A stretch of DNA of 64,000 bases from assembly GCF_015326965.1 (NCBI RefSeq), contig NZ_CP017659.1, forward strand, positions 806,001-870,000. Direction: 5' to 3'. Both the position numbers and the translations under genes were made by a program. Under the pieces are notes generated by a model, which saw nothing but the letters and a program-made list of their open reading frames with translations, was not told the origin of the DNA and ran no database searches. Below are positions 1 to 64,000 of the stretch, piece by piece (positions within the stretch are counted from its first letter, which is position 1; each line of letters starts with the position of its first letter). Source of the stretch: Paenibacillus sp. JZ16 (GTDB taxonomy: Bacteria; Bacillota; Bacilli; Paenibacillales; Paenibacillaceae).

Positions 1-743
1 CCGGTTTCAAGCAACGTCTTCATACCTGAAAGAACAATCGGCAACCCATTTTCAAGAATCTTTGCAGTGCTCATTGCTTTTTCGAATTCATCATGTACCA
101 CCGTTACAAGAGTCACACCATGGAGCTCGGTATGCGAACCGATCTCCCACGTAATGCGCGACGGGGTGTCCATCTCCGTGCCCGGAAACGAAACAAACCG
201 CCAGCTCATCATAAGTTTTTTTGGAGGATCCATCTCAAGAATGATCCCTTCTGCTTTCTTCTCTTCCCCGTTCCATAGTTCGAATGGAGATTCGATTTCC
301 CAGGTGGTGCGGATGGCGCAGTTGAACCAAAACTTCGACGTTTTGGCCGGGTCCGTGAGAGCTTGCCACACTTGTTCTGGCTTTGCTTTAATCGCTATCT
401 GGTTTATATTCCGGGGTTTCATATCCATATTTGTATCACGCTCCAATTCGTTTTGAAGAGATGTTAATCCGATCACCCATGGTTCGGCGTATTTACTCAC
501 CCATCGCTCATAAATATGACGAATGGGCACCGCATTCAAGTAATGAAGCTTTTCACGACCTACTTTTCTCGTTGTAATGAGTCCGGCTTCCTCCAATATA
601 TTCAGATGCTTCATGACGCCGAACCGGGACATGTCGAGGGGCTCGCAGAGATCACTCAGAGTCCGCCCGTTAGAAGCGTGAAGCAAATCTAAAAGCTTAC
701 GGCGGCTGGGATCCGCAAGCGCTTTGAATATGTCAATCTCCAT
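1..743 (-). CDS. ArsR-family HTH / SRPBCC (AHSA1) fusion regulator, partial
   Basis: Reading leftwards from the ATG at 743, the protein opens with MEIDIFKALADPSRRKLLDLL, which is an ArsR-type winged helix (recognition region around LCEPLDMSRFGVMKHLNILE, residues ~30-50). From about residue 110 it continues into an SRPBCC/AHSA1 ligand-binding domain (IAIKAKPEQVWQALTDPAKT, then FWFNCAIRTTWEIESPFELW). The frame is open to the left edge, so the C-terminus lies outside the window. An AGGAAGG ribosome site precedes the ATG. ArsR-SRPBCC fusions are known one-component repressors whose SRPBCC part probably binds a small hydrophobic ligand. It is divergent from the FMN reductase, and palindromic sites in the shared region are its likely operators (inference). 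Confidence 0.88.
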   Translation of the reverse strand, partial: MEIDIFKALADPSRRKLLDLLHASNGRTLSDLCEPLDMSRFGVMKHLNILEEAGLITTRKVGREKLHYLNAVPIRHIYERWVSKYAEPWVIGLTSLQNELERDTNMDMKPRNINQIAIKAKPEQVWQALTDPAKTSKFWFNCAIRTTWEIESPFELWNGEEKKAEGIILEMDPPKKLMMSWRFVSFPGTEMDTPSRITWEIGSHTELHGVTLVTVVHDEFEKAMSTAKILENGLPIVLSGMKTLLET

Positions 744-791
744 CAAAACACCGCCTTCCTGTCGATTTGAAAAAAATTTCATTTGTACCGC

Positions 792-821
792 TTGACACGT
801 TACCTTATGGTAACGTATTAT
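792..821 (+). promoter_or_regulatory. Promoter of the FMN reductase with an operator filling its spacer
   Basis: A consensus -35 TTGACA (792-797) and a -10 TATTAT (816-821) are separated by 18 bases. The spacer is entirely a perfect inverted repeat, CGTTACC-TTAT-GGTAACG (798-815). A dimeric repressor bound here would occlude RNA polymerase. On the other strand a TATAAT (818-823) could serve the ArsR gene. Confidence 0.75.
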
Positions 822-834
822 AAAAACATAACAG

Positions 835-850
835 GTGACTTAATGGTCAC
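835..850. promoter_or_regulatory. Second operator-like palindrome, GTGAC-N6-GTCAC
   Basis: This 16-base site matches 12 of 16 positions of the GTTACC-N4-GGTAAC site 36 bases upstream and keeps the dyad symmetry. It lies between the reductase -10 and its start codon, and would overlap the -35 region of the leftward ArsR promoter. Confidence 0.55.
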
Positions 851-936
851 ATGATATCACAAACGGATCTGTTTGTCAGCCGGTGACTTGCATATCCATT
901 CTGACAACCATTTGAAAATGAAAGGTGATGTTGAAG

Positions 937-1488
937 ATGAAAGTAACCTTGATTGCAGGCAGTAACCGCACAAACGCAAGCAGTACGAACCTACTTCGGT
1001 ATATTGACAGCCTTTTAAAAGCCCAGAACATATCAGTCCAATTCGTTGATTTATCGGAGCTGCAGCTGCCGCTTTTTTCACCCGACAACTGGGATTTCCA
1101 TCCTAACGTTAAGCATGTATTGGAAGCAATCGCAGAGGCAGACGGTTTGATCCTTGCAACGCCGGAATACCATGGCTCCGTATCAGGAGCGCTTAAAAAC
1201 GCCCTAGACTATATAACCGGAAACCAGGTTGCGGGCAAGGCAGTGCTTTCCGTAAGTTCCGCAGGCGGTCCGCTCGGAGTTAGCTCGCTGTCGCATTTGC
1301 AGACTATTGTACGCAATTTGCACGGAATTAACTGTTCGCAGTGGATTTCGATCGGATATGGATCGAACACGTTTGGTCCCGACGGCGCTCCGATAGATGA
1401 GGGTATGAAAGACCGGGTACGAGATGCGGTGAGCAGTTTCGTGGATCTGACCCGTAAGCTAACACCGATAGCAGCGGCAGCAAACTAA
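937..1488 (+). CDS. NADPH-dependent FMN reductase family oxidoreductase
   Basis: The protein is about 183 residues with a flavodoxin-like fold. It begins MKVTLIAGSNRTNASSTNLL, the phosphate-binding loop for FMN seen in azoreductases, chromate reductases and YieF-type quinone reductases. The typical ATPEYHGSVSGALKNALDY motif follows at ~75-93. It should transfer electrons from NAD(P)H through FMN to small acceptors such as quinones. I chose ATG 937 because AAAGGTG lies 9 bases upstream. The GTG and ATG at 925-930 are inside or next to that ribosome site. It is divergent from the ArsR-SRPBCC regulator and sits behind a palindromic operator, which suggests induction by a reactive or aromatic compound (inference). 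Confidence 0.9.
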   Translation: MKVTLIAGSNRTNASSTNLLRYIDSLLKAQNISVQFVDLSELQLPLFSPDNWDFHPNVKHVLEAIAEADGLILATPEYHGSVSGALKNALDYITGNQVAGKAVLSVSSAGGPLGVSSLSHLQTIVRNLHGINCSQWISIGYGSNTFGPDGAPIDEGMKDRVRDAVSSFVDLTRKLTPIAAAAN

Positions 1489-1631
1489 CAGCACAATCCC
1501 TTTTTTAAGAGATCAGAAAGTATAAACTTCCGTAGTTTAACACCCACCCTTATCTCGCAAGAAAAGCTACAGCTTAACGCGGTGTGTCTTCTTTGAAGTA
1601 CGTCGATAGACGTTTTTCTTATCATCATTAG

Positions 1632-1647
1632 GTTACCAAATGGTAAC
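1632..1647. promoter_or_regulatory. Third copy of the GTTACC-N4-GGTAAC operator
   Basis: GTTACC-AAAT-GGTAAC is a perfect 6+6 dyad with the same arms as the site in the reductase promoter. It directly abuts the ATG at 1648 of the SGNH hydrolase gene. The 1489-1631 stretch before it holds only a weak 5-bp hairpin (1600-1613) followed by a T-rich run. Confidence 0.65.
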
Positions 1648-2835
1648 ATGATACCAAAGGAGATGTTTCTTGAACATAAGTATTCTGACGGCCATTGGAT
1701 GGGATCTTGGTTTGCAAGTCAAACGTACTTTGATGGGAACTTTGCCGAAGAGCGATTCGAGGATCAGACCATCCGAATGATTATACATCCGCATGCCTTC
1801 GGTTCAAAGATCCGCCTGAAGTTTTCAAATCTTTACGGTTCCGAGCCTGCGGTCTTCGGCACAGTAACAGCAGCATTAGCCGCAAAAGATGGGGAAACCG
1901 TTCCCGGTACTAGTCGGCAAGTTGCCTTGAATGGTCAATTCTCCATCGTCATTCCTGCAGGGGAAGAAGTTTATTCGGACCCTGTCGATCTCCAAGTAAA
2001 TGAACATGTTGACGTAGCTGTCAGCGTTTATGTTCCTGAGTCACGAACCTCGACATGGCATTTTTCGCCTCCTAGGTCGACTTATGTCGCCGAGGGGAAT
2101 CATGCCGACGATAGTAGCGCGGATTTTTTTCGAAAGAAAATTCATTCTTATTACTGGTTATCCGGTATGGAGGTTTTAACACAAGGTGAGCCTTTACGTG
2201 TCATTGTCGCACTTGGTGATTCCATTACAGAGGGGAGTACATCTACTCCAGATGCTAACCATCGTTGGCCGGATATTTTCTTTGAACGACTCCGCCTGGA
2301 ACATCCCTCCTATCCGATCTCCGTTCTCAATGCGGGAATCGTTGGCAATCAAATATTGAAAAAGGGGCCAGCGGTTGGTCTGCCAATAGGTGGAGAAAGC
2401 GTGCTTTCTCGCCTGGATCGTGACCTGTTTTCACATTCAGGAGTTACCGATGTGATCTTTCTCGAAGGAATCAATGATATTGGACTCGGAAATGCGACCG
2501 CAAATCAGATTATTGACGGAATGAGGGAATTGGCAGCCCAAGTACATGAGAACGGACTGCGCATTTTTGCTGCTACCCTCCCACCGTTTGGCGGCGCTCC
2601 GTACTACTCCAATGAGAAGGAGCTCATCCGGCAAGAAGTGAACCGCTGGATCCTGACCAACGAAGTATTTGACGGTATTATCGACTTTAACACTGCGCTG
2701 GCTGATCCGGAGCATCCCGAACAGCTGCTTCCCGTCTATGATTTCGGCGATCATCTTCATCCTAGCGATGCCGGATTCAAAGCATTAGCCGATTGTATTC
2801 CATTGTCCCTGTTTATAAAATCTGATTTGGTTTGA
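1648..2835 (+). CDS. SGNH/GDSL-type hydrolase
   Basis: This is a 395-residue putative esterase or lipase with an N-terminal beta-sandwich portion (to about residue 180) followed by the SGNH catalytic domain. The nucleophile block is VALGDSITEG (Ser about 192), the Asn block is GINDIG, and the Asp/His pair lies in DHLHPSDAGF near the C-terminus. There is no signal peptide, so it is probably cytoplasmic. The start is uncertain: ATG 1648 has no visible ribosome site and abuts an operator, while ATG 1663 lies directly after AAAGGAG with no spacing. It probably forms a transcription unit with the two SnoaL-like genes downstream. Its substrate cannot be told from sequence. Confidence 0.85.
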   Translation: MIPKEMFLEHKYSDGHWMGSWFASQTYFDGNFAEERFEDQTIRMIIHPHAFGSKIRLKFSNLYGSEPAVFGTVTAALAAKDGETVPGTSRQVALNGQFSIVIPAGEEVYSDPVDLQVNEHVDVAVSVYVPESRTSTWHFSPPRSTYVAEGNHADDSSADFFRKKIHSYYWLSGMEVLTQGEPLRVIVALGDSITEGSTSTPDANHRWPDIFFERLRLEHPSYPISVLNAGIVGNQILKKGPAVGLPIGGESVLSRLDRDLFSHSGVTDVIFLEGINDIGLGNATANQIIDGMRELAAQVHENGLRIFAATLPPFGGAPYYSNEKELIRQEVNRWILTNEVFDGIIDFNTALADPEHPEQLLPVYDFGDHLHPSDAGFKALADCIPLSLFIKSDLV

Positions 2836-2882
2836 CCCAGTACAACTGGTTTCAATAAACATTAAATAAGGAGATGTTTTAT

Positions 2883-3230
2883 ATGAAAACGATGGAACAA
2901 AAAAATGCAGAAGTGGTAACCGCGTTTATCGAGGACATTGCAAATCAGGGCATGTTGGAAAAGACCGATCAATTCTTTGCCCCGCAAATCGTGGAGGCTT
3001 TTACGGATCGGCGGTTTACCGTGGAAGAAATCCTGGCCCAAGGCGAGAAGGTCATCGCTAGAATTTTCATGACGGCTGTGCATGCTGGCCATTTTGCCGG
3101 AAATGCACCTACGGGAAAAAACGTGAAGGTAACACAGTTCCGCGAATTCCGGGTCATCGACGGAGACATCGCAGATCACCGCGGCTGGTTCGATACGGCT
3201 ACGCTTTTGCCTCAAATCCAGACTCAATAA
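2883..3230 (+). CDS. SnoaL-like / ester cyclase family protein, copy 1 (shortened)
   Basis: This is a 115-residue small alpha+beta-barrel protein starting MKTMEQKNAEVVTAFIED. The ATG at 2883 is preceded by AAGGAG nine bases upstream; the ATG at 2874 is too close to that site. It is a close paralogue of the next gene: both share MKTMEQKN, FTVEEI/YTVEEI, APTGK/APTGN and the IADHRGW/IAEHRGW ending. Relative to copy 2 it lacks 18 residues (after DQFFAPQI). This removes a helix that normally helps close the SnoaL pocket. The family includes polyketide cyclases and many proteins of unknown substrate. The deletion may have destroyed or changed its function (inference). Confidence 0.8.
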   Translation: MKTMEQKNAEVVTAFIEDIANQGMLEKTDQFFAPQIVEAFTDRRFTVEEILAQGEKVIARIFMTAVHAGHFAGNAPTGKNVKVTQFREFRVIDGDIADHRGWFDTATLLPQIQTQ

Positions 3231-3300
3231 CCGCTGTTAAAGCACGACATTTCGCCGTTAACTAATTCCTAATAACCCATTCATAAGGAGATGTTTGAGA

Positions 3301-3702
3301 ATGAAAACGATGGAACAAAAAAATGTGGAAACAGTAAACCAATTTATCGAGGCATTTTGGAATCAGAGTGAATTGGACTCCGTAGATCGATTTCTGTCCA
3401 ACGATTATCAAGAGTTTTCTTACCAATCCAAGGAAGGTCTGAAAAAATTCGCTGCAACGATCTTGGAGGCATTTCCTGATAAACAATACACGGTGGAAGA
3501 GATCATCGGTCAAGGGGATAAGGTGCTCGTGAGAATGACTGTGAAAGGCACACATGAAGGCATGTTCTTTGGAACCGCGCCCACGGGCAATACGATTGAT
3601 GTCACGCTGTACCGTCAATATCGTGTGGAGGACGGCAAGATCGCCGAGCATCGAGGCTGGATCGACATGGTGACCATGTGGAGCCAAATTCGAGGCAGTT
3701 AA
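3301..3702 (+). CDS. SnoaL-like / ester cyclase family protein, copy 2 (full length)
   Basis: This 134-residue protein begins MKTMEQKNVETVNQFIEAFW and is a typical SnoaL-like NTF2-fold protein with the conserved HEGMFFGTAPTGNTIDVT and EHRGWIDM blocks. The ribosome site AAGGAG sits ten bases before ATG 3301, inside a leader (ATAAGGAGATGTTT) that is almost the same as the one in front of copy 1. This shows the pair arose by tandem duplication that included the leader. It is the last gene of the module and is followed by a strong hairpin. The substrate is unknown. Confidence 0.85.
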   Translation: MKTMEQKNVETVNQFIEAFWNQSELDSVDRFLSNDYQEFSYQSKEGLKKFAATILEAFPDKQYTVEEIIGQGDKVLVRMTVKGTHEGMFFGTAPTGNTIDVTLYRQYRVEDGKIAEHRGWIDMVTMWSQIRGS

Positions 3703-3721
3703 CTTCCCATAAATACACTTC

Positions 3722-3758
3722 ACGTACTACCGATCCAACACTTGGGTCGGTAGTACGT
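3722..3758 (+). terminator. Strong stem-loop after the SnoaL-like genes
   Basis: ACGTACTACCGA (3722-3733) pairs with TCGGTAGTACGT (3747-3758), and CCAA/TTGG continues the stem inwards to a three-base loop. The 3' T-run is short (TTTGT), so it is a likely but not textbook terminator. Confidence 0.75.
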
Positions 3759-3813
3759 TTGTAAGGAACTTATCGAATCGGCAATAGGTCCATGTTGCAA
3801 AAGCAGATTTCTT

Positions 3814-3933
3814 CGGCCGGGCGGTGTCTTTCACAACAGCCAGAAACCTTCTGACGGCGACATCATGTGGGTTAAATTTGTATACAGTGAAATTGTTGCG
3901 TCGGAGAAAATCGTTTACACCAGTTTCAATTGA
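3814..3933 (+). pseudogene. Relic of an SRPBCC/AHSA1 protein
   Basis: The forward frame encodes RPGGVFHNSQKPSDGD followed directly by MWVKFVYSEIVASEKIVY and then a stop at 3931. RPGG-(V/L)FH and (W/G)xKFVYxEIVxPERIVYxxSF are the signature middle of AHSA1-type SRPBCC proteins, normally 140-160 residues long. Here only about 40 residues survive. There is no start or ribosome site, and the preceding AKADF reads in a different frame, so it is a decayed fragment. The rest of the 3760-4090 stretch holds two hairpins and nothing else recognised. Confidence 0.7.
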
Positions 3934-3947
3934 ATATAGCCGACACT

Positions 3948-3976
3948 AAAAAACACCAACCACAGGTGATTTTTTG
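3948..3976. terminator. Small hairpin with flanking A and T runs
   Basis: CACC (3954-3957) pairs with GGTG (3965-3968). It is flanked by an A-run on the left and ATTTTTT on the right, so it could end transcription in either direction between the convergent genes. Confidence 0.4.
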
Positions 3977-4054
3977 TTTATAACTATCCTGCCCGTTAGT
4001 TTAATGATAGGACGTCTACCGCGGCGAAGAAATCATATCGAGAATGTTACAATG

Positions 4055-4074
4055 TTTTTGTCACCCGACAAAAA
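4055..4074 (-). terminator. Hairpin just beyond the end of the isomerase gene
   Basis: TTTTTGTC-ACCC-GACAAAAA is a perfect 8-bp inverted repeat just past the stop of the leftward isomerase gene. The stem is AT-rich, so strength is doubtful. Confidence 0.4.
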
Positions 4075-4089
4075 TTAAAGTAGTAGAAA

Positions 4090-4977
4090 TCATACCGGAT
4101 TCGGTATGTAATCTCCACCTCGACATCGCTTCAAATAATGAAGCGCATGAACCTGTCCCGTCATCTCAAGCTCCCCGTTATATACGGGATCATGCCAGCC
4201 TTCAATATCGATCGTTCCCTCATAGTTGCCCTGCCGCAAAATCGTGATGATGTCGGTCCAGTCGATGTCGCCGAATCCGGGCGTACGGTGCCATACATAA
4301 GGCTTCGGCCCGTGAATGCCATATTCCCTCACGATGTCCCAAGCAATCGTCGCATCCTTGCCATGGACGTGGAATACTTTATCCACCCATTTTCGCAGCT
4401 GCGGAATCGGATCGATCAAAGAGACCATCTGGTGGCAAGGCTCCCACTGCAGACCGATATGGTCCGACGGGATGGCGTTGAACATCATCTCCCATGCCGT
4501 CGGATTATGGGCAATGTTCCAATCCCCCGTCTCCCATGTCCCGCCCATATCGCAGTTCTCGAACGCAATGCGGACGCCTTGATCTGCCGCTCTTTTGGAC
4601 AGCTCGCCGAACACCTTCGCATATTGCGGAATCGAGGCGTCGATGGATTCGCCCGTCAATCGTCCGGTAAAACCGGAAATGATATCGGTGCCGAACAGAT
4701 GGGCATGATCGATCAGACGCTCCCAGCTCGCCAAAGTATCAGCATTACCGCCTTCTCCGGTCAGCGGATTGCCGAAGATCCCAAGCGTTGACACGATAAA
4801 ACCGTGTTCAGCTTGCAGCTCACGAACTCGCTTGGCCGTCTCCACAAGATCGGTAGCACCGGTCGTCTGCCAGAAGGTAAGGCTGAACGATTCAAAGCCG
4901 TGAGGCGCAATCTGAGGAATTACGCGTGCAGCATCTCCGCCGCCAACCAGCGTTCCGATGCGCAATAAATTCGCCAT
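4090..4977 (-). CDS. Sugar phosphate isomerase/epimerase-like TIM-barrel protein
   Basis: This 295-residue protein of the xylose-isomerase-like TIM-barrel family (AP endonuclease family 2 fold) has metal-binding residues expected in FENCDMGG, HVHGKD and DIEGWHDP. Such proteins isomerise or epimerise sugars or inositol-type compounds. The start MANLLRIGTLVGGGDA at 4977 has GGGAGTGG upstream; the 14 extra in-frame residues before it look non-coding. It lies downstream of a solute-binding protein and permease pair on the same strand, about 245 bases from them, so it likely processes the imported sugar. I see nothing recognisable in that gap. Confidence 0.82.
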   Translation of the reverse strand: MANLLRIGTLVGGGDAARVIPQIAPHGFESFSLTFWQTTGATDLVETAKRVRELQAEHGFIVSTLGIFGNPLTGEGGNADTLASWERLIDHAHLFGTDIISGFTGRLTGESIDASIPQYAKVFGELSKRAADQGVRIAFENCDMGGTWETGDWNIAHNPTAWEMMFNAIPSDHIGLQWEPCHQMVSLIDPIPQLRKWVDKVFHVHGKDATIAWDIVREYGIHGPKPYVWHRTPGFGDIDWTDIITILRQGNYEGTIDIEGWHDPVYNGELEMTGQVHALHYLKRCRGGDYIPNPV

Positions 4978-5223
4978 GTAATTTACCACTCCCAATTTAA
5001 TGTTAGTATGCGTATGCAAGTTCAGTATAACTAGATTTCCCTCCTTTTTCTCGTCCTATCTTGTGCTTCACTAGTTCAATATTGCGGGAGTTTCTAGACT
5101 TGACTCCTCCAGCACCACCAAAGCCTTGATCTTCTTCGATTCCGGCAGTAGCCAGCTGTGTTCACTCCGCTTCCTGCGCGCTGGACCCCTGCCCCCAAGA
5201 ATCCGAGCTTACCGCGCCGCAGC

Positions 5224-6882
5224 CTACTTCGATATCGTCGATGAATCGTAGGCAGCCTGCATGATTTCTAGATAACGCTGTATGTTCAAACCCTCCAGTC
5301 CTTTCACGTAATCCTCCCAATCTTTATCCAGACTCTTGGCGCCGGTAATGAACAGCAGAGCGTTCTGGTCGACATAGTCTTTGATGTTGGTCTGCATCAT
5401 GCTGGCTTCATCGGCGACCAACGGGTCGACCCATAGCGCCCAGTGAGGGAATATTTCTTTCGGCTCATTGCCTTCCATCAGTAACGTTGCCTCGTACAGG
5501 CGGCGTTCGTAACCATCGTTCGCGTAAATATCCGTGCCCTGAACCTCGGCATCGCGGTATGCCCGGTGATGGTTATATTGGGTGAGTGCTCCCCAGCTGT
5601 CATTGCGGGGCTGCTCCCCGGATTCGAGCGGGATCGATTTATAGAGAGGCTCCACTTTATCGTTGAGTGCAATTTCCCCATCCTGCGGCTTGCGCCAGCT
5701 CTTGCCCTCTTCACCGAGATAAGAGAGCATTGCCCCTTCTTGCGTATAGAAATAATCCAGCATTTTAATGGCGGCGATCTGCGTCTCTTTGCTCGCTTTA
5801 TTCGTCAGAACGAAGGATGCGCCCGGATCGATCGGATAGTTGAACGTTGCATAATTGGCGTGCGGTCCTTGCAGAGGCGCAAGCGGGTTGTAGTCCTTGC
5901 TGTAGGGTGCATCTTCTCCTGTGGTTAAGAATAGCGCGGGATGCATGCCTGCTCCGGCACCCAAAAGCTGTGCGTCGGCGTTATCCCCGATTTTTTTGTA
6001 CGCACCCGCATTTTGCGTAAACGCCCCCGGGTCAATGAGTCCGCCGTCATACAGCGATTTGATGTAGGCCAGCGCTTCCCGCCATTCCGGTTTGTTCGCC
6101 GCGGTGTCGATCTTGCTCTCCTTCATGATGAGATACGTTCTGTCGTCGTTGTAAATAAAGCCGTTCATGAGATACGGAATCACGTGAACGCCGAAATTTT
6201 CGACGGATCCGCTGAGCGGCACTTCGTCCGCCTTGCCGTTTCCGTTCGGATCCTGCGTCTTGAAGGCTTCAAGGACCGCTTTGAATTCTTCCGGCGTCGT
6301 CGGTTTGGCAAGTCCGAGCTGATCAAGCCACTTTGTATTGATCCATATTTTATTCGGGTATGAGCAGTGGAAGCATTCGTTTAAGCCGGTCAATCCGTAA
6401 ATCTTGCCGTCAGGAGCCGTGTTCATGGCTTTATAATATTCGTTGTTCTCCAGTACCTCCTTAATGTGGGGAGCATGCTCTTCGATCAGGTCGTTAAGCG
6501 GAACGATCACCCCCTGCTGCCCGAACTTCAGCAAGTCCGTCTGCGAGAAACGGTCCACCCAAGGAATAAGCATATACAAATCCGGATAGTCGCCGGACGC
6601 AAGCGAAATTTGACGTTTTTCGGCCGCACCATCGAACGGAACGGTTGTCCAGTTGAACTTGATGCCGAATTGCTCTTCCATTTTTTTCGTAAACTTATTG
6701 GTTTTCAAATCCACATCCGAGCTTTGATGGGCAAATACGTTGATCGTAACCTTCTCACCGGAATCCTGTAAGCCGCCTTCTGTCCCTTCGCTTCCTTCGT
6801 TGTCGTTTCCGCCGGAGCATCCGGCAAGCACCAAACCAAGCATCAGTATGAGTACAAGCAGACGGGTTCCTGTTTTTCTCAA
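5224..6882 (-). CDS. Extracellular solute-binding lipoprotein, LplA/YtcQ type
   Basis: The protein has 552 residues. A lipoprotein signal, MRKTGTRLLVLILMLGLVLAGC, is followed by an acidic Gly/Ser/Glu linker, and then a large periplasmic-binding fold (NVFAHQSSDVDLKTNKFTKK onwards). EF-hand-like DPNGNGKADEVPL at ~210 is typical of this CUT1 subfamily. It would be tethered outside the membrane and deliver oligosaccharides to the permease pair encoded just upstream on the same strand. Spacing to the upstream permease is 53 bases, so the three genes form an operon. The ligand is unknown; oligo-galacturonide and complex xylo-oligosaccharide binders belong to this family. Confidence 0.92.
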   Translation of the reverse strand: MRKTGTRLLVLILMLGLVLAGCSGGNDNEGSEGTEGGLQDSGEKVTINVFAHQSSDVDLKTNKFTKKMEEQFGIKFNWTTVPFDGAAEKRQISLASGDYPDLYMLIPWVDRFSQTDLLKFGQQGVIVPLNDLIEEHAPHIKEVLENNEYYKAMNTAPDGKIYGLTGLNECFHCSYPNKIWINTKWLDQLGLAKPTTPEEFKAVLEAFKTQDPNGNGKADEVPLSGSVENFGVHVIPYLMNGFIYNDDRTYLIMKESKIDTAANKPEWREALAYIKSLYDGGLIDPGAFTQNAGAYKKIGDNADAQLLGAGAGMHPALFLTTGEDAPYSKDYNPLAPLQGPHANYATFNYPIDPGASFVLTNKASKETQIAAIKMLDYFYTQEGAMLSYLGEEGKSWRKPQDGEIALNDKVEPLYKSIPLESGEQPRNDSWGALTQYNHHRAYRDAEVQGTDIYANDGYERRLYEATLLMEGNEPKEIFPHWALWVDPLVADEASMMQTNIKDYVDQNALLFITGAKSLDKDWEDYVKGLEGLNIQRYLEIMQAAYDSSTISK

Positions 6883-6935
6883 ATCAATCTCCTCCTCACG
6901 AATTGGTCAAGCAACACAATGAGAGCAGCCCGGGA

Positions 6936-7865
6936 TCAGCCCTTCACGGAGCCAATCAGCATGCCCTGCACAAAATAACGCTGTACGAACGGATAGATCA
7001 CCAGCACCGGGAGGCTTGCCACCACAATGAGCGAGTATTTCATCAGCTCGGCCATTTGCTGCTGCTTCACCATCTCCCCGGCGTCCATGTTGCCCGTTCC
7101 GCTGCCCAAGATGAGAATGCTGCGGAGAATGAGCTGAAGCGGATAGAGCGATTGCGATTTCAAGTAAATCAGGGCATCGAAATAAGCGTTCCACTGCCCC
7201 ACCGCGTACATAAGCGAGAGCACGGCGATGATCGGTTTGGCAAGCGGAAGAACGACGCTGAAAATGTATCGGATGTCGCTGCACCCGTCGATATCCGCCG
7301 CTTCGGAGAGCTCATCCGGGATCGAGGTCTGAAAGAAGGTTCTGGCGATAATGACCTGCCACACCCACACGGCATTCGGAATGAGCAGCGCCCAGCGCGT
7401 ATCGATCATGCCCATCGATTTGACGACCAGATAGGTCGGGATCAATCCGCCGGAGAACATCATGGTGAAAGTAATGAATACCATAAGCGGCGTGCGGCCG
7501 AAAAACGACTTCTTCGACAGGGGGTATGCAACCATAATCGTCAGGGATACGCTGATGAACGTGCCTGCAACGGTATAAAACAGCGAATTGGCATAACCCG
7601 TCAGCACCTGGCCGTTTCGGAACACCGCCTCGTACCCTGCAAAGGATACGTCGACCGGCCACAGCCATACCTTGCCTGCAGAGACGGCGCTCGGACTGCT
7701 CAGTGATGAGCTTACGATGTAAATAAGCGGATACAGGACGGCAATTAGAACCAAGGTCAGCAAGATATAGGTCACGGTCAGAAAGATGCGGTCTCCCAGC
7801 GACTCCTTGATCCTCACGCTCCGGCGGCTTCCGGAACTGGACCGCAATGCGTTCATGTCACTCAC
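6936..7865 (-). CDS. Carbohydrate ABC transporter permease, LplC/YtcP type
   Basis: This 309-residue inner-membrane protein has six predicted membrane segments, starting at about residue 35 (IFLTVTYILLTLVLIAVLYP). The cytoplasmic EAA loop that docks the ATPase reads IPDELSEAADIDGCSDIRYI at ~190. The C-terminus PFVQRYFVQGMLIGSVKG is typical of the subfamily. It pairs with the permease encoded 15 bases upstream and serves the solute-binding lipoprotein downstream. No ATPase is encoded nearby. Confidence 0.93.
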   Translation of the reverse strand: MSDMNALRSSSGSRRSVRIKESLGDRIFLTVTYILLTLVLIAVLYPLIYIVSSSLSSPSAVSAGKVWLWPVDVSFAGYEAVFRNGQVLTGYANSLFYTVAGTFISVSLTIMVAYPLSKKSFFGRTPLMVFITFTMMFSGGLIPTYLVVKSMGMIDTRWALLIPNAVWVWQVIIARTFFQTSIPDELSEAADIDGCSDIRYIFSVVLPLAKPIIAVLSLMYAVGQWNAYFDALIYLKSQSLYPLQLILRSILILGSGTGNMDAGEMVKQQQMAELMKYSLIVVASLPVLVIYPFVQRYFVQGMLIGSVKG

Positions 7866-7880
7866 TCCCTTTTTTCATAT

Positions 7881-8855
7881 CTACCAAAGGCTTGTATTGG
7901 AAGCCCGCTTGGCAATGGCGTTGACGACAAGGAGCAGCACCAGATTGATCAAAGAATTGAACAATCCGACCGCCGTGGCGAAGCTGTAGTTCGCGTTCAG
8001 CAATCCGATTTTGTACACATACGTGGAAATGATCTCGGACGTGGACAGGTTCAGCGGATTCTGCAGCAAGTACATTTTTTCGAAGCCGAGCGCCATGATG
8101 TTGCCTACGCTGAGAATCAAAATGATGACCGCTGCCGGCAAGATCCCAGGAAGATCGACATTCAGGATCTTCTGGAACCGATTGGCGCCGTCCACCTTGG
8201 CCGCTTCATATAAGGACGGGTCCACGCCCGCCAGGGCAGCAAGATAAATGACGGCGGAATAGCCCATGGTTTGCCATACGTCGGACAGCACGTAGATCGT
8301 GCGGAACATGCCAGGCTCTCCAAGATAATTGACCGCTTCAAAACCAAGCGCGCCAGTAATCGTATTCACGATCCCAAGACGCGGGGACAAGAACAGCATG
8401 ATGATGGACACCATGACCACCGTGGAGATGAAATATGGCGCATAGGTGACCATCTGCACGGTTTTTTTGAACCTTGCACTCTTCACCTCGTTTAAGGCCA
8501 GCGCTAGCAGAATCGGGATCGGAAACCCGACGATCAATTGATAGAACGAAATGTACAGCGTATTTTTGATCAGCGTCGCGAACGCCGGGTTGCGAAAAAA
8601 CATTTCGAAATACTGCGTACCGACCCATGGGCTGCCCCAAATTCCTTTCACCACGTTATAATTCTTGAAGGCAAGCACGGCGTTTGCCATAGGCAAGTAC
8701 TTGAAGATGATGAAATACAAGACCGGCGGAATGATCAGCAGATACAGCTGCCAATGTCTTCTGAAGCTTCGGGAGGCAAATCTCCCGATTTCCGAGCGTG
8801 TATTGCTCGGGGCTCTGACCGTTTTGGACTTGGAAAATAGAGTACTCAGTTCCAT
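7881..8855 (-). CDS. Carbohydrate ABC transporter permease, LplB type
   Basis: This permease of about 324 residues begins with the first membrane segment HWQLYLLIIPPVLYFIIFKY at ~35-55. The EAA loop reads DPSLYEAAKVDGANRFQKIL. I place the start at ATG 8855 (MELSTLFSKSK). The frame is open for 83 more residues upstream, but that stretch looks unlike any permease N-terminus. The AAGGAGGG site is only a base or two from the ATG, which is unusually tight. It is the first gene of the permease-permease-SBP unit and lies 276 bases after the AraC regulator gene. Confidence 0.9.
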   Translation of the reverse strand: MELSTLFSKSKTVRAPSNTRSEIGRFASRSFRRHWQLYLLIIPPVLYFIIFKYLPMANAVLAFKNYNVVKGIWGSPWVGTQYFEMFFRNPAFATLIKNTLYISFYQLIVGFPIPILLALALNEVKSARFKKTVQMVTYAPYFISTVVMVSIIMLFLSPRLGIVNTITGALGFEAVNYLGEPGMFRTIYVLSDVWQTMGYSAVIYLAALAGVDPSLYEAAKVDGANRFQKILNVDLPGILPAAVIILILSVGNIMALGFEKMYLLQNPLNLSTSEIISTYVYKIGLLNANYSFATAVGLFNSLINLVLLLVVNAIAKRASNTSLW

Positions 8856-8897
8856 CCCTCCTTCGATGAGTAACTGCCAATGAAGCCAGAACTTATT

Positions 8898-8911
8898 TGG
8901 CAGCGCTTTCT
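8898..8911 (-). promoter_or_regulatory. cre-like site upstream of the permease operon
   Basis: On the minus strand AGAAAGCGCTGCCA matches 12 of 14 positions of the CcpA consensus TGWAANCGNTNWCA. It lies 43-56 bases before the permease start. No convincing promoter was assigned in this 276-base gap. Confidence 0.45.
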
Positions 8912-9131
8912 TGTGCGTAATCATAAAATTGCAAGCTCGGCTTCGTAAAGGCACACTTTCTCCCTTACCGTACAATTTCGGAAACAGATGCTCTCCAGGC
9001 CTTGATTTCGCTCGGTTTTTCATTAGGCGGGTTCGATTAAAAAACATCCGCCAAGACGTTCGATCCATTCGTTTAAGCAGGCGGCTGACCTTCCTCTTTT
9101 CCACAAAAAGATTGGCGAACCCCCCGTCTCC

Positions 9132-11447
9132 TTAATCGGCCATTTGCCGAAATGTGCTCGGTGACACGCCACGAACCCGCTTGAAGGCCCTCCGGAACGA
9201 ATGCGCGCTATTATACCCCACCTGCGCGGCGATCTCGTCAATCGTCAAAAGGTTCTGCTGCAGCAGCTCGGCCGCCTTGCCGATCCTCACCAGTTCAACG
9301 TAGTCCGAAGGATTCGTTCCCGTGTGCTCCTTGAACATTTGGGAGATATATTTCTCGGGCTTCCCAATATGCTCCGCGATACGATAAAGCGTCAGCTCGG
9401 CGTCGGAATAACGCTCGTGGATGTAGCGGATAATCTCACCCACCGTTTCGGCGTGCATGTCGCATTTTTTCTTCCGGACATCCATGCAGATCTCATGAAT
9501 GAGCTGCCCGAATCGCTCCCTGAGCTGATCGACCCCGTCCGTCGTCGCAACTGCAGCGATCTGCTCTTTGATATGGTCGGTGAGCGGCTCGTCGTGGAAT
9601 ATTCTTTGTTCGGCCAGCTTCAGAAAGGTTCCCTTGAGCTCCATTACGAACTGCTGCGTCATATCATATGACAGCTCCCTCTCTTCAAAGTTCCGGCTGA
9701 ACAGCTGGTCAAGAAGGCGGCTTGTTTCCTCAAGTTCACCCGCCTTAAGCGTATTGAGCAAGCGTTGTTCGGATTCAATCGGATAATAGTACAGCTCCGT
9801 AGCCTTCATCGCGTCCTCAAACCGGGTGATGCCGACTGCCCCGGTGTGAACGGCATATTCCAGCGCTTGCTGCGCTTCGTTGAAAGAGTCGGCCACGCCG
9901 TTCCACGCTTCGAACGCCGAACCCAGCCCGATCGTGATCGACAATCGATGATGCCGATATACGGTATCGATCAGTTCAAGCAAACCGGCATCCAGGCGAC
10001 GAGTAAAGACGTCCAGCGCCTCTTCGGCAATCGGATGCACGAAAGCGATCTGGTCCGAACCCCAGTCCGTAACCAGCACATCGGGTTCCAGCCGGCTCAA
10101 AGCCTGCCGGACGATCAACCGGGCAACGCTGAGTTCCTGGATGATTTCTTCGCTGTCGGCACTGCCATATCCGGCGACTTTCAGAATGCCTGCGCGTCCT
10201 TGCTCGCCGCGGAGCGGGACTCCCGTCTGACTGGAGACCGCTTCGAGTTCGCGCAGCGTATAGAAGTCGCCAGTCAGCAACCGTTTGATAAACGCATCCC
10301 TAAGCAGCGGGAGCTGATCGTTCAGTGAGGACTCCAGCAATTTGTTGTTAGCGATCAAAGCCGCGATATTGCCAGCCAGGAAATCGTACTCGTTGCCGAT
10401 CTTCTCCCGGGAAATGTGGTTTTGTTCGCGAAACACGGACAGGAGCGACTGGACCTTTGCACTGTGCCGGTAAGCGAGGACAAGTCCAATCAACAAGCCA
10501 ATGAACAGCGCAGTCAGCGTAAACGTCGTCGTGACCCGCTGAATTATATCGGCCTTCGTCATCAGCGCCTGCTCCGGTATTCCGGCCATATAGGTCCAGC
10601 CGTTCAGATCGGACCGGATGGAGATCAACAGCCGTCCGTCTCCCGTGGGGATGACCTCGCCGTTCTCATCGGAAGAAGCTTCGGTGAAGCGCTTGGCCTC
10701 CTCTTCTCCGATGCCCTTGGACAAGATCAAGCTGCCTTCCCGGTCAGCAACCAACGCCCAGCCCCCGTATTGGTCCACGATATTTTGCAGCAGGCTGCCC
10801 ATATGATCTTCATCGATCAATACGCCGATCATCGCCTGCGGGTTGTTAAAGCTGTTAAGCGGGATCGATTGCAGAAACGTGACGGCCGGCGTCTCGACAA
10901 ACACCGTGTCGCGGATTTCCCGCCTATATTTCTTAAGCGGCATCATCTCGTTTAGATGCGGTTTCTTCAATACGGCCTCCTCCCACTCCTCGAACGTCAA
11001 CCCTTCAAGCCGATTCGCCTCGTAATAATGCTCGGGCCGGTAATAGACGGTATTCGGCGTAATAATGGCGTTGTAATTACGTATGTAGATGAAGAAATCG
11101 GAGAGGTAATCATTCGTGCTGCTGTACATGGACAGGCTGCGCTGCATGCGTCCCAAGCCGTAAACGTTGTTGCTGTCGAGCGGCTTGGGATCAGCGATCA
11201 GACGATATAGATCCTGATTGATCGCAAGCTGCTTCGTGAAGGTTTCCACCTCCACCAGATGACGCTCGATGATCTCTTTTCCCAGATTCAAGGAACTCAG
11301 ACTGTTTTCAATTGAGCTTGCTTTCGCCACTTCAATCGAAGTCCTGTACGATGCATAGCCCGCAATTTGGGGGATCAAGAGAACAATCAAGTAGGAAATC
11401 AGAAATCTGCGGAACACCGGGGAGAACTTGGACCATAAACGCTGCAT
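9132..11447 (-). CDS. Membrane-bound AraC-family regulator with extracellular sensor domain
   Basis: The protein has about 771 residues. A first membrane helix (FLISYLIVLLIPQIAGY, ~10-27) and a second near ~305 (TLTALFIGLLIGLVLAY) bracket a roughly 270-residue extracellular Cache-like sensor. A cytoplasmic region follows, and a C-terminal AraC double-HTH (LYRIAEHIGKPEKYISQMFK, then IDEIAAQVGYNSAHSFRRAF). The architecture matches Bacillus YtdP-type regulators that lie next to LplABC/YtcQP transporters. ATG 11447 has GAGGAGGG five bases upstream. It likely senses the sugar or the binding protein outside and activates the adjacent importer. Confidence 0.9.
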   Translation of the reverse strand: MQRLWSKFSPVFRRFLISYLIVLLIPQIAGYASYRTSIEVAKASSIENSLSSLNLGKEIIERHLVEVETFTKQLAINQDLYRLIADPKPLDSNNVYGLGRMQRSLSMYSSTNDYLSDFFIYIRNYNAIITPNTVYYRPEHYYEANRLEGLTFEEWEEAVLKKPHLNEMMPLKKYRREIRDTVFVETPAVTFLQSIPLNSFNNPQAMIGVLIDEDHMGSLLQNIVDQYGGWALVADREGSLILSKGIGEEEAKRFTEASSDENGEVIPTGDGRLLISIRSDLNGWTYMAGIPEQALMTKADIIQRVTTTFTLTALFIGLLIGLVLAYRHSAKVQSLLSVFREQNHISREKIGNEYDFLAGNIAALIANNKLLESSLNDQLPLLRDAFIKRLLTGDFYTLRELEAVSSQTGVPLRGEQGRAGILKVAGYGSADSEEIIQELSVARLIVRQALSRLEPDVLVTDWGSDQIAFVHPIAEEALDVFTRRLDAGLLELIDTVYRHHRLSITIGLGSAFEAWNGVADSFNEAQQALEYAVHTGAVGITRFEDAMKATELYYYPIESEQRLLNTLKAGELEETSRLLDQLFSRNFEERELSYDMTQQFVMELKGTFLKLAEQRIFHDEPLTDHIKEQIAAVATTDGVDQLRERFGQLIHEICMDVRKKKCDMHAETVGEIIRYIHERYSDAELTLYRIAEHIGKPEKYISQMFKEHTGTNPSDYVELVRIGKAAELLQQNLLTIDEIAAQVGYNSAHSFRRAFKRVRGVSPSTFRQMAD

Positions 11448-11463
11448 ACGTACCCTCCTCAAT

Positions 11464-11477
11464 AGAAAGCGTTCTCA
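11464..11477 (-). promoter_or_regulatory. cre-like site before the membrane AraC gene
   Basis: Read on the plus strand, AGAAAGCGTTCTCA matches 13 of 14 positions of the cre consensus; on the minus strand it matches 12. It ends 17 bases before the start codon, so CcpA binding here could block transcription of the regulator. Confidence 0.5.
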
Positions 11478-11521
11478 AAGTAAGGCAATACGATGATACA
11501 CTTGACTGTTCGCAAGAAAAA

Positions 11522-11549
11522 GGTACAATTCCTTCCTCGGGGTACAATT
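11522..11549 (-). repeat. Direct repeat GGTACAATT x2 upstream of the membrane AraC gene
   Basis: GGTACAATT occurs at 11522-11530 and 11541-11549, 19 bases apart start to start. That is close to two helical turns, as expected for an AraC-family activator. It lies 75-102 bases before the regulator start and may be an autoregulatory site. The remainder of 11448-11822 holds the terminator below and nothing else recognised. Confidence 0.4.
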
Positions 11550-11722
11550 TGCTTACGATATGGCTACCGGCTAGGTGAAGAATGGCCGCAAAACTCCTTT
11601 ACAAGGCAATAGGATAAACCGGAGTAATCGCCTAGGGCATAGGGGGAACCCAGGACTGCGCTTTGCTCCCTTTCATGCATCCAACTATAATCTGCTGAAA
11701 TTTCGGATCAATTCCAGCCCAA

Positions 11723-11776
11723 AACAAAGAGCTGCCCTTCCAAGTCGCCTGTATGACCTGGAGACAGCTCTTTGTT
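11723..11776 (-). terminator. Intrinsic terminator of the GH30 gene
   Basis: AACAAAGAGCTG (11723-11734) pairs with CAGCTCTTTGTT (11765-11776), with an inner CCAGGTC/GACTTGG helix. Read on the minus strand, the stem is followed by TTTT. It lies 46 bases past the GH30 stop. Confidence 0.75.
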
Positions 11777-11822
11777 AAAATGATTTACCTTTGTGATAAC
11801 TACCAGTACCGTTGACGGTGAG

Positions 11823-13091
11823 TTACCGCCCGAGTTCGCCTACAAAGGTCGTAACGCTCTGCGCGGGAAGATGGGCCCAGTAGTTGCTCCCCGTTACATT
11901 GAGTGTCGTTCCGGGTTGAAGATTGCTGCTGCTGCTCGTGATCCACCTTGATACCTGCGAAACCGATCCGTTCTGCAGCACAAAGTTCTGATTGACCCCG
12001 GCGCTGCTCCGGTTAATCGCAACGATAACGATTTTGTTGTCACCTTTATAGGCTGATACGTAAACGTTGGATTCAGGATTTTTCGTGGCATCCACCCTGA
12101 CATAGCCGGGGCGGACAAATTTGGAGAAATGAGCCATATTGTAGCCGCGTTTGCTGATCGTGCCGTCCTCCTTCATCGGACCGTAAGATCTGCGGATATA
12201 CCACCACACGTAGGCTTGAAAATCGCCCTCCACCATCGCGTTGTGGATATGGTAAGACACATCCAGGGCTTCGGGCCAGCGATCCGCCGAGTTGTTGTCG
12301 CTGTTCGGATAGTATACCTCCGTCATCCAGAGATCTTTTCCCGCTCCTTTTTGTTTGAATAGCGGATAAGCGAAATTGCTAATCGGGGTCCCGTACAGAT
12401 GAGCCCCGAGAATATCCATATTGGCAAGCGCCTGGGGATCATTCAAAATCGGATCCGACATATTTTTCAGATACTGGAACGATTCCGGCGCGATGACTCT
12501 CGTGTTGATCGATCCGGCATTTTCTTTCATAAACCGAAGCATTTCCTGCGGTGTCCACCACGTCCAGTCATGTGCATAATCGGGCTCGTTTTGGACGGAT
12601 ATCGCATACAGATCGACGCCATTGTTTCTCATGTACGTCACGAAATCGTTAAGATGCTGGGCATACGCGGCATATTTGTCGTAACGAAGCCGCTTTGCCG
12701 TTGTATCGCCGTTATGGTTGAAGGTCTCGACCATATCGGCCGGCGGATTCCAAGGGGAAGCAAATACGATGGCTCCAAGGGCAATGGCCCGTTTGGCCGT
12801 CTCCAGCTCACGATGCCACTGATTTCGGTCTTCATGCACGTAGATTCTTAATATTGAGAAACCTAACTGATTCGCCCCGTTTCCGAATGCGATATCTCTC
12901 TGTGCTGCCGTCAAATCGCCGATCCATGCCGGGTGGTTGATGCCTCCGAAGCCGCGAATCACTTGCTTCTCCGAGGAAACATTGATGACGGCATCGCTGG
13001 CTGCGGCAATATTTCCAGGTGCAACCAGAATGGACAAAGCGATGGCAAGAGACAAACATACGCATAAGAATTTCTTAAATCGTAAATTCAT
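11823..13091 (-). CDS. xynC: Glucuronoxylanase, glycoside hydrolase family 30 subfamily 8
   Basis: This 422-residue secreted enzyme has the same length as Bacillus XynC. A signal peptide (MNLRFKKFLCVCLSLAIALS, cleavage near AAAS at ~32) precedes an (alpha/beta)8 barrel and a beta-sandwich. The acid/base Glu lies in SVQNEPDYAHDW (about 169) and the nucleophile in LWMTEVYYPN (about 258). The block WWYIRRSYGPMKEDG carries the Tyr/Arg residues that bind the methylglucuronic acid side chain, the hallmark of GH30_8. It should cut xylan two sugars from each glucuronate branch. It lies 68 bases after the isomerase gene, probably co-transcribed, and ends at a strong terminator. Confidence 0.95.
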   Translation of the reverse strand: MNLRFKKFLCVCLSLAIALSILVAPGNIAAASDAVINVSSEKQVIRGFGGINHPAWIGDLTAAQRDIAFGNGANQLGFSILRIYVHEDRNQWHRELETAKRAIALGAIVFASPWNPPADMVETFNHNGDTTAKRLRYDKYAAYAQHLNDFVTYMRNNGVDLYAISVQNEPDYAHDWTWWTPQEMLRFMKENAGSINTRVIAPESFQYLKNMSDPILNDPQALANMDILGAHLYGTPISNFAYPLFKQKGAGKDLWMTEVYYPNSDNNSADRWPEALDVSYHIHNAMVEGDFQAYVWWYIRRSYGPMKEDGTISKRGYNMAHFSKFVRPGYVRVDATKNPESNVYVSAYKGDNKIVIVAINRSSAGVNQNFVLQNGSVSQVSRWITSSSSNLQPGTTLNVTGSNYWAHLPAQSVTTFVGELGR

Positions 13092-13159
13092 GAGACTGCT
13101 CCTCTCGAATTTTTTGGCTCCTCAAACCAAGGTCACGCGTTGAATCAATATTCAGCCGG

Positions 13160-13984
13160 TCAATTCCATTCCATTGCTTGCTCCGCTAACAATCGCTTTA
13201 TCGCTTTGGATGCCACAACGAAAAGCCCCGGATTCGTGAATCCCTCGAATATTCCGGCGGCGCGCAGATGCGGCTCCAACGACATAAACCCTGAAAATCG
13301 CCTGCGGCTGAGCTCATGAATGAGCTCGCGGAGCTCGCCGTCGCCATCCCCTGCAGGTACGACTGTCCCCTTCCCCATGATGGCGTCTTTCACATGAACA
13401 TACGACGTATAGTCGCCTATCAGTGGATAGGCCTCATTAACGGGCTTCACGCCGCACTGCACGAAATTCGCCGGATCAAAGGCTGCCCGCAAATGGCAGG
13501 ATGAAACCGTTTGAAGCAGATCCAAACATCGCTCGCCGGTGTCTCCATAAATATGGCTTTCATTCTCATGAAGCAGAACCACGCCTTCGCGTTCAGCCAA
13601 TTGAGCGAGTCGTTGCATGCGCCGTAACACCTCAGGCCGATGCTTCTCGTAGTCCCCGTCCGGAATGTAAAAGGAGAACACGCGTACAAAAGGCGCATGG
13701 AAAAACTTAGCTAGACGAACGGCACGCCGAGCGTCTTCGAGATGGGTTTCAAAGTCGTCGGTGATTTGGATTTTCCCGATCGGCGATCCGATCGAGGAGA
13801 CTCCGACCCTCCGCTCCGCTAATCGTTCTTTCACGGTCAACGCTTCCTTTTTCGTCAGCTGCAGCACATTTTTCCCCCAAACGCCTCGAAGCTCAAGATA
13901 ACGGATGCTTTCGGATTCTAGGACATCCAGCTGTACATCCAAATCCGGGGATATCTCGTCTGCAAATCCGGTTAACGTAATCAT
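13160..13984 (-). CDS. Sugar phosphate isomerase/epimerase-like TIM-barrel protein
   Basis: This 274-residue TIM-barrel protein begins MITLTGFADEISPDLDVQLD and carries the metal-site motifs LLHENESHIYGDT, FDPANFVQCG, YVHVKDA and SLEPHL. It belongs to the xylose-isomerase-like superfamily but is clearly different from the isomerase at 4090-4977. It has no signal peptide and should act in the cytosol on an imported sugar or derivative. It is divergent from an AraC gene and lies just upstream of the GH30 gene. Confidence 0.85.
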   Translation of the reverse strand: MITLTGFADEISPDLDVQLDVLESESIRYLELRGVWGKNVLQLTKKEALTVKERLAERRVGVSSIGSPIGKIQITDDFETHLEDARRAVRLAKFFHAPFVRVFSFYIPDGDYEKHRPEVLRRMQRLAQLAEREGVVLLHENESHIYGDTGERCLDLLQTVSSCHLRAAFDPANFVQCGVKPVNEAYPLIGDYTSYVHVKDAIMGKGTVVPAGDGDGELRELIHELSRRRFSGFMSLEPHLRAAGIFEGFTNPGLFVVASKAIKRLLAEQAMEWN

Positions 13985-14064
13985 TGGACCCTTCCTTTCT
14001 TAACGGCGGATGATTTCACATGATCAAGCGGCGATACATTGGGAAAAGACCATCCAACCACAGG

Positions 14065-14091
14065 TTGTAAATGTTCATGAGAACATTACAA
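14065..14091. promoter_or_regulatory. Near-perfect dyad in the isomerase/AraC divergent region
   Basis: TTGTAAATGTTC and GAACATTACAA flank an ATGA centre; the arms match except for one extra A in the left arm. The dyad lies 28 bases before the AraC start and 80 bases from the isomerase start, so one bound dimer could control both directions. Confidence 0.5.
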
Positions 14092-14118
14092 TTTGTTTAA
14101 AAAGGAGGCGATATCCGC

Positions 14119-14901
14119 ATGGAGCTCGAGTATCACCCTCATCTTGTACCGAATATTTTTCTGTTCGTGGACCGCAGATGTTATCCGGATTGGAGAATTC
14201 AGAAGGCCCGCATCGGATTTCACGATTTGACGTTCGTCGTTGATGGCCGGGCAAACTACTACATTGACGGCAAAAAATTTGCAGTTGAGGCGGGCGACCT
14301 GGTCTACGTTCCGGGGGGAAGCGTACGGGAAGCCCATACGTGCAAGGAATCTCCCATGCATGCGTATCCGTTCAATTTTTTCTGGGCCGAGCCGCACAAT
14401 CATATCCGGCTTCCGTTTGGCGTTGTAACGAAGAAATTGATCACCAAGGAGATACTTGCCTACATCCGGGAGTTCAACCACGTGTGGATGAATAAACAAC
14501 CGTTTTATAGGATCCATGCCCGTGCATTGTTCGAACTCATTCTCCACCGGCTGCTTCACGGCATGCATCGCCAAACGATCATGCATATGGACCCGCGGAT
14601 CAAGAAGCTGACCGCCATCATCGAAGAACACTATGCGGAAGACTTGTCGTTTAACGACTTCGCCGAGCAGTTCAACCTCCATCCCGTTTATTTAGGGAAA
14701 CTATTCAAAAAGAATACCGGTTCGACCTACAAGGAATACCTGCAGCGGATACGCGTGAATAACGCTGAAATCATGCTGATGGCCGGCGGCGTTACCGTGA
14801 CGGAAGCCGCCGAATCCAGCGGCTTTCAAGATCTTTCCTATTTCAGCAAAGTGTTCAAGGAAGCGAAAGGCTATCCACCGTCTGCCGTTAAGAAGCATTG
14901 A
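14119..14901 (+). CDS. AraC-family transcriptional regulator with N-terminal cupin-like domain
   Basis: The 260-residue protein has an N-terminal cupin-type sugar-binding region (LTFVVDGRANYYIDGKKF, AGDLVYVPGGSVREAH) and a C-terminal AraC double-HTH (SFNDFAEQFNLHPVYLGKLF, then EAAESSGFQDLSYFSKVF). AAGGAGG lies nine bases before ATG 14119. It is divergent from the isomerase-xynC pair across a 134-base region containing a dyad, and it probably regulates that pair in response to a pentose-containing inducer (inference). Confidence 0.9.
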   Translation: MELEYHPHLVPNIFLFVDRRCYPDWRIQKARIGFHDLTFVVDGRANYYIDGKKFAVEAGDLVYVPGGSVREAHTCKESPMHAYPFNFFWAEPHNHIRLPFGVVTKKLITKEILAYIREFNHVWMNKQPFYRIHARALFELILHRLLHGMHRQTIMHMDPRIKKLTAIIEEHYAEDLSFNDFAEQFNLHPVYLGKLFKKNTGSTYKEYLQRIRVNNAEIMLMAGGVTVTEAAESSGFQDLSYFSKVFKEAKGYPPSAVKKH

Positions 14902-14989
14902 CTTGAAATCGCTTCCATATGTAACGCCGTACCTGACTCCCCCTTCAAAATGACGGGAGGACTGGCTGAGATTCCTTTTGGAACCACGG

Positions 14990-16384
14990 TTACTTTTTCC
15001 AAACCGCATCAATCGCTGCCTGGAACGGCCCTTTGTATTTCTCGACGACCGTCGATACCGGGATGCCTTCCATGATTTCCCCTATAAATTCGTAATATGG
15101 CATCGATGGGTATCCGCTCTCGGTATCGATCACTTTAATGCTCTCACCGGCCATCTTGGCATTCTGAATATCGTCCTCGTTGCTGAATAAAGTCTCCAGC
15201 GTAGATTGTTTCGGATAGTCGTAGATCGAGTCGATATCGTTGATTCTCTCGTAAATATAAATCAGACGTTCGGGATGCTCCACGGCGCTTGGAATCGTCA
15301 GGTAATTCGGGATCGTATTATGCGAATGATAACTTGATGCGCTTGGCCCTTTCGGAAATGGGAGGAATCCGATATCGTAATCCGGCATGTCCTGTTTGAA
15401 GTTTTCCATTTCATAATCGCTGCCTGCAACCATCAATGTGTTGCCTTGGCGGAAGAATTGGCCCGGCTCGGTCCAGTCTCCCCCTTCCGTTGGCCTCCCG
15501 ACCGACTCGGTTGCGAGGCGCGACAAGAAGTTCAGCACTTCCAAGGTTTTTGGATCCTCAAGGCCTTGCTTATCGAGAATGACCAGATTCGCTTCGTTCG
15601 AGGCCATTGCAGGAACCAGCAAGGAAGCGGTTGCAAGACCCCAAATATCCAACTTGCCGTCGTTATTTGAATCTTTGTTCGCTTCTTTCGCGACTTGAAT
15701 GAACGTATCCCAATTCCATTTGTCTTCGTTCACGTATTCCTGCAACGGCTTCATGCCCAATTGATTCATTAACGTGCGGTTATAGAAAATGCCAGATGAC
15801 GCGCCGTTGATGCCCGTCCTGAACCCGTAGCCCCTTCCTTCGTATTGGGAGTACTCGTTCGTGTACTGCTGGATGAATACCTTCTCGTTCTTGGTGTATT
15901 CATCCACGGGCGCGAACAAACCTTGATTGACCAGCGTCGGAATCATCCATGGCCTCGCGACCCGGATGATGTCGCCGATCGGTTCGCCCGCCACCAGCGA
16001 GGCTGTCACCTTATCCTGGTACTCGCCGAAATCCACGATCACATATTCCATTTTAAAATTATGCTTCTTCATCAGCTCTTCCAAATTCTGTTTCCGTTTA
16101 ATGTTGTCAGGATTGTCTTCCTGGATCGACTCATCATACCAGGACACCCATTTGATGGTGCGTCCGCCCATATCAAAATCCAATTCCGGCGTGCCGGTTG
16201 TTTCTTCCTGGCCGTTTGATTCGTCTGCCGGCTCCTCGTTTTTTGCTTCCGCAGGCGCGTTGACGGCTTCATTCACTTTGCCGGGCTCGACGGTCTTCAC
16301 GTCGCTGCCCGAGCCGCTGCTGCATGCCGTCATGATCACTAGAATCAGACTGCAGAACAGCAGGCTGATCTTTCGCATCCACAT
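14990..16384 (-). CDS. Extracellular solute-binding lipoprotein, orphan
   Basis: The 464-residue lipoprotein has the signal MWMRKISLLFCSLILVIMTAC, an Ala/Glu-rich linker (~25-65), then a type-1 binding-protein fold beginning GGRTIKWVSWYDESIQEDNP. It carries a calcium-loop-like KDSNNDGKLDIWG. It is a close paralogue of the protein at 55056-56453: they share long runs such as NRTLMNQLG, PLQEYVNED and PTEGGDWTEPGQFFRQGNTL. Unlike that one it has no permease genes beside it, so it probably feeds a permease pair encoded elsewhere, perhaps the 51-52 kb pair. AAGGGGGG sits nine bases before the start. Confidence 0.92.
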   Translation of the reverse strand: MWMRKISLLFCSLILVIMTACSSGSGSDVKTVEPGKVNEAVNAPAEAKNEEPADESNGQEETTGTPELDFDMGGRTIKWVSWYDESIQEDNPDNIKRKQNLEELMKKHNFKMEYVIVDFGEYQDKVTASLVAGEPIGDIIRVARPWMIPTLVNQGLFAPVDEYTKNEKVFIQQYTNEYSQYEGRGYGFRTGINGASSGIFYNRTLMNQLGMKPLQEYVNEDKWNWDTFIQVAKEANKDSNNDGKLDIWGLATASLLVPAMASNEANLVILDKQGLEDPKTLEVLNFLSRLATESVGRPTEGGDWTEPGQFFRQGNTLMVAGSDYEMENFKQDMPDYDIGFLPFPKGPSASSYHSHNTIPNYLTIPSAVEHPERLIYIYERINDIDSIYDYPKQSTLETLFSNEDDIQNAKMAGESIKVIDTESGYPSMPYYEFIGEIMEGIPVSTVVEKYKGPFQAAIDAVWKK

Positions 16385-16409
16385 GCGTTATTTCCCCCCT
16401 TAATTTTTG

Positions 16410-16440
16410 GCTGCATGAATATGCAGCGCTTTCATTTTGA
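16410..16440 (-). promoter_or_regulatory. Dyad and partial cre in the orphan SBP leader
   Basis: GCTGCAT-GAAT-ATGCAGC (16410-16427) is a perfect 7+7 dyad just ahead of the ribosome site. On the minus strand it overlaps AAATGAAAGCGCTGCATAT, where TGAAAGCGCTGCAT matches 11 of 14 cre positions and resembles the AAATGTAAGCGCTAA box found at 35.4 and 56.5 kb. The 16440-16640 stretch holds nothing else recognised. Confidence 0.4.
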
Positions 16441-16639
16441 TGCTCACCAAGATCATATAACTGCTTGCGAAAACGAACCATAGAGAAACTAAACACGATT
16501 TGTAATTACTAAAAGTGTTGATGCTCTGGGCAACGCAAAGGGCCGGAAAGTGGAAAGCGCATGAGCGTCGGCTAGACGGTGTGCCCAATCTAAATCCATC
16601 ATTGGAAAGGATTAACCTCGGGTTCACGTCGTCAAAACG

Positions 16640-16687
16640 CAAAAGAAGCGCTGCGTACCCGCACACGGGAACACGGCGCTTCTTTTG
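16640..16687 (-). terminator. Terminator of the GH43 gene ending at 16736
   Basis: CAAAAGAAGCGC (16640-16651) pairs with GCGCTTCTTTTG (16676-16687), with an inner CCCG/CGGG helix. On the minus strand the 3' arm ends CTTCTTTTGCGTTTT. The A/T-rich arms would let it work in both directions. Confidence 0.75.
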
Positions 16688-16735
16688 TTCTTCATGTTCA
16701 ACAATTCGCACAAACCCAGAAAAGTTGTTGTTCCG

Positions 16736-18547
16736 TCAGCCTTCCACCAATGCTTCCACCTGCACATTCAGGTGTACGGACGCAAGCGCTGGATTCAGGT
16801 CCTTCTCTTCCGTCAAGCCCAGCATCGGTTCACCGTCAACGTCGAAATGTACGCGACGGAGACCCGAGCAGCGGGGCTCTCCGATGCCTGGACGAGCGTG
16901 ATATACGCTCCAGATCGTTCCTTCCTCGTCCTTCACATAAGAATTGTGTCCTGGCCCGTATTCGCCCGGCACGCTTCTGGAGGTTAGCAGCGGGTAATTT
17001 CGCTTCGTCCATTGGTTCGGGTCAAGCAAATCAGCGTCAGAATTGACGCTGAGCATGCCGACGCAATACGTGGCATCGACCAGAGCTCCGGATATCGTCA
17101 CGAAGATCTTCCGGTCTGTCATGAGTGCAAAGGGCCCTTCTTCCACGAACGTTTGATTGTTCGCCCAGCCGTAATCGGGCTTGGACAGCAGGACAGGCTC
17201 CGATATCAGTCTCCACGGTTCCCTCGGATCCGCCTCGGCGATATAGATCCACGAGCCCAAGTCATGCGGTACCAATTCCCTTTGCGCCCAGAGCACATAT
17301 AAACGGCCTTTCCGCTCTAATACGGTCATGTCCAGCGTTATGCCGGCTTGAAACAGCGGGCTTCCGTCATGCCTGGCGACCCGGATCGGGGTCCCCCAAT
17401 CCGCAGCCATTCTCGGATTGCCGCCATTCTTTAACCGCATAACATGCGATTGAATGTCTTTGAATTCGCCGCTGCTGCCGGCAAGAAAAATATACAGATC
17501 GCCGCCGATGCCATGAAGTTCAGGCGCCCACAGAAATCGCTTCAGATGATCATGCATGCCTGTATCCAGGATTTTGGTTTCTTCTGCCGAGACCAGACCG
17601 AATATGGAATCCGCCTCCCGGATCGATATCGTATGGTTGCCGTCGGCATCATTGGTTGCGACAAAATAATACCTTCCGTCCCACTGCGCAATGCAAGGGT
17701 CGGCACGGTTCGTCGCCATCGGAAACGTATAGCGATCCTGCCGAATGCTTCCAGAAATGCGATAAGTTCCGGGACGGCTCCAATCGATCTCGGACGCATC
17801 CCACTCAATCGGCTTGATCGCGGTGGTGCCGTCACTGTATATCGCCGTCACTTTAACCGCTTGTAACTGTTCTTTGGACGAAACGGCCACACGCTCCGGG
17901 AGTTCATTACGCACATGAACCGGTACCGTAAGCTTATGAATCAGCCTCTGAGCCACGCCTCGCGATACACGTATCGCATTGCGGGGCACTGCTCCTTCAA
18001 TGTCGACGCGTCTCGGGCTTAGCGTGAAAGCTTCGCACGGATTCGGCTTGGCAGCGTCGTCCGGGCATGTCACGTCCGCCATTTCCCTTTGATAATACCT
18101 TCCGTCTTCTTCACGCCAACGAAGGACATACCTTCGGGAAGCATGTTCATATTCGCACATGATATCTTGTACACGAAGCCCTTTCGTTAGGTTCAACAGA
18201 CCGAGCTCCCGATACTGCAGCAAGTCCGGGGAAGTGAACAAAAGCACCGAGCCCTTGCTCTGCTGATCGGGAGAACCGTCCGCTTCCGTCCGAATGGCCA
18301 GTACGCCAAAGTTTCCGTCAGCCATGTGGAACAGGTACGGATTCTTCAAACTCTTGGCGGACAGCGTGCCGTTTGAGAGCTCGGCGGCTTTAGCGAACAG
18401 CACCCCCGAGTTGTGATTAAGCTCCCGATAACTCATCCCGTCATCGGTGTAAGCGAGATGCATACTATATGCAAGCTTCGGGGAATAGATTTCCGGTTCA
18501 AGCGGTTCTCTCGTATAGCAGAGAACGCTGTGAAATTCATTATCCAT
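16736..18547 (-). CDS. Family 43 glycosyl hydrolase with internal Ig-like domain
   Basis: The protein has about 603 residues. An N-terminal beta-propeller-like part (YSMHLAYTDDGMSYRELNHN, LLFTSPDLLQYRELG) is followed by a Big_4-type Ig-like domain (YSDGTTAIKPIEWDASEIDW, ~250-290). A C-terminal GH43 five-bladed propeller follows, with the catalytic Asp in RADPCIAQWDGRYY and the proposed acid Glu in FVEEGPFALM. It has no signal peptide, so it probably acts in the cytosol on arabino- or xylo-oligosaccharides. I place the start at MDNEFHSV (18547) because AGGAGGG lies 12 bases upstream. The frame is open further, but only into the 284-base gap after the GH127 gene, in which I recognise nothing else. 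Confidence 0.85.
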   Translation of the reverse strand: MDNEFHSVLCYTREPLEPEIYSPKLAYSMHLAYTDDGMSYRELNHNSGVLFAKAAELSNGTLSAKSLKNPYLFHMADGNFGVLAIRTEADGSPDQQSKGSVLLFTSPDLLQYRELGLLNLTKGLRVQDIMCEYEHASRRYVLRWREEDGRYYQREMADVTCPDDAAKPNPCEAFTLSPRRVDIEGAVPRNAIRVSRGVAQRLIHKLTVPVHVRNELPERVAVSSKEQLQAVKVTAIYSDGTTAIKPIEWDASEIDWSRPGTYRISGSIRQDRYTFPMATNRADPCIAQWDGRYYFVATNDADGNHTISIREADSIFGLVSAEETKILDTGMHDHLKRFLWAPELHGIGGDLYIFLAGSSGEFKDIQSHVMRLKNGGNPRMAADWGTPIRVARHDGSPLFQAGITLDMTVLERKGRLYVLWAQRELVPHDLGSWIYIAEADPREPWRLISEPVLLSKPDYGWANNQTFVEEGPFALMTDRKIFVTISGALVDATYCVGMLSVNSDADLLDPNQWTKRNYPLLTSRSVPGEYGPGHNSYVKDEEGTIWSVYHARPGIGEPRCSGLRRVHFDVDGEPMLGLTEEKDLNPALASVHLNVQVEALVEG

Positions 18548-18831
18548 ACGCTGCTTCTTCCCTCCTAACGGATAAGGCTTTTCAAGAATAATCTCTTCCA
18601 GCTTTGCACTCGGCTTCGAGTAATGAATATTCACTCCGATCGTCCCGCCGAACAGGAACGTTATATGAGACCTCCGACAGCTTACAACTCTCAAATCTCC
18701 ATTACGGAAATGGCAATTTTGCCGATCTCAGTATCCGCCTGTTTGATCGTACTAGTCCTCAGCCTAGATCTATCGCAGGAATGGATATGTTGATCGGCTG
18801 GACACACAGAATATTTATTTTTCTCTCTTCA

Positions 18832-20700
18832 CTATAATTTTGTACGCGTTACTTTGAAGTAAATTTGATAAGGTTCGTACCCGATATCCCGAATTCGTTT
18901 GAACGTGATGACAGGTTCCTGGTTGACTGTCTTGAAGAAATACCGCCAACTCCCCCATTCACGTTCATTTTCGTTCTCGATAGCGGACGCAATATCCTCA
19001 TCCCTCATATAGAGCTGCTGTTCTGATTCGCACAAGCCTGCCAGCACTTCTGGCCCGTATCGGAAGGCACCTGTTCGTTCGTCGTCCGGTAGCGGAACAA
19101 ACCGAATGCCGATTGGCAGCATAATCGAGACGGTATCGCCTTCCTTCCATGCTCTGTGAATGTCATAGAAGTTCTCGCTGTCCAGAGTCGTCCCCTGCAG
19201 AACGTCATTGACGTACACGGATGCTCCCGCCATGATCCACTCAGGTATGCGTAAGCGGAGCGTGAACGTTGTCGGTGCGGCAGCAGATACAATGAAATCG
19301 TATTTGCGAAAAGTAGGTATATTTTCATTTGTCGACGCTGTATCATTAATAGCTTGGTACCCGGCCGTGTTAGACGAGGATAGGAGGCTCCCGCTCATTT
19401 TGTCCTGCGTCTGTACGATCCGTATGAGGGTTCCAGCGATACTTGTGTGCAACTCGGAATCGAAATATTGACTGATATAGACGATATCCCCGTCCTGATA
19501 ATAAATTCCCATGTTCCAGGCCGCATTCGCCTGAACCATCGTGCCGTGGCAGCAGAAGAAGCTGTCGGTTTCCGTGCTCCACTCCTTGCGCAGACCGGCC
19601 TTCATGGGGAGGAAATAGGTCAGCAGGCCGGTTCTGGGATAATTATGCTGACTACCAGTCAAACCATATTCCTGATAATAGGCTTGCGCCATAATGCCAT
19701 TGTATAGATTGTACTCGATATATTGCGCGTAGGTAGGGTCGCCAGATTGACGAAATAAGAAATCTGCTAGTCGGATCATGTTATAGACAGTACAATGCTC
19801 CTGATTTTTGTCACCTAGGCGGGCCTTCATCTTCATCTTCGGCATCCAGACCTCTCCAGCGGTTTGACCGCCTGTCGCAAGGCTTCCCCTTTCCGTTACA
19901 GCGCAATTCCAATACGCTTGGACGATGGACAGCCACCTGTCGTCTCCGGTAACCTCATAAGCTCTCGCACAGCCGAGCACTTCCGGTATCGTAGTGTTAG
20001 CATGCATATTCGTAAGCGGATCCTTGCCCTCCAGCAAGGGTTGAAACAGCCGACTGCGATAATACCGGTCTAACAGCACACGATATTTGTCCGCTCCGGT
20101 TATGTGCAACAGATCGGCCCAAACCTCAAGCATTCCGCCTGTCTCCACATCGAGAATATCGTCGAATTGCTCTCTTGTGAATGTGCCGCTCCATTCGACA
20201 AACCAGTCCGCGAACCGATCCACGATATCCAGGGCCTGCCGATTACCGGCATATTGCCAGGCATCGACCAACCCCATTAATATTTTGTGCAAATTGTATT
20301 GGGGCGCCCAGATGCTTTTTCCGCTTGCAATCCAGTGCAGATATTTTTCGGGAATCGGACCGACCCACTGACCGCCGTTATCGCGTTGGCATTCATGCAA
20401 TTCATGGACAATAGCATCCAGTTTGGCCTTTAATTCGATGTCGCCGCTTTCTTCATAATGCAACGCCGCACCAGACAACCAATGACCAAGAAAATGGCCG
20501 CGCAATTGGCAGACCGGCGTTTCCCAACCGCCGTGCGCACCTTCGGGAATCGTTCTTCCATGAAATCTTCCGGCCTCCAAATGATAATTAAACAACAGAT
20601 GACCGCTGTCCAGCTTCATCAGATAGCTTCTGTTCGCTCGTTCCCTGCGAATCAGTTCTTGCTCTTTCAAAATGACCTGTTTGCCTCTCAATGCTTTCAT
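18832..20700 (-). CDS. Beta-L-arabinofuranosidase, GH127 (DUF1680)
   Basis: This 622-residue enzyme has a signature (alpha/alpha)6 barrel. The zinc site and nucleophile of the family are visible: E-x-C in KNQEHCTVYNM and the Cys pair in SFFCCHGTMVQAN, where the first Cys is the proposed nucleophile by analogy with Bifidobacterium HypBA1. GGWETPVCQLRGHFLGHWLS near residue 60 is also typical. It has no signal peptide, so it acts on imported arabino-oligosaccharides. AGGAGG sits upstream of the ATG at 20700. It directly follows a decayed permease gene, suggesting it was once the last gene of an import operon. Confidence 0.93.
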   Translation of the reverse strand: MKALRGKQVILKEQELIRRERANRSYLMKLDSGHLLFNYHLEAGRFHGRTIPEGAHGGWETPVCQLRGHFLGHWLSGAALHYEESGDIELKAKLDAIVHELHECQRDNGGQWVGPIPEKYLHWIASGKSIWAPQYNLHKILMGLVDAWQYAGNRQALDIVDRFADWFVEWSGTFTREQFDDILDVETGGMLEVWADLLHITGADKYRVLLDRYYRSRLFQPLLEGKDPLTNMHANTTIPEVLGCARAYEVTGDDRWLSIVQAYWNCAVTERGSLATGGQTAGEVWMPKMKMKARLGDKNQEHCTVYNMIRLADFLFRQSGDPTYAQYIEYNLYNGIMAQAYYQEYGLTGSQHNYPRTGLLTYFLPMKAGLRKEWSTETDSFFCCHGTMVQANAAWNMGIYYQDGDIVYISQYFDSELHTSIAGTLIRIVQTQDKMSGSLLSSSNTAGYQAINDTASTNENIPTFRKYDFIVSAAAPTTFTLRLRIPEWIMAGASVYVNDVLQGTTLDSENFYDIHRAWKEGDTVSIMLPIGIRFVPLPDDERTGAFRYGPEVLAGLCESEQQLYMRDEDIASAIENENEREWGSWRYFFKTVNQEPVITFKRIRDIGYEPYQIYFKVTRTKL

Positions 20701-20737
20701 TAAGTTCCTCCTTTCGATATGTCGGCAGAACGAGCTA

Positions 20738-21183
20738 TTAATCTTTCAGCCCGGATACCGCAATGCCTTTAATAAAGTATTTTGTCCTAATATAAACAGC
20801 ATAATAGGCGGAAAGAGAACCATCGTGGCCGCCGCCATCAACAACTCCCATTGAGCTGTGTAATAGCCAATAAATTGCGCCAAGCGCCAGCGTGAACTTA
20901 GATTCCTTGTTGATGTAAACAAGCGGGCCCAAAAAATCGTTCCACACACCCAGAAACTGAAACAGCGCAACCACAATGACAGCCGATTTGGATAAAGGAA
21001 AAATAACATGCCTGACAATGTAAAAATAACCTTCTCCGTCAACAAGAGCTGCTTCGTCAAGTGATTTGGGGATCGTTCTATGAACTGCCCTATTCATAAA
21101 ATGTTAAACGCTGCTGGCAAAATCAAGGGCAAATAACTGTTGGATTCGACCACCATTTGCCAACCGGGAAAAGTCGGGATAAG
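20738..21183 (-). pseudogene. Decayed sugar ABC transporter permease (MalG/LplC type)
   Basis: Homology runs across several frames: ESNSYLPLILPAAFNI, then after a frameshift and stop TIPKSLDEAALVDGEGYFYI (the EAA loop), then VVALFQFLGVWNDFLGPLVY with ESKFTLALG. Another frame gives AQWELLMAAATMVLFPPIML, and the first frame returns for TKYFIKGIAVSGLKD. Intact relatives carry these blocks in one frame over about 280 residues. The N-terminal half is missing and at least three frame changes are needed, so it is non-functional. Confidence 0.8.
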
Positions 21184-21745
21184 CGTGACAGCAGCCCTCT
21201 AACTTCCCCATCGCTCCAGCTGTTACGCAAAGCGGACAGCAGATGGATCAAACCAGCGTGGAGTGAGCATCGCTCTTACGTCTTCGTAAGCTTTGTCGGC
21301 ATCCAACGGTTGTACCCAGAAGTTGATGAACCACGCTCGGCTCCAGCCGGTATGTCCGACGCCGTTAGCCAGCCTGCGATCCATGTCGTTCGAGCCGCTG
21401 CAATCAGCTCTGGCGTGGAATTCACGTTAATACCTTCGCCCGGATAAAACGCAAACAAATGGGAAATGTGCGATGACCCGGCACCACTTTCTCATAATCA
21501 TCCAACCACTCCCGGCTGGCTGGAGGTAATAAGTAAATATCGGCCGAATTGAAAATAGGTTCAATCAGCCCGTTATCCTCTCAGCCCTCCCTTAAACCGT
21601 TTCAGCCTGTCTCCGGTCGACAGCGTGTTTTTTCCCAGGCTATCTTGCAGACTTAGGGGCACCCGGATGAACAGTTCAGTGTAATCTTTACAATGTCGGG
21701 CAGCAGCTCAGAATAGGAAACTTGGCTTAATTTCTCCAACGTTCA
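21184..21745 (-). pseudogene. Decayed GH95 (alpha-L-fucosidase / alpha-L-galactosidase family) gene
   Basis: Read on the minus strand in shifting frames, the order is: QVSYSELLPDIVK; DYTELFIRVPLSLQDSLGKN with DRLKRFKGGLRG; EWLDDYEKVVPGH; SHISHLFAFYPGEGINVNST with PELIAAARTT; RRLANGVGHTGWSRAWFINF with DADKAYEDVRAML; and GLIHLLSALRNSWSDGEVRG. These are the conserved GH95 blocks in the correct order, including H(R)HISHL-x-x-x-YPG and GHTGWSRAW. There are several frameshifts, stops and at least two internal deletions; intact GH95 enzymes have 700-800 residues. It abuts the permease relic directly. Confidence 0.75.
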
Positions 21746-21803
21746 TAAAGATCCATCTTTGTGTTTTCCATATCGTCTATTTCACAGTAAGCATCTGGCG
21801 GCG

Positions 21804-24017
21804 TCATACCACCGCGGAAGGATCGCTCTTGCGGGACATGCCGCGCTGGGCAGAGATCAGATTGTAGTAGATCCCCTGCTTTTTCATCAATTCTCGATGC
21901 GTGCCGATTTCGGCGATCCGCCCCTTATCAAGGACGATAAGCCGGTCGGCATTACGCAGCGTAGAGAGACGATGCGCGATAGCGATCGTCGTGCGATTCT
22001 TCGTCACCCGTTTCAGTGCCTCCTGGATGGCCGCTTCCGTCTCGATATCAAGCGAAGCCGTCGCCTCGTCCAGAATGAGGATTCGCGGATCGTTCAGCAC
22101 GGCCCTCGCGATGGCGATCCGCTGACGCTCGCCTCCCGACAGGTTGTTCCCGTTTTCATCCAGTCTCGTGTCGTAACCGTCAGGCAAACTGATGATAAAA
22201 TCGTGCGCGTTGGCGATTTTGGCCGCCTCGATAATCTCTTCCGGCTTCGCGCCAGGCTTCGCGTATTGAATATTCTCGGCGATCGTCCCGCTGAACAGGA
22301 ACGTCTCCTGCAGCACGACGCCGATTTGCGAGCGCAAATCCTCCTGCCGGATCCCCCGGATATCGATACCGTCAATCCGAATCTCCCCTTCGTTCGCATC
22401 ATAGAAACGGGAAATCAGATTGATCGTCGTCGATTTGCCCGATCCGGAATGGCCGACGAGTCCGATCATCTCCCCCGGCTTCACGGTGAGGTTGATCTCC
22501 TTCAGAACAGGCTCATACGACCGATAGCCAAAAAAAACGTCGCGGAACTCGATCAAGCCCCGAATCCGGTGGCCCACCGCGTTGTTTGCATCCATGACTT
22601 CCGGCTGCTCGTCGATTACCGAGAATACGCGATGCATCGAAATGACCGCATTCGCGATCCAGCGCGGCATGAACATCAGCCAGGAAATCGGCCCGAAAAT
22701 CATGGCGGCATAAGCGCTGAACTGGATCAGCTCGCCTACGTTCATCTCCCGGCCGATAATCATGTAGCAGCCGATCAGGAGTACGAGATATTGGCCGATC
22801 TGAATCAAATAATTCGAGATCGGCGATAAAATGCTGTACAACTTCTCGCTTTTCAACGCAGCAGCAGCGAATTCGCCGTTATATGTCCGGAATCTGCGAA
22901 TCTCCCGCTCTTCCTGGCCGAAAGCCTTCACGACCCGAATGCCGCTGAGGACATCGTGTAGAAACGAGTTTGCCTTGTCGGAGATGCGCCACTGCTTGTG
23001 AAACAGCTTGTTTAGGACATGCCTCCAAATATAGTAGTGCAAATAACCAACGAATGGAGCCGGAAGCAGCACGATCAGCGCCAGCCGCCAATCGGCGGAA
23101 AAAAGCAGCGTCGCTGAAGCGATCAGAATGAGCAGTTGGTGGATGGCCGTCGTGCACATTTCCTGAATCAAGTGGCGGATGCGGTCCGTATCGGCCGTCA
23201 CTCTGTTCATCAGGTCTCCCGCTCGCTGGGACGTCAAAAATCCGAGCGACATGTTCTGAATCCGATCGAACACCGTTTTGCGCAGGTCGGCCGCAATGCC
23301 CGTACTGACGCTGGCCATGATCCGGTTTCTGGCAATACCGAGCAGCTCCCCGAAAGCCAGGGTGAACAGCATCCCAAGGAGTGCAAGCCAAAATACCCTT
23401 ACGCTGGCCTCTTGTCCGGCAGGGGGGAGCAGCGCCGCGTTGACCAGCAGCTTCTGGAAGTAAGGCCCGGCCATCGCCAACGCCGAGGCAGCGATAAGGA
23501 CACCTAATCCAAGCATCAAGCTTCGCCAGTGTCTTTTGGATATGAGAAGCAGTCGTTTGAATGCAGCTGCCTTACTCATGCATCTGGGACACACCCGCGT
23601 ACCCGGGACGAGCGCGCTTCCGCATGCCGCGCAAACCGGATCCCCTTCGTCACGATAAATCCGGACGGGGCGATTGGCGGCCATATCGTTCAGGATTTGG
23701 GCGATATAGCCGTACCTGGACGCATGCTGCATCGTCACCCTGACGATGATTCGTTTCGTCCCGTTCTCCGTGGCTTCAAGCACCGCATTGCCAACAAACG
23801 GCACCAGATGATAATCGCAGGCGTCCGCGATGTTCCCGTGATCCCGCACTTGGCCGTCCTGCACATGCGCCCACCTGCCGCTGCCGATCGCCAGGTACCC
23901 CTCCACCCGCCGCCCATCCAGCGACAGGTCGGCAGGGACGCAATAGTCGATCTCCTCTCCGATGACTTGCCGTGCTGCCGCGAAATTCTGCTCCGAAAGC
24001 GTGAAGTTTAAATTCAT
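21804..24017 (-). CDS. ABC exporter (fused membrane and ATPase) with N-terminal extra domain and zinc ribbon
   Basis: The protein has 737 residues. A unique N-terminal domain (~1-125) is followed by a four-Cys zinc ribbon (CAACGSALVPGTRVCPRC, ~128-145) and a type-IV exporter membrane domain with six helices (~165-450). The ATPase has Walker A GLVGHSGSGKST, the signature LSGGERQRIAIARAV, Walker B ILILDEATASLD and an H-loop IAHRLST. It is paired with the exporter at 24565-26862, with which it likely forms a heterodimer, and with a DUF1854 protein encoded between them. The transported compound is unknown. It is the last gene of the long xylan operon. Confidence 0.9.
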   Translation of the reverse strand: MNLNFTLSEQNFAAARQVIGEEIDYCVPADLSLDGRRVEGYLAIGSGRWAHVQDGQVRDHGNIADACDYHLVPFVGNAVLEATENGTKRIIVRVTMQHASRYGYIAQILNDMAANRPVRIYRDEGDPVCAACGSALVPGTRVCPRCMSKAAAFKRLLLISKRHWRSLMLGLGVLIAASALAMAGPYFQKLLVNAALLPPAGQEASVRVFWLALLGMLFTLAFGELLGIARNRIMASVSTGIAADLRKTVFDRIQNMSLGFLTSQRAGDLMNRVTADTDRIRHLIQEMCTTAIHQLLILIASATLLFSADWRLALIVLLPAPFVGYLHYYIWRHVLNKLFHKQWRISDKANSFLHDVLSGIRVVKAFGQEEREIRRFRTYNGEFAAAALKSEKLYSILSPISNYLIQIGQYLVLLIGCYMIIGREMNVGELIQFSAYAAMIFGPISWLMFMPRWIANAVISMHRVFSVIDEQPEVMDANNAVGHRIRGLIEFRDVFFGYRSYEPVLKEINLTVKPGEMIGLVGHSGSGKSTTINLISRFYDANEGEIRIDGIDIRGIRQEDLRSQIGVVLQETFLFSGTIAENIQYAKPGAKPEEIIEAAKIANAHDFIISLPDGYDTRLDENGNNLSGGERQRIAIARAVLNDPRILILDEATASLDIETEAAIQEALKRVTKNRTTIAIAHRLSTLRNADRLIVLDKGRIAEIGTHRELMKKQGIYYNLISAQRGMSRKSDPSAVV

Positions 24018-24040
24018 CGATATTCCTCCGTTGCCGCCGT

Positions 24041-24568
24041 CTACAATCTCGTTTCGATCATGCGGTATTCCTTGTCGCTAAGCTGATCCACGTGCGGGAT
24101 GACGAACCGGTTACCGTCGACATCGATGATCAGCAGGCGGTTCTCCGCTGCAAACTTGACGCTGCCGCTGCCGTTTCGCACCGTGAACCGGCACCGTCCG
24201 GCAGTCGTTTCAACTTCCCAATAGGAATAGCCGAACTCCTCGCTTACGGCAATCACCTTGGTAATTTCCGGGGTAAAATAACGGATCTTCAGCTGCCTTT
24301 CAATGATAGAAGCCGTGCTTTGCGGAAAAACGTCAAGATAGCGGATCATACCGATCTCCTTGTTGTCCGCCGTTCGAATCGACAGGAAGGAGCGCTGGTT
24401 CGTATGCGGGAAGGAGCAATGAACGTAAACCGGCGAGTGCACCTCGCCTTTGGTCCAGACGGACAGCAGATGGCCCGTCGTCTCCGCAAATTCCGAATTG
24501 CTCGGTGTCAAATAACGGATGCCCGCGGCATCCGCCAGCTCCATTCCCTGGTGCTCTTCCATCCTCAT
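24041..24568 (-). CDS. DUF1854 family protein
   Basis: The protein has 175 residues. The conserved DUF1854 blocks are IRYLTPSNSEF near the start, RSFLSIRTADNKEIGMIRYL, RYFTPEITKV, EEFGYSYWEVETTAGRCRFT and LLIIDVDGNRFVIPHVDQLS. The family has no established biochemical role. In some proteobacteria, members occur with ABC exporters near cyanophycin genes. No signal or membrane segment is visible, so it is probably a cytosolic partner of the exporters. Its ATG overlaps the stop of the upstream exporter gene (ATGA), indicating translational coupling, and 23 bases separate it from the second exporter. Confidence 0.88.
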   Translation of the reverse strand: MRMEEHQGMELADAAGIRYLTPSNSEFAETTGHLLSVWTKGEVHSPVYVHCSFPHTNQRSFLSIRTADNKEIGMIRYLDVFPQSTASIIERQLKIRYFTPEITKVIAVSEEFGYSYWEVETTAGRCRFTVRNGSGSVKFAAENRLLIIDVDGNRFVIPHVDQLSDKEYRMIETRL

Positions 24569-26862
24569 GCGATGATTTCCCCTTTCATTTTAAGCGCTTC
24601 ATCATGTTTGCGAACGAGCTCCCGGTAGACGCCCTCCATCGCCATCAGCTGGTCATGCGTGCCCGCTTCAACGACAGCGCCCTTGTCCATCACGACCAGA
24701 TAATCGGCTTGCCTTAGCGTGGACAGCCGGTGGGCGATCGCGATCGTGGTCCTTCCTTTGACGAGCGAATCAAGCGACTTCTGGATTTGCAGCTCCGTCT
24801 CGGTATCGAGCGAAGCGGTTGCCTCGTCGAGAATGAGCACCTTCGGGTTGTGCAGCACGGCCCGCGCGATCGACAGCCGCTGCTTCTCCCCGCCGGACAA
24901 GCTGTAGCCGCCGGAGCCGATCTCCGTATCGTAGCCGTCCGGCAGCTTTTGAATGAAATCGTGCGCGTTCGCGATTTTGGCTGCATGCAGAATGTCTTCC
25001 ATCCGGCAATCGGGATCGGCGTACGCGATATTTTCTGCGATGCTGCCAGTAAAAATATAGATATCCTGAGAGACGATGCCGATATGACGACGCAGTGAAG
25101 CAACCGAAAGCTCCTTGACATTGACGCCGTCGATCCGGATCTCTCCCGCGGTTACGTCGTACAATCGTGACACGAGATTGACCAGCGTCGACTTCCCAGC
25201 CCCTGAATGGCCGACGACGCCGATCATTTGCCCGGGTCTCGCGCGCAGGGACACCTGCTTCAAAATCGGTTTGTTCGGCTCATAGCCGAACGAAACGTTG
25301 TCGATCTCGATGTCGCCTTTCATTGTCACTAATGAAACGGCTCCGGGACGCTCCGCTACGCTAGGTACGGCGTCCTGGATCTCGAAGATACGCTGCGCAG
25401 CCGCCATGCAATTGGACCACCAGCCGATAATATTATTCATGAACTGAATCGGCCCGTACAGCATCATCATATAGTTGACGAACGTAAGCACTGAGCCAAA
25501 AGACATCCGGCCTTGCATCACGTACCAACCGCCGAACGCCCAGATCAATATTCCGCCCGCCTGCGTTAGAAAATTGAGAATCGGAAACACGGTTCCGCTC
25601 CATTTATTAAAGCGCTGCTCGGCTCCGGAGAATGCATCGTTTGCCTGCTGAAAGCGGCCGATCTCTACCTGTTCTTTACCGAATGCCTTGACGACCCGCG
25701 AGCCGCGAACCGAATCGCTGATGATCGAATTCAGAGCGCTTACCTTGCGGTGCCTCCGCCATGACAAGCGCCACAGCTTCGGAAACGCAGTCCGGACAAG
25801 CCAGAAGACCAGCGGCATCGGCAGCAGGCAGATCAGCGTAAGCCGCCAATCCATCCACAGGAGCACGGCAATGATGCCGATGATATTCATCGCATTCACG
25901 ATGAAGTAGGAGAGCCCGTCGACGAAAAAATATTGCAATTCCTGTGCATCGTTGTTCACGCGAGTCATAAGATGGCCGGTCTGCCTGCGCATAAAAAAAT
26001 CGAGCGACAACCGCTGTAACGAGGTAAATACCGCCGCTTTCAAATCGAAGGCAACCTTTGCCGCCAGCTTTGCGATGATGGTGCCGAACAAGATGCCGAA
26101 CAACAGCGACAGCGTTCGGAATGCGAGAATGATCACGATGACCAGACCGATCCGCCCCGCAAAAGCGCCATTGCCGGCAAGCGCCTGGTCAAACAGCACG
26201 GTGCCCTGGAAATAAGGAATGACGAGACCGGTCGCCGAGTTCAGCAGCATAAACAACACGATAAAAAAGATGGACAGCCTATACTTGCCCGCAAATGACA
26301 GCAAACGTGCGAATACCGCATGCCTCTTCATGCATTTCGGACAGAATGGCCTGCCTTCTTCGGGGTACATCAATCCGCATGTCGGGCATGAGACCCCGTC
26401 CGATTTTCCGTCAATTTCGAAGGCTTCAAACGGCTCGTTGTTCTTCAATTTATCGAAGGCTTGCGCAAACCGGACGGCCTGATTCATATGGCCGCTTGTG
26501 AATGCACCGATCACTCGCTCCTCCTTCTCCTTGGCAACAACCATGCCGGAAGCGACCAGATTAACGATGGTCACGGCTTCGAGCCGTTCGAGGGGAATGC
26601 GTTCCCAAGCCCAATCGCCGGAACCCTCTTGCTCCGGCTTGCCGGCAGCTTTGCACCGGCCGGCTGCATAACCCGAAAACGTCTTCTCCTTCGTAACGCC
26701 GCTGCCGCGAAAGATGTGGAGGTGTTTTCGGGACAATACGAGATAGCTTTCTGAAAAACCGCCGTCCGGCAGCCGGTCACACTCCATCCCGTGCAGGAGA
26801 TCAGCAGCTTTTATACCGTTTTGGTCCAAAATGGACACAATGTCCTTCGGCAATAACGTCAT
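24565..26862 (-). CDS. ABC exporter (fused membrane and ATPase) with PH-like N-terminal domain and zinc ribbon
   Basis: The protein has about 765 residues. The N-terminal domain (~1-150) includes ESYLVLSRKHLHIFRG and looks like a PH-type beta domain. A zinc ribbon CPTCGLMYPEEGRPFCPKC (~160-180) precedes six membrane helices. The ATPase has Walker A VVGHSGAGKST, signature LSGGEKQRLSIARAV, Walker B VLILDEATASLD and H-loop IAHRLST. The start MTLLPKDIVSIL at 26862 has GAAAGGG upstream. It shares the overall plan (extra domain, ribbon, exporter) with the protein at 21804-24017, so the two probably form one transporter. It lies 69 bases after the esterase gene in the xylan operon. Confidence 0.9.
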   Translation of the reverse strand: MTLLPKDIVSILDQNGIKAADLLHGMECDRLPDGGFSESYLVLSRKHLHIFRGSGVTKEKTFSGYAAGRCKAAGKPEQEGSGDWAWERIPLERLEAVTIVNLVASGMVVAKEKEERVIGAFTSGHMNQAVRFAQAFDKLKNNEPFEAFEIDGKSDGVSCPTCGLMYPEEGRPFCPKCMKRHAVFARLLSFAGKYRLSIFFIVLFMLLNSATGLVIPYFQGTVLFDQALAGNGAFAGRIGLVIVIILAFRTLSLLFGILFGTIIAKLAAKVAFDLKAAVFTSLQRLSLDFFMRRQTGHLMTRVNNDAQELQYFFVDGLSYFIVNAMNIIGIIAVLLWMDWRLTLICLLPMPLVFWLVRTAFPKLWRLSWRRHRKVSALNSIISDSVRGSRVVKAFGKEQVEIGRFQQANDAFSGAEQRFNKWSGTVFPILNFLTQAGGILIWAFGGWYVMQGRMSFGSVLTFVNYMMMLYGPIQFMNNIIGWWSNCMAAAQRIFEIQDAVPSVAERPGAVSLVTMKGDIEIDNVSFGYEPNKPILKQVSLRARPGQMIGVVGHSGAGKSTLVNLVSRLYDVTAGEIRIDGVNVKELSVASLRRHIGIVSQDIYIFTGSIAENIAYADPDCRMEDILHAAKIANAHDFIQKLPDGYDTEIGSGGYSLSGGEKQRLSIARAVLHNPKVLILDEATASLDTETELQIQKSLDSLVKGRTTIAIAHRLSTLRQADYLVVMDKGAVVEAGTHDQLMAMEGVYRELVRKHDEALKMKGEIIA

Positions 26863-26931
26863 GATTTTACCCTTTCGTTTTTGGCTGAAAGTAAAAAGCC
26901 CGGCCAACATGGCGCAAGGCTTCCTTCAACA

Positions 26932-27774
<843 letters not shown>

Positions 27775-27789
27775 CTATCTAATGCAATT

Positions 27790-29532
27790 TTATGGGACGT
27801 AACCGAAGCCCAGGATCGTAAATCGCTTATCCTCGTGGCCTTCCGCCATCTGGATCTCTACCGCATGTTCTCCTGACTTCGACTCATTGTACAAAATCAC
27901 GGCGCTGCAGTGCGTCCAATTGACTTCATGCGGATCGGCGGTCTTCTTCAGCTTCCCGTCTACCCATATCTTCGCGGTCCCGAATGCCCGGCTTCCCGAA
28001 TCTTTATAAACAAGGATAAGACGCTTGCTCTGGATAGTCATCTTAAAGCTGTGCTCGCCGGAATCGGCCGTATGCATCCAGTTGTGCGGAAATTGCGGCG
28101 TCCCGTATGCATGATCGTCCAGCTCCGCCATTTGCAGATCCGTGTCGGTGTCCGAAAAACCGCCAGGATCAATGCGGGCGATGCGATCGCCATTCCTGCG
28201 ATCGAGCAGCTTCGTTAAAGCGAAGTCATTTCCGATCAGCGGAGGCTGTTCATCCGTCAGGTCCTCCTCGTCGAGGGAGGAACGATCGGTTACTTCGAAT
28301 AACCAGTCCAAACAATCGGCCATCACCCGATGGCCAGCATTGGTTGGATGATAAATGTCGTAGAAAAACTGTCTTTTCGTAATCACGTTCCCTTGCTCCT
28401 TGGTCCATCGGAACTGCTCCGTGACCGCATCCTTCACGCTGACCATCGGAAGATTGTAATGCCAACCGACCGGGGCCAGACGGTCTTGAAGATTCCAGTC
28501 GTTCACGAATACGCTGAACAGCAAAATCACCGCGGGTTTGTGATCGGCGCAAAGAGCCTTGAGTACCAGGCTCTCGTAACAATTTCCTTTCGTTTCGTCG
28601 CCTGCGTCGTTGACGGCAAACTCAACGATCACGATATCCGGCCGTACCTCCCCTTCTCGAAGCACATCCCGCTCATAGCGGACGATGCCGAGCTCCGACG
28701 GCGTACCGCCTACGCCAGCTTTGACAAGACGAATCGGGCTGTCGCCGGCGGGTGCAAATCTTCGCTTGAACAGGTCATAGGATTGGTATGCGTAGCATTG
28801 GGAATGGAGAGGGACAGCGCCGGCCCCTTGGGTAATGGAACCGCCGATGTAGGCGATGGTTACGGGCTCGCCCCGCTTCGCTTTTTCGATTGCCGCCTTT
28901 AATCGTTTGTTATGACCCGGGCTTATGAGCGATTTCTTAATCATGTCTTGATATGCTTGTGATTCCACATCGACCGGGGGGTCGACTGCAGCCTCGGGGA
29001 TTTGGTAACCGTCACGAAGATAGAATACGATGCTGACCGTTGCCAACACGCCCTCTCGTTCAAACTCGAAGACGAATTTGCCTGGAACATCGTCATCCGG
29101 ATATCGATCTTCGTCGTTATCCAGAACCAAGAGCGTTTCCGTGCCGTTCGCTCGACAGGTTATACTCTGCCGGGATCCCGTTTCGTATGGATTCGCATTT
29201 CCCCAATTCCAAAATGTGAACAGAACGCTCGATACGTCCCGTTCATGCGCATGAACGGATATTCCGATACTGTCCACCAGCCGGCGAAGACCCCTGCTGC
29301 TCTTTAGCAGCTCAAGAATGGCTTCATCCGTCACACCCCCGGTAAATCGGGCTTTATCGACGAGCTGACTCCCGTCCAGGTATATCTCTTGCGCGTACTT
29401 CCCATCGGGACGAGTCGTCGCTTCGATGATCGCCTCATACAGGATGTACAGTCCGCTGCGTTTGACTGCAGGATCCTGCGGCGCCACTGGACCTTCCGTT
29501 TCATTTCCCGCTGGCGTAAAATGGCCTGCCAT
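27790..29532 (-). CDS. SGNH/GDSL hydrolase, two-domain, probable carbohydrate esterase
   Basis: The protein has 580 residues. The first ~220 residues form a domain I do not recognise beyond a beta-rich prediction. The SGNH domain follows: nucleophile block IAYIGGSITQGAGAVP (Ser about 237), Gly block KAGVGGTPSE, Asn block VEFAVNDAGDE, and the Asp/His block YDIYHPTNAGH. A C-terminal beta-sandwich (~440-580) ends the protein. No signal peptide is seen. Context among xylanases suggests an acetyl-xylan-oligosaccharide esterase (inference). It is 48 bases after the GH5 gene in the operon. Confidence 0.82.
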   Translation of the reverse strand: MAGHFTPAGNETEGPVAPQDPAVKRSGLYILYEAIIEATTRPDGKYAQEIYLDGSQLVDKARFTGGVTDEAILELLKSSRGLRRLVDSIGISVHAHERDVSSVLFTFWNWGNANPYETGSRQSITCRANGTETLLVLDNDEDRYPDDDVPGKFVFEFEREGVLATVSIVFYLRDGYQIPEAAVDPPVDVESQAYQDMIKKSLISPGHNKRLKAAIEKAKRGEPVTIAYIGGSITQGAGAVPLHSQCYAYQSYDLFKRRFAPAGDSPIRLVKAGVGGTPSELGIVRYERDVLREGEVRPDIVIVEFAVNDAGDETKGNCYESLVLKALCADHKPAVILLFSVFVNDWNLQDRLAPVGWHYNLPMVSVKDAVTEQFRWTKEQGNVITKRQFFYDIYHPTNAGHRVMADCLDWLFEVTDRSSLDEEDLTDEQPPLIGNDFALTKLLDRRNGDRIARIDPGGFSDTDTDLQMAELDDHAYGTPQFPHNWMHTADSGEHSFKMTIQSKRLILVYKDSGSRAFGTAKIWVDGKLKKTADPHEVNWTHCSAVILYNESKSGEHAVEIQMAEGHEDKRFTILGFGYVP

Positions 29533-29579
29533 CGTTCTTCATCCTCCTCACCTTGCCGCTCTCCACCTGTACGGCAGCG

Positions 29580-31283
29580 TCAATTTACGTTGATCAACTG
29601 CCATTGCTGATGCAAATCCCCTCGATAAGGATTCTGCTGGAGCTTCGCTCCGTCCGCGGACGAACCATCCGCCACTTCGACGGCTTTATTGCTGTTCGCG
29701 TTAAGGATGCTCCAGTATCCGTTGCTTAGCTTGATCAGGCGGAATCGCTGTGCTTGATTCCCATAATCCTGCATGAGCTGTATTGCTTCCCCGTTGTTTG
29801 TGGAACCGTTTCTAACATCCATCACCTTGCCGTCGCTCGAACTGACGCTGCGAAGCCGGTATACATTGTTGTATGCTCCCATATCGTCCGCAACCCATCG
29901 CTGGGCCGTGGCGTTATTGTCCGGCCATTGCTGCAGCTGCAGCGAATTGCTGTTTTGTCCGCCCGGGACGTCGATCACCTTCCCTGAGGCACGGTTCACG
30001 ATTTTATAGGTTTCTCCCGATAAAATACCGTTCCATATGCCGTTCCATGGATGAAGCTGCGCACGTTCGTAATACCATTCGAAGATGAAGCGGGCCATGC
30101 CGTCCCGTGCCGGATCACCGTCGAAGAGCAGCCCTGCCGTCGGATCGGCAAACGTGCTTCTTGCCCCCGGCTGCAGAAGAAAACCGTTCATGTGGACCGC
30201 GATGCTGACGTTCCCGGCTGCCGTAAATATGGCTTTGGTGTTTTTGCCAAAGCCTTCATTCGAGCCGTTGAACAGCTCCCAGTACTCCGAGTCTCCCGGC
30301 AGCCGTTTGAACCAGGTCGTTTCCGTAATATTGATCGGATAATTGTCCGCGCAAGGCTTAATGTTGGTATCCCATTGCTGCTGGAGTATCGAGCCGTTAT
30401 CCTTTGCTCCATAGCCCGGGTACCAATGCACGGCATATCCGAAGTTGTTCAGCGGATCGGTTAGCGGACGCGTGGCGCATAACTGATAATATTGATCCCA
30501 TCCAAGGCCGGCGGCCCATATCACGTTATCTGCCCCTTGACTGCGGATCGTGGAAATGATGGAATTTTGAAAATTGCGCAGCGAGTCCCAAAACGCCGGA
30601 AATTCGGGATCGGACGGGTGTCCTCCCCAGCGACCGTTCGCATAAGACAGCACCGGTTCATTGATGATCTCGAACATGACGTTGTCCGCGCTTTTGATCG
30701 CAGGTTGTGCCGCAAGATATCCCCAGATTTGATTGAATTTCTCGAGATTGGCTTGCGTCGTTGCCTGATTATCCTGGAGCGTGAAGTCGAGGCCTAGCGT
30801 TACGTAGATTCCCTTGGTCTTGGCATACTGGATATAAGGCACGACGACGTTCTGCGTAAAGGACTGGAGACCGGCAAAATTATACGTTCCGGCCGCCACG
30901 TCCCCCATGTCTTCACGGTCGATAAAGAGCCTGACCTGGTTCATATACCAGCCGTGACTGTTGCCGTACTTCGGAGAGGTATCGGAAAATGTGTCGGTAA
31001 TATCCTTTAAATACGCCAAAATGGCAGCATGGCGATTCCCACCGCTCCGGTTCAGGTAGTGATCGCTTCCCTGATACGTCCAATACGAGCCCCCGGGCTG
31101 GTGCCACCCGCTGAGGACAACGGGCTGCCCCTCGCTGTTTACCAGCTGATTGCCGCTGACGCGAAGCTTGGACATCGGCATGCCCGACCATGCGTCGGCC
31201 GCGCCATTATGGAGCTCCAGCATTGCCGGCAGCAGGAGCAGCACGGCCAATAGCAGCTTTAGCGTCCATCCTGTTTTTTTCAT
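29580..31283 (-). CDS. Secreted GH5-type hydrolase with C-terminal ricin-type lectin domain
   Basis: The protein has 567 residues. A signal peptide (MKKTGWTLKLLLAVLLLLPA, cleavage near ADA at ~30) is followed by a GH5-like barrel with acid/base Glu in MFEIINEPVL (about 209) and nucleophile Glu in NITETTW (about 321). The C-terminal ~135 residues are a ricin-B/CBM13-type trefoil with QQWPDNNATAQRW, QDYGNQAQRFRL and DLHQQWQL repeats. It is probably a secreted endo-acting beta-glycanase that binds xylan or arabinoxylan through the lectin domain. The exact GH5 subfamily cannot be assigned by eye. It lies 36 bases after the GH43 gene. Confidence 0.88.
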   Translation of the reverse strand: MKKTGWTLKLLLAVLLLLPAMLELHNGAADAWSGMPMSKLRVSGNQLVNSEGQPVVLSGWHQPGGSYWTYQGSDHYLNRSGGNRHAAILAYLKDITDTFSDTSPKYGNSHGWYMNQVRLFIDREDMGDVAAGTYNFAGLQSFTQNVVVPYIQYAKTKGIYVTLGLDFTLQDNQATTQANLEKFNQIWGYLAAQPAIKSADNVMFEIINEPVLSYANGRWGGHPSDPEFPAFWDSLRNFQNSIISTIRSQGADNVIWAAGLGWDQYYQLCATRPLTDPLNNFGYAVHWYPGYGAKDNGSILQQQWDTNIKPCADNYPINITETTWFKRLPGDSEYWELFNGSNEGFGKNTKAIFTAAGNVSIAVHMNGFLLQPGARSTFADPTAGLLFDGDPARDGMARFIFEWYYERAQLHPWNGIWNGILSGETYKIVNRASGKVIDVPGGQNSNSLQLQQWPDNNATAQRWVADDMGAYNNVYRLRSVSSSDGKVMDVRNGSTNNGEAIQLMQDYGNQAQRFRLIKLSNGYWSILNANSNKAVEVADGSSADGAKLQQNPYRGDLHQQWQLINVN

Positions 31284-31319
31284 ACATCGATCAGCTCCTC
31301 TTCTCTTCGGTTACGCGCT

Positions 31320-32843
31320 CTAACGCTCGGCTTTTTCGTAACGAAAATAATCGAAGTCGGCATGGCCGCCGGTTTGCCTGGTCGCATAATAATAAAGCCC
31401 GATGCGATAACCCATAAAATGATCCAAGGTATACCGCATGTTCAGCTCACCGCCGATCGGCATCCAATCAGCCCCGTCGACAGAATAATGAAAGGAGGCC
31501 ACATCTTTGCTGTTCTCAAAATCAAAATCAATTCTCAAATGTACTTCCCTGCCGCGGTACCGAACCGTTTCCAGCTCCTTCTCCCTGCCGTCCCCATCGT
31601 TCACGCTCATCGCTATGAACTTGTCGCCGTTCTCCGCGACCTTGACGCCGACGGTGCCGAAATGGCTTTGCAGGGCAACAATCCCTGCATGATCGCCGGG
31701 CTTCATATGCCCCGTGTCCAATAAGACAGTCCCCGTGCATGCCGGCCCTTCCGTGCGCTGCGTCAGCGTATTCCGGGCCTGCAGCACGCCCGCCGGTGCC
31801 AGGCTTCCTGTTGTCAGCCTTAGGAAACCGGGACGTTCGGTCACGGACCATAACCGATAATCCGGGTTGTGGTTCCATTGCCAATTCAGAGCCAGCTTAT
31901 TCGATTCGTATTCGAATTCATCGCTGATCACGAGCGGCTTCGCAACGGCTTGCGGCAAGTCGACCTCAAACCGTTCAGGCACCTTGCCTCCGATGCCGAA
32001 GACGGGCCAATCCTCCTCCCAGGCTACCGGGACCAGGCAAGGGATTCTCCCGACGGCATCATGATCCTGGAACAGCATCGCGTACCACTTGCCATCCGGC
32101 GTATCGAACATCCCGCCTTGGGCGATTCCCTTGTTATGGTAGCCGAGATCGTCATCCAATACGATTTTTCGTTCATAAGGGCCCAGCAATTCCCGTGACC
32201 GGTAACAGATTTGTCTGCGCCGGCCGCTGCCGAACCCTGCCTTCGGCCATTCAATGAACAGCAAATAATAGTAACCGTTGATTCGATAGGCATGGCAGCC
32301 TTCGCAGCGCAAGCCGATGCCCTCCGTTTCCGTTTCAAAGAGCCGTTGGTGAATTCCGTTCGGCATAAGGGCGTCTGCATCGGCGGTCAGCTCGGTGATG
32401 TAAATGTCCCCGTTGCCGTAGATCACGAATACCCGGTCATTCTCAAAAAGCAGGCCCGGATCATGCCGCAGTCCATCAATGACGGATCTTTGCCACGGCC
32501 CCTGAATGACATCGTCCGTGCGGTACACATAAAACCGTCCGGTATCGTTGCTGGAAAAGCAAACATAAAATTTCCCCCGATAATGGCGGAGGCTGGCCGC
32601 CCAAGAACCTTGCCCGTAGATATTGCTGCCGCCTTCCAGACGATGGGCCTCGTTGTCTTCGAACGTATCGTATACGTAACCAACGATCTCCCAATGCATC
32701 AAATCCTCGGACCTCATGATCGGACAGCCCGGCATGGAATGCATGCTGGTGCTGACCATATAATAGACGTCCCCTACCCGGATGGCATCCACATCCGGCA
32801 CGTCCGCCCAAATGACCGGATTCTTGACCTGCGTCTTGTTCAT
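31320..32843 (-). CDS. Family 43 glycoside hydrolase, beta-xylosidase / arabinofuranosidase
   Basis: The protein has 507 residues and no signal peptide. The GH43 propeller begins NPVIWADVPDVDAIRVGDVY, where an Asp is the general base. The acid Glu is in GLRCEGCHAYRINGYYYLL. A C-terminal beta-sandwich (~320-507, with the SFHYSVDGADW block typical of such domains) completes the fold, as in intracellular GH43 beta-xylosidases. It should release xylose or arabinose from imported oligosaccharides. The start 32843 (MNKTQVKNPV) has AAAGGAG ten bases upstream. Confidence 0.9.
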   Translation of the reverse strand: MNKTQVKNPVIWADVPDVDAIRVGDVYYMVSTSMHSMPGCPIMRSEDLMHWEIVGYVYDTFEDNEAHRLEGGSNIYGQGSWAASLRHYRGKFYVCFSSNDTGRFYVYRTDDVIQGPWQRSVIDGLRHDPGLLFENDRVFVIYGNGDIYITELTADADALMPNGIHQRLFETETEGIGLRCEGCHAYRINGYYYLLFIEWPKAGFGSGRRRQICYRSRELLGPYERKIVLDDDLGYHNKGIAQGGMFDTPDGKWYAMLFQDHDAVGRIPCLVPVAWEEDWPVFGIGGKVPERFEVDLPQAVAKPLVISDEFEYESNKLALNWQWNHNPDYRLWSVTERPGFLRLTTGSLAPAGVLQARNTLTQRTEGPACTGTVLLDTGHMKPGDHAGIVALQSHFGTVGVKVAENGDKFIAMSVNDGDGREKELETVRYRGREVHLRIDFDFENSKDVASFHYSVDGADWMPIGGELNMRYTLDHFMGYRIGLYYYATRQTGGHADFDYFRYEKAER

Positions 32844-32887
32844 CTGATGAATTCTCCTTTCAACCAATGGCGACAGCTGGAAACGAC

Positions 32888-33928
32888 TTACGAACGTACA
32901 TCCTGGAATGTTCTTTCAGGCTCAGCTTCCTTGAGCAGATTCCAATAGGATTCCTTCGGAAGATGATTCTCGTCAAAGACGAACGGCCAATTTTTACGGC
33001 CCCTTACCGGAAAATGATCCAGCCAGGTATAATCGTCCGCCGCTCCCCAGAAGGTCACGGAAGCGATGCTGCCGCTGTACTCCTTAAGCAGCCGGAACAA
33101 TTGCCCGTAACGCTCCGCCTGGCGCTCAAGCATTTCTGCCGTCGGCGCCGCCAGATCGGTCCGCTTATCCTCATGCGCAAACACGGATACGTCAAGCTCC
33201 GTTACATGCAGTAACATGCCGAGGCTTGCATATCTCTCGATTGCCCTGCGGATATCGTCAAGAGACGGAAACTCCAAATTCCAGTGGGCCTGAAGCCCGA
33301 CGCCGTGAATCGGCACATCCTGCTCCTTTAACGATTTAAGGAGCGTGTAAATCTTCTCCCGCTTCTCGGGCACGGATTCGTTGTAATCGTTATAAAACAG
33401 CAGCGCTTGCGGATCTGCCTCGTGCGCGTATTCGAAAGCCTTTGCGATAAAATCCTCCCCGATCGACGCGAGCCACGGGGAGGAACGAAGCAGATCGCTT
33501 CCACTGTCGGCAACGGCTTCGTTTACGACATCCCAAGCATAGATATCTCCGCGATAACGGCCAACGACCTCATCGATGTGCGATTTCATCCGAGCAAGCA
33601 GCAGCTCGCGGCCGGCTGTCCGGCCGGAACTGTCTTGAAACACCCATTCCGGCGTCTGATTATGCCATACGAGGGTATGTCCTCTCACCGACATTCCGTT
33701 CGATTTGGCAAACGATACGATCTGGTCGGCTTGCTCGAATGTATACACCTCTTCCGATGGGTGCAATCGCTCGAATTTCATTTCATTTTCTGCCGTAACG
33801 CTGTTGAAGTGGTGTGCCAATAAATCCTTTTGGGTCACCATCGTGATCGGATTCACGGCAGCTCCGATCTTGAAACTATTGCCGTAAGCTTCATGGAGCT
33901 TGGGCAGCCGTTCCATGCTTCTTCTCAT
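32888..33928 (-). CDS. Intracellular GH10 xylanase
   Basis: The protein has about 346 residues, a single GH10 barrel without signal peptide. Substrate-binding motifs FNSVTAENEMKFE and GHTLVWHNQTPEWV are intact. The acid/base Glu is in AWDVVNEAVAD and the nucleophile in LLHVTELDVSVF. Such cytosolic xylanases cut imported xylo- and aldouronic oligosaccharides. Start ATG 33928 (MRRSMERLPK) has AAGGAGAG eight bases upstream. It follows the anchored GH10 gene by 99 bases. Confidence 0.93.
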   Translation of the reverse strand: MRRSMERLPKLHEAYGNSFKIGAAVNPITMVTQKDLLAHHFNSVTAENEMKFERLHPSEEVYTFEQADQIVSFAKSNGMSVRGHTLVWHNQTPEWVFQDSSGRTAGRELLLARMKSHIDEVVGRYRGDIYAWDVVNEAVADSGSDLLRSSPWLASIGEDFIAKAFEYAHEADPQALLFYNDYNESVPEKREKIYTLLKSLKEQDVPIHGVGLQAHWNLEFPSLDDIRRAIERYASLGMLLHVTELDVSVFAHEDKRTDLAAPTAEMLERQAERYGQLFRLLKEYSGSIASVTFWGAADDYTWLDHFPVRGRKNWPFVFDENHLPKESYWNLLKEAEPERTFQDVRS

Positions 33929-34027
33929 CACTCGGTCTCTCCTTATCAACGTTATTTCGTAAGCGACTTAAAGCTATGGGCATTAAATCCATAAATGTTA
34001 GCCCGGCTATACGGAGATGTCCGTTTA

Positions 34028-35332
34028 TCACTCCGTCCTTGCCGCCTTAACAACAGCCCAAAACGCCGGTTTGGGCTGATGCTGTCGGTCGAACAGCAAA
34101 GGCGCATTGGTACGTGCGACCGGAAAACCATGAAGCCAGGTATGGTCGTCGGAGATGCCCCAAAAAACGACGCCGCTGAGGATGTCCTTGTTTTGACGGA
34201 ATGCCTTGAACAACTCGCCATACCGATCGGCTTGCAGGTTCAGGATTTCATGCGGAAGATCTTGGCCGTAATCACTGCGGTCATTCCACGCATAAATGCT
34301 CATATCGAGCTCGGTGACAAGATTGTCGAGGCCCAGCTCCGCGAATTTTCGCATCGAGGCGATGATGGAATCCACCGATGGACCATAAATGTCAATATGC
34401 GTCTGATGTCCAACCCCGTCGATCGGAACACCTTGCTCCAGCAAATCTTTCACCAGCTGAAACAAAAGGTCCCTTTTCACAGGGTTATCCGTGCCGTAAT
34501 CGTTAATATATAGCTTTGCTTCGGGTCCTCCGGCTTCCCGAGCAGCTCGAAATGCCGTTGCGATGTAATCGGTACCGGCTATTTTATACCATTCGCTCGC
34601 GCGCATTCCGTCCGGATCCCCCGGTTCAATGACTTCATTCACTACGTCCCAAGACGTAATCTCGCCCTTATATCGGCCGACGATCGTCCTTACGTGGGTA
34701 TCCAGGCGTTCAAGCAGCAATTTTTTGTTCGCTTCCTGGCGCTTGGGATCTGTCTCATCCACCATCGGCTTGCCTTCCGCATCTTGGAAAAACCATGCCC
34801 CGACTTGGGTATGCCAGACCAGCGTGTGGAAACGGACCTGCATGTTGTTCTCCTTAGCAAATTCCACGATCCGGTCGGCATTTGTCCATATAAATTGGCC
34901 TTCCGACGGCTGGATCGCATCCGGCTTCATGACATTCTCCGCCACCAGCCAGCGGACATGCTTCTTCAGCAATTCCGATGTTGGACCGTTGGTCTGATTC
35001 GGTTCGATCGCGGCGCCGATCGGAAAATCCTCCTCAAAGAGTTCATGCAGCGAGGGAATATCTTGCGATGCGGACGGCTGTGCCTGCGGCTCAGTTGACG
35101 CCGTTTGATTAGTGCCGGCAGGGGGTTCGGCATTCAGTTTTCCGTTCGACGCATCCGAATCCCCTGTTATCTCCACTGCTCCTTCCTCCGGTTTTCCTGG
35201 GGCCTGACTTTCGGCGGGGGGCTTGTCACGGCTGCCCATTTGGGGCAGGATTAACAGGACAACGACGGACGCTGCTACCGCAGCTGCCACTGCCGTGGCC
35301 GCCCATCGGCCACGTTTAGGCATTCGAAGCAA
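34028..35332 (-). CDS. Membrane-anchored or secreted GH10 xylanase
   Basis: The protein has 434 residues. A short basic N-terminus and one hydrophobic helix (AATAVAAAVAASVVVLLILP, ~11-30) lack a lipobox and a clear cleavage site, so it is probably an uncleaved anchor. A Pro/Glu/Thr/Ser-rich linker (~35-90) leads to a GH10 barrel with acid/base Glu in SWDVVNEVIEP and nucleophile in LVTELDMSIY. AAAGGAGG lies seven bases before a TTG start at 35332, which is better placed than the ATG three codons later. It is the first gene of the xylan operon and is preceded by a promoter containing a cre. Confidence 0.92.
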   Translation of the reverse strand: MLRMPKRGRWAATAVAAAVAASVVVLLILPQMGSRDKPPAESQAPGKPEEGAVEITGDSDASNGKLNAEPPAGTNQTASTEPQAQPSASQDIPSLHELFEEDFPIGAAIEPNQTNGPTSELLKKHVRWLVAENVMKPDAIQPSEGQFIWTNADRIVEFAKENNMQVRFHTLVWHTQVGAWFFQDAEGKPMVDETDPKRQEANKKLLLERLDTHVRTIVGRYKGEITSWDVVNEVIEPGDPDGMRASEWYKIAGTDYIATAFRAAREAGGPEAKLYINDYGTDNPVKRDLLFQLVKDLLEQGVPIDGVGHQTHIDIYGPSVDSIIASMRKFAELGLDNLVTELDMSIYAWNDRSDYGQDLPHEILNLQADRYGELFKAFRQNKDILSGVVFWGISDDHTWLHGFPVARTNAPLLFDRQHQPKPAFWAVVKAARTE

Positions 35333-35408
35333 AGCATGACCTCCTTTCCACTTCGAGCAAGTGATAGGGATCCCGCTATGGGACCCGGCCCGAATAAATC
35401 ATAACTCC

Positions 35409-35437
35409 ATATTAGCGCTTACATTTTATTGAAACAA
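35409..35437 (-). promoter_or_regulatory. Promoter of the xylan operon with embedded cre
   Basis: On the minus strand, -35 TTGTTT (35432-35437) and -10 TAATAT (35409-35414) are 17 bases apart. The cre TGTAAGCGCTAATA (35410-35423) matches 13 of 14 consensus positions and covers the -10 and the 3' half of the spacer, so CcpA binding would block the promoter directly. Confidence 0.75.
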
Positions 35438-35520
35438 CCTGCCAAATTTGGGATCGTTCACCCGTCCAATCTCGGGTTGCCAATGTTTCTTCCGCGTACA
35501 CAGGCCCCTTATATTTCTAT

Positions 35521-35588
35521 AAGAAGTAAATATCGGTTAGAAATATAAAAATCGGCACATTGTGATTCGGGTTTCCATTCCCCATAAT
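35521..35588 (+). promoter_or_regulatory. Promoter and upstream conserved box of the AraC-type gene
   Basis: A 44-base box (35521-35564) matches the box at 56620-56663 in 35 of 44 positions, with no gaps. Its end overlaps a -35 TTGTGA (35560-35565). The -10 CATAAT (35583-35588) follows after 17 bases. The box is well placed for binding of the AraC-type protein itself or a co-regulator. Confidence 0.65.
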
Positions 35589-35640
35589 GTTATCAAACCG
35601 TATGAAAGCGTTATTACAACGAAGTTGGGGGGAAGCTTTT

Positions 35641-36414
35641 GTGCACGATGTTCTGTTTGTTGATCTGGAATCCCATGATGAAGCAACACCGGAAATCCGG
35701 CCGGATTGGAATGAGTTGAGATGCTCGCGGCTCCGCTGCGTCAGGTCCTCCTCGTCCGCCATGCAATTCATTGCTTTGGAGCCATACACCTTGGTGATTA
35801 TCCATGCGCTTGGTTCAGATTCCGAAGGTATGGAGTTATGCGCAAACATCCGGCGCGTAAGCCAAGTTCCCATCATTGTTACCGGAGGCAGCACGGATTT
35901 TTATTGGACCCGGAAAGCCTTGCAGCTGCAAGTTCATGATTATCTGCCTGCACCGTTCACGGTCGAAGACCTCAACACTTGCTTGCGGATGATCTCGCCG
36001 GCAACCCATTCCGGTGACGGGTTTCCGGATAATAGATTGTCCCATGTCCATGCGGAAAAGGAGGATCAGGTCATTCAAGAGGTCAAGGAATACTTGAAGG
36101 ATTCGATGTACCAAAACATCACCTTAAAAGAAATTGCCGAGCGGATGCATTTCAACTATTCCTACTTGGTGCAGAAGTTCAAGTTCCACGAGAAAATGAC
36201 GTTTAACGAATATCTGCTGCAGCAGCGAATGGAGAAAGCGAAATTCTTGCTGACGCATACCGACATGAAGATATACGAAATCGCTGACGCGGTGGGATAC
36301 AACGATATGGATTGGTTCTATAAAAAATTCAAGACTTATGCCGGCGTAAGCGCTAACATGTATAGAAAATTGCATGGATCCCGTACGGTTCCCGTTGCCT
36401 CTGGCCAGCACTAA
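35641..36414 (+). CDS. AraC-type regulator with degenerate receiver domain (xylan operon side)
   Basis: The protein has 257 residues. The first ~120 have the outline of a response-regulator receiver (MHDVLFVDLES; YTLVIIHALGSDSEGMELC; VPIIVTGG), but the phospho-acceptor Asp position is His (IIHAL). The C-terminal AraC double-HTH is intact (TLKEIAERMHFNYSYLVQKF, then YEIADAVGYNDMDWFYKKF). The GTG start at 35641 follows GGGGGGAAG and matches the start of its paralogue at 56749. Divergent from the GH10-led operon, it is the prime candidate for its activator. It cannot be phosphorylated in the usual way, so it may respond to a ligand or a partner protein (inference). Confidence 0.88.
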   Translation: MHDVLFVDLESHDEATPEIRPDWNELRCSRLRCVRSSSSAMQFIALEPYTLVIIHALGSDSEGMELCANIRRVSQVPIIVTGGSTDFYWTRKALQLQVHDYLPAPFTVEDLNTCLRMISPATHSGDGFPDNRLSHVHAEKEDQVIQEVKEYLKDSMYQNITLKEIAERMHFNYSYLVQKFKFHEKMTFNEYLLQQRMEKAKFLLTHTDMKIYEIADAVGYNDMDWFYKKFKTYAGVSANMYRKLHGSRTVPVASGQH

Positions 36415-36442
36415 CTTGTACGTACATTTTTACCTGAAGCAC

Positions 36443-36480
36443 CTAAAAAGGCGCTGCTTGACACGCGAGCGCCTTTTTAG
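36443..36480. terminator. Bidirectional terminator
   Basis: CTAAAAAGGCGCT (36443-36455) pairs perfectly with AGCGCCTTTTTAG (36468-36480). The A-run on one side and T-run on the other fit termination of both the rightward AraC-type gene and the leftward GH43 gene. Confidence 0.9.
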
Positions 36481-36524
36481 CTTGCCATCGTCACGTTATG
36501 AATGGACGGGATGTATATATGCAA

Positions 36525-38189
36525 TCACAACTCAAATTGCCATGCTTCGAAATCAAATAACTTCTGATCCTGCTTTCCGGTAAATACGAGGTAAAGATGA
36601 TGGATGCCGGATGCGCCTGAAACTTCAATGGATATTTCCTGACGCTGCTTCGCACCGGATGCTGGCGGTACGTTCACTGTGCCGATCCGTTCTCCTTCCG
36701 GATGATCCAGCCGAAGCTCCAGGCTTCCTCCTCCTTCCACTCCCGAGACCCAAGCCGTAAACGCGGATGCTCCTTTTCCGAAATCAACATTGGCCACTGC
36801 GATCCAATCCCGGTCGTGGATGTCCGTGACCGCCAATATCGGGCTGTCCTGCGAGTCTTCAGCAGCAGTAGACGGATTGATTTGAATTCCGGCATTCCAT
36901 GCCATCGTTACTGCCTCCGTTCGCTGGAAGGGATTGTGCGGCTGGACCCCCTTCACGCCTTCCATGTCAGCGTCTATCTCCCGGATGCTACCGTCCGTCT
37001 CGAAATAAACGCGGTTCAGATGGGTTGAGCGATAGCCTTTCGGAACTCCCATGGATTTTGACAACGTTTGGGCGTGATAGGCAATATACCAGTTTTGTTG
37101 GAACTGAAAGATGGCGTGATGATTATTCCCTCCGACCCCGAAGAAATGCCCGGGATTTTTCAATATGGTCCCTTGATACGTCCATGGGCCCATCGGATGC
37201 TCACTGACCATATAGGCGATTTCGCCGGGAGGGGGGCTGTTCTCCGGCCTCATTCCTTCCGAGAAATTGGAGCAGTACGTATAGTAATACTTTCCGTCAA
37301 ATTTGTTAATCCCTGAATCCTCGAACATATAAGGAGCCGGAATCGTGACGGCTTCGCCAAGCACGCTGATCATATCGTCGCCAAGCTGCATGACGCGAGC
37401 CGTATTCGGCATTTCGGCTTCGCCTTCCGGAATGCCGCCGCCAAAGTAGATATAGGCTTTCCCGTCGTCGTCAACGAGCACGGCGGGATCAAACAGCCAC
37501 GTGACACCTTCCACGCCCGGCGTGTTTCTTGTGATCAGCGGCTTTCCGATCGGATCCGTCCACGGGCCAACAGGGCTGTCGCTCGTCAGGACGCCGATGC
37601 CGCTGGCATTGTTGGCAAAATACAAGAAGAAGCGGTCCTCGCCGTCAATCACCTTATGCGCGGCCGCTGGCGCCCACGATTGCGTTGCCCATGCGGCAGC
37701 GCCGGTCGGTCCCGCGACCTGGATTGCTCCGTGATCGGTCCAGTTGACCAGGTCCGATGAAGAGATGACGGACAGCTTGTTGATCGTGCTGTAGCTGTTG
37801 TCCTTGACATTCCCGCCACCGTCATACTCCAATGCGTCGTACGTGTTATATAAATAAACACGTCCGTCAACTGCCAGCGCATAGGGATCCGCGCCGAATT
37901 TATGGGAGACCACCGGATTCCCGTTCGGCGGAATCTTGCCGATTGCGGCCGCAGCCTCCCTGCGGGTTCTGTCAGCATCCCGGCTCGCAACATTGCCTCT
38001 GCTTCCCTGGCCCATCATTTCAGTTCCTGTTTTGCCGGCTTTGATTTCATCACTCATCTTGTCACTCAGCTCCTGGTTAAACATTTTTGGATCGTCTTGG
38101 CCACGACTCGCTAGGTTTGCAAAAACAACAATTATGCAAACGAAAGCAAATACGGTAGATATGACCAGTAACGGCTTTCCGGGCTTCAT
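36525..38189 (-). CDS. xynD: Membrane-anchored GH43 arabinoxylan arabinofuranohydrolase with CBM6-like domain (XynD-like)
   Basis: The protein has 554 residues. One N-terminal helix (PLLVISTVFAFVCIIVVFAN, ~6-25) with no lipobox suggests an anchored extracellular enzyme. The GH43 domain starts NPVVSHKFGADPYALAVDGR (catalytic Asp in ADP), and has WATQSWAPAAAHKV and the acid Glu in YMFEDSGINKFDGKYYY. The C-terminal ~130 residues form a beta-sandwich like CBM6 (VANVDFGKGASAFTAWVSGV). Strong resemblance to Bacillus XynD suggests removal of arabinose from arabinoxylan. It is monocistronic, between a bidirectional terminator and its own upstream region. The 171 bases before it contain no promoter I can assign. 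Confidence 0.9.
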   Translation of the reverse strand: MKPGKPLLVISTVFAFVCIIVVFANLASRGQDDPKMFNQELSDKMSDEIKAGKTGTEMMGQGSRGNVASRDADRTRREAAAAIGKIPPNGNPVVSHKFGADPYALAVDGRVYLYNTYDALEYDGGGNVKDNSYSTINKLSVISSSDLVNWTDHGAIQVAGPTGAAAWATQSWAPAAAHKVIDGEDRFFLYFANNASGIGVLTSDSPVGPWTDPIGKPLITRNTPGVEGVTWLFDPAVLVDDDGKAYIYFGGGIPEGEAEMPNTARVMQLGDDMISVLGEAVTIPAPYMFEDSGINKFDGKYYYTYCSNFSEGMRPENSPPPGEIAYMVSEHPMGPWTYQGTILKNPGHFFGVGGNNHHAIFQFQQNWYIAYHAQTLSKSMGVPKGYRSTHLNRVYFETDGSIREIDADMEGVKGVQPHNPFQRTEAVTMAWNAGIQINPSTAAEDSQDSPILAVTDIHDRDWIAVANVDFGKGASAFTAWVSGVEGGGSLELRLDHPEGERIGTVNVPPASGAKQRQEISIEVSGASGIHHLYLVFTGKQDQKLFDFEAWQFEL

Positions 38190-38360
38190 CCCTGAACACG
38201 CCCTCCTTCATCGTTACTTGGTGACCTGTCATTCCGATCTGGTCAGTCCCAATGCGGGTCGTCATGAACGAAATTGTTCGTAAAAAGTGTACCTTTTGGT
38301 AAGCAGGACAACAACCGGACATTCCATCTGAAAACACCGGGCAAATGATAGGTCGCCTGC

Positions 38361-39983
38361 CTATTTTACAAGATGGTCCCGGTACTCCTGCGGCGTTAAA
38401 CCCGTCGCCTTTTTGAAGAAGCGGGTGAAGGAATGGGCGGCATCGTATCCGACTAGAGGCGCCACGTCCCTTACCTTCAAATCCCCTTCCTTAAGCAGCT
38501 CCTTTGCTCTCCGTATTCGGCACTTTTCGATATATTCCGAGAGATTGATTCCCCGTTCCTGCTTGAACAAACGCGAGAGATAGGAGGGATTAAAAAAATA
38601 GCGTTCGGCTAGATGCACAAGGGTGATGTCCTTATCCAGATGCTCCTCGATATACTGGCATACCCGATCAATGACATGCGCCGTTTTGCCTCGTTCATCC
38701 ATGCGCTTGAAATCGAATATATCTTCGGCCGTTCGCCTCAAATACCGAAAAGCTTCCTTCATGGAATCATGACCTTCCAAGTCCAGCAGCTTCCCCCGTT
38801 CACCGGTGGGGTCTTGAAGCCCAAGCCGGGTCAGCTTCGCATACAGCACGAGAGCGATAGAATAATAGGCTTGTGCAGCATGCTGATGATGATCGTCTCC
38901 GTTCAGCACGAATTCCGACAATTGCTCCAATTCACTCATGAATTCGCTCTCCCTTCCGGCCTCCAAATGGGCTTCCAAGACGCCTGCCTTATGGCTCGTC
39001 TCCACTCCTTCCTTGCAGTGAGACGCCTGGGAAGAGTCGACTTGATCCTTCAGGATCATCGGAATGCCGTCGCCCATCTTTAACTGCTGGAGTCTCCGCA
39101 GCCTTTCATATTGAGGGGTTACATCCTCCCACCGGCAGGGGAAGCCGCTTATGGTGAACGATACGGCAAGTCCCAGTGAATCCAGGCAGGCTTCCTGGAT
39201 CAGTTCAAGCGTCCCTTCCAAATAAAGGACAAGACGATCACCGGATGGATTCTCGGACCGCGGCTGAAGCATCCATAATAAATCCCCATGTTTGTCCAGG
39301 ACTCCGATGCTTCGGACATGCTCATCCATAAAAGAATTCCAAATCAGCCTTACCGAGCGATGGCTGTTTTTCTTTTCTGCATACGCTTTGCCTGCTGAGT
39401 ATGCTACGCGGCCAAGAGCCAGCAGCACAGGGAGTTTCGGATCCAATCCGATGTTCAAGGTCCGGAAATCGCTCAGCATGGCTTCCTTGTCCTGTCCAAG
39501 CAGGCTGCTGTCCGCGACGAATTGCCGGAAGTATTCTCCCTGCTCCATCCATTCCAGCGCTTCAATCTGCACGCGGGACTGCATGAGCCATTCATTCATG
39601 CGATTGCCGCTCTCGATTTCATGAATGACTTCCTTCACGACCTCCATGACCTTATCGAAGCCTTCCGTCTTCAACAAATAGCGGACATTGGGCATCTGAA
39701 TCGCTTGATAGGCGTAATCGAAATCGCTGTAACCGGTCAGAAAGATAATTCTGCACCTTGGCCAGAGAGCCCGGATGCTCTCCGTCAATTCCAATCCGCT
39801 CATGCCCGGCATGCGTATGTCCGTCAGGACGATGTCGATTCTCGTGCGCGACATCCAATTCAGCGCTTCCTTGCCGGAGTATGCCCGGCAAACGTCAAGC
39901 TTCTCGGGCATCCACTGATGAAATACTTCGTACAAACTGTTCGTAATAATCTCTTCATCGTCGACGACCAGCAGTCTATACAT
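38361..39983 (-). CDS. YesN-type response regulator (receiver + AraC HTH)
   Basis: The protein has about 540 residues. The receiver has the acidic pair in LLVVDDEEI, the phospho-Asp in DIVLTDIRMPGMSG (about 55), and the Lys in YLLKTEGF. A ~280-residue middle region follows. The C-terminal AraC double-HTH reads LVHLAERYFFNPSYLSRLFK, then VRDVAPLVGYDAAHSFTRFF. I chose the ATG at 39983 because GGAGGGG lies seven bases upstream; the start overlaps the end of the kinase gene by eight bases, so the two are translationally coupled. It should activate an import or hydrolase operon when phosphorylated by its partner. Confidence 0.93.
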   Translation of the reverse strand: MYRLLVVDDEEIITNSLYEVFHQWMPEKLDVCRAYSGKEALNWMSRTRIDIVLTDIRMPGMSGLELTESIRALWPRCRIIFLTGYSDFDYAYQAIQMPNVRYLLKTEGFDKVMEVVKEVIHEIESGNRMNEWLMQSRVQIEALEWMEQGEYFRQFVADSSLLGQDKEAMLSDFRTLNIGLDPKLPVLLALGRVAYSAGKAYAEKKNSHRSVRLIWNSFMDEHVRSIGVLDKHGDLLWMLQPRSENPSGDRLVLYLEGTLELIQEACLDSLGLAVSFTISGFPCRWEDVTPQYERLRRLQQLKMGDGIPMILKDQVDSSQASHCKEGVETSHKAGVLEAHLEAGRESEFMSELEQLSEFVLNGDDHHQHAAQAYYSIALVLYAKLTRLGLQDPTGERGKLLDLEGHDSMKEAFRYLRRTAEDIFDFKRMDERGKTAHVIDRVCQYIEEHLDKDITLVHLAERYFFNPSYLSRLFKQERGINLSEYIEKCRIRRAKELLKEGDLKVRDVAPLVGYDAAHSFTRFFKKATGLTPQEYRDHLVK

Positions 39984-41727
39984 GTTCATTCCCCTCCGTC
40001 AGCCTGATTCGAATTTGGACCCGCAGTCCATTCAATGGACTCCTTGAAAGGACTAATCCGCTGCTTTCCCCGTACGTCAGGGCAATTCGCCGATGAATGT
40101 TGATAAGCCCCGTCACTTCAGGGGATTCGGCAGATTCGGCTGTGCGTTCAAGCCGCTTATTTAGCATGTCGATATCGTTATCCGTCAACCCGTTCCCGTT
40201 CTCTTCAATCACGATGGAAGCTTCTTGGTCATCCAGATGAAACGACACACGCAGCAAGCCTTCATCCTGCATCTTTTCGAGGCTGTGCTCGTAGGCATTT
40301 TCGATAATGGGCTGAATGATCAATCGCGGTACTTTGATCGCCTCCATTTCCTTCGGCAGCTCGCCGAATTCTACGCGAATTCGCCTTGAAAATCTGAGCT
40401 TTTGAATCTCGGTATAAATGCGGGAATGCCTCGTTTCTTCCAGCAAAGGAACGTTGTCCGCATCATTGCGGGTAATGAATCGAAAGTATTCTCCCAGCAT
40501 GTTCGTGAACAACTCGATTTGCGTGACATCCCCCGTTTTGGCCAGGGAGCTCAGGATGAAGAAGCTATTATATAAAAAGTGGGGATTGATCTGGGATTGG
40601 AGCTGTTTCAGCTCTGCCCTTTGCATCATGAGCTTGTGCCTGAAATCCTGGTCAATCAGATGCTGCAGCTTGATGAGCATCTGATTGAATCGATCGTACA
40701 AATAGCCGAACTCGTCCCTTTGTCCGTGCCTGATCCGGATATTAAACATGCCATCCTCCATTTTTCTGAAGCTCTGGACAAGCAGAAGCAGCGGTTTATG
40801 AACCAATTTGTACGTCGAAACCGCATAGATGGCAATCGCCAAGAGGGTCGTGCCTGCAAACAGCCATGCCCAGACATAAAATTTACTTAACGGCCGTTTC
40901 ACCGCCTCAGTGGGCAAGTACGTGAACACGGATAGGTCCAGCTTGTCGGAATACGCCTTGTCGATCAAATACCTGCCTGTGCCGATATTCAGAATTTGAC
41001 GATTCGCATGTTGGATGGCCTGCACGGCCTCTTTCATTAAACGATCCGCCTCCTCATGGCTGGCCAGGGCAAAGCCGGACGGCTCGGAGACGATAAAAGC
41101 CCCGCTTTCCGGATACACGCTGATTTGCATCAGGGATTCCCTGAGTTTGCTCGCATCCAGTTCGATCTGAACGATCAGAAGCGGCTCTTCCCCTTTTCTA
41201 GCTCCGTATTTGGCCGCCACAAGATGGAAAGTATCGTCGATCTGCAGCAGTCTTTGATTGCCGTTCGCCTCTCCTGCAAACAGATGGTTGTACCGTCTCG
41301 AGTCGAATGCATTCATCGCGGTCATGGCTGAAATCGTTTTATCCATGCTGCGGATATGAATGAATACGTCTTTTATGTAGACACTGCTGTTTTTGATGGA
41401 GACCAGCCGCGGCAGCAAATAATGCAGGCTTGCTTTTCTTTCGACCGTGCTCATCATATCCCATGTCAGCACCATTTTGTTCAGTTCCTCATCCTGCAAA
41501 ATATCGTATTGCTGGATTTCCAGCCATTCGATCTCCCGGTTCAACCCGTCCAGGTAAGCCGAAAGCTGCGCCTGCGAATTTTTGGATACTTCCTGGCTAG
41601 CGTATTGGTAACTCCAGTTATACAGATAAACACCGAGAATGATAAGCGGAAAAATGACGAAGAGATAGGTAGCGACCAGTCGAATAAAAATGGTATTACG
41701 AATGGAATTCACGGGTAACTTAAGCAA
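39976..41727 (-). CDS. YesM-type sensor histidine kinase
   Basis: The protein has 583 residues. One membrane helix (FIRLVATYLFVIFPLIILGV, ~14-33), a ~240-residue extracellular sensor, a second helix (~290-310) and a HAMP-like linker lead to the His_kinase domain. The phospho-acceptor His is in QSQINPHFLYNSFFILSS. The ATP-binding region has IIQPIIENAYEHSLEKM and IEENGNGLT. The second G-box is weak, as usual in this family. The start appears to be TTG at 41727, five bases after GGAGGAG. It is encoded 85 bases downstream of a solute-binding lipoprotein that may present the ligand to it (inference). Confidence 0.92.
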   Translation of the reverse strand: MLKLPVNSIRNTIFIRLVATYLFVIFPLIILGVYLYNWSYQYASQEVSKNSQAQLSAYLDGLNREIEWLEIQQYDILQDEELNKMVLTWDMMSTVERKASLHYLLPRLVSIKNSSVYIKDVFIHIRSMDKTISAMTAMNAFDSRRYNHLFAGEANGNQRLLQIDDTFHLVAAKYGARKGEEPLLIVQIELDASKLRESLMQISVYPESGAFIVSEPSGFALASHEEADRLMKEAVQAIQHANRQILNIGTGRYLIDKAYSDKLDLSVFTYLPTEAVKRPLSKFYVWAWLFAGTTLLAIAIYAVSTYKLVHKPLLLLVQSFRKMEDGMFNIRIRHGQRDEFGYLYDRFNQMLIKLQHLIDQDFRHKLMMQRAELKQLQSQINPHFLYNSFFILSSLAKTGDVTQIELFTNMLGEYFRFITRNDADNVPLLEETRHSRIYTEIQKLRFSRRIRVEFGELPKEMEAIKVPRLIIQPIIENAYEHSLEKMQDEGLLRVSFHLDDQEASIVIEENGNGLTDNDIDMLNKRLERTAESAESPEVTGLINIHRRIALTYGESSGLVLSRSPLNGLRVQIRIRLTEGNEHV

Positions 41728-41812
41728 TTAAACTCCTCCGATGTGTGTGAATATGCATGTTAATCGGCCGCCTGCCGGCCTTTAAAGCCAACCGTGCGGG
41801 TGCGGCACATTT

Positions 41813-43498
41813 TTATGGACGGCTTTTTTTGTCCTCATGCCACTGATTCACTTCAGCCGTAATGTCAGCACCGCCAAGCCGATCCCATTCCTCCACGAAC
41901 CGGTCGAATTGTTCTACGGATTCGCCGAGTATGATATTGGCAAAATAATCATGCTGAAGATTGTCCAGAATCGTTTGTTTTTCAATCATCGTTTCAGTCG
42001 GCGCGCCGGCAAAAGCATCGAACAACAACTGATGGTTATCCTCGTATTGGTCGAGAATACTCATCGCACCGGAAGGCCCGTAGATCTTCTCCCAACCCCA
42101 GCCGGATTCGCCGTCTTCTTTCTTATCCAAATATCGATCGATTCGCCCTTGTATGAATCCGGGCTCGCCCTGTAACTGAGACGTCGTGCCCTGACGACGC
42201 GCTTCGGTGATTTGCCGGTACGCCTTGAGGTTCTTATCAGCCGGGAAAGGAGTCACGGGAGACAGTCCCCACACAGGCATGACATTGTTGTAGTAAGTTT
42301 CGTACTCTGCCGTTTCGCCCCAATTTTTTTCAAGATGCAGATTGAACATCTTCAGAATCGCTTCCGGGTTAGCAAAATCCTTTCTTACGGCGTAAAAAGA
42401 ACTTGTGGTAAATTTAAGCGGAACCTTTGGCGCTATGCCCGAGTCAGCAACAATGGGAAAAGCCTGCCACTCCGCATCCGGATCGCCGCTGCGGCTGGAC
42501 TGAAGCAAGAATGCTCCCCATTGCTCGCCATAGACCATGCCGATCCTCCCATCGGCAACGAGCTGTTTTGCTTTGCCTCCGTTTTTAAAAATGAATTCAC
42601 TGTCGATTTCATGATGGCGATACATATCCTGAAGCGCCTTGAGCGCCTGTTTCACTTCAGGCTGAATACCTCCGTATACGAGCTTGCCGCTCTCGTCTTC
42701 AAGCCATATGTTCGGGTAAGCTCCATAACCGGCCATGAATCCGGTTAAGCCCATGACGGGGTCCCACAAATATTGGGTAGCCGCTATTCCATAGGTGTCT
42801 TGTTGGCCATTTCCGTCGGGATCCCCCTCTGTAAACGCTTTCGAAATTGCCAGAACGTCATCCATCGTTTTCGGTGGCAACAGCTCCAATCGGTCCAGCC
42901 AATCCGTTCGAATCCACAGAAACATCGCCTTTTCAATGGAGGAATCGGTCTCCGGGATGCCCATCAGCTTGCCGTCGATCATGCCGGATTCCAAGGTACC
43001 GCTCCCTTCTTGGCGGTGAACTTGCTGTGTCAACGGTGAAGCATATTCCTTGTAAACCTGCGTCAGATCTTGAATCAAACCGGCGTGGCTCAGCTGCCTG
43101 AGCTGCTGGGCATTGACCTTGACGATATCCGGAATGTCCCCTGAAGCCAGCATAATATCCAGCTTTTTGTGGTATTGTTCGCTTCTCACAGCCCATTTGT
43201 ATTTGATTTGAATGCCCAGAACTTGTTCGTACAACTGACTCCAGCGATTGTCCTCCAGCGTTTCATCAGGCAATGCCTTCAGAATATCTTCCAAGCCGTC
43301 GCCGATTTCTCTCACAAACGTGACTTCGATCGGCGGATGATAAGCGCGTAATGACTTATCGCTGTATACGCCCTCCCCGCGTGTTTCCGGCCCTCGATTG
43401 TGGTCGATACCGCTGCTTTGGTGACATGACGCCAGTGTTGAACCAAACAGTAAAGCGCTTAGCATGACTTTGGAGAAGTTCTTTACGATGATCAGCAA
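41813..43498 (-). CDS. Extracellular solute-binding lipoprotein beside a two-component system
   Basis: The protein has 561 residues. The N-terminus MLIIVKNFSKVMLSALLFGS ends in a lipobox LASC (~24-27). The binding fold contains LPPKTMDDVLAISKAF and EGDPDGNGQQDTYGIA (calcium-loop-like), and the C-terminus has LDNLQHDYFANIILGESVEQ. It starts with TTG at 43498, about nine bases after GGAAAGGG. It is clearly paralogous to the partial SBP at the right edge of the window (for example MAGY-N/G-AYPNIW in both). It has its own promoter, is followed by YesM/YesN genes, and has no permease genes of its own directly beside it. Confidence 0.9.
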   Translation of the reverse strand: MLIIVKNFSKVMLSALLFGSTLASCHQSSGIDHNRGPETRGEGVYSDKSLRAYHPPIEVTFVREIGDGLEDILKALPDETLEDNRWSQLYEQVLGIQIKYKWAVRSEQYHKKLDIMLASGDIPDIVKVNAQQLRQLSHAGLIQDLTQVYKEYASPLTQQVHRQEGSGTLESGMIDGKLMGIPETDSSIEKAMFLWIRTDWLDRLELLPPKTMDDVLAISKAFTEGDPDGNGQQDTYGIAATQYLWDPVMGLTGFMAGYGAYPNIWLEDESGKLVYGGIQPEVKQALKALQDMYRHHEIDSEFIFKNGGKAKQLVADGRIGMVYGEQWGAFLLQSSRSGDPDAEWQAFPIVADSGIAPKVPLKFTTSSFYAVRKDFANPEAILKMFNLHLEKNWGETAEYETYYNNVMPVWGLSPVTPFPADKNLKAYRQITEARRQGTTSQLQGEPGFIQGRIDRYLDKKEDGESGWGWEKIYGPSGAMSILDQYEDNHQLLFDAFAGAPTETMIEKQTILDNLQHDYFANIILGESVEQFDRFVEEWDRLGGADITAEVNQWHEDKKSRP

Positions 43499-43532
43499 CA
43501 GAAAACACCCTTTCCTATCGATTAATTGTATT

Positions 43533-43560
43533 ATTATACTTTAAAGGCCCCGGCCCACAA
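43533..43560 (-). promoter_or_regulatory. Promoter of the SBP-YesMN unit
   Basis: On the minus strand, -35 TTGTGG (43555-43560) and a consensus -10 TATAAT (43533-43538) are 16 bases apart, about 35 bases before the TTG start. It lies just past the terminator of the nine-gene operon, so the two units are transcribed separately. Confidence 0.65.
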
Positions 43561-43617
43561 TAAACATTTTTTTACTTCCTATCCCGTTATTTACGTGTTG
43601 CTCGTATGCAAACAAAA

Positions 43618-43647
43618 ACCGCCAACCCCTAGATTCGGGGTGGCGGT
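43618..43647 (-). terminator. Terminator of the nine-gene import operon
   Basis: ACCGCC pairs with GGCGGT and ACCCC with GGGGT around a seven-base loop, with one bulged A. On the minus strand the stem is followed by TTTTTG, 15 bases past the last permease stop. Confidence 0.88.
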
Positions 43648-43662
43648 CTTCAACTTGAAATG

Positions 43663-44607
43663 TTAACCTACGATACCCGTACGCTCGATACTTTCCACGA
43701 AATATCGCTGAACGAACAAATAGATGACGATCAAGGGAAGGATCGCCAGCAAAATGCCGGTATCCTGCACCATGCTCAAATAAAATGGGTCCGCCTTCGA
43801 CGGATCGCCGCCCAGCATAATGGACAGGTTGTACGGCAGCGATGACAGCTGGGTGGACATGACTTTGCTTGAAGTCAGATACGTCGTCGTGTAGAAGCTG
43901 TCGTTCCACTGCCAGACGAAGGAGAACAACGTCGTGGTAATGATGGCAGGAATCGCGTTCGGCATCATGATGCGGGTAAAGGTGGTTCCGACGCCCGCGC
44001 CGTCAATATAAGCTGCCTCCTCCACTTCCTTCGGAATGCCTCGGAAGAATTGCCGGAAAATAAAAATGTACAAACCGGCTTTAAGCGAATTGGCGGTCAG
44101 CGAAGTCAGAATGAACGGCCAATAGCTGTTCAACAGATTGACGGACTTGCCGGTGAGGAGCGGAATCAGGCCCATCAGCGTAAAATCCTTCAGATTCAAA
44201 TAAATCGGGATGAGAATCGTGGTGGGGGGCACCAGAATCGTCAGGACGACACAGGCGAACAAAAGCTGGCTGCCTTTGAACTTCAAACGGGCAAAGCCGT
44301 AACCCGCCAGCGCGCAAGAAGCGGCCGTCAAGACCGTCGTCGTCGCCGACAGCGCAAACGTGTTGAACAGCGTTTCCCAGTAATCCATGATGCGGATCGC
44401 ATCAAGGAAATTGCTCATTGTGAAATTTTCCGGAATCCATACGACGACCGGTGAATAAAGATCGGCCTTGTCTTTGATGGCCGTCGAGATTTTTTGCAGA
44501 ATCGGATACAGAATGACAAAGGACAGGCCAGCGATCAATGTTAAACGTATGAAAGACCAGAGCCATCGTTTCCAGCTTTCGAGCGATAGCCACCGAGAAA
44601 CCGACAT
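43663..44607 (-). CDS. Carbohydrate ABC transporter permease, second pair, MalG-like
   Basis: This 314-residue permease has a first membrane helix at ~20-40 (LTLIAGLSFVILYPILQKIS). The EAA loop reads IPKEVEEAAYIDGAGVGTTF, and the C-terminal helix is followed by FVQRYFVESIERTGIVG. The insert between helices 3 and 4 (PLLTGKSVNLLNSYWPF) is longer than in the other permeases here. ATG 44607 has AGAAGGTGA five bases upstream. It is the last gene of the nine-gene operon, closely following its partner. Confidence 0.92.
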   Translation of the reverse strand: MSVSRWLSLESWKRWLWSFIRLTLIAGLSFVILYPILQKISTAIKDKADLYSPVVVWIPENFTMSNFLDAIRIMDYWETLFNTFALSATTTVLTAASCALAGYGFARLKFKGSQLLFACVVLTILVPPTTILIPIYLNLKDFTLMGLIPLLTGKSVNLLNSYWPFILTSLTANSLKAGLYIFIFRQFFRGIPKEVEEAAYIDGAGVGTTFTRIMMPNAIPAIITTTLFSFVWQWNDSFYTTTYLTSSKVMSTQLSSLPYNLSIMLGGDPSKADPFYLSMVQDTGILLAILPLIVIYLFVQRYFVESIERTGIVG

Positions 44608-44622
44608 TGCATTCACCTTCTT

Positions 44623-45540
44623 CTATTCATGGTAAAAGACCTTCCTGGATACAAAGTACGTGCTAATCAACAGGATGATGGAGATGGCCAGGAAGTAAAT
44701 CCAGGCCATTGCTGAGCTAAGGCCGAAATCGAATTGGACGAAGCCCGTGGTCTTGATTAAGTCTGTCAGCTCATTTCGGGAGAACGAGTCGATAATCGTA
44801 TATATCATGTTGACCAGAATCAGCGGGCTGACCATCGGAAACGTGATTTTCCAGAAGGCTTCATAACCCGTAGCTCCTTCCATCTTGGACGCTTCGTACA
44901 GCTGGGGGGATATCGTCTGTATGCCTGCCAGGAAAATAAGGATCTGTACGCCGGATTGGCTTACGATCTCATAAATACGATCCACGGCTCCGGTTAAATA
45001 GTTTACGATCGTCTCGCTTACGCCGGCCTGAAGCATTAATCGCTCAAGTTCAAAACTTCCCAATGCGTTAATCAGCCCCCCGGAACCGGCATTCTGATCA
45101 TTGATCGCCTGAACAAGACTGCTGCTTTCCAGGGTCAGAATGACCCCGGAAGCAAGAATGACGGGCAGGAAGAATATCGATCGGGCAAAGGAACGGCCAA
45201 GGAACTTCTGATTCAGGACGACGGCCAGAAACAGACTGAAGATAACGATCAGGGGCACGTTCACCGCCATGTTCACGATCGCCTCGGTCAGCATTCGGTT
45301 AAAGCTGGTGTTGACCGTAAAGGCAGTCACGTAATTTTTCATCCCCATAAACGTAATGCCGATTCCTTCGGAATTTGCCGTTACGGTGCTAAAACTGTAG
45401 ATCAGGGAAGTCAGCAAAGGGATCAGGAAGAAAAAGATAAAACCGAGCAGCCAAGGCATCACATAAGCAATGCCCCATAATGCCTTCTGTTTCCCATAGC
45501 TTCGCTGCTTTCGCCCCAATCGCTGGGTTATGGATTTCAT
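44623..45540 (-). CDS. Carbohydrate ABC transporter permease, second pair, MalF-like
   Basis: This 305-residue protein has six membrane helices. The first is in ALWGIAYVMPWLLGFIFFFL (~20-40), and the EAA loop reads SPQLYEASKMEGATGYEAFW. Between helices it carries an extracellular stretch with LESSSLVQAINDQNAG. Its ATG overlaps the stop of the DUF5696 gene (ATGA), so it is translationally coupled. It pairs with the permease at 43663-44607. Confidence 0.92.
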   Translation of the reverse strand: MKSITQRLGRKQRSYGKQKALWGIAYVMPWLLGFIFFFLIPLLTSLIYSFSTVTANSEGIGITFMGMKNYVTAFTVNTSFNRMLTEAIVNMAVNVPLIVIFSLFLAVVLNQKFLGRSFARSIFFLPVILASGVILTLESSSLVQAINDQNAGSGGLINALGSFELERLMLQAGVSETIVNYLTGAVDRIYEIVSQSGVQILIFLAGIQTISPQLYEASKMEGATGYEAFWKITFPMVSPLILVNMIYTIIDSFSRNELTDLIKTTGFVQFDFGLSSAMAWIYFLAISIILLISTYFVSRKVFYHE

Positions 45541-48095
45541 GGCGCTTCACCACCCGTTACATAGCTTTCGGCTTCAATGGTTACGCCGTCTATCGTCACC
45601 GGTGCACGATTGTAATTCACGATGACGTAAACGCCGCTCTCGTATGTCGTCTTGAACACGCCGTCAGCCAATTCGTCATGCCCGACGATCCGCTCATGGC
45701 GAACCTTTTTCAGAAATGCATTGATTTCCTCATAGATGCGGGCGGCCTCGTCGATCCATAACGCGTAGTTGGCAGAGAAGAGTTCGTTATGCTCTGTGTC
45801 CTTTATTTTGTGATTAGGTTCATAGAACCATTGAAAATACACGCCAGCACCGTACTCCAGGCACTTCAAAATATAAGGTTTGGCATCGGTATACGCGGAC
45901 AGATTGTAAGGCGCTCCCGTGTAATCGATATGCCCGCGGACAACCATTTGATAGAACGGAATTGCCGCGTCTTCGATTTTAAAGCTGCTGCTAGACATCG
46001 GCGCATGGGTGATATCGGTTAAGAAAGGCAGCGCATAAGCGTTTCCTCCGTCAGCCATGACCTGAAGATTGGTTTCTGAAACCTTGTTCAGCGCATCCAG
46101 AGACAACTGTTCGGACTCCGTACGGTCAATTTGACGATGCTTGCGAAAATCGCTGTCCAGCTCGGCGGCAAGATCACTCAGCGAAACGCCAATAGCGCCG
46201 TATTTTCCATAATCCTTTAAGAAAGCTTCCGTGTAGCTACTCATGAACCGCGGCGATATGACATAGGCAGGCGAACCGGTCCGATCCCGTCGGTTCAGCG
46301 CCGGATTGAAGGAATAGATCTCTGCGGGGATGCCTCGCAGCGTTCTGGACGCCTCCTTCGCCTCGTTGAACCCGGAACCGGACAACGCGGTAAGGATAGC
46401 GACATCCGGATACAGCGTTACCCCATTCTCGTTCGCATAGGATAGCAGACGCCGTAGTCCCTTCTCTCCCCCTACCTGTTGATCAACGGAGACGCTGCCT
46501 GGAACCTCATGATCCAGCCCTTTGTTGAACCAGCCGCTATATTTCAATTTGATGTCATGGATGCCTCGCTTGCCCATCTCTGTCAGAATGCTTTGCGCTT
46601 GTTCGAACGTTGTGAGCGGCTCCAGCGCCCGATACGGAATTCCTGCAAAATGCTTTTTCTTATAAATGCTTCCTACGAGCTGAAGATAGAACGGCATATT
46701 CTCTTCATTCCTCTCGGCAATTGCCGGGAGGCCTCCCTGTTGCTCCAAGTAATTCCTGTAATAGGCGGCGAGTCCCGGATAGGAAGCCGACTGCTTGCCC
46801 ACGAACGCATACCGGACCGAAAAATCGCTTCGCATCGGATCCTCCTGGAACTTCGGGAGCGAGCGCTGCTGGCCGTTCGCATCCAGGCTTAAGTCGCCTT
46901 TGTTGATTACCGTGAACGTCGGGTAGACGTAGTTATAGCTGTTCAGCCTGCCGCTGACGTCGGCATTGATCGTCGCGGCCGGAGCCCCTTCCTCGATGAT
47001 GCCGATAAATGCCCCGCCTTCACGGATGATGCCGAACACCGGCAGCCTGACGTCCTGGCTGCTATCAGCCGTTTCGACCCCGCTCATCGTTCGGTCCATT
47101 CCGTACACGCTCTGCTGGTAGGAAGGGTACCGCGTCTTGCCGTTATTAAAATGGATCAGCGCTCCCGATCCGTCCGGAACGAGGATTGAGCCCTTATCCT
47201 CCGCCCCCCCTGCACCGAAGAAGCTCAGGAACGAGATCGTGTTCACCGGATATTCAGCGGGGAAATCGATGCTGGAAACCGGAAGCTTGGCGATCAGACT
47301 GTCGCCGTCCAGCGTATATTCGATCGAGGCGTGAAATACCCGCGGTTCAGGCTTGGTCTGATCCAAATGGTTCTCCTCGATGTCCACCAGCAAATCGTCC
47401 TCGGTATATCCGGCATCCTCAAAGGCTTTAAGTGCACGCTCCAGCTGCAGACCTTTGAGCGCGCCGTCGGACCGGACATACACCCCTTGCTCGGCATCTT
47501 CCGTGTACGCGATTTTCAGCGTTCGCTGGCCGGCGCTGTCCAGCTTGCTTAACAGGTTCTGTTCAAAGCGGGACTTGCTGATCTTCTTGGGCATGTCGTC
47601 AATCGTTTTTTTGTCCGTGCCGAACCGGTAGTTAACGCGAACGCCGTTTGGGATTTCCTCCATGCCGATTTGCTTGTAAGCCGCGCTGTCGGCGTGCGAA
47701 TTGACCGAATTTATCTGTCCGAAGCTGTTATAAAAGTCAAGCTTCAACTGAGAGGACAACAAGCTTTTGTTCACGCCCGCGGCCAGCGGATCCGACTGAT
47801 GGCCGGGGGGATTGCTGTGCCAAATTTCGCCGCTTGCCTTATGCACGACGGCGATCGCCCCCGTCTGATCGTCCGCTAGCAGCTGGAGCTGATCGTTCTC
47901 GACAATGCCTTTCATGCCTTTGACGTTCGGATTGACGAACGATGACTTGAGAACTGCTCCCGGCGTAAAGCTGTTGGCGGGCCCGTTGCCTTCATCGCCA
48001 GCTGCCTTTTCCGGTCCTTTATCCGTACAACCGGCCATAATCAGCGCTGTCAGCACACTGGCAGCAAGCAGCATGTATTTAGCGAAATTGCCCAT
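45537..48095 (-). CDS. DUF5696 family lipoprotein
   Basis: This 852-residue lipoprotein has the signal ASVLTALIMAGC (~12-23). The mature protein has an N-terminal beta-rich domain (LLADDQTGAIAVVHKASGEI; INFNNG-like blocks) and a central part with GTDKKTIDDMPKKIS. A C-terminal barrel-like region (~480-800) has KLKYSGWFNKGLDHEVPGSV and YPDVAILTALSGSG, resembling glycoside-hydrolase TIM barrels. DUF5696 proteins are of unknown function and typically occur in importer operons of Paenibacillus and relatives. It could be an exo-glycosidase or glycan-binding factor on the cell surface (inference). It is 12 bases after the Yip1-like gene and overlaps the next permease. Confidence 0.8.
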   Translation of the reverse strand: MGNFAKYMLLAASVLTALIMAGCTDKGPEKAAGDEGNGPANSFTPGAVLKSSFVNPNVKGMKGIVENDQLQLLADDQTGAIAVVHKASGEIWHSNPPGHQSDPLAAGVNKSLLSSQLKLDFYNSFGQINSVNSHADSAAYKQIGMEEIPNGVRVNYRFGTDKKTIDDMPKKISKSRFEQNLLSKLDSAGQRTLKIAYTEDAEQGVYVRSDGALKGLQLERALKAFEDAGYTEDDLLVDIEENHLDQTKPEPRVFHASIEYTLDGDSLIAKLPVSSIDFPAEYPVNTISFLSFFGAGGAEDKGSILVPDGSGALIHFNNGKTRYPSYQQSVYGMDRTMSGVETADSSQDVRLPVFGIIREGGAFIGIIEEGAPAATINADVSGRLNSYNYVYPTFTVINKGDLSLDANGQQRSLPKFQEDPMRSDFSVRYAFVGKQSASYPGLAAYYRNYLEQQGGLPAIAERNEENMPFYLQLVGSIYKKKHFAGIPYRALEPLTTFEQAQSILTEMGKRGIHDIKLKYSGWFNKGLDHEVPGSVSVDQQVGGEKGLRRLLSYANENGVTLYPDVAILTALSGSGFNEAKEASRTLRGIPAEIYSFNPALNRRDRTGSPAYVISPRFMSSYTEAFLKDYGKYGAIGVSLSDLAAELDSDFRKHRQIDRTESEQLSLDALNKVSETNLQVMADGGNAYALPFLTDITHAPMSSSSFKIEDAAIPFYQMVVRGHIDYTGAPYNLSAYTDAKPYILKCLEYGAGVYFQWFYEPNHKIKDTEHNELFSANYALWIDEAARIYEEINAFLKKVRHERIVGHDELADGVFKTTYESGVYVIVNYNRAPVTIDGVTIEAESYVTGGEAP

Positions 48096-48107
48096 CCTTC
48101 CTCCTCC

Positions 48108-48734
48108 TTAAGTTCTCATGACCAATTCTTGATAGATGACGGAAATAAAGGCCACGATCTGTTGGACCAAGCTGAAAAACAGCAAACTGATAAAAGCCAT
48201 AAACCCCATGGCGACCAGGGTGAGCAGCATAATTCCGATCGTTTTGGACGGGGAAAACTGATGTACCGTCATATTGCCGACAAACAGCAGGTAAACGAAC
48301 CAGAGAACCGCAACGGAGTTTGAAAAATAATAGAATGCGGTCTCTTGCAGCGACACGAGATTGCTGAGCCAGATCCATGGAAACTGTATGATCACGAGCG
48401 GCAGGAGCGCGAAGCAGGTCGACGTAAAAATTTCGACGAATTTGCCCTCGCCGTCCATCAAGGTCGTAAGCGACCAGTTAGCCACGCACCAGAACAAGAT
48501 CGGCACGATCACATATACGATTTCCATGACGCTGTTCATGCTCTCGGGATTGTACACATGGACTAGAAAACCGCTGTACTGGCTCCCCAAAATGTTCGTA
48601 ACGGCAACCAGAAACAATACGCAAAACGAGATGATCAACGTGAATTTTCGATTGCGATCGTATTTCAGGTCCCAATAGCCCTCAAAGGGATGAACCATGA
48701 GATTTAGGGGAAACCGAATCCATTCCCTGCTCAT
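48108..48734 (-). CDS. Yip1-family polytopic membrane protein
   Basis: The protein has 208 residues with about five membrane helices (for example FTLIISFCVLFLVAVTNILG, VIVPILFWCVANWSLTTLMD and IGIMLLTLVAMGFMAFISLL). The HPFEGYWDLKYDRN motif near the N-terminus is typical of Yip1-like proteins found in these clusters. No enzyme activity can be predicted; it may help assemble the complex in the membrane. The ATG 48734 overlaps the stop of the upstream NHL gene (ATGA) and has AAGGGGGC upstream, indicating tight coupling. Confidence 0.82.
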   Translation of the reverse strand: MSREWIRFPLNLMVHPFEGYWDLKYDRNRKFTLIISFCVLFLVAVTNILGSQYSGFLVHVYNPESMNSVMEIVYVIVPILFWCVANWSLTTLMDGEGKFVEIFTSTCFALLPLVIIQFPWIWLSNLVSLQETAFYYFSNSVAVLWFVYLLFVGNMTVHQFSPSKTIGIMLLTLVAMGFMAFISLLFFSLVQQIVAFISVIYQELVMRT

Positions 48735-50188
48735 GCGGAAGCCCCCTTTCTTCGTTCCTTCACTTTCCGAAGCCTGGATGCGGCAAATATCCCGATTCCG
48801 GCCAAGCACAGCATGGTCATGATCAACGGAAAATGTTCCCTCATGACCGCTTTGCGGTATAGCAGGAATGCTTTCGAATAGTTTTTCTGATCCAAGCTGC
48901 GTTTGAAATGCATCATGGCACCCTTATAATCGCCTTGACGAAGCAAGGCTTTGCCGATCCCCGCATAGGCGAATTCCAGATTGGCATTCATGGCGATCGT
49001 TCGATTAAACAACGCAAAAGCGGTCTCTTCCTCGCCACGATAATAGCTTTTGACGGCTTCATTCAGCGTTCGACCGTATTCGGTCGTTCGGAAGACGGTA
49101 ATTTCGCCAAGCGCTTTATCCAGCACAAGAAAATCCTCGCCGATTCGGTCGATGGCGGCCGGCGTATGAAATTGGCCCATTTGGTTCCCCAGCCCGCCGA
49201 ACACGTACATCAGATGTCCATCCCCATTGTAAGTGAACACCCGTCCCCGCTTGCCATCGAGAACGGAGTAAATCTCGCTGTCGGCAACATCGATGTCGAT
49301 CAGCTTAGAAGGACCTTCGCTGCTGAGGTAAAGAATGTCGCCCTGCGGGTCGGAATACCCCGTTCTTCTTAAAATATCGCTGCCTTGCGCATTAAGCTTC
49401 TTAATGTTATTCCCCCACTGGTCCCCGTTCGTGGCATAGATGAACCCTTCCGAGTCAATATCCAGATTCGTAAACTCCGTAGGCGTAAACATGACCATCT
49501 GGCTGCGCTGCGCCTTGGTCGAGATCTGCTTCCAGAAATATTCGATCGGATCGATATAAACGCGATTCGCGCCGATGAAGGAAGTAAACGCCCCTCCGGC
49601 ATCGAATTCCATGAACCCGTCAAACACGCCGGCAGCCATGACGTAAATTCGCTGCGCATGGTCCATGACGACCCGGACGGGTTCGAATTTAAACGAATCC
49701 TGCAGTAGCTCCGACTCCGGCGAATCGATGATCTTGATCAGTTGAAAATCCGAATCCAAGTGAACCACCCGTTTGTTTCCAGTGTCCGCTACGAGCACCT
49801 CGCCGTCATCGGTCACGAAGATTCCTTGCGGTTGTAGGAATGTATCCGGCTCGCCCTCTCTTGTGAAGGAATCCACGGTGGTTACCAGCTTTAGATCATG
49901 GTCCAGCACAACGATCCGATTGTTGCCGGAATCCAGCACGTATACGCGATTGTCGGCGGTGACGTGAAGATCGCTCGGCTCTTGGAAAGCATCCGTCCCC
50001 AGATCCGAGCCGCTTATCCATTCAGTCGCCACATAAGCGGCCGGCGCTGCCGCAACATCGCCCCAATAGGAATAAATATAGGAGTCCGAGGCGCTCTCGG
50101 CGCTTACGTTCCCCGCTCCTGCCCCAACCCCCAATAAGCAGCAGATCATGATGAGGAGAGGCGTTTTCAGTTTGCGCAAGCTGTTCAT
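48731..50188 (-). CDS. NHL-repeat beta-propeller with TPR and C-terminal membrane anchor
   Basis: The protein has about 485 residues. A signal peptide (TPLLIMICCLLGVGAGAGNVS) is followed by at least four NHL repeats (FQEPSDLHVTADNRVYVLDS, FLQPQGIFVTDDGEVLVADT, and similar) that should form an extracellular propeller. A short TPR-like region (YYRGEEETAFALFNRTIAMN, YAGIGKALLRQGDYKGAMMH) and a C-terminal helix (FPLIMTMLCLAGIGIFAASR) with a basic tail then anchor it. Start ATG 50188 has AAGGAGG 12 bases upstream. It sits between the first permease pair and the Yip1-like gene. It probably acts as an extracellular scaffold or sensor (inference). Confidence 0.85.
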   Translation of the reverse strand: MNSLRKLKTPLLIMICCLLGVGAGAGNVSAESASDSYIYSYWGDVAAAPAAYVATEWISGSDLGTDAFQEPSDLHVTADNRVYVLDSGNNRIVVLDHDLKLVTTVDSFTREGEPDTFLQPQGIFVTDDGEVLVADTGNKRVVHLDSDFQLIKIIDSPESELLQDSFKFEPVRVVMDHAQRIYVMAAGVFDGFMEFDAGGAFTSFIGANRVYIDPIEYFWKQISTKAQRSQMVMFTPTEFTNLDIDSEGFIYATNGDQWGNNIKKLNAQGSDILRRTGYSDPQGDILYLSSEGPSKLIDIDVADSEIYSVLDGKRGRVFTYNGDGHLMYVFGGLGNQMGQFHTPAAIDRIGEDFLVLDKALGEITVFRTTEYGRTLNEAVKSYYRGEEETAFALFNRTIAMNANLEFAYAGIGKALLRQGDYKGAMMHFKRSLDQKNYSKAFLLYRKAVMREHFPLIMTMLCLAGIGIFAASRLRKVKERRKGASA

Positions 50189-50208
50189 CAATCTGACATG
50201 CCTCCTTT

Positions 50209-51084
50209 CTAGTCCTTCATCCCTGAAGTGGCCATCGTCTGCATGACACTGCTCTGGGAGATGATAAAGAGCGTAATGGGAACGATCATCAAGAGGAGTG
50301 CAACGGCCGCGCCGACTCCGGCTCTTGCGATTCCGCCTTCCGTGATCTGTCCGAGCGCGAAATGTAACGTCTTCAGATGCTCGCTGTAAATGAAGCTGCC
50401 CCCATCGCTGCCCCAAAGTGCCGGAAATTGTAAAATCATCAGCGTCAGCCAGGCAGGCTTCACGTTCGGCATCACAATGGACCAGTAAATCCGATATTCG
50501 CTGGCCCCGTCGATTTTGGCTGCCTCAAGCAGGGCATCGGGAATCTGCTCCATGAATTGCTTCATCAGAAACAGCCCGAGCGGAAATGCCAAGGAAGGCA
50601 CGATGATGGAGGCATGCGTATTGATCCAACCCAGCCAAGACATGACCATATAGTTGGGAATCGCCGTAACATGGGGCGAAAACATCAAGGCGAGCACCAC
50701 AATGGAAAACAGCGCCCTCGAGCCGGGAAACCGGTATTTGGCCAGCGGATAGGCTGCTGCAGACGCCAGCAGGATATGTCCGGCCGTGCCAATGATGGTG
50801 ATCAACAGCGTGTTTGCGAAATAACGAGATAAGGGCACCCACGAATTCCCCATCAACACCATCAAATCCAGGAAATTATCCATCGTCGGATTGTTCACAA
50901 AGAACCGCGGAGGGAATATGAACAATTCGTCCAGCGGTTTGAATGCGTTGTTCACCGCGTAAATCAAGGGCAATGCCATGAAGGCTCCGAACAAGGCGAG
51001 CAGCGCAAACAGCAAAATGCTAACGGGCAAAGAGCGGTTCAGCGTTCTCGGCAGCCGGAAATATCGAATCATTTTCGCAGCCAA
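50209..51084 (-). CDS. Carbohydrate ABC transporter permease, first pair, MalG-like
   Basis: This 291-residue permease begins (TTG start) MAAKMIRYFRLPRTLNRSLP. The first helix is in SILLFALLALFGAFMALPLI and the EAA loop reads IPDALLEAAKIDGASEYRIY. A GGTGAG ribosome site lies about five bases before the TTG at 51084; ATG 51072 is an alternative. It follows its MalF-like partner by two bases and precedes the NHL gene by 20 bases. Confidence 0.92.
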   Translation of the reverse strand: MAAKMIRYFRLPRTLNRSLPVSILLFALLALFGAFMALPLIYAVNNAFKPLDELFIFPPRFFVNNPTMDNFLDLMVLMGNSWVPLSRYFANTLLITIIGTAGHILLASAAAYPLAKYRFPGSRALFSIVVLALMFSPHVTAIPNYMVMSWLGWINTHASIIVPSLAFPLGLFLMKQFMEQIPDALLEAAKIDGASEYRIYWSIVMPNVKPAWLTLMILQFPALWGSDGGSFIYSEHLKTLHFALGQITEGGIARAGVGAAVALLLMIVPITLFIISQSSVMQTMATSGMKD

Positions 51085-51086
51085 CG

Positions 51087-52046
51087 TTACTCACCTATCT
51101 TTCTCAACATTTTTTGCGTTAATTTGTTGGTCCCGACCATCAGCAAGAACAGGAACGTCGCAATGGCCGATGCGTAGCCGAGTTCGAAGCGGATCGTGCC
51201 GAAGTCCATCAGATGGGTAACAATGGTGTGCGCCGCATAGTTAACGCTCGGAAACCCGGCGAGCGCGATCGAGATATCCGCGACCGCGAATGCGGTTGTG
51301 ATCTGCATCACGGCCCCGAACATCAGCTGCGGCCTCATGGACGGCAGCGTAATATACCAGAGCTCCTGCCAGCGATTCTTGATGCCGTCCATCGCCCCCG
51401 CTTCGATCAGCGACTTGTCGATCGTTTGCAGGCCGGCGATAAACGCCAAGAAACTGGTGCCCAGGCTCAGCCAAAGCTGCACGATAATCACGATCCATAG
51501 AATATAGTTTTCATTCAGGAGCCATTGAATCGGTTCCAGGATAAAGCCGGCCTTCATCAGAAACCCGTTTAAATACCCATAGCTGTCACCTGAGAAGATG
51601 ATGAGCCAAATGAAGTAAACGTTGCCCGATATCGATGGCGCATAAAAGACCAGCGTCATGAACGCCCGCACTTTGGGCGACAATTCATTAATGATCCATG
51701 CGAATACAAAACAGGCGATATAACTGACGGGACCGGTAATGACGGCGAACATCAGCGTATTTTTCAAGGCGATCATAAAGATATCATCATTCAGAAACAG
51801 CCTCGAATAATTTTGCCAACCGACGAACCTCGGAAATTCCAGCATGTTAAAATAGAAGAAACTTAGGGCAAAGGAAAAGACAACCGGAATGACCGTAAAC
51901 AGAAAGAAAATAATCATATACGGACTCATCAGCAAATAATAGTGCTTGCTGCGCTTCAACTCTTTTATGAAAGAGACCCAACGGCTGTTCTTCTGCACAT
52001 TCGCTTTGGGGCTCTTTACGGTTTGAATTACTGGTTCTCCTTGCAT
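51087..52046 (-). CDS. Carbohydrate ABC transporter permease, first pair, MalF-like
   Basis: This 319-residue permease has a first helix in YYLLMSPYMIIFFLFTVIPV (~36-56) and an EAA loop reading DKSLIEAGAMDGIKNRWQEL. The N-terminal tail is hydrophilic (MQGEPVIQTVKSPKANVQKN). It is encoded 20 bases after the anchored solute-binding fusion gene, with which it presumably works. Confidence 0.92.
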   Translation of the reverse strand: MQGEPVIQTVKSPKANVQKNSRWVSFIKELKRSKHYYLLMSPYMIIFFLFTVIPVVFSFALSFFYFNMLEFPRFVGWQNYSRLFLNDDIFMIALKNTLMFAVITGPVSYIACFVFAWIINELSPKVRAFMTLVFYAPSISGNVYFIWLIIFSGDSYGYLNGFLMKAGFILEPIQWLLNENYILWIVIIVQLWLSLGTSFLAFIAGLQTIDKSLIEAGAMDGIKNRWQELWYITLPSMRPQLMFGAVMQITTAFAVADISIALAGFPSVNYAAHTIVTHLMDFGTIRFELGYASAIATFLFLLMVGTNKLTQKMLRKIGE

Positions 52047-52066
52047 TGACTACCGCACCTCCCCTG

Positions 52067-54958
52067 TTAATATGGCAAATTGAACTCCTTCCGCTTGATC
52101 TCGATTTCATCGTTAATGTACAAAATATAATCGGATAAGGCTTCGCGCGGATTTTCGCTGGCATTTACCACTTTCCTGAAAGCATTGTCCAAATGCCGGC
52201 CCGTGAAATATCCTCCGGGCACCTGCGGAATGCCTCGTACCCACCGCCATTGGTTATCCAAATTCCGATAATCCTTCACCGGCCATGGCAGCTCCTCCAG
52301 CGCTTCGATGTTGGCCGTCGGATAGCGGGCAGCCTCTCCCATCAAACCTTCCATCTCTCGGCCATACGCAATTTGCGTCTCTTTGTCGGTCCACCACTTC
52401 AGAAATTCCCAAGCGGCCGCTTTGCTCTTCGAATTTTGAAGCAGCATGACGGCGGTCGTATGGCTGGCAACTTCGTGGTTCACGATGCCGTCCTCGCGTT
52501 CAGTCCCCGGCACAATCGTGAAATCCCACAGCCCCTTAATCTCGGGGGCCATGACCGTCAGCATGTTGTACGTCGTGTAATCCGCAATCCCGATCGGCAT
52601 TTCCCCGGTCCGGAAACGGTTCGGGAAGTCCGCCTGCAGCGGGAACTTGTAGCTGGTATAAAACTGCGTCCACTTCTTGAATGCCTCCATGGAGATGTCC
52701 GAGTCGAGTGCACTCTTCGTATCGTTATCGCGGTAAAACTGCCCGCCGTTCTGGTACAGCAGCATCGCGAACGTCGCATTCGGGACCAGGCTTGCGTTGG
52801 TGGCTTCCAGCGGCAAATAAAATTGCATGTTGTGCTTCTGAAGCACGGAAATCATGTCATAGATTTCTTGCCAGGTCGCTGGCGGCTTCAAGCCGAGCTC
52901 CTCCAAAATATCCTTGCGATAGAACAACATCGGGAAGGTCTGCTGTTCAGGCAAGGCGTACACCCCGCCGTTATATTTGTAAGGCTCCAGCCCGCTGTCG
53001 CGGAATCGGGTGACCACCTCTTCGAAATCATCGAATTTCGTTAAATCGGCTGCAGCCCCCCTCATCGCGTAGTTGACCGGCACGTCCTCGCCGATTTGCA
53101 TGGCGACATCCGGACCTTCACCGGCAAGCGTGGCTGGCAGAAGGATGTTTCCCGGAACAAGCCGGAGATGCACCGGAATACCCGACTCAGGCGTAAACGT
53201 GTCGTCGATCAATGCTTTCAGTACTTGCGCCTGATCGCGTCCGGTCGTTATCCACACGGTAATGGCATCTTCTTCATCGCCGGCGTTTCCGATGGTGTCA
53301 TAATCTTCCGTATACGAAGCTGCGTAAGCGCCTAACTCATGGCCCGCGACCTCGAAAAACGACGCGTCCGGTTTGGGCAGCTTGCGATCCGGCGAATGAA
53401 CGATCAGATAATCAAGCGAGATGGGCTGCTCTTTAATCTGCAGCATCCAGGTTCCGAGACCGCCCACGTTCACCTTATACGTGTCCAAGCGTTTGGCGAC
53501 GGTTTCGGGATTTTCGGCGAGCTCGTTCAGCTGGTGCACCATTGAATGCAGAACGGCCACCTTGTCGCTTCGCTCGCCTGTCGCTTCTTCCAGATAATCG
53601 GCCACGCTTTGAATGATTTCGGCCTGCTCGGTGAACACCTCCACCATATCCGGAATCCGCTTCTCCAATTGATAATCCCGGAACGGATCCGGCGTATTGG
53701 AGGTGATCATTAGTATTTTGCGGTACATTTCGTTCAGTTCCAGCACGCTGGATTCAATCGTCTGCAAGAGCGGCGCGATCTCCCCGAGAGACACCATCAT
53801 TCGGATCCGATGCGTCCCTTTGGTGAAATGGAATAAATAAGGTTCTTCCTCGCCCAGCACGTTCATTTGCCAATCGCGGTCATAATGAAAGCGGATTCGT
53901 TTCATTTCCTCAAAGGGAAACTCCCCGTCGATCATAAGGCTACGTGTGGCAAATACGCCCCGGAGCTGGTCCTGCTTCTGCTTCAAGACGATTTGGTACA
54001 AACCGTCTTCTTCCACCTCGAACTCCCATTCGATCCATTGCCCCGGCAGCTTCCAGTTAACGCCTCCGATGGTGTTGATTCTGATTTTGGAAACGTCGTA
54101 CGGCTCAACGGTCGGGCTGGATCTGTCGGATGTAGGATACAAGGTCGGCGACGATTTCCGCTTGGCATCCTCCGCCTGAATCAGAATGTACTGATCCCGG
54201 GTCGGTTCCAAGCCCCCGGACTCATATTCATTCGCCAGCTCCTCGTATGTTTTCAAGGCATGATCCTGGTACAGCTCGATATAATCAATGGCCATTGGCT
54301 CCCGCAAGGACGTTAGCATAAGCTTCTGCTTGCCCTTGTCAAAATAAAAGGAATACGGCTCATCATAGTAGCCGTACCGATCCGAGAGCGGCGCAAGCTG
54401 CCAGGAAGGCTGCTCGATCTGCCTTGGCCGCAGATCGTTTCCGCGGTTATCCTGCCTGATTTCCTCGTCCCGGTTTCCCCATACTCTGTCGAATAGCACG
54501 ATATCCGCTCCCTTGAAGGGCACCTTGTCATTGATAGAGAATTGCCTTTCGATCGCCGAGCTCTTCCCTTCAATCGGATAATATCGGATCCGGACATGGT
54601 ATAAGCCCGGTTCTTCCACGTTCACGTCCCATGAGATGGAGCCTGCCTCTGGCGTGATCACGGATTTCCCTTCGGAGCCGTGTAATTTCTCCGCGATCTC
54701 GAATCCCTCCCCGGAGGCTGATACAAAGGACTCGCCTTCGATGCGGACGATGCGGTCCGGGCGGCTGGCCGATGCATGGGCGTCTAAATACTGGCTGTAC
54801 CCGTCCTGCCCTTCCGTTTCAATGACCGCTTCAAAGTCGGAGATCGCTTGAACGAAGCCTTGGTTTGTCGATTTCGAAGGGTAGAAGGCCCATAGAGACA
54901 AAAAAAATAGGACGATGACAAGTATGGCGCTACCGAAACGCTTCTTCCTGGTGTTCAA
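52067..54958 (-). CDS. Membrane-anchored solute-binding fusion protein with N-terminal beta-sandwich domains
   Basis: This protein of about 963 residues is roughly twice the usual SBP length. A basic N-terminus and one uncleaved helix (FGSAILVIVLFFLSLWAFYP, no lipobox) anchor it. The N-terminal half holds two carbohydrate-binding-like beta-sandwiches (IVRIEGESFVSASGEGFEIA at ~70-230; ILIQAEDAKRKSSPTLYPTS at ~250-400), then a helical segment (~400-540). The C-terminal ~400 residues are a complete type-1 solute-binding fold (ITVWITTGRDQAQVLKALID, YALPEQQTFPMLFYRKDILE). A TTG at 54958 follows GGGAGGGAGAG. It probably captures polymer-bound or large oligosaccharides at the surface and hands them to the adjacent permeases (inference). 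Confidence 0.85.
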   Translation of the reverse strand: MNTRKKRFGSAILVIVLFFLSLWAFYPSKSTNQGFVQAISDFEAVIETEGQDGYSQYLDAHASASRPDRIVRIEGESFVSASGEGFEIAEKLHGSEGKSVITPEAGSISWDVNVEEPGLYHVRIRYYPIEGKSSAIERQFSINDKVPFKGADIVLFDRVWGNRDEEIRQDNRGNDLRPRQIEQPSWQLAPLSDRYGYYDEPYSFYFDKGKQKLMLTSLREPMAIDYIELYQDHALKTYEELANEYESGGLEPTRDQYILIQAEDAKRKSSPTLYPTSDRSSPTVEPYDVSKIRINTIGGVNWKLPGQWIEWEFEVEEDGLYQIVLKQKQDQLRGVFATRSLMIDGEFPFEEMKRIRFHYDRDWQMNVLGEEEPYLFHFTKGTHRIRMMVSLGEIAPLLQTIESSVLELNEMYRKILMITSNTPDPFRDYQLEKRIPDMVEVFTEQAEIIQSVADYLEEATGERSDKVAVLHSMVHQLNELAENPETVAKRLDTYKVNVGGLGTWMLQIKEQPISLDYLIVHSPDRKLPKPDASFFEVAGHELGAYAASYTEDYDTIGNAGDEEDAITVWITTGRDQAQVLKALIDDTFTPESGIPVHLRLVPGNILLPATLAGEGPDVAMQIGEDVPVNYAMRGAAADLTKFDDFEEVVTRFRDSGLEPYKYNGGVYALPEQQTFPMLFYRKDILEELGLKPPATWQEIYDMISVLQKHNMQFYLPLEATNASLVPNATFAMLLYQNGGQFYRDNDTKSALDSDISMEAFKKWTQFYTSYKFPLQADFPNRFRTGEMPIGIADYTTYNMLTVMAPEIKGLWDFTIVPGTEREDGIVNHEVASHTTAVMLLQNSKSKAAAWEFLKWWTDKETQIAYGREMEGLMGEAARYPTANIEALEELPWPVKDYRNLDNQWRWVRGIPQVPGGYFTGRHLDNAFRKVVNASENPREALSDYILYINDEIEIKRKEFNLPY

Positions 54959-54996
54959 TTTCTCTCCCTCCCATACGGTTAATCCATCCAATGACA

Positions 54997-55028
54997 GTCC
55001 CTGCCGCAGCAATGCGCTGCGCAGGGAC
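54997..55028 (-). other. Stem-loop between the SBP gene and the fusion gene
   Basis: GTCCCTG (54997-55003) pairs with CAGGGAC (55022-55028), and CGCAGC/GCTGCG continues the stem inwards with one bulged C. On the minus strand no T-run follows it. It is likely an mRNA-stabilising or partial-attenuation hairpin that lets the first gene (the SBP) be expressed more than the rest of the operon. Confidence 0.55.
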
Positions 55029-55055
55029 GATCGGTTCTTCGGCTAATGTTCAAGG

Positions 55056-56453
55056 TTACTTACCATATACTTCGTCGATAGCTGCTTGGAACGTTGACTT
55101 GTATTTCTCAACAACGGTGGAAACGGATATCCCCTCATTCAGCTCGCCGACGAAATCGTAGTACTTCAAATTCGGGAATGTATTGTGGTCAAGAATCATC
55201 ATGTTTGGCGCCACCATTTTGGCGTTATTCAAGTCGTCTTCGCTCGAAAATAACGTTTCGTACGAGGCTTGGTCCGGATAGTCGTATACGGAATCAATGT
55301 CGTTGATTTTCTCCCAGATATAAAGCAGCTGTTCCGGATTTTCGACTGCTTTCGGAATGGTAAGCGCCTGGAAGAGTGCTTCGGCAGAGTGGTACTCTGT
55401 TGCGTTCGGCCCTTTTGGAAAAGGTACGAAACCGATGTCGTAATCCGGCATATCCGTCTGCATGCCGCTCATCTCATGGAGGGCACCTGCGTACATTAAT
55501 GTATTGCCTTGACGGAAAAATTGGCCAGGCTCCGTCCAGTCGCCGCCCTCGGTCGGTCTTGCTATTTTCTCGGTAGCAATACGGGAAATGAAATTAAGTG
55601 CATCCAGTGTTGCAGGATCATCGAGATTTTGCTTATCTTCTTTGGTCAGACCCGTATTGTTGGAATACAATGCATGATCCATAAGCGAGGAGTTTGCTAG
55701 CCCCCAAGTGTCCAGCTTGCCATCGTTGTTCGTATCTTTGTTGGCTTCTTTAGCCACTTGTATGAATGTTTCCCAATTCCAGTTATCTTCGTTCACGTAC
55801 TCTTGAAGCGGCTTTAAGCCAAGCTGGTTCATAAGTGTACGATTGTAAAAGATGCCTTGAACCAGATTTGCTTGATTTTCGGTGAATCCGTACCCCCTGC
55901 CTTCATACGTGTAGTATTCGTTCGTAACCTTTTGGTTAAAGGCAACGGGATTTTTGGTGTATTCGTCAATCGGCCAGAGCAGATCCTGTTTAACCAAGGT
56001 AGGCACCGTATAGGTTTTGCCAAGGCGAACGATATCACCGATCGGCTCGCCAGCGAGCAGGGAAGCGGTAACTTTCTCTTGGTACTCGCCGTAGTCGATG
56101 GCCACGTACTCCACTTTAAAATTATGCTTTTGCATCAGGTCTTCAAGGTTCTTCTTGCGCTGGATATTGTCCGGGGTATCCTCCGGAATCGTCATATCCC
56201 ACCAAGAGACGATTTTAATCGTCTTACCCCCTAAATCGAAATCCATTTCCGGCGTTCTGTAAACTTCCTCTTCCTCCACTCCGCTGTTTTCCGTCCCACC
56301 AGGTTCCTTCAACGTACCTTTGTCGGTGCCGCTATTCGTCTCCGATTCCACGGTTTCTTGGGTGCCGCTGCTCGGGTTGCCCGAGCCACCGCTGCAGGCT
56401 GCAAGCAGCAGAACCAATCCTAATAACAGAACCAATAATTTGCGAACACGCAT
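55056..56453 (-). CDS. Extracellular solute-binding lipoprotein, first gene of the nine-gene operon
   Basis: The 465-residue lipoprotein has the signal MRVRKLLVLLLGLVLLLAAC, a Ser/Gly/Thr/Glu linker (~21-65) and a binding fold beginning GGKTIKIVSWWDMTIPEDTP. It has a calcium-loop-like KDTNNDGKLDTWG and the C-terminus STVVEKYKSTFQAAIDEVYG. Its closest relative in the window is the orphan SBP at 14990-16384. It starts the operon, just downstream of a promoter with a cre-like box, and is separated from the next gene by a stem-loop. Confidence 0.93.
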   Translation of the reverse strand: MRVRKLLVLLLGLVLLLAACSGGSGNPSSGTQETVESETNSGTDKGTLKEPGGTENSGVEEEEVYRTPEMDFDLGGKTIKIVSWWDMTIPEDTPDNIQRKKNLEDLMQKHNFKVEYVAIDYGEYQEKVTASLLAGEPIGDIVRLGKTYTVPTLVKQDLLWPIDEYTKNPVAFNQKVTNEYYTYEGRGYGFTENQANLVQGIFYNRTLMNQLGLKPLQEYVNEDNWNWETFIQVAKEANKDTNNDGKLDTWGLANSSLMDHALYSNNTGLTKEDKQNLDDPATLDALNFISRIATEKIARPTEGGDWTEPGQFFRQGNTLMYAGALHEMSGMQTDMPDYDIGFVPFPKGPNATEYHSAEALFQALTIPKAVENPEQLLYIWEKINDIDSVYDYPDQASYETLFSSEDDLNNAKMVAPNMMILDHNTFPNLKYYDFVGELNEGISVSTVVEKYKSTFQAAIDEVYGK

Positions 56454-56498
56454 CTTTAATCCCCCTCAACGTTTGATGTTTGGTCCAGATTCATCCAA

Positions 56499-56527
56499 AG
56501 TTTAGCGCTTACATTTCCATGCAACAA
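56499..56527 (-). promoter_or_regulatory. Promoter of the nine-gene operon with embedded cre-like box
   Basis: On the minus strand, -35 TTGTTG (56522-56527) and -10 TAAACT (56499-56504) are 17 bases apart. The cre-like TGTAAGCGCTAAAC (56500-56513) matches 12 of 14 consensus positions. The 30-base core 56502-56531 is identical in 26 positions to 35412-35441 in the xylan operon promoter. Confidence 0.7.
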
Positions 56528-56619
56528 CCTGGGGGAATCGAGATATTCTACCCCTGAAACGCTAGAAGGACGCCTCCTGCAACGGCTTGTCCGCCGATCT
56601 TTTTCAACCAAAGCTTTGC

Positions 56620-56688
56620 AAGAAGTAAAGAACGGTTAGCAATGCAAAGAAAAGCACATTGTGGAAAAGGGGCTCCGGACAACATAAT
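56620..56688 (+). promoter_or_regulatory. Promoter and upstream conserved box of the second AraC-type gene
   Basis: A 44-base box (56620-56663) matches 35521-35564 in 35 positions. It ends at a -35 TTGTGG (56659-56664), and a -10 CATAAT (56683-56688) follows after 18 bases. The organisation repeats that in front of the AraC-type gene at 35641. Confidence 0.65.
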
Positions 56689-56748
56689 GTAAGCGTAAAC
56701 ATTTTGTTGGATATTCCGCTTATCGCAATATATGGGGAGGGAGTCATC

Positions 56749-57447
56749 ATGTCTAAGTTACTGTATATCAATCTGGGCTGCTGCTCCGATGATACGCTTC
56801 GCCTGCAGGATTGGGGCAAATGCGGGATGAACATGGAAATCTGCGATGATGATTCTGAGGCATCGCTGCTGCATCGGATTGAGGAGAACGGCTATTCACT
56901 GGCGGTTATCAACATGAACGGCAGCCCCAAGAAAGGGCTGGAGCTGTGCGGTCGGATCCGGAGGATAAGCCGTTTGCCCATCATTGTTGTCGAGGATACC
57001 ATGGAATTTGCCTTCATCCGCAAAGCGCTGCACCTGCAGGTAAGCGATTACGTACCCAGCACGTTGCCGGCTGAGGAACTGGTGAAGAGCGTAGCTGCTG
57101 TTAACGCGAACCATCGCCGCACTGAGGATGACGTGATTCACAGAGTCAAGGAATATGTGGAAAAAAAGCTGCACGAAAATATTACACTCAAAGACATTTC
57201 AAGCAAATTCCATTTCAACCGCTCCTATCTTGGCCAAAAGTTCAAAAACCATGAAAATATGAGCTTTAACGAATATTTGTTCAATCAGCGCATGGAAAGA
57301 GCGAAAATGCTGCTGGAGCAAACGGATCTGAAGATTTACGAAATTGCGAATGAGGTGGGCTATACCGAAATCGACTGGTTTTATAAGCGATTTAAATCCT
57401 ATACCGGCGTAAGCGCCAACGAATATCGTAAGATGGTCGCCTCCTAA
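56749..57447 (+). CDS. AraC-type regulator with degenerate receiver domain (nine-gene operon side)
   Basis: The protein has 232 residues. A receiver-like N-terminal domain (MSKLLYINLGCCSDD; SLAVINMNGSPKKGLELCGR; LPIIVVED) lacks the acidic pair and has Asn where the phospho-Asp should be (VINMN). The AraC double-HTH is intact (TLKDISSKFHFNRSYLGQKF, then YEIANEVGYTEIDWFYKRF). GGGAGGGAG lies just before ATG 56749. It is a clear paralogue of the protein at 35641-36414, and is also divergent from a cre-containing promoter. It is the likely activator of the nine-gene operon, by a phosphorylation-independent route (inference). Confidence 0.88.
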   Translation: MSKLLYINLGCCSDDTLRLQDWGKCGMNMEICDDDSEASLLHRIEENGYSLAVINMNGSPKKGLELCGRIRRISRLPIIVVEDTMEFAFIRKALHLQVSDYVPSTLPAEELVKSVAAVNANHRRTEDDVIHRVKEYVEKKLHENITLKDISSKFHFNRSYLGQKFKNHENMSFNEYLFNQRMERAKMLLEQTDLKIYEIANEVGYTEIDWFYKRFKSYTGVSANEYRKMVAS

Positions 57448-57468
57448 TATGCCAGGCCAATGCAAATA

Positions 57469-57491
57469 AGTCCTTGGGTTATCCAAGGACT
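57469..57491. terminator. Hairpin between convergent genes
   Basis: AGTCCTTGG and CCAAGGACT form a perfect 9-bp stem with a five-base loop. No T-run follows on either side, but the position between convergent genes fits a shared terminator. Confidence 0.55.
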
Positions 57492-57521
57492 GCTGCCTGA
57501 CCATTCGCCAGATCGCTTCAT

Positions 57522-59174
57522 TCACAGCGTTCCATCCCGGCTTAGCCTGACGGTTCGGTATTCCTGCGGCGTCATGCCGGTCCATTTTTTAAAAAAACGG
57601 GTAAACGATTGCGGCATTTCGTATCCGATCAAACCACCGACCTCGGCTATCTTCAGTTCTTCCCTCTTCAGAAGCTCCTTCGCTTTGCGGATCCTGAGTT
57701 CGTCCATATAATCCGATAGATTCACGCCCCTTTCCTGCTTGAACAGCCTTGATAAGTAAGATGGATTGAAATGAAATTCAGCCGCCAGCCTGACAAGGGA
57801 CAGATCCTCGCTGAGGTTTTGTTCAATGAATGAACAAATTTTTTCAATGACGCCGGCAGCCCTCTTCTGCTCTCCGCTTTTCCGGAGGGAAAACAAAACG
57901 TCAGCAACGCCTTTCAAATAACCGAAGGCTTCCCTCCACGAACGATAGTCTTCCAGTTTCATCAGGCCGAACGAACCGATCTCACGGATTTCCCACCGAT
58001 TGATGTAAGACAGAAGCACAAGCGCAACCGTATAGCAAAGCTCCGTCATATTGGGGTCTCCCCGCTCGAGTTCGTAAGCTGCCGGTTCGGTCAAGTCATC
58101 GAACAGCCCCATGAACTCCTCTTTTCTGCCTGCTTCCAAATGGACGGCCAGCGCCTCGAACTTATCGCGCAAGGATCTGTTAAGGATCATAGCGGACGAC
58201 GCGGATTCCTTGCTTGGAAACACCTTCTGGACCATCCGCGTTCCGTCACCGGTCCGATCATGCTGGTGCCGTCTCATTTTATCGTACATGGCAGGCAGTC
58301 CTTCCCAGGCGAATGCCTCACCGCATAGTGTCACGGCAACCGACGCGTCAAGCGATTCCAGGCAGGATTGCTGAATCAGCTCAAACGTTCCCTCCAGAAA
58401 CATGACTGTAAGTGCGAAAGCGTCCGTCCATTCCGATCCGCTCCACCGCTTGGGCTGGATGAGCCAGATCAGATCCCCGTATCGATCGATGAATCCATTG
58501 CTGCTCGTCCGCTCTGCCAAGAAAGCCTCTGCCAGAAACTTAACCGCAAGCGCCGTCTCCCGACGGTCGACATACGTGGGGGATCTTCCCGCGGAACCGC
58601 CAGACGTTACGCTGCCCAGCCCGATCAGAATCGGCATGGACGCATCCAGCGGAATTTGCAGGCGCCTGAAGTCTTCCTCCAATTCCCGTTCGAAGAGCAC
58701 GTCGTGGAATAACAAATTTCGAAAATAGTCCCCGTGAGCAAGCGTCTCCAGCGTATCCAGCTGCTCTTTCGACCGCCGGATCAGATCATTCGCCCGCAGC
58801 GTCTCTTCCAGTTCCTTGAGCGCTCGCTCGACGGCCGCGATCAATTTCGGGTAGCCTTCGTTTTTGAGCACGTATTGCACGTCCGGCGCTTGAATCGCTT
58901 GATAGACATAATTGAAGTCGTTATGCCCTGTCAGGAACACGATTTTGCACTGCGGCCAATTGAGACGTATCGTTTCCATCAGCTCCAGGCCATCCATGCC
59001 CGGCATGCAGATGTCGGATAGTACGACATCGACCCGCGTCCGGTTCAACAGTTCCAGCGCCTCTTGCCCCGAATAGGCTTTATAGATGTCCAGGTCAAGG
59101 TTCAATTTTCCGAAAATATCCGCCAGCCCATCGGTGATAATTTCTTCGTCGTCAACGATCAACATTCTGTACAC
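57522..59174 (-). CDS. YesN-type response regulator (receiver + AraC HTH)
   Basis: The protein has about 550 residues. The receiver has MLIVDDEEI, the phospho-Asp in DVVLSDICMPGMDG, and Lys in YVLKNEGY. The middle region is ~290 residues. The C-terminal double-HTH reads LVRLAAEFHFNPSYLSRLFK, then IAEVGGLIGYEMPQSFTRFF. I chose GTG 59174 because GGAGGTGA lies eight bases upstream; the start overlaps the kinase gene end. It is a paralogue of the regulator at 38361-39983, and is the last gene of its SBP-permease-kinase-regulator unit. Confidence 0.93.
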   Translation of the reverse strand: MYRMLIVDDEEIITDGLADIFGKLNLDLDIYKAYSGQEALELLNRTRVDVVLSDICMPGMDGLELMETIRLNWPQCKIVFLTGHNDFNYVYQAIQAPDVQYVLKNEGYPKLIAAVERALKELEETLRANDLIRRSKEQLDTLETLAHGDYFRNLLFHDVLFERELEEDFRRLQIPLDASMPILIGLGSVTSGGSAGRSPTYVDRRETALAVKFLAEAFLAERTSSNGFIDRYGDLIWLIQPKRWSGSEWTDAFALTVMFLEGTFELIQQSCLESLDASVAVTLCGEAFAWEGLPAMYDKMRRHQHDRTGDGTRMVQKVFPSKESASSAMILNRSLRDKFEALAVHLEAGRKEEFMGLFDDLTEPAAYELERGDPNMTELCYTVALVLLSYINRWEIREIGSFGLMKLEDYRSWREAFGYLKGVADVLFSLRKSGEQKRAAGVIEKICSFIEQNLSEDLSLVRLAAEFHFNPSYLSRLFKQERGVNLSDYMDELRIRKAKELLKREELKIAEVGGLIGYEMPQSFTRFFKKWTGMTPQEYRTVRLSRDGTL

Positions 59175-60918
59175 TTGACGGTTCACCTCCATCGCCAAGA
59201 AGAATCGTTACGGAAAGCCCCCCAAGCTCGCTACGTTCTGTCCGTAATCCGGCATGCTCCCCGAATGTGATGCGGATCCGGCGATGAATGTTCACCATCC
59301 CTGTCGTTTCGGCCTGGTCCTGTTCCTCGTACAAGGACTTCCGGATCAGCTCCAGCGCCTCGTCCGTCAACCGGTCTCCGTTATCCTCCACGATGACGCG
59401 AGCCTGGCCGTCCGCCCCTTCGAATCGCACCACAATCAAACCATTCTTCGTCTTTTTTTCTAGGCTGTGCTTGAAGGCGTTTTCAATGATCGGTTGAACG
59501 ATCAACCGCGGCACGCGAAGTTGCCGCAGCTCATCCGGCAGCGGATCGAAGCGTACCTGAATCCTTCTCGAAAAACGTAACTCCTGAATTTCCGCATACA
59601 TTCTCGCATGATGAACTTCCTGTTCCAATGCAACCAAATCCGATGCATTCCTCGTCACGAATTCGAAATACTCCCCGAGCAGCGTCGTAAACTGTTCGAT
59701 CCGTTCCGTATCTCCCGTCTTGGCCATCGTATTCAGGATAAAAAAGCTGTTGTATAAAAAGTGCGGGTTGATTTGCGATTGCAGCTGCTTCAGCTCCGCC
59801 CGCTGCGTCATGATTTTCTGCTTGTAGACTTGATCGATCAAAGAGCGCAAATTGTCCACCATCTGGTTAAACCTGCCGTATAAGTACCTGAACTCGTCTT
59901 TGGATTCATGGGCGATATGGATGCTCAGATCCCCGTGCTCGATCCTTCTGAAGCCTTTAACTAAAGCCAGCATAGGTTTGTGGATGAATTTATAGGTAGA
60001 CAGCGCAAAAACGCCAAATATCCCCAGCGCGGCTGCGGCAAATCCCCATGCCCATTTATAGAACTTGCTCAGCGGCTTCTGTACGACCTTCTCGGGAATG
60101 AAACGATAGATCGACAGCGCTAGCTCCGGCGAGTGCGCCTGCACGGCATAGTACTGGTTCCCGTTTACCGTCAGCCGCGAAGGAGTGTCCTTCAGGAGCC
60201 CCGGGATTTCCCGCAGGAAAAGGGGGAGGCTGACGTTAGTCAGCTCCCCTGTCCCGTTCGCGACGGCAACCTTGGCGCTGTCCGACAGGAGCAGCGTTCC
60301 GCTGCCGGGGTACGTATTGAATTGAGCGAGCGCTTCTTGCAGCCGCTGCTCGTCCAGCTCGATCTCGACCGTGAACAGCGGCTCTGCCCCTTTGATTCCC
60401 CGCTGTTTCATGGCGCCAAGGAACAAGCCTCCGTTCCATTCAATGAGCTGAGAGCCGCTGCCAAAGACGGAACGGATTTCCCTGAAGCGTTCGGTCCTGA
60501 ATTCACGCACCCCATCGCCGGCTGAAATCGTGCGGCCGATCGCCGCAATATGAACACTGACATCCTTGATATACATGCTGCTGTTCTGAACGGTATACAG
60601 CCGCTTGATCAACGAATTCATGTTCTCGGTACGGGCGATCGTCGCCATCGTCTCCCAGGTCAGGACAAGTTCATTCAGGTTATCATCCTCCAGCAGGCTG
60701 TACTGCAGCATTTTCATGCGTTCGATTTCGTTTTCCAGATCGGTCAGGTAGAATTCGGATTGCGCCGCTGCCGTCTTGGTAATGTCGGAGCTGGCCGTTT
60801 GCACGTTCCAATGGTAAAGATACACGGCAAATAACAGAATCGGCACCATAATGAGCAGAAACGTCACGATCAACCGGAGAAATATCGTATTGCGCAGCGA
60901 AAAGTCCCATCGGAACAT
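59152..60918 (-). CDS. YesM-type sensor histidine kinase
   Basis: The protein has about 588 residues. The two helices (FLRLIVTFLLIMVPILLFAV at ~15; AAALGIFGVFALSTYKFIHK at ~300) bracket an extracellular sensor, and a HAMP-like segment follows. The phospho-acceptor His is in QSQINPHFLYNSFFILNT. The ATP-lid region has IVQPIIENAFKHSLEKKT and IVEDNGDRLT. I prefer ATG 60918 (MFRWDFSLRNTIF), which aligns with the start of its paralogue at 41727; GGGGG lies 11 bases upstream, and ATGs at 60927 and 60939 are also possible. It is encoded 104 bases after the permease gene. Confidence 0.9.
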   Translation of the reverse strand: MFRWDFSLRNTIFLRLIVTFLLIMVPILLFAVYLYHWNVQTASSDITKTAAAQSEFYLTDLENEIERMKMLQYSLLEDDNLNELVLTWETMATIARTENMNSLIKRLYTVQNSSMYIKDVSVHIAAIGRTISAGDGVREFRTERFREIRSVFGSGSQLIEWNGGLFLGAMKQRGIKGAEPLFTVEIELDEQRLQEALAQFNTYPGSGTLLLSDSAKVAVANGTGELTNVSLPLFLREIPGLLKDTPSRLTVNGNQYYAVQAHSPELALSIYRFIPEKVVQKPLSKFYKWAWGFAAAALGIFGVFALSTYKFIHKPMLALVKGFRRIEHGDLSIHIAHESKDEFRYLYGRFNQMVDNLRSLIDQVYKQKIMTQRAELKQLQSQINPHFLYNSFFILNTMAKTGDTERIEQFTTLLGEYFEFVTRNASDLVALEQEVHHARMYAEIQELRFSRRIQVRFDPLPDELRQLRVPRLIVQPIIENAFKHSLEKKTKNGLIVVRFEGADGQARVIVEDNGDRLTDEALELIRKSLYEEQDQAETTGMVNIHRRIRITFGEHAGLRTERSELGGLSVTILLGDGGEPSSVQNVDR

Positions 60919-61021
60919 CAATGGCATTGCCCCCAGCATTTTTTATTCGATTATAGCCTACATTTCGTCAGGACAGCCAGACTTATGTCGGGCAACATCG
61001 ACTTGCGCTGTGTCCTTAGCC

Positions 61022-61942
61022 TTAGCCCTTCACGCTTCCGAGAACGATCCCCTTTACGAAATATTTCTGCAAGAACGGGTATGCCAAAATAATCGGAAGC
61101 GAGCCGAGAAAGATCTGCGACGATTTCAATGTCCGATCCGAAATCAGCGCCAAATTCAGCATATCGTCCCTCGACATATTCGACAGGTTTTGCTGGATTA
61201 CGATCGTTTGAATATAGCTTTGCAGCGGATAATTGGACGGGTCTCCCATCAACAGCAGTCCGTCGAACCAGCTGTTCCAGTGCTCAACCATGGAAAACAA
61301 AGCAAGCGTGGCAAGCGCAGGCTTGGATATTGGGACAAATATCGACCACATGGTCCGCCAGTGGCTTGCTCCGTCGATGAGCGCCGCCTCTTCAAGCTCC
61401 TTCGGAATTTCCCTGAAAAAATTAAGCAGCAGAACGACGCTGAACACGGGAACCGCGCTCGGCAAAATCAATGCCCATATCGTATCCAGCATGCCGTATT
61501 CTTTTATCGTTGAATACCAAGGAATCAGGCCGCCATTAAACAGCATCGTGATGAAAAAGATCCAAGCGTACGCGCTCCGAAGCCGAAAAGAACGTGTCTC
61601 TTTCGATAACGGGTAGGCAATCAACACGGTCAGCAGCAAATTAAGCGGAGTCCCCAAACCGATCCGGGTGAGCGACACCAGCATCGAATCCCAAAACTCG
61701 TGGCGGCTTGCCGTATACATGTAGGAAGCCAGCGTCACGTCGACAGGCCACAGCTTCACATATCCCGCCGAAGCCGCCGCGCTGGAACTAAAGGAAACCG
61801 CAATGATGTGAATCAAAGGAAGAACGCAAATCAGCGAGATCAAAATCAAGAAAATGGCATTGATTAGGGAAAACCACTCAAACCGCCTTTTTTGCCGGAT
61901 ACGGCCCCCTTCAGCCGAAGATGGCACCAATCGTTGCTGCAT
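61022..61942 (-). CDS. Carbohydrate ABC transporter permease, LplC/YtcP type
   Basis: This 306-residue permease has six helices. The EAA loop reads IPKELEEAALIDGASHWRTM and the C-terminus is PFLQKYFVKGIVLGSVKG. It is encoded 12 bases after its LplB-type partner and before the YesM/YesN genes, forming an SBP-permease-permease-kinase-regulator unit. No ATPase gene accompanies it. Confidence 0.93.
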   Translation of the reverse strand: MQQRLVPSSAEGGRIRQKRRFEWFSLINAIFLILISLICVLPLIHIIAVSFSSSAAASAGYVKLWPVDVTLASYMYTASRHEFWDSMLVSLTRIGLGTPLNLLLTVLIAYPLSKETRSFRLRSAYAWIFFITMLFNGGLIPWYSTIKEYGMLDTIWALILPSAVPVFSVVLLLNFFREIPKELEEAALIDGASHWRTMWSIFVPISKPALATLALFSMVEHWNSWFDGLLLMGDPSNYPLQSYIQTIVIQQNLSNMSRDDMLNLALISDRTLKSSQIFLGSLPIILAYPFLQKYFVKGIVLGSVKG

Positions 61943-61954
61943 CGTTTCCCCCCC

Positions 61955-62854
61955 TTAAAATATCCGGTATTTCGCAAATCGATAAGCCAAAAAGTAGGAG
62001 CCCGATATCAGCGTGAGCGATATGACCGATTTAAAAAATCCGACCGCCGTCGCCACCCCGTACTGGGCATCAAGCAAACCGATCCGATACACGAACGTAT
62101 CCAGAATGTCTCCGCTTTCGTACACTTGCGGGCTGTATAAATTAAACACCTGATCGAAGCCGGCATTCAGCAGCTGTCCCAGGCTTAACACCGACAACAG
62201 GACAATTACCATCCGCATGCCCGGAATCGTGATATGCCATATTTTCCGCCAGCGGTTCGCCCCGTCGATCGTTGCCGCCTCGTATAACCCCGGATCGATC
62301 CCCGTAATCGCGGCCAAGTACACGATCGTGCCGTACCCGAAGTTTTTCCACACGTCGGAAGCAATGAGCGTGAACGGAAACCATTCGTTATCGCCCAGGA
62401 AAAAGATCTTGGGGATGCCAAGCAGGCCGAGAAACCCGTTGACGATGCCTCCCGACGGGGAAAGGATATCGATCAGGATGCCGCCAAGCACGACCCAGGA
62501 CAGGAAATAAGGCAAGTAAATGGCCGTTTGGACCGATCGCTTGATCACATTGTTTTTGAGTTCGTTCAACAGGACGGCAAACACGATTGGAACGATGAGC
62601 CCTAGAATGAGCTTGAAGCTCGAAATAAACAGCGTATTCCACAAAACCTGCGTAAAATTCGGCAGGCTCATCACATACTTGAAATTGTCCCAGCCGACCC
62701 ATTGCTGATCGCCGAAGAGGCCTTTGGCAGGGATAAACCTCTGAAATGCGATCGTGATGCCGGCCATCGGAATGTACGAAAATAAAACGATCAAAATCAA
62801 TCCCGGCAATATCATCACATGGAGCGGCAGCTCTCTTCGCCATTTCGCTTTCAT
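61955..62854 (-). CDS. Carbohydrate ABC transporter permease, LplB type
   Basis: This 299-residue permease has the first helix in LHVMILPGLILIVLFSYIPM and an EAA loop reading DPGLYEAATIDGANRWRKIW. It pairs with the permease at 61022-61942 and follows the solute-binding protein gene by 70 bases. Confidence 0.93.
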   Translation of the reverse strand: MKAKWRRELPLHVMILPGLILIVLFSYIPMAGITIAFQRFIPAKGLFGDQQWVGWDNFKYVMSLPNFTQVLWNTLFISSFKLILGLIVPIVFAVLLNELKNNVIKRSVQTAIYLPYFLSWVVLGGILIDILSPSGGIVNGFLGLLGIPKIFFLGDNEWFPFTLIASDVWKNFGYGTIVYLAAITGIDPGLYEAATIDGANRWRKIWHITIPGMRMVIVLLSVLSLGQLLNAGFDQVFNLYSPQVYESGDILDTFVYRIGLLDAQYGVATAVGFFKSVISLTLISGSYFLAYRFAKYRIF

Positions 62855-62924
62855 TCGTGAACCTCCAATTCCTAGGTAACAGATTCGGAGGGAGTAACGA
62901 CAAGGTTCTCCCTCCGGCCCCGGA

Positions 62925-64000
62925 TTATCGCTTCGCCTGTTCGTACCACTCGTTGACTTCTTGCGTGATTTGATCCCCGCCGAGCTTTTTCCAATCCTCT
63001 ACGAACCGGTCGAAGGTGTCGATGGATTCGCCTAAAATAATCTTGACGAAAACCTCGTTTTGCATTTTTTCGAGCGTCGTCTTGCGCTCGACCATCGTCG
63101 GGGTCGGAGCGCCGACGAATTTTTCCTGCAGGAATTGGTCGTTTTTATCGTATTGGTCGGCGATTCCCATGGAGCCCTGTTCCCCGTAAATCCGTTCCCA
63201 GCCCCATAGCGCAAAGCCTTCGGATGAGCCCGATTCGTAAGCCTCCAGTTTTTCCTGGATCGTCTTGGCCTCTCCGGTTAACTTCGAGAAGTCGCCGGCC
63301 TTGCGCGCCGCATCGATTTCCCGGAACGCATCCACGTTCTTCATGACCGGATACGGCGTGACCGGAGACAGCTGCCATACGCTTTCGGCTTCCGGCGGCG
63401 CAAAGTATTTATCGAATTCGGCGGTTTCCCCCCAGTTTTTCTCGAGATGCAGATTGAACATTTTGATGACGGCTTCCGGATGTGCCGCATCCTTCTTGAC
63501 GGCGAAGAATCGGGTGGTGCTGAATTTGAGCGGCACCTTCGGTGCTTCCCCCGATTCGGATACGATCGGGAACGCTTGCCACTGCGCATTCGGATCGTTA
63601 TCGCGGTTCAGCTGAAGCGGCCAGATGGAATTCCACTGCTCGCCGTACTCCATACCGATCTTGCCGGCCGAGATTTGCTCCGAAACCTTGCCTCCGTCTT
63701 TGATACCGAACTCTTGGTCGATCTGTCCGTTTTTGGACATCTCTTGCAAAACCTGAAGCGCCTTTTTCACTTCCGGCTGGATGCTCCCAAAGACGAGCTT
63801 GCCGGAGTCATCCTCGATCCAAATGTTAGGGTAGGCATTATAGCCGGCCATAAATCCCTCAAGCCCCATCGCGCCCCCCCATAAATCCTTCGTAACGCCA
63901 AGTCCGTACGTATCCTGCACACCATTCCCGTCCGGATCGTTCTCCGTAAACGCTTTCGATATGGCCAGCACGTCAGCCATCGTTTTCGGCGGCGCAAGTC
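62925..64000 (-). CDS. Extracellular solute-binding protein, partial at the right edge
   Basis: The frame is open to the edge; the ATG near 63980 is internal, since the codons beyond it read LAPPKT, matching LLPPKT of the paralogue at 41813-43498. About 358 C-terminal residues are present, with ENDPDGNGVQDTYGLGVTKD (calcium-loop-like), MAGYNAYPNIWIEDDSGKLV and EVFVKIILGESIDTFDRFVE. The lipoprotein signal lies outside the window. It is the first visible gene of the SBP-permease-permease-YesM-YesN unit. Confidence 0.9.
   Translation of the reverse strand, partial: LAPPKTMADVLAISKAFTENDPDGNGVQDTYGLGVTKDLWGGAMGLEGFMAGYNAYPNIWIEDDSGKLVFGSIQPEVKKALQVLQEMSKNGQIDQEFGIKDGGKVSEQISAGKIGMEYGEQWNSIWPLQLNRDNDPNAQWQAFPIVSESGEAPKVPLKFSTTRFFAVKKDAAHPEAVIKMFNLHLEKNWGETAEFDKYFAPPEAESVWQLSPVTPYPVMKNVDAFREIDAARKAGDFSKLTGEAKTIQEKLEAYESGSSEGFALWGWERIYGEQGSMGIADQYDKNDQFLQEKFVGAPTPTMVERKTTLEKMQNEVFVKIILGESIDTFDRFVEDWKKLGGDQITQEVNEWYEQAKR

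Follow-up and report, generated by a model that had tools for sequence, protein, structure and literature searches.

Two permease pairs in one conserved operon of Paenibacillus: a candidate surface machine for the uptake of plant-wall oligosaccharides

The window analysed here is a stretch of 64,000 nucleotides from the genome of Paenibacillus sp. JZ16, which consists of one contig of 7.42 Mb. When the window was re-read, it held the nine minus-strand genes of the original prediction, running from 56453 to 43663, with the tight spacing claimed for them: -4 to 20 nt, except for a 97-nt gap with a hairpin behind gene 1 (from gene 1 to gene 9, the gaps are 97, 20, 2, 20, -4, 12, -4 and 6 nt). Three translation starts were reset, that of the large solute-binding protein (large SBP) to the TTG at 54958, that of the NHL protein to the ATG at 50188 and that of the Yip1-domain protein to the ATG at 48734, and a ribosome-site-like sequence lies 5' of each. 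The features are, from the first gene to the end of the operon:

55056..56453, minus strand: SBP1, a lipoprotein solute-binding protein of 465 aa (SBP_bac_1, E 7.8e-22; lipobox-like LLAAC found by eye)
54959..55055, minus strand: spacer of 97 nt between the SBP1 and large-SBP genes, containing a hairpin (RNA fold z -2.06)
52067..54958, minus strand: large SBP (bigSBP), 963 aa (SBP_bac_8 match)
51087..52046, minus strand: MalF1 permease, 319 aa (BPD_transp_1; EAA loop intact)
50209..51084, minus strand: MalG1 permease, 291 aa (BPD_transp_1; EAA loop intact)
48731..50188, minus strand: NHL beta-propeller protein with a TPR-like part, 485 aa (NHL Pfam match)
48108..48734, minus strand: Yip1-domain membrane protein, 208 aa (Yip1 Pfam match)
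45537..48095, minus strand: DUF5696 lipoprotein, 852 aa (DUF5696, E 7.3e-217; GH129/GH101-type fold)
44623..45540, minus strand: MalF2 permease, 305 aa (BPD_transp_1; EAA loop intact)
43663..44616, minus strand: MalG2 permease, 317 aa (BPD_transp_1; EAA loop intact)
about 43614..43651, minus strand: intrinsic-terminator-like hairpin with a T run (RNA fold -25.8 kcal/mol, z -4.81)

RNA folding supported the strong terminator predicted 3' of the last gene, with none of 200 shuffles equalling it. The hairpin behind gene 1 is weaker, its folding being matched by 8 of 200 shuffles, and is a candidate stabiliser or attenuator. The output of a simple terminator scan did not contain the terminator-like hairpin at 43614..43651. 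Promoter-like matches between 43000 and 57500 numbered 7, against 15.1 expected by chance; being fewer than chance provides, they give no argument for internal promoters and likewise no proof of their absence.

Pfam searches returned the domains expected from the first reading of the operon, namely SBP_bac_1, SBP_bac_8, four BPD_transp_1, NHL, Yip1 and DUF5696; of the combined NHL/TPR assignment, the NHL part matched and the TPR part stayed under the Pfam cut-off. Two of the proteins, SBP1 and the large SBP, are sugar-type solute-binding proteins. The 963-aa large SBP begins with a membrane helix, followed by putative beta-sandwich regions at about 70-260 and 309-391, helices at 395-510 and a C-terminal SBP domain at about 565-960 (SBP_bac_8 at residues 628-885, numbered on a 981-aa frame). 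Its first half had been thought to carry carbohydrate-binding-like domains, and a scan of five copies gave a mixed answer: the copy at locus L157 matched CBM35 over the cut-off (E 1.4e-7) and that at L145 matched CBM6 under it (E 2.1e-5), but neither CBM6 nor CBM35 matched the window copy, L053 or L081. The NHL protein has a signal-like segment at its N-terminus and a membrane helix at its C-terminus, and the Yip1-domain protein has five hydrophobic segments.

The two permease pairs are unlike each other, with 25% identity between MalF1 and MalF2 and 27 to 29% between MalG1 and MalG2. Each consists, as in CUT1 importers, of two BPD_transp_1 permeases with an intact EAA-G loop, and the EAA glycine is kept in 89 of 89 alignment rows for MalF1, 89 of 89 for MalG1, 97 of 98 for MalF2 and 96 of 97 for MalG2. 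Since all four loops are intact, both pairs can be driven, and degeneration of one of them was ruled out. No ATPase gene is found among the nine genes of the operon; two OB_MalK matches lie elsewhere in the host genome, and the ATPases are presumably shared ones with genes outside the operon.

Conservation of the nine-gene order had been set beforehand as a test that could refute the prediction. We profiled the neighbourhoods of 102 loci, leaving the window out; DUF5696 scored above 400 bits in 98 of them, to which the following counts refer, and L070 to L073, with weak or partial DUF5696 only, lie outside this set. In what follows, module A is the large SBP with MalF1/MalG1, and module B the NHL and Yip1 proteins with DUF5696 and MalF2/MalG2. 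The A-B order (large SBP, MalF1, MalG1, NHL, Yip1 either separate or fused to it, DUF5696, MalF2, MalG2) was found in 84 of 98 loci, one of which, L079, is cut at both ends. An order peculiar to one strain was thereby ruled out, and because the set is conserved in relatives, it is real and not a product of chance. Of the 98 loci, 32 (28 + 4) have an SBP1-type gene 5' of the A-B core and 15 (9 + 6) have one 3' of it. MalF2 follows DUF5696 in 97 of the 98 loci, and the 98th is cut 310 bases on.

The remaining loci show where the operon can come apart. The order is B-A in four (L141, L143, L155 and L156), and module B stands alone in ten. A contig end cuts the NHL side of two of these ten (L129 and L142); in the other eight, the DNA on that side extends for 1.7 to 5.9 kb and contains no module A. 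All ten have a large SBP elsewhere in the same genome, in several genomes at least partly within other complete A-B operons or within A-B stretches that continue to the limit of the retrieved sequence (L152, L170, L172, L174, L176, L178 and L179). As most genomes with B lacking A also hold complete A-B operons, these genomes do not prove an unlinked partner. Module A alone, with free flanking DNA, was seen at L171, L175, L177 and L180; a further A-only locus, L181, is cut. The clearest separation is that in genome G297, where the only B (L150) and the only A (L180) occupy separate contigs and are each flanked by 2 to 5 kb of other DNA. The two modules thus occur apart yet in the same genomes, which indicates a unit of two modules that are separable but keep company.

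This company was also apparent when presence was counted by genome. Searches for DUF5696 covered 60 relatives, the host genome among them, and 398 genomes of the same phylum, in each of which up to three candidates were scored. Among the relatives it matched in 22 and was full length in 21, G046 giving a weak partial match; among the 398 it matched in 46, over the cut-off in 39 and at full length in 37. The large SBP, queried with its first 558 residues and hence without the SBP domain, was found in 21 of the 60 relatives, the same 21 that have full-length DUF5696, and the full-length copy numbers of the two were equal in 21 of 21 once pieces of broken genes had been merged, with a maximum of 14. 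Among the 398, it matched in 47 genomes and strongly (at least 130 bits) in 39, including 37 of the 37 with full-length DUF5696; only G162 and G212 had it strongly without full-length DUF5696, in both cases on a short contig (3.8 and 4.3 kb), and the eight weaker genomes gave partial matches of at most 62 bits. The association has a Fisher p of 4e-50, uncorrected for kinship.

Rank correlations of distances between the seven core genes ranged from 0.73 to 0.91 over the 85 loci that hold all seven (L032, L033 and L086 were dropped). Because the lowest value, 0.73, belongs to MalF2-MalG2, a certain pair, these correlations are a sign of common history more than of contact. For the 14 copies carried by a single genome (G042), they ranged from 0.46 to 0.80, MalF1-MalG1 being highest, and MalF1-MalF2 reached a rho of 0.56, equalled in 0 of 5000 permutations. 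The within-module permease pairs of these copies (0.80 and 0.72) exceed most between-module pairs (0.46 to 0.76).

The genes around the operon bear on its cargo. Directly downstream of MalG2 we collected 44 same-strand genes of at least 280 aa at a gap of -50 to 300, excluding SBP1-type and further core-like genes. Counted over the best 25 of 41 families, they include 9 SBP, 6 GH26, 3 GH10, 3 apiosidase-like, 3 glucoamylase-like, 3 arabinofuranosidase C-terminal, 2 GH30 and 2 GH5. Signal-less endo-enzymes occur beside some copies: all six GH26 proteins (L074, L078, L085, L088, L123 and L124, a set chosen by identity to L074) have no N-terminal hydrophobic segment. The window itself holds two GH10 genes, one with and one without an N-terminal membrane segment, together with GH43 (three genes), GH5, GH127 and a GH30-like protein whose match is just under the cut-off. 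Of the two further operon copies in the host genome, one lies beside GH26 and a GH2 mannosidase-type gene and the other beside an apiosidase-like gene. Since enzyme neighbours vary from copy to copy, the substrate probably does too; for the window copy they suggest an arabinoxylan-type substrate. A xylan-specific system was ruled out, as the neighbouring enzymes point to several glycans.

Fusion gives the best evidence that the NHL and Yip1 proteins act together. In the neighbourhood profiles, 46 of 98 loci encode the two in a single open frame; 45 such frames are listed at more than 600 aa, with the Yip1 match at the C-terminus. Both Pfam domains were present in 117 of 120 relatives among the matches listed (hand count), in a search that favours fusions because it started from one NHL-Yip1 fusion and limited the length of candidates.

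DUF5696, whose lipobox was recognised by eye, has a GH129/GH101 fold along most of its length, and the window protein is 98% identical to that of a P. lactis locus and 97% to that of a P. campinasensis locus. A profile alignment bridged by the L070 protein places the GH129 nucleophile and acid/base positions, D435 and E478 in NagBb, at S640 and D682; the NagBb pair is not kept. No catalytic pair is conserved family-wide: acids stand at both columns in 4 of 99 members, and D plus E in 0 of 99. Using column 641 for the nucleophile instead raises the count to 22 of 99, and accepting acids anywhere within 637-643 and 679-686 raises it to 29 of 99. D641, adjoining the aligned nucleophile position, is D in 95 of 95 rows of the DUF5696 alignment, joined by an acid at 682 in 67 of them; N, S or Q stands at 682 in 28 of 95. 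The earlier suggestion that the complex possibly trims its glycans is therefore weakened, since its sole enzyme-like member lacks a family-wide catalytic pair, although the window copy may keep one. The GH129 profile PF11308 was uninformative, since it matched none of 299 genomes of the phylum and none of 14 control genomes. When the 14 copies of G042 are compared, no core protein of the seven diverges more than DUF5696 (mean identity 27%, versus 48% for MalF1), as expected for a glycan-facing part, although fast evolution of an extracellular part may have other causes.

We put at about even the case that the operon encodes a single surface uptake machine for long plant-wall oligosaccharides, served by two cooperating ABC importers. 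In such a machine, module A would offer a membrane-tethered large SBP with carbohydrate-binding-like sandwiches to MalF1/MalG1, and SBP1-type lipoproteins would probably feed module B. The NHL-TPR-Yip1 chain is probably the scaffold, and the DUF5696 lipoprotein probably a GH129-type glycosidase that has been retired from catalysis and now holds or guides the glycan chain. More tentatively, the operon may be a Gram-positive counterpart of the utilisome, in which both importers would work on the same long chain, the retired GH129 would be the chain guide and the propeller-TPR-Yip1 protein would tie the importers together, the whole being multiplied (14 copies in one genome) for different polysaccharides.

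The co-occurrence and co-divergence described above would also be produced by two co-inherited importers. The operon might then encode two sugar importers of the ordinary kind that differ in cargo (one taking long and the other short fragments of one polysaccharide, for instance) and are transcribed and inherited together, with NHL, Yip1 and DUF5696 serving module B alone. The separability of the modules, the four intact EAA loops, the SBP1-type genes that adjoin module B (in tandem at L127 and L132) and the higher permease correlations within modules are all consistent with this reading. Independent transporters should, however, part more often than is compatible with equal copy numbers in every relative and with a large SBP in every same-phylum genome with full-length DUF5696. 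We consider separate importers rather unlikely and favour one machine with two cooperating importers.

Within such a machine, DUF5696 could instead be an active, membrane-anchored glycosidase trimming captured chains at the mouth of the transporter. Its fold and the degradation context of the adjoining enzymes agree with this, and as it has acids at both 641 and 682, the window protein could be active if the alignment is shifted by one column. According to extracts of its published description (PMC5698469), the active relative DagB has retained the Asp of the NagBb pair but not its partner; loss of the pair is therefore no proof of inactivity. The scarcity of acid pairs across the family, in whichever columns they are sought, and the N, S or Q at 682 nevertheless make an active enzyme doubtful. 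Far less probable is that the NHL/TPR, Yip1 and DUF5696 proteins form a surface sensor, with no part in transport, reporting cargo to a histidine kinase and response regulator. Such a pair does lie directly upstream of the operon in the window, with an AraC-type regulator, but the set is tied to permeases by the MalF2 gene behind DUF5696, and a His_kinase match occurred in 1 of the 44 genes collected behind MalG2, a count that covers the downstream side. The preferred reading remains that of one machine, with DUF5696 probably as its chain-holding part.

We found no description of the nine-gene composition in the open-access literature searched on DUF5696, Yip1, NHL and utilisome, and a word search of the article on the JDR-2 transcriptome (PMC4765114) finds no NHL, YIP1 or permease in its main text. 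The kind of importer is known; the gene composition is the part not found described. If the single-machine reading holds, a widespread plant-polysaccharide machine of Bacillota has gone unnamed in that literature, DUF5696 receives its first assignment (fold, location and partners), and the coupling of two ABC importers in one cell-membrane system becomes testable.

Gram-positive CUT1 importers consist of SBP, MalF and MalG and share an MsmX-type ATPase. The operon resembles these MalFGK2-type systems in its SBPs, its BPD_transp_1 permeases with EAA loops, its lack of an ATPase gene and its glycosidase neighbours, but differs in having two permease pairs that are dissimilar (25 to 29% identity), a tethered SBP with extra domains and additional surface and membrane proteins in one conserved unit. 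DUF5696 shares its fold with the GH129 glycosidases (NagBb, 5wzn; the GH129-like DagB/ZgGH129, 5opq and 8rzk), but is a lipoprotein by its lipobox, lacks the NagBb pair and has permease genes behind it. The alginate ABC importer of Sphingomonas, a Gram-negative system with one permease pair and cytoplasmic lyases, likewise imports long chains for endo-acting enzymes inside the cell, as the operon would do; to our knowledge it has no DUF5696, NHL or Yip1 parts, whereas the Gram-positive operon combines these with two permease pairs. The SusCD utilisomes of Bacteroidota are also conserved surface gene sets multiplied per genome, with copies beside enzymes for other glycans; the operon differs in using ABC importers in a one-membrane cell, with no SusC or SusD seen among its nine genes. 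Just as SusCD is a genomic marker of polysaccharide loci in Bacteroidota, the operon could, if the single-machine reading holds, become one for Gram-positive polysaccharide loci.

SBP1, the lipoprotein solute-binding protein encoded by the first gene of the operon, has a relative elsewhere in the window, with GH43 and GH127 genes nearby and no permease genes adjoining it:
14990-16384 (-), SBP1-like solute-binding protein, 60% identical to SBP1
This protein may feed the same importer as SBP1. At two other loci, SBP1-type genes form tandem arrays directly 3' of module B (NHL, Yip1, DUF5696, MalF2, MalG2), with four genes, one of them partial, at locus L127 and five at L132, as if many interchangeable binding proteins served one importer.

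Two sequences at 56688-56701 and 56500-56513 look cre-like (CcpA) by eye and lie upstream of both SBP1 and the divergent AraC-type gene. The operon region is flanked on both sides by regulatory pairs, each adjoined by a solute-binding protein or transporter gene:
38361-41727, histidine kinase and AraC-type response regulator
57522-60939, histidine kinase and AraC-type response regulator

Some copies of the operon are broken. At L086, an operon copy in decay, the large SBP, MalG1 and DUF5696 have each been broken in two. At L146:3662-6521 the two parts of MalG1 are separated by about 1.6 kb, which suggests an insertion. In a divergent family (L162-L167; genomes G066, G151 and G185), operon-like pieces lie apart: relatives of the first half of the large SBP are free-standing proteins, a separate SBP adjoins a DUF6259 protein, and MalF1/MalG1-like permeases are present. 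This arrangement is possibly a split or older form.

Proteins of GH129 or GH101 type were found at other loci:
L070:8875-10848, GH129/DUF6259-type protein keeping the catalytic residues of the GH129 glycosidase NagBb; operon absent around it
L179:16336-18963, GH101-domain protein near an A-B operon

One 5.5-Mb genome (G042) carries 14 operon copies at 14 loci, for example L035 and L078, an expansion similar to that of SusCD pairs.
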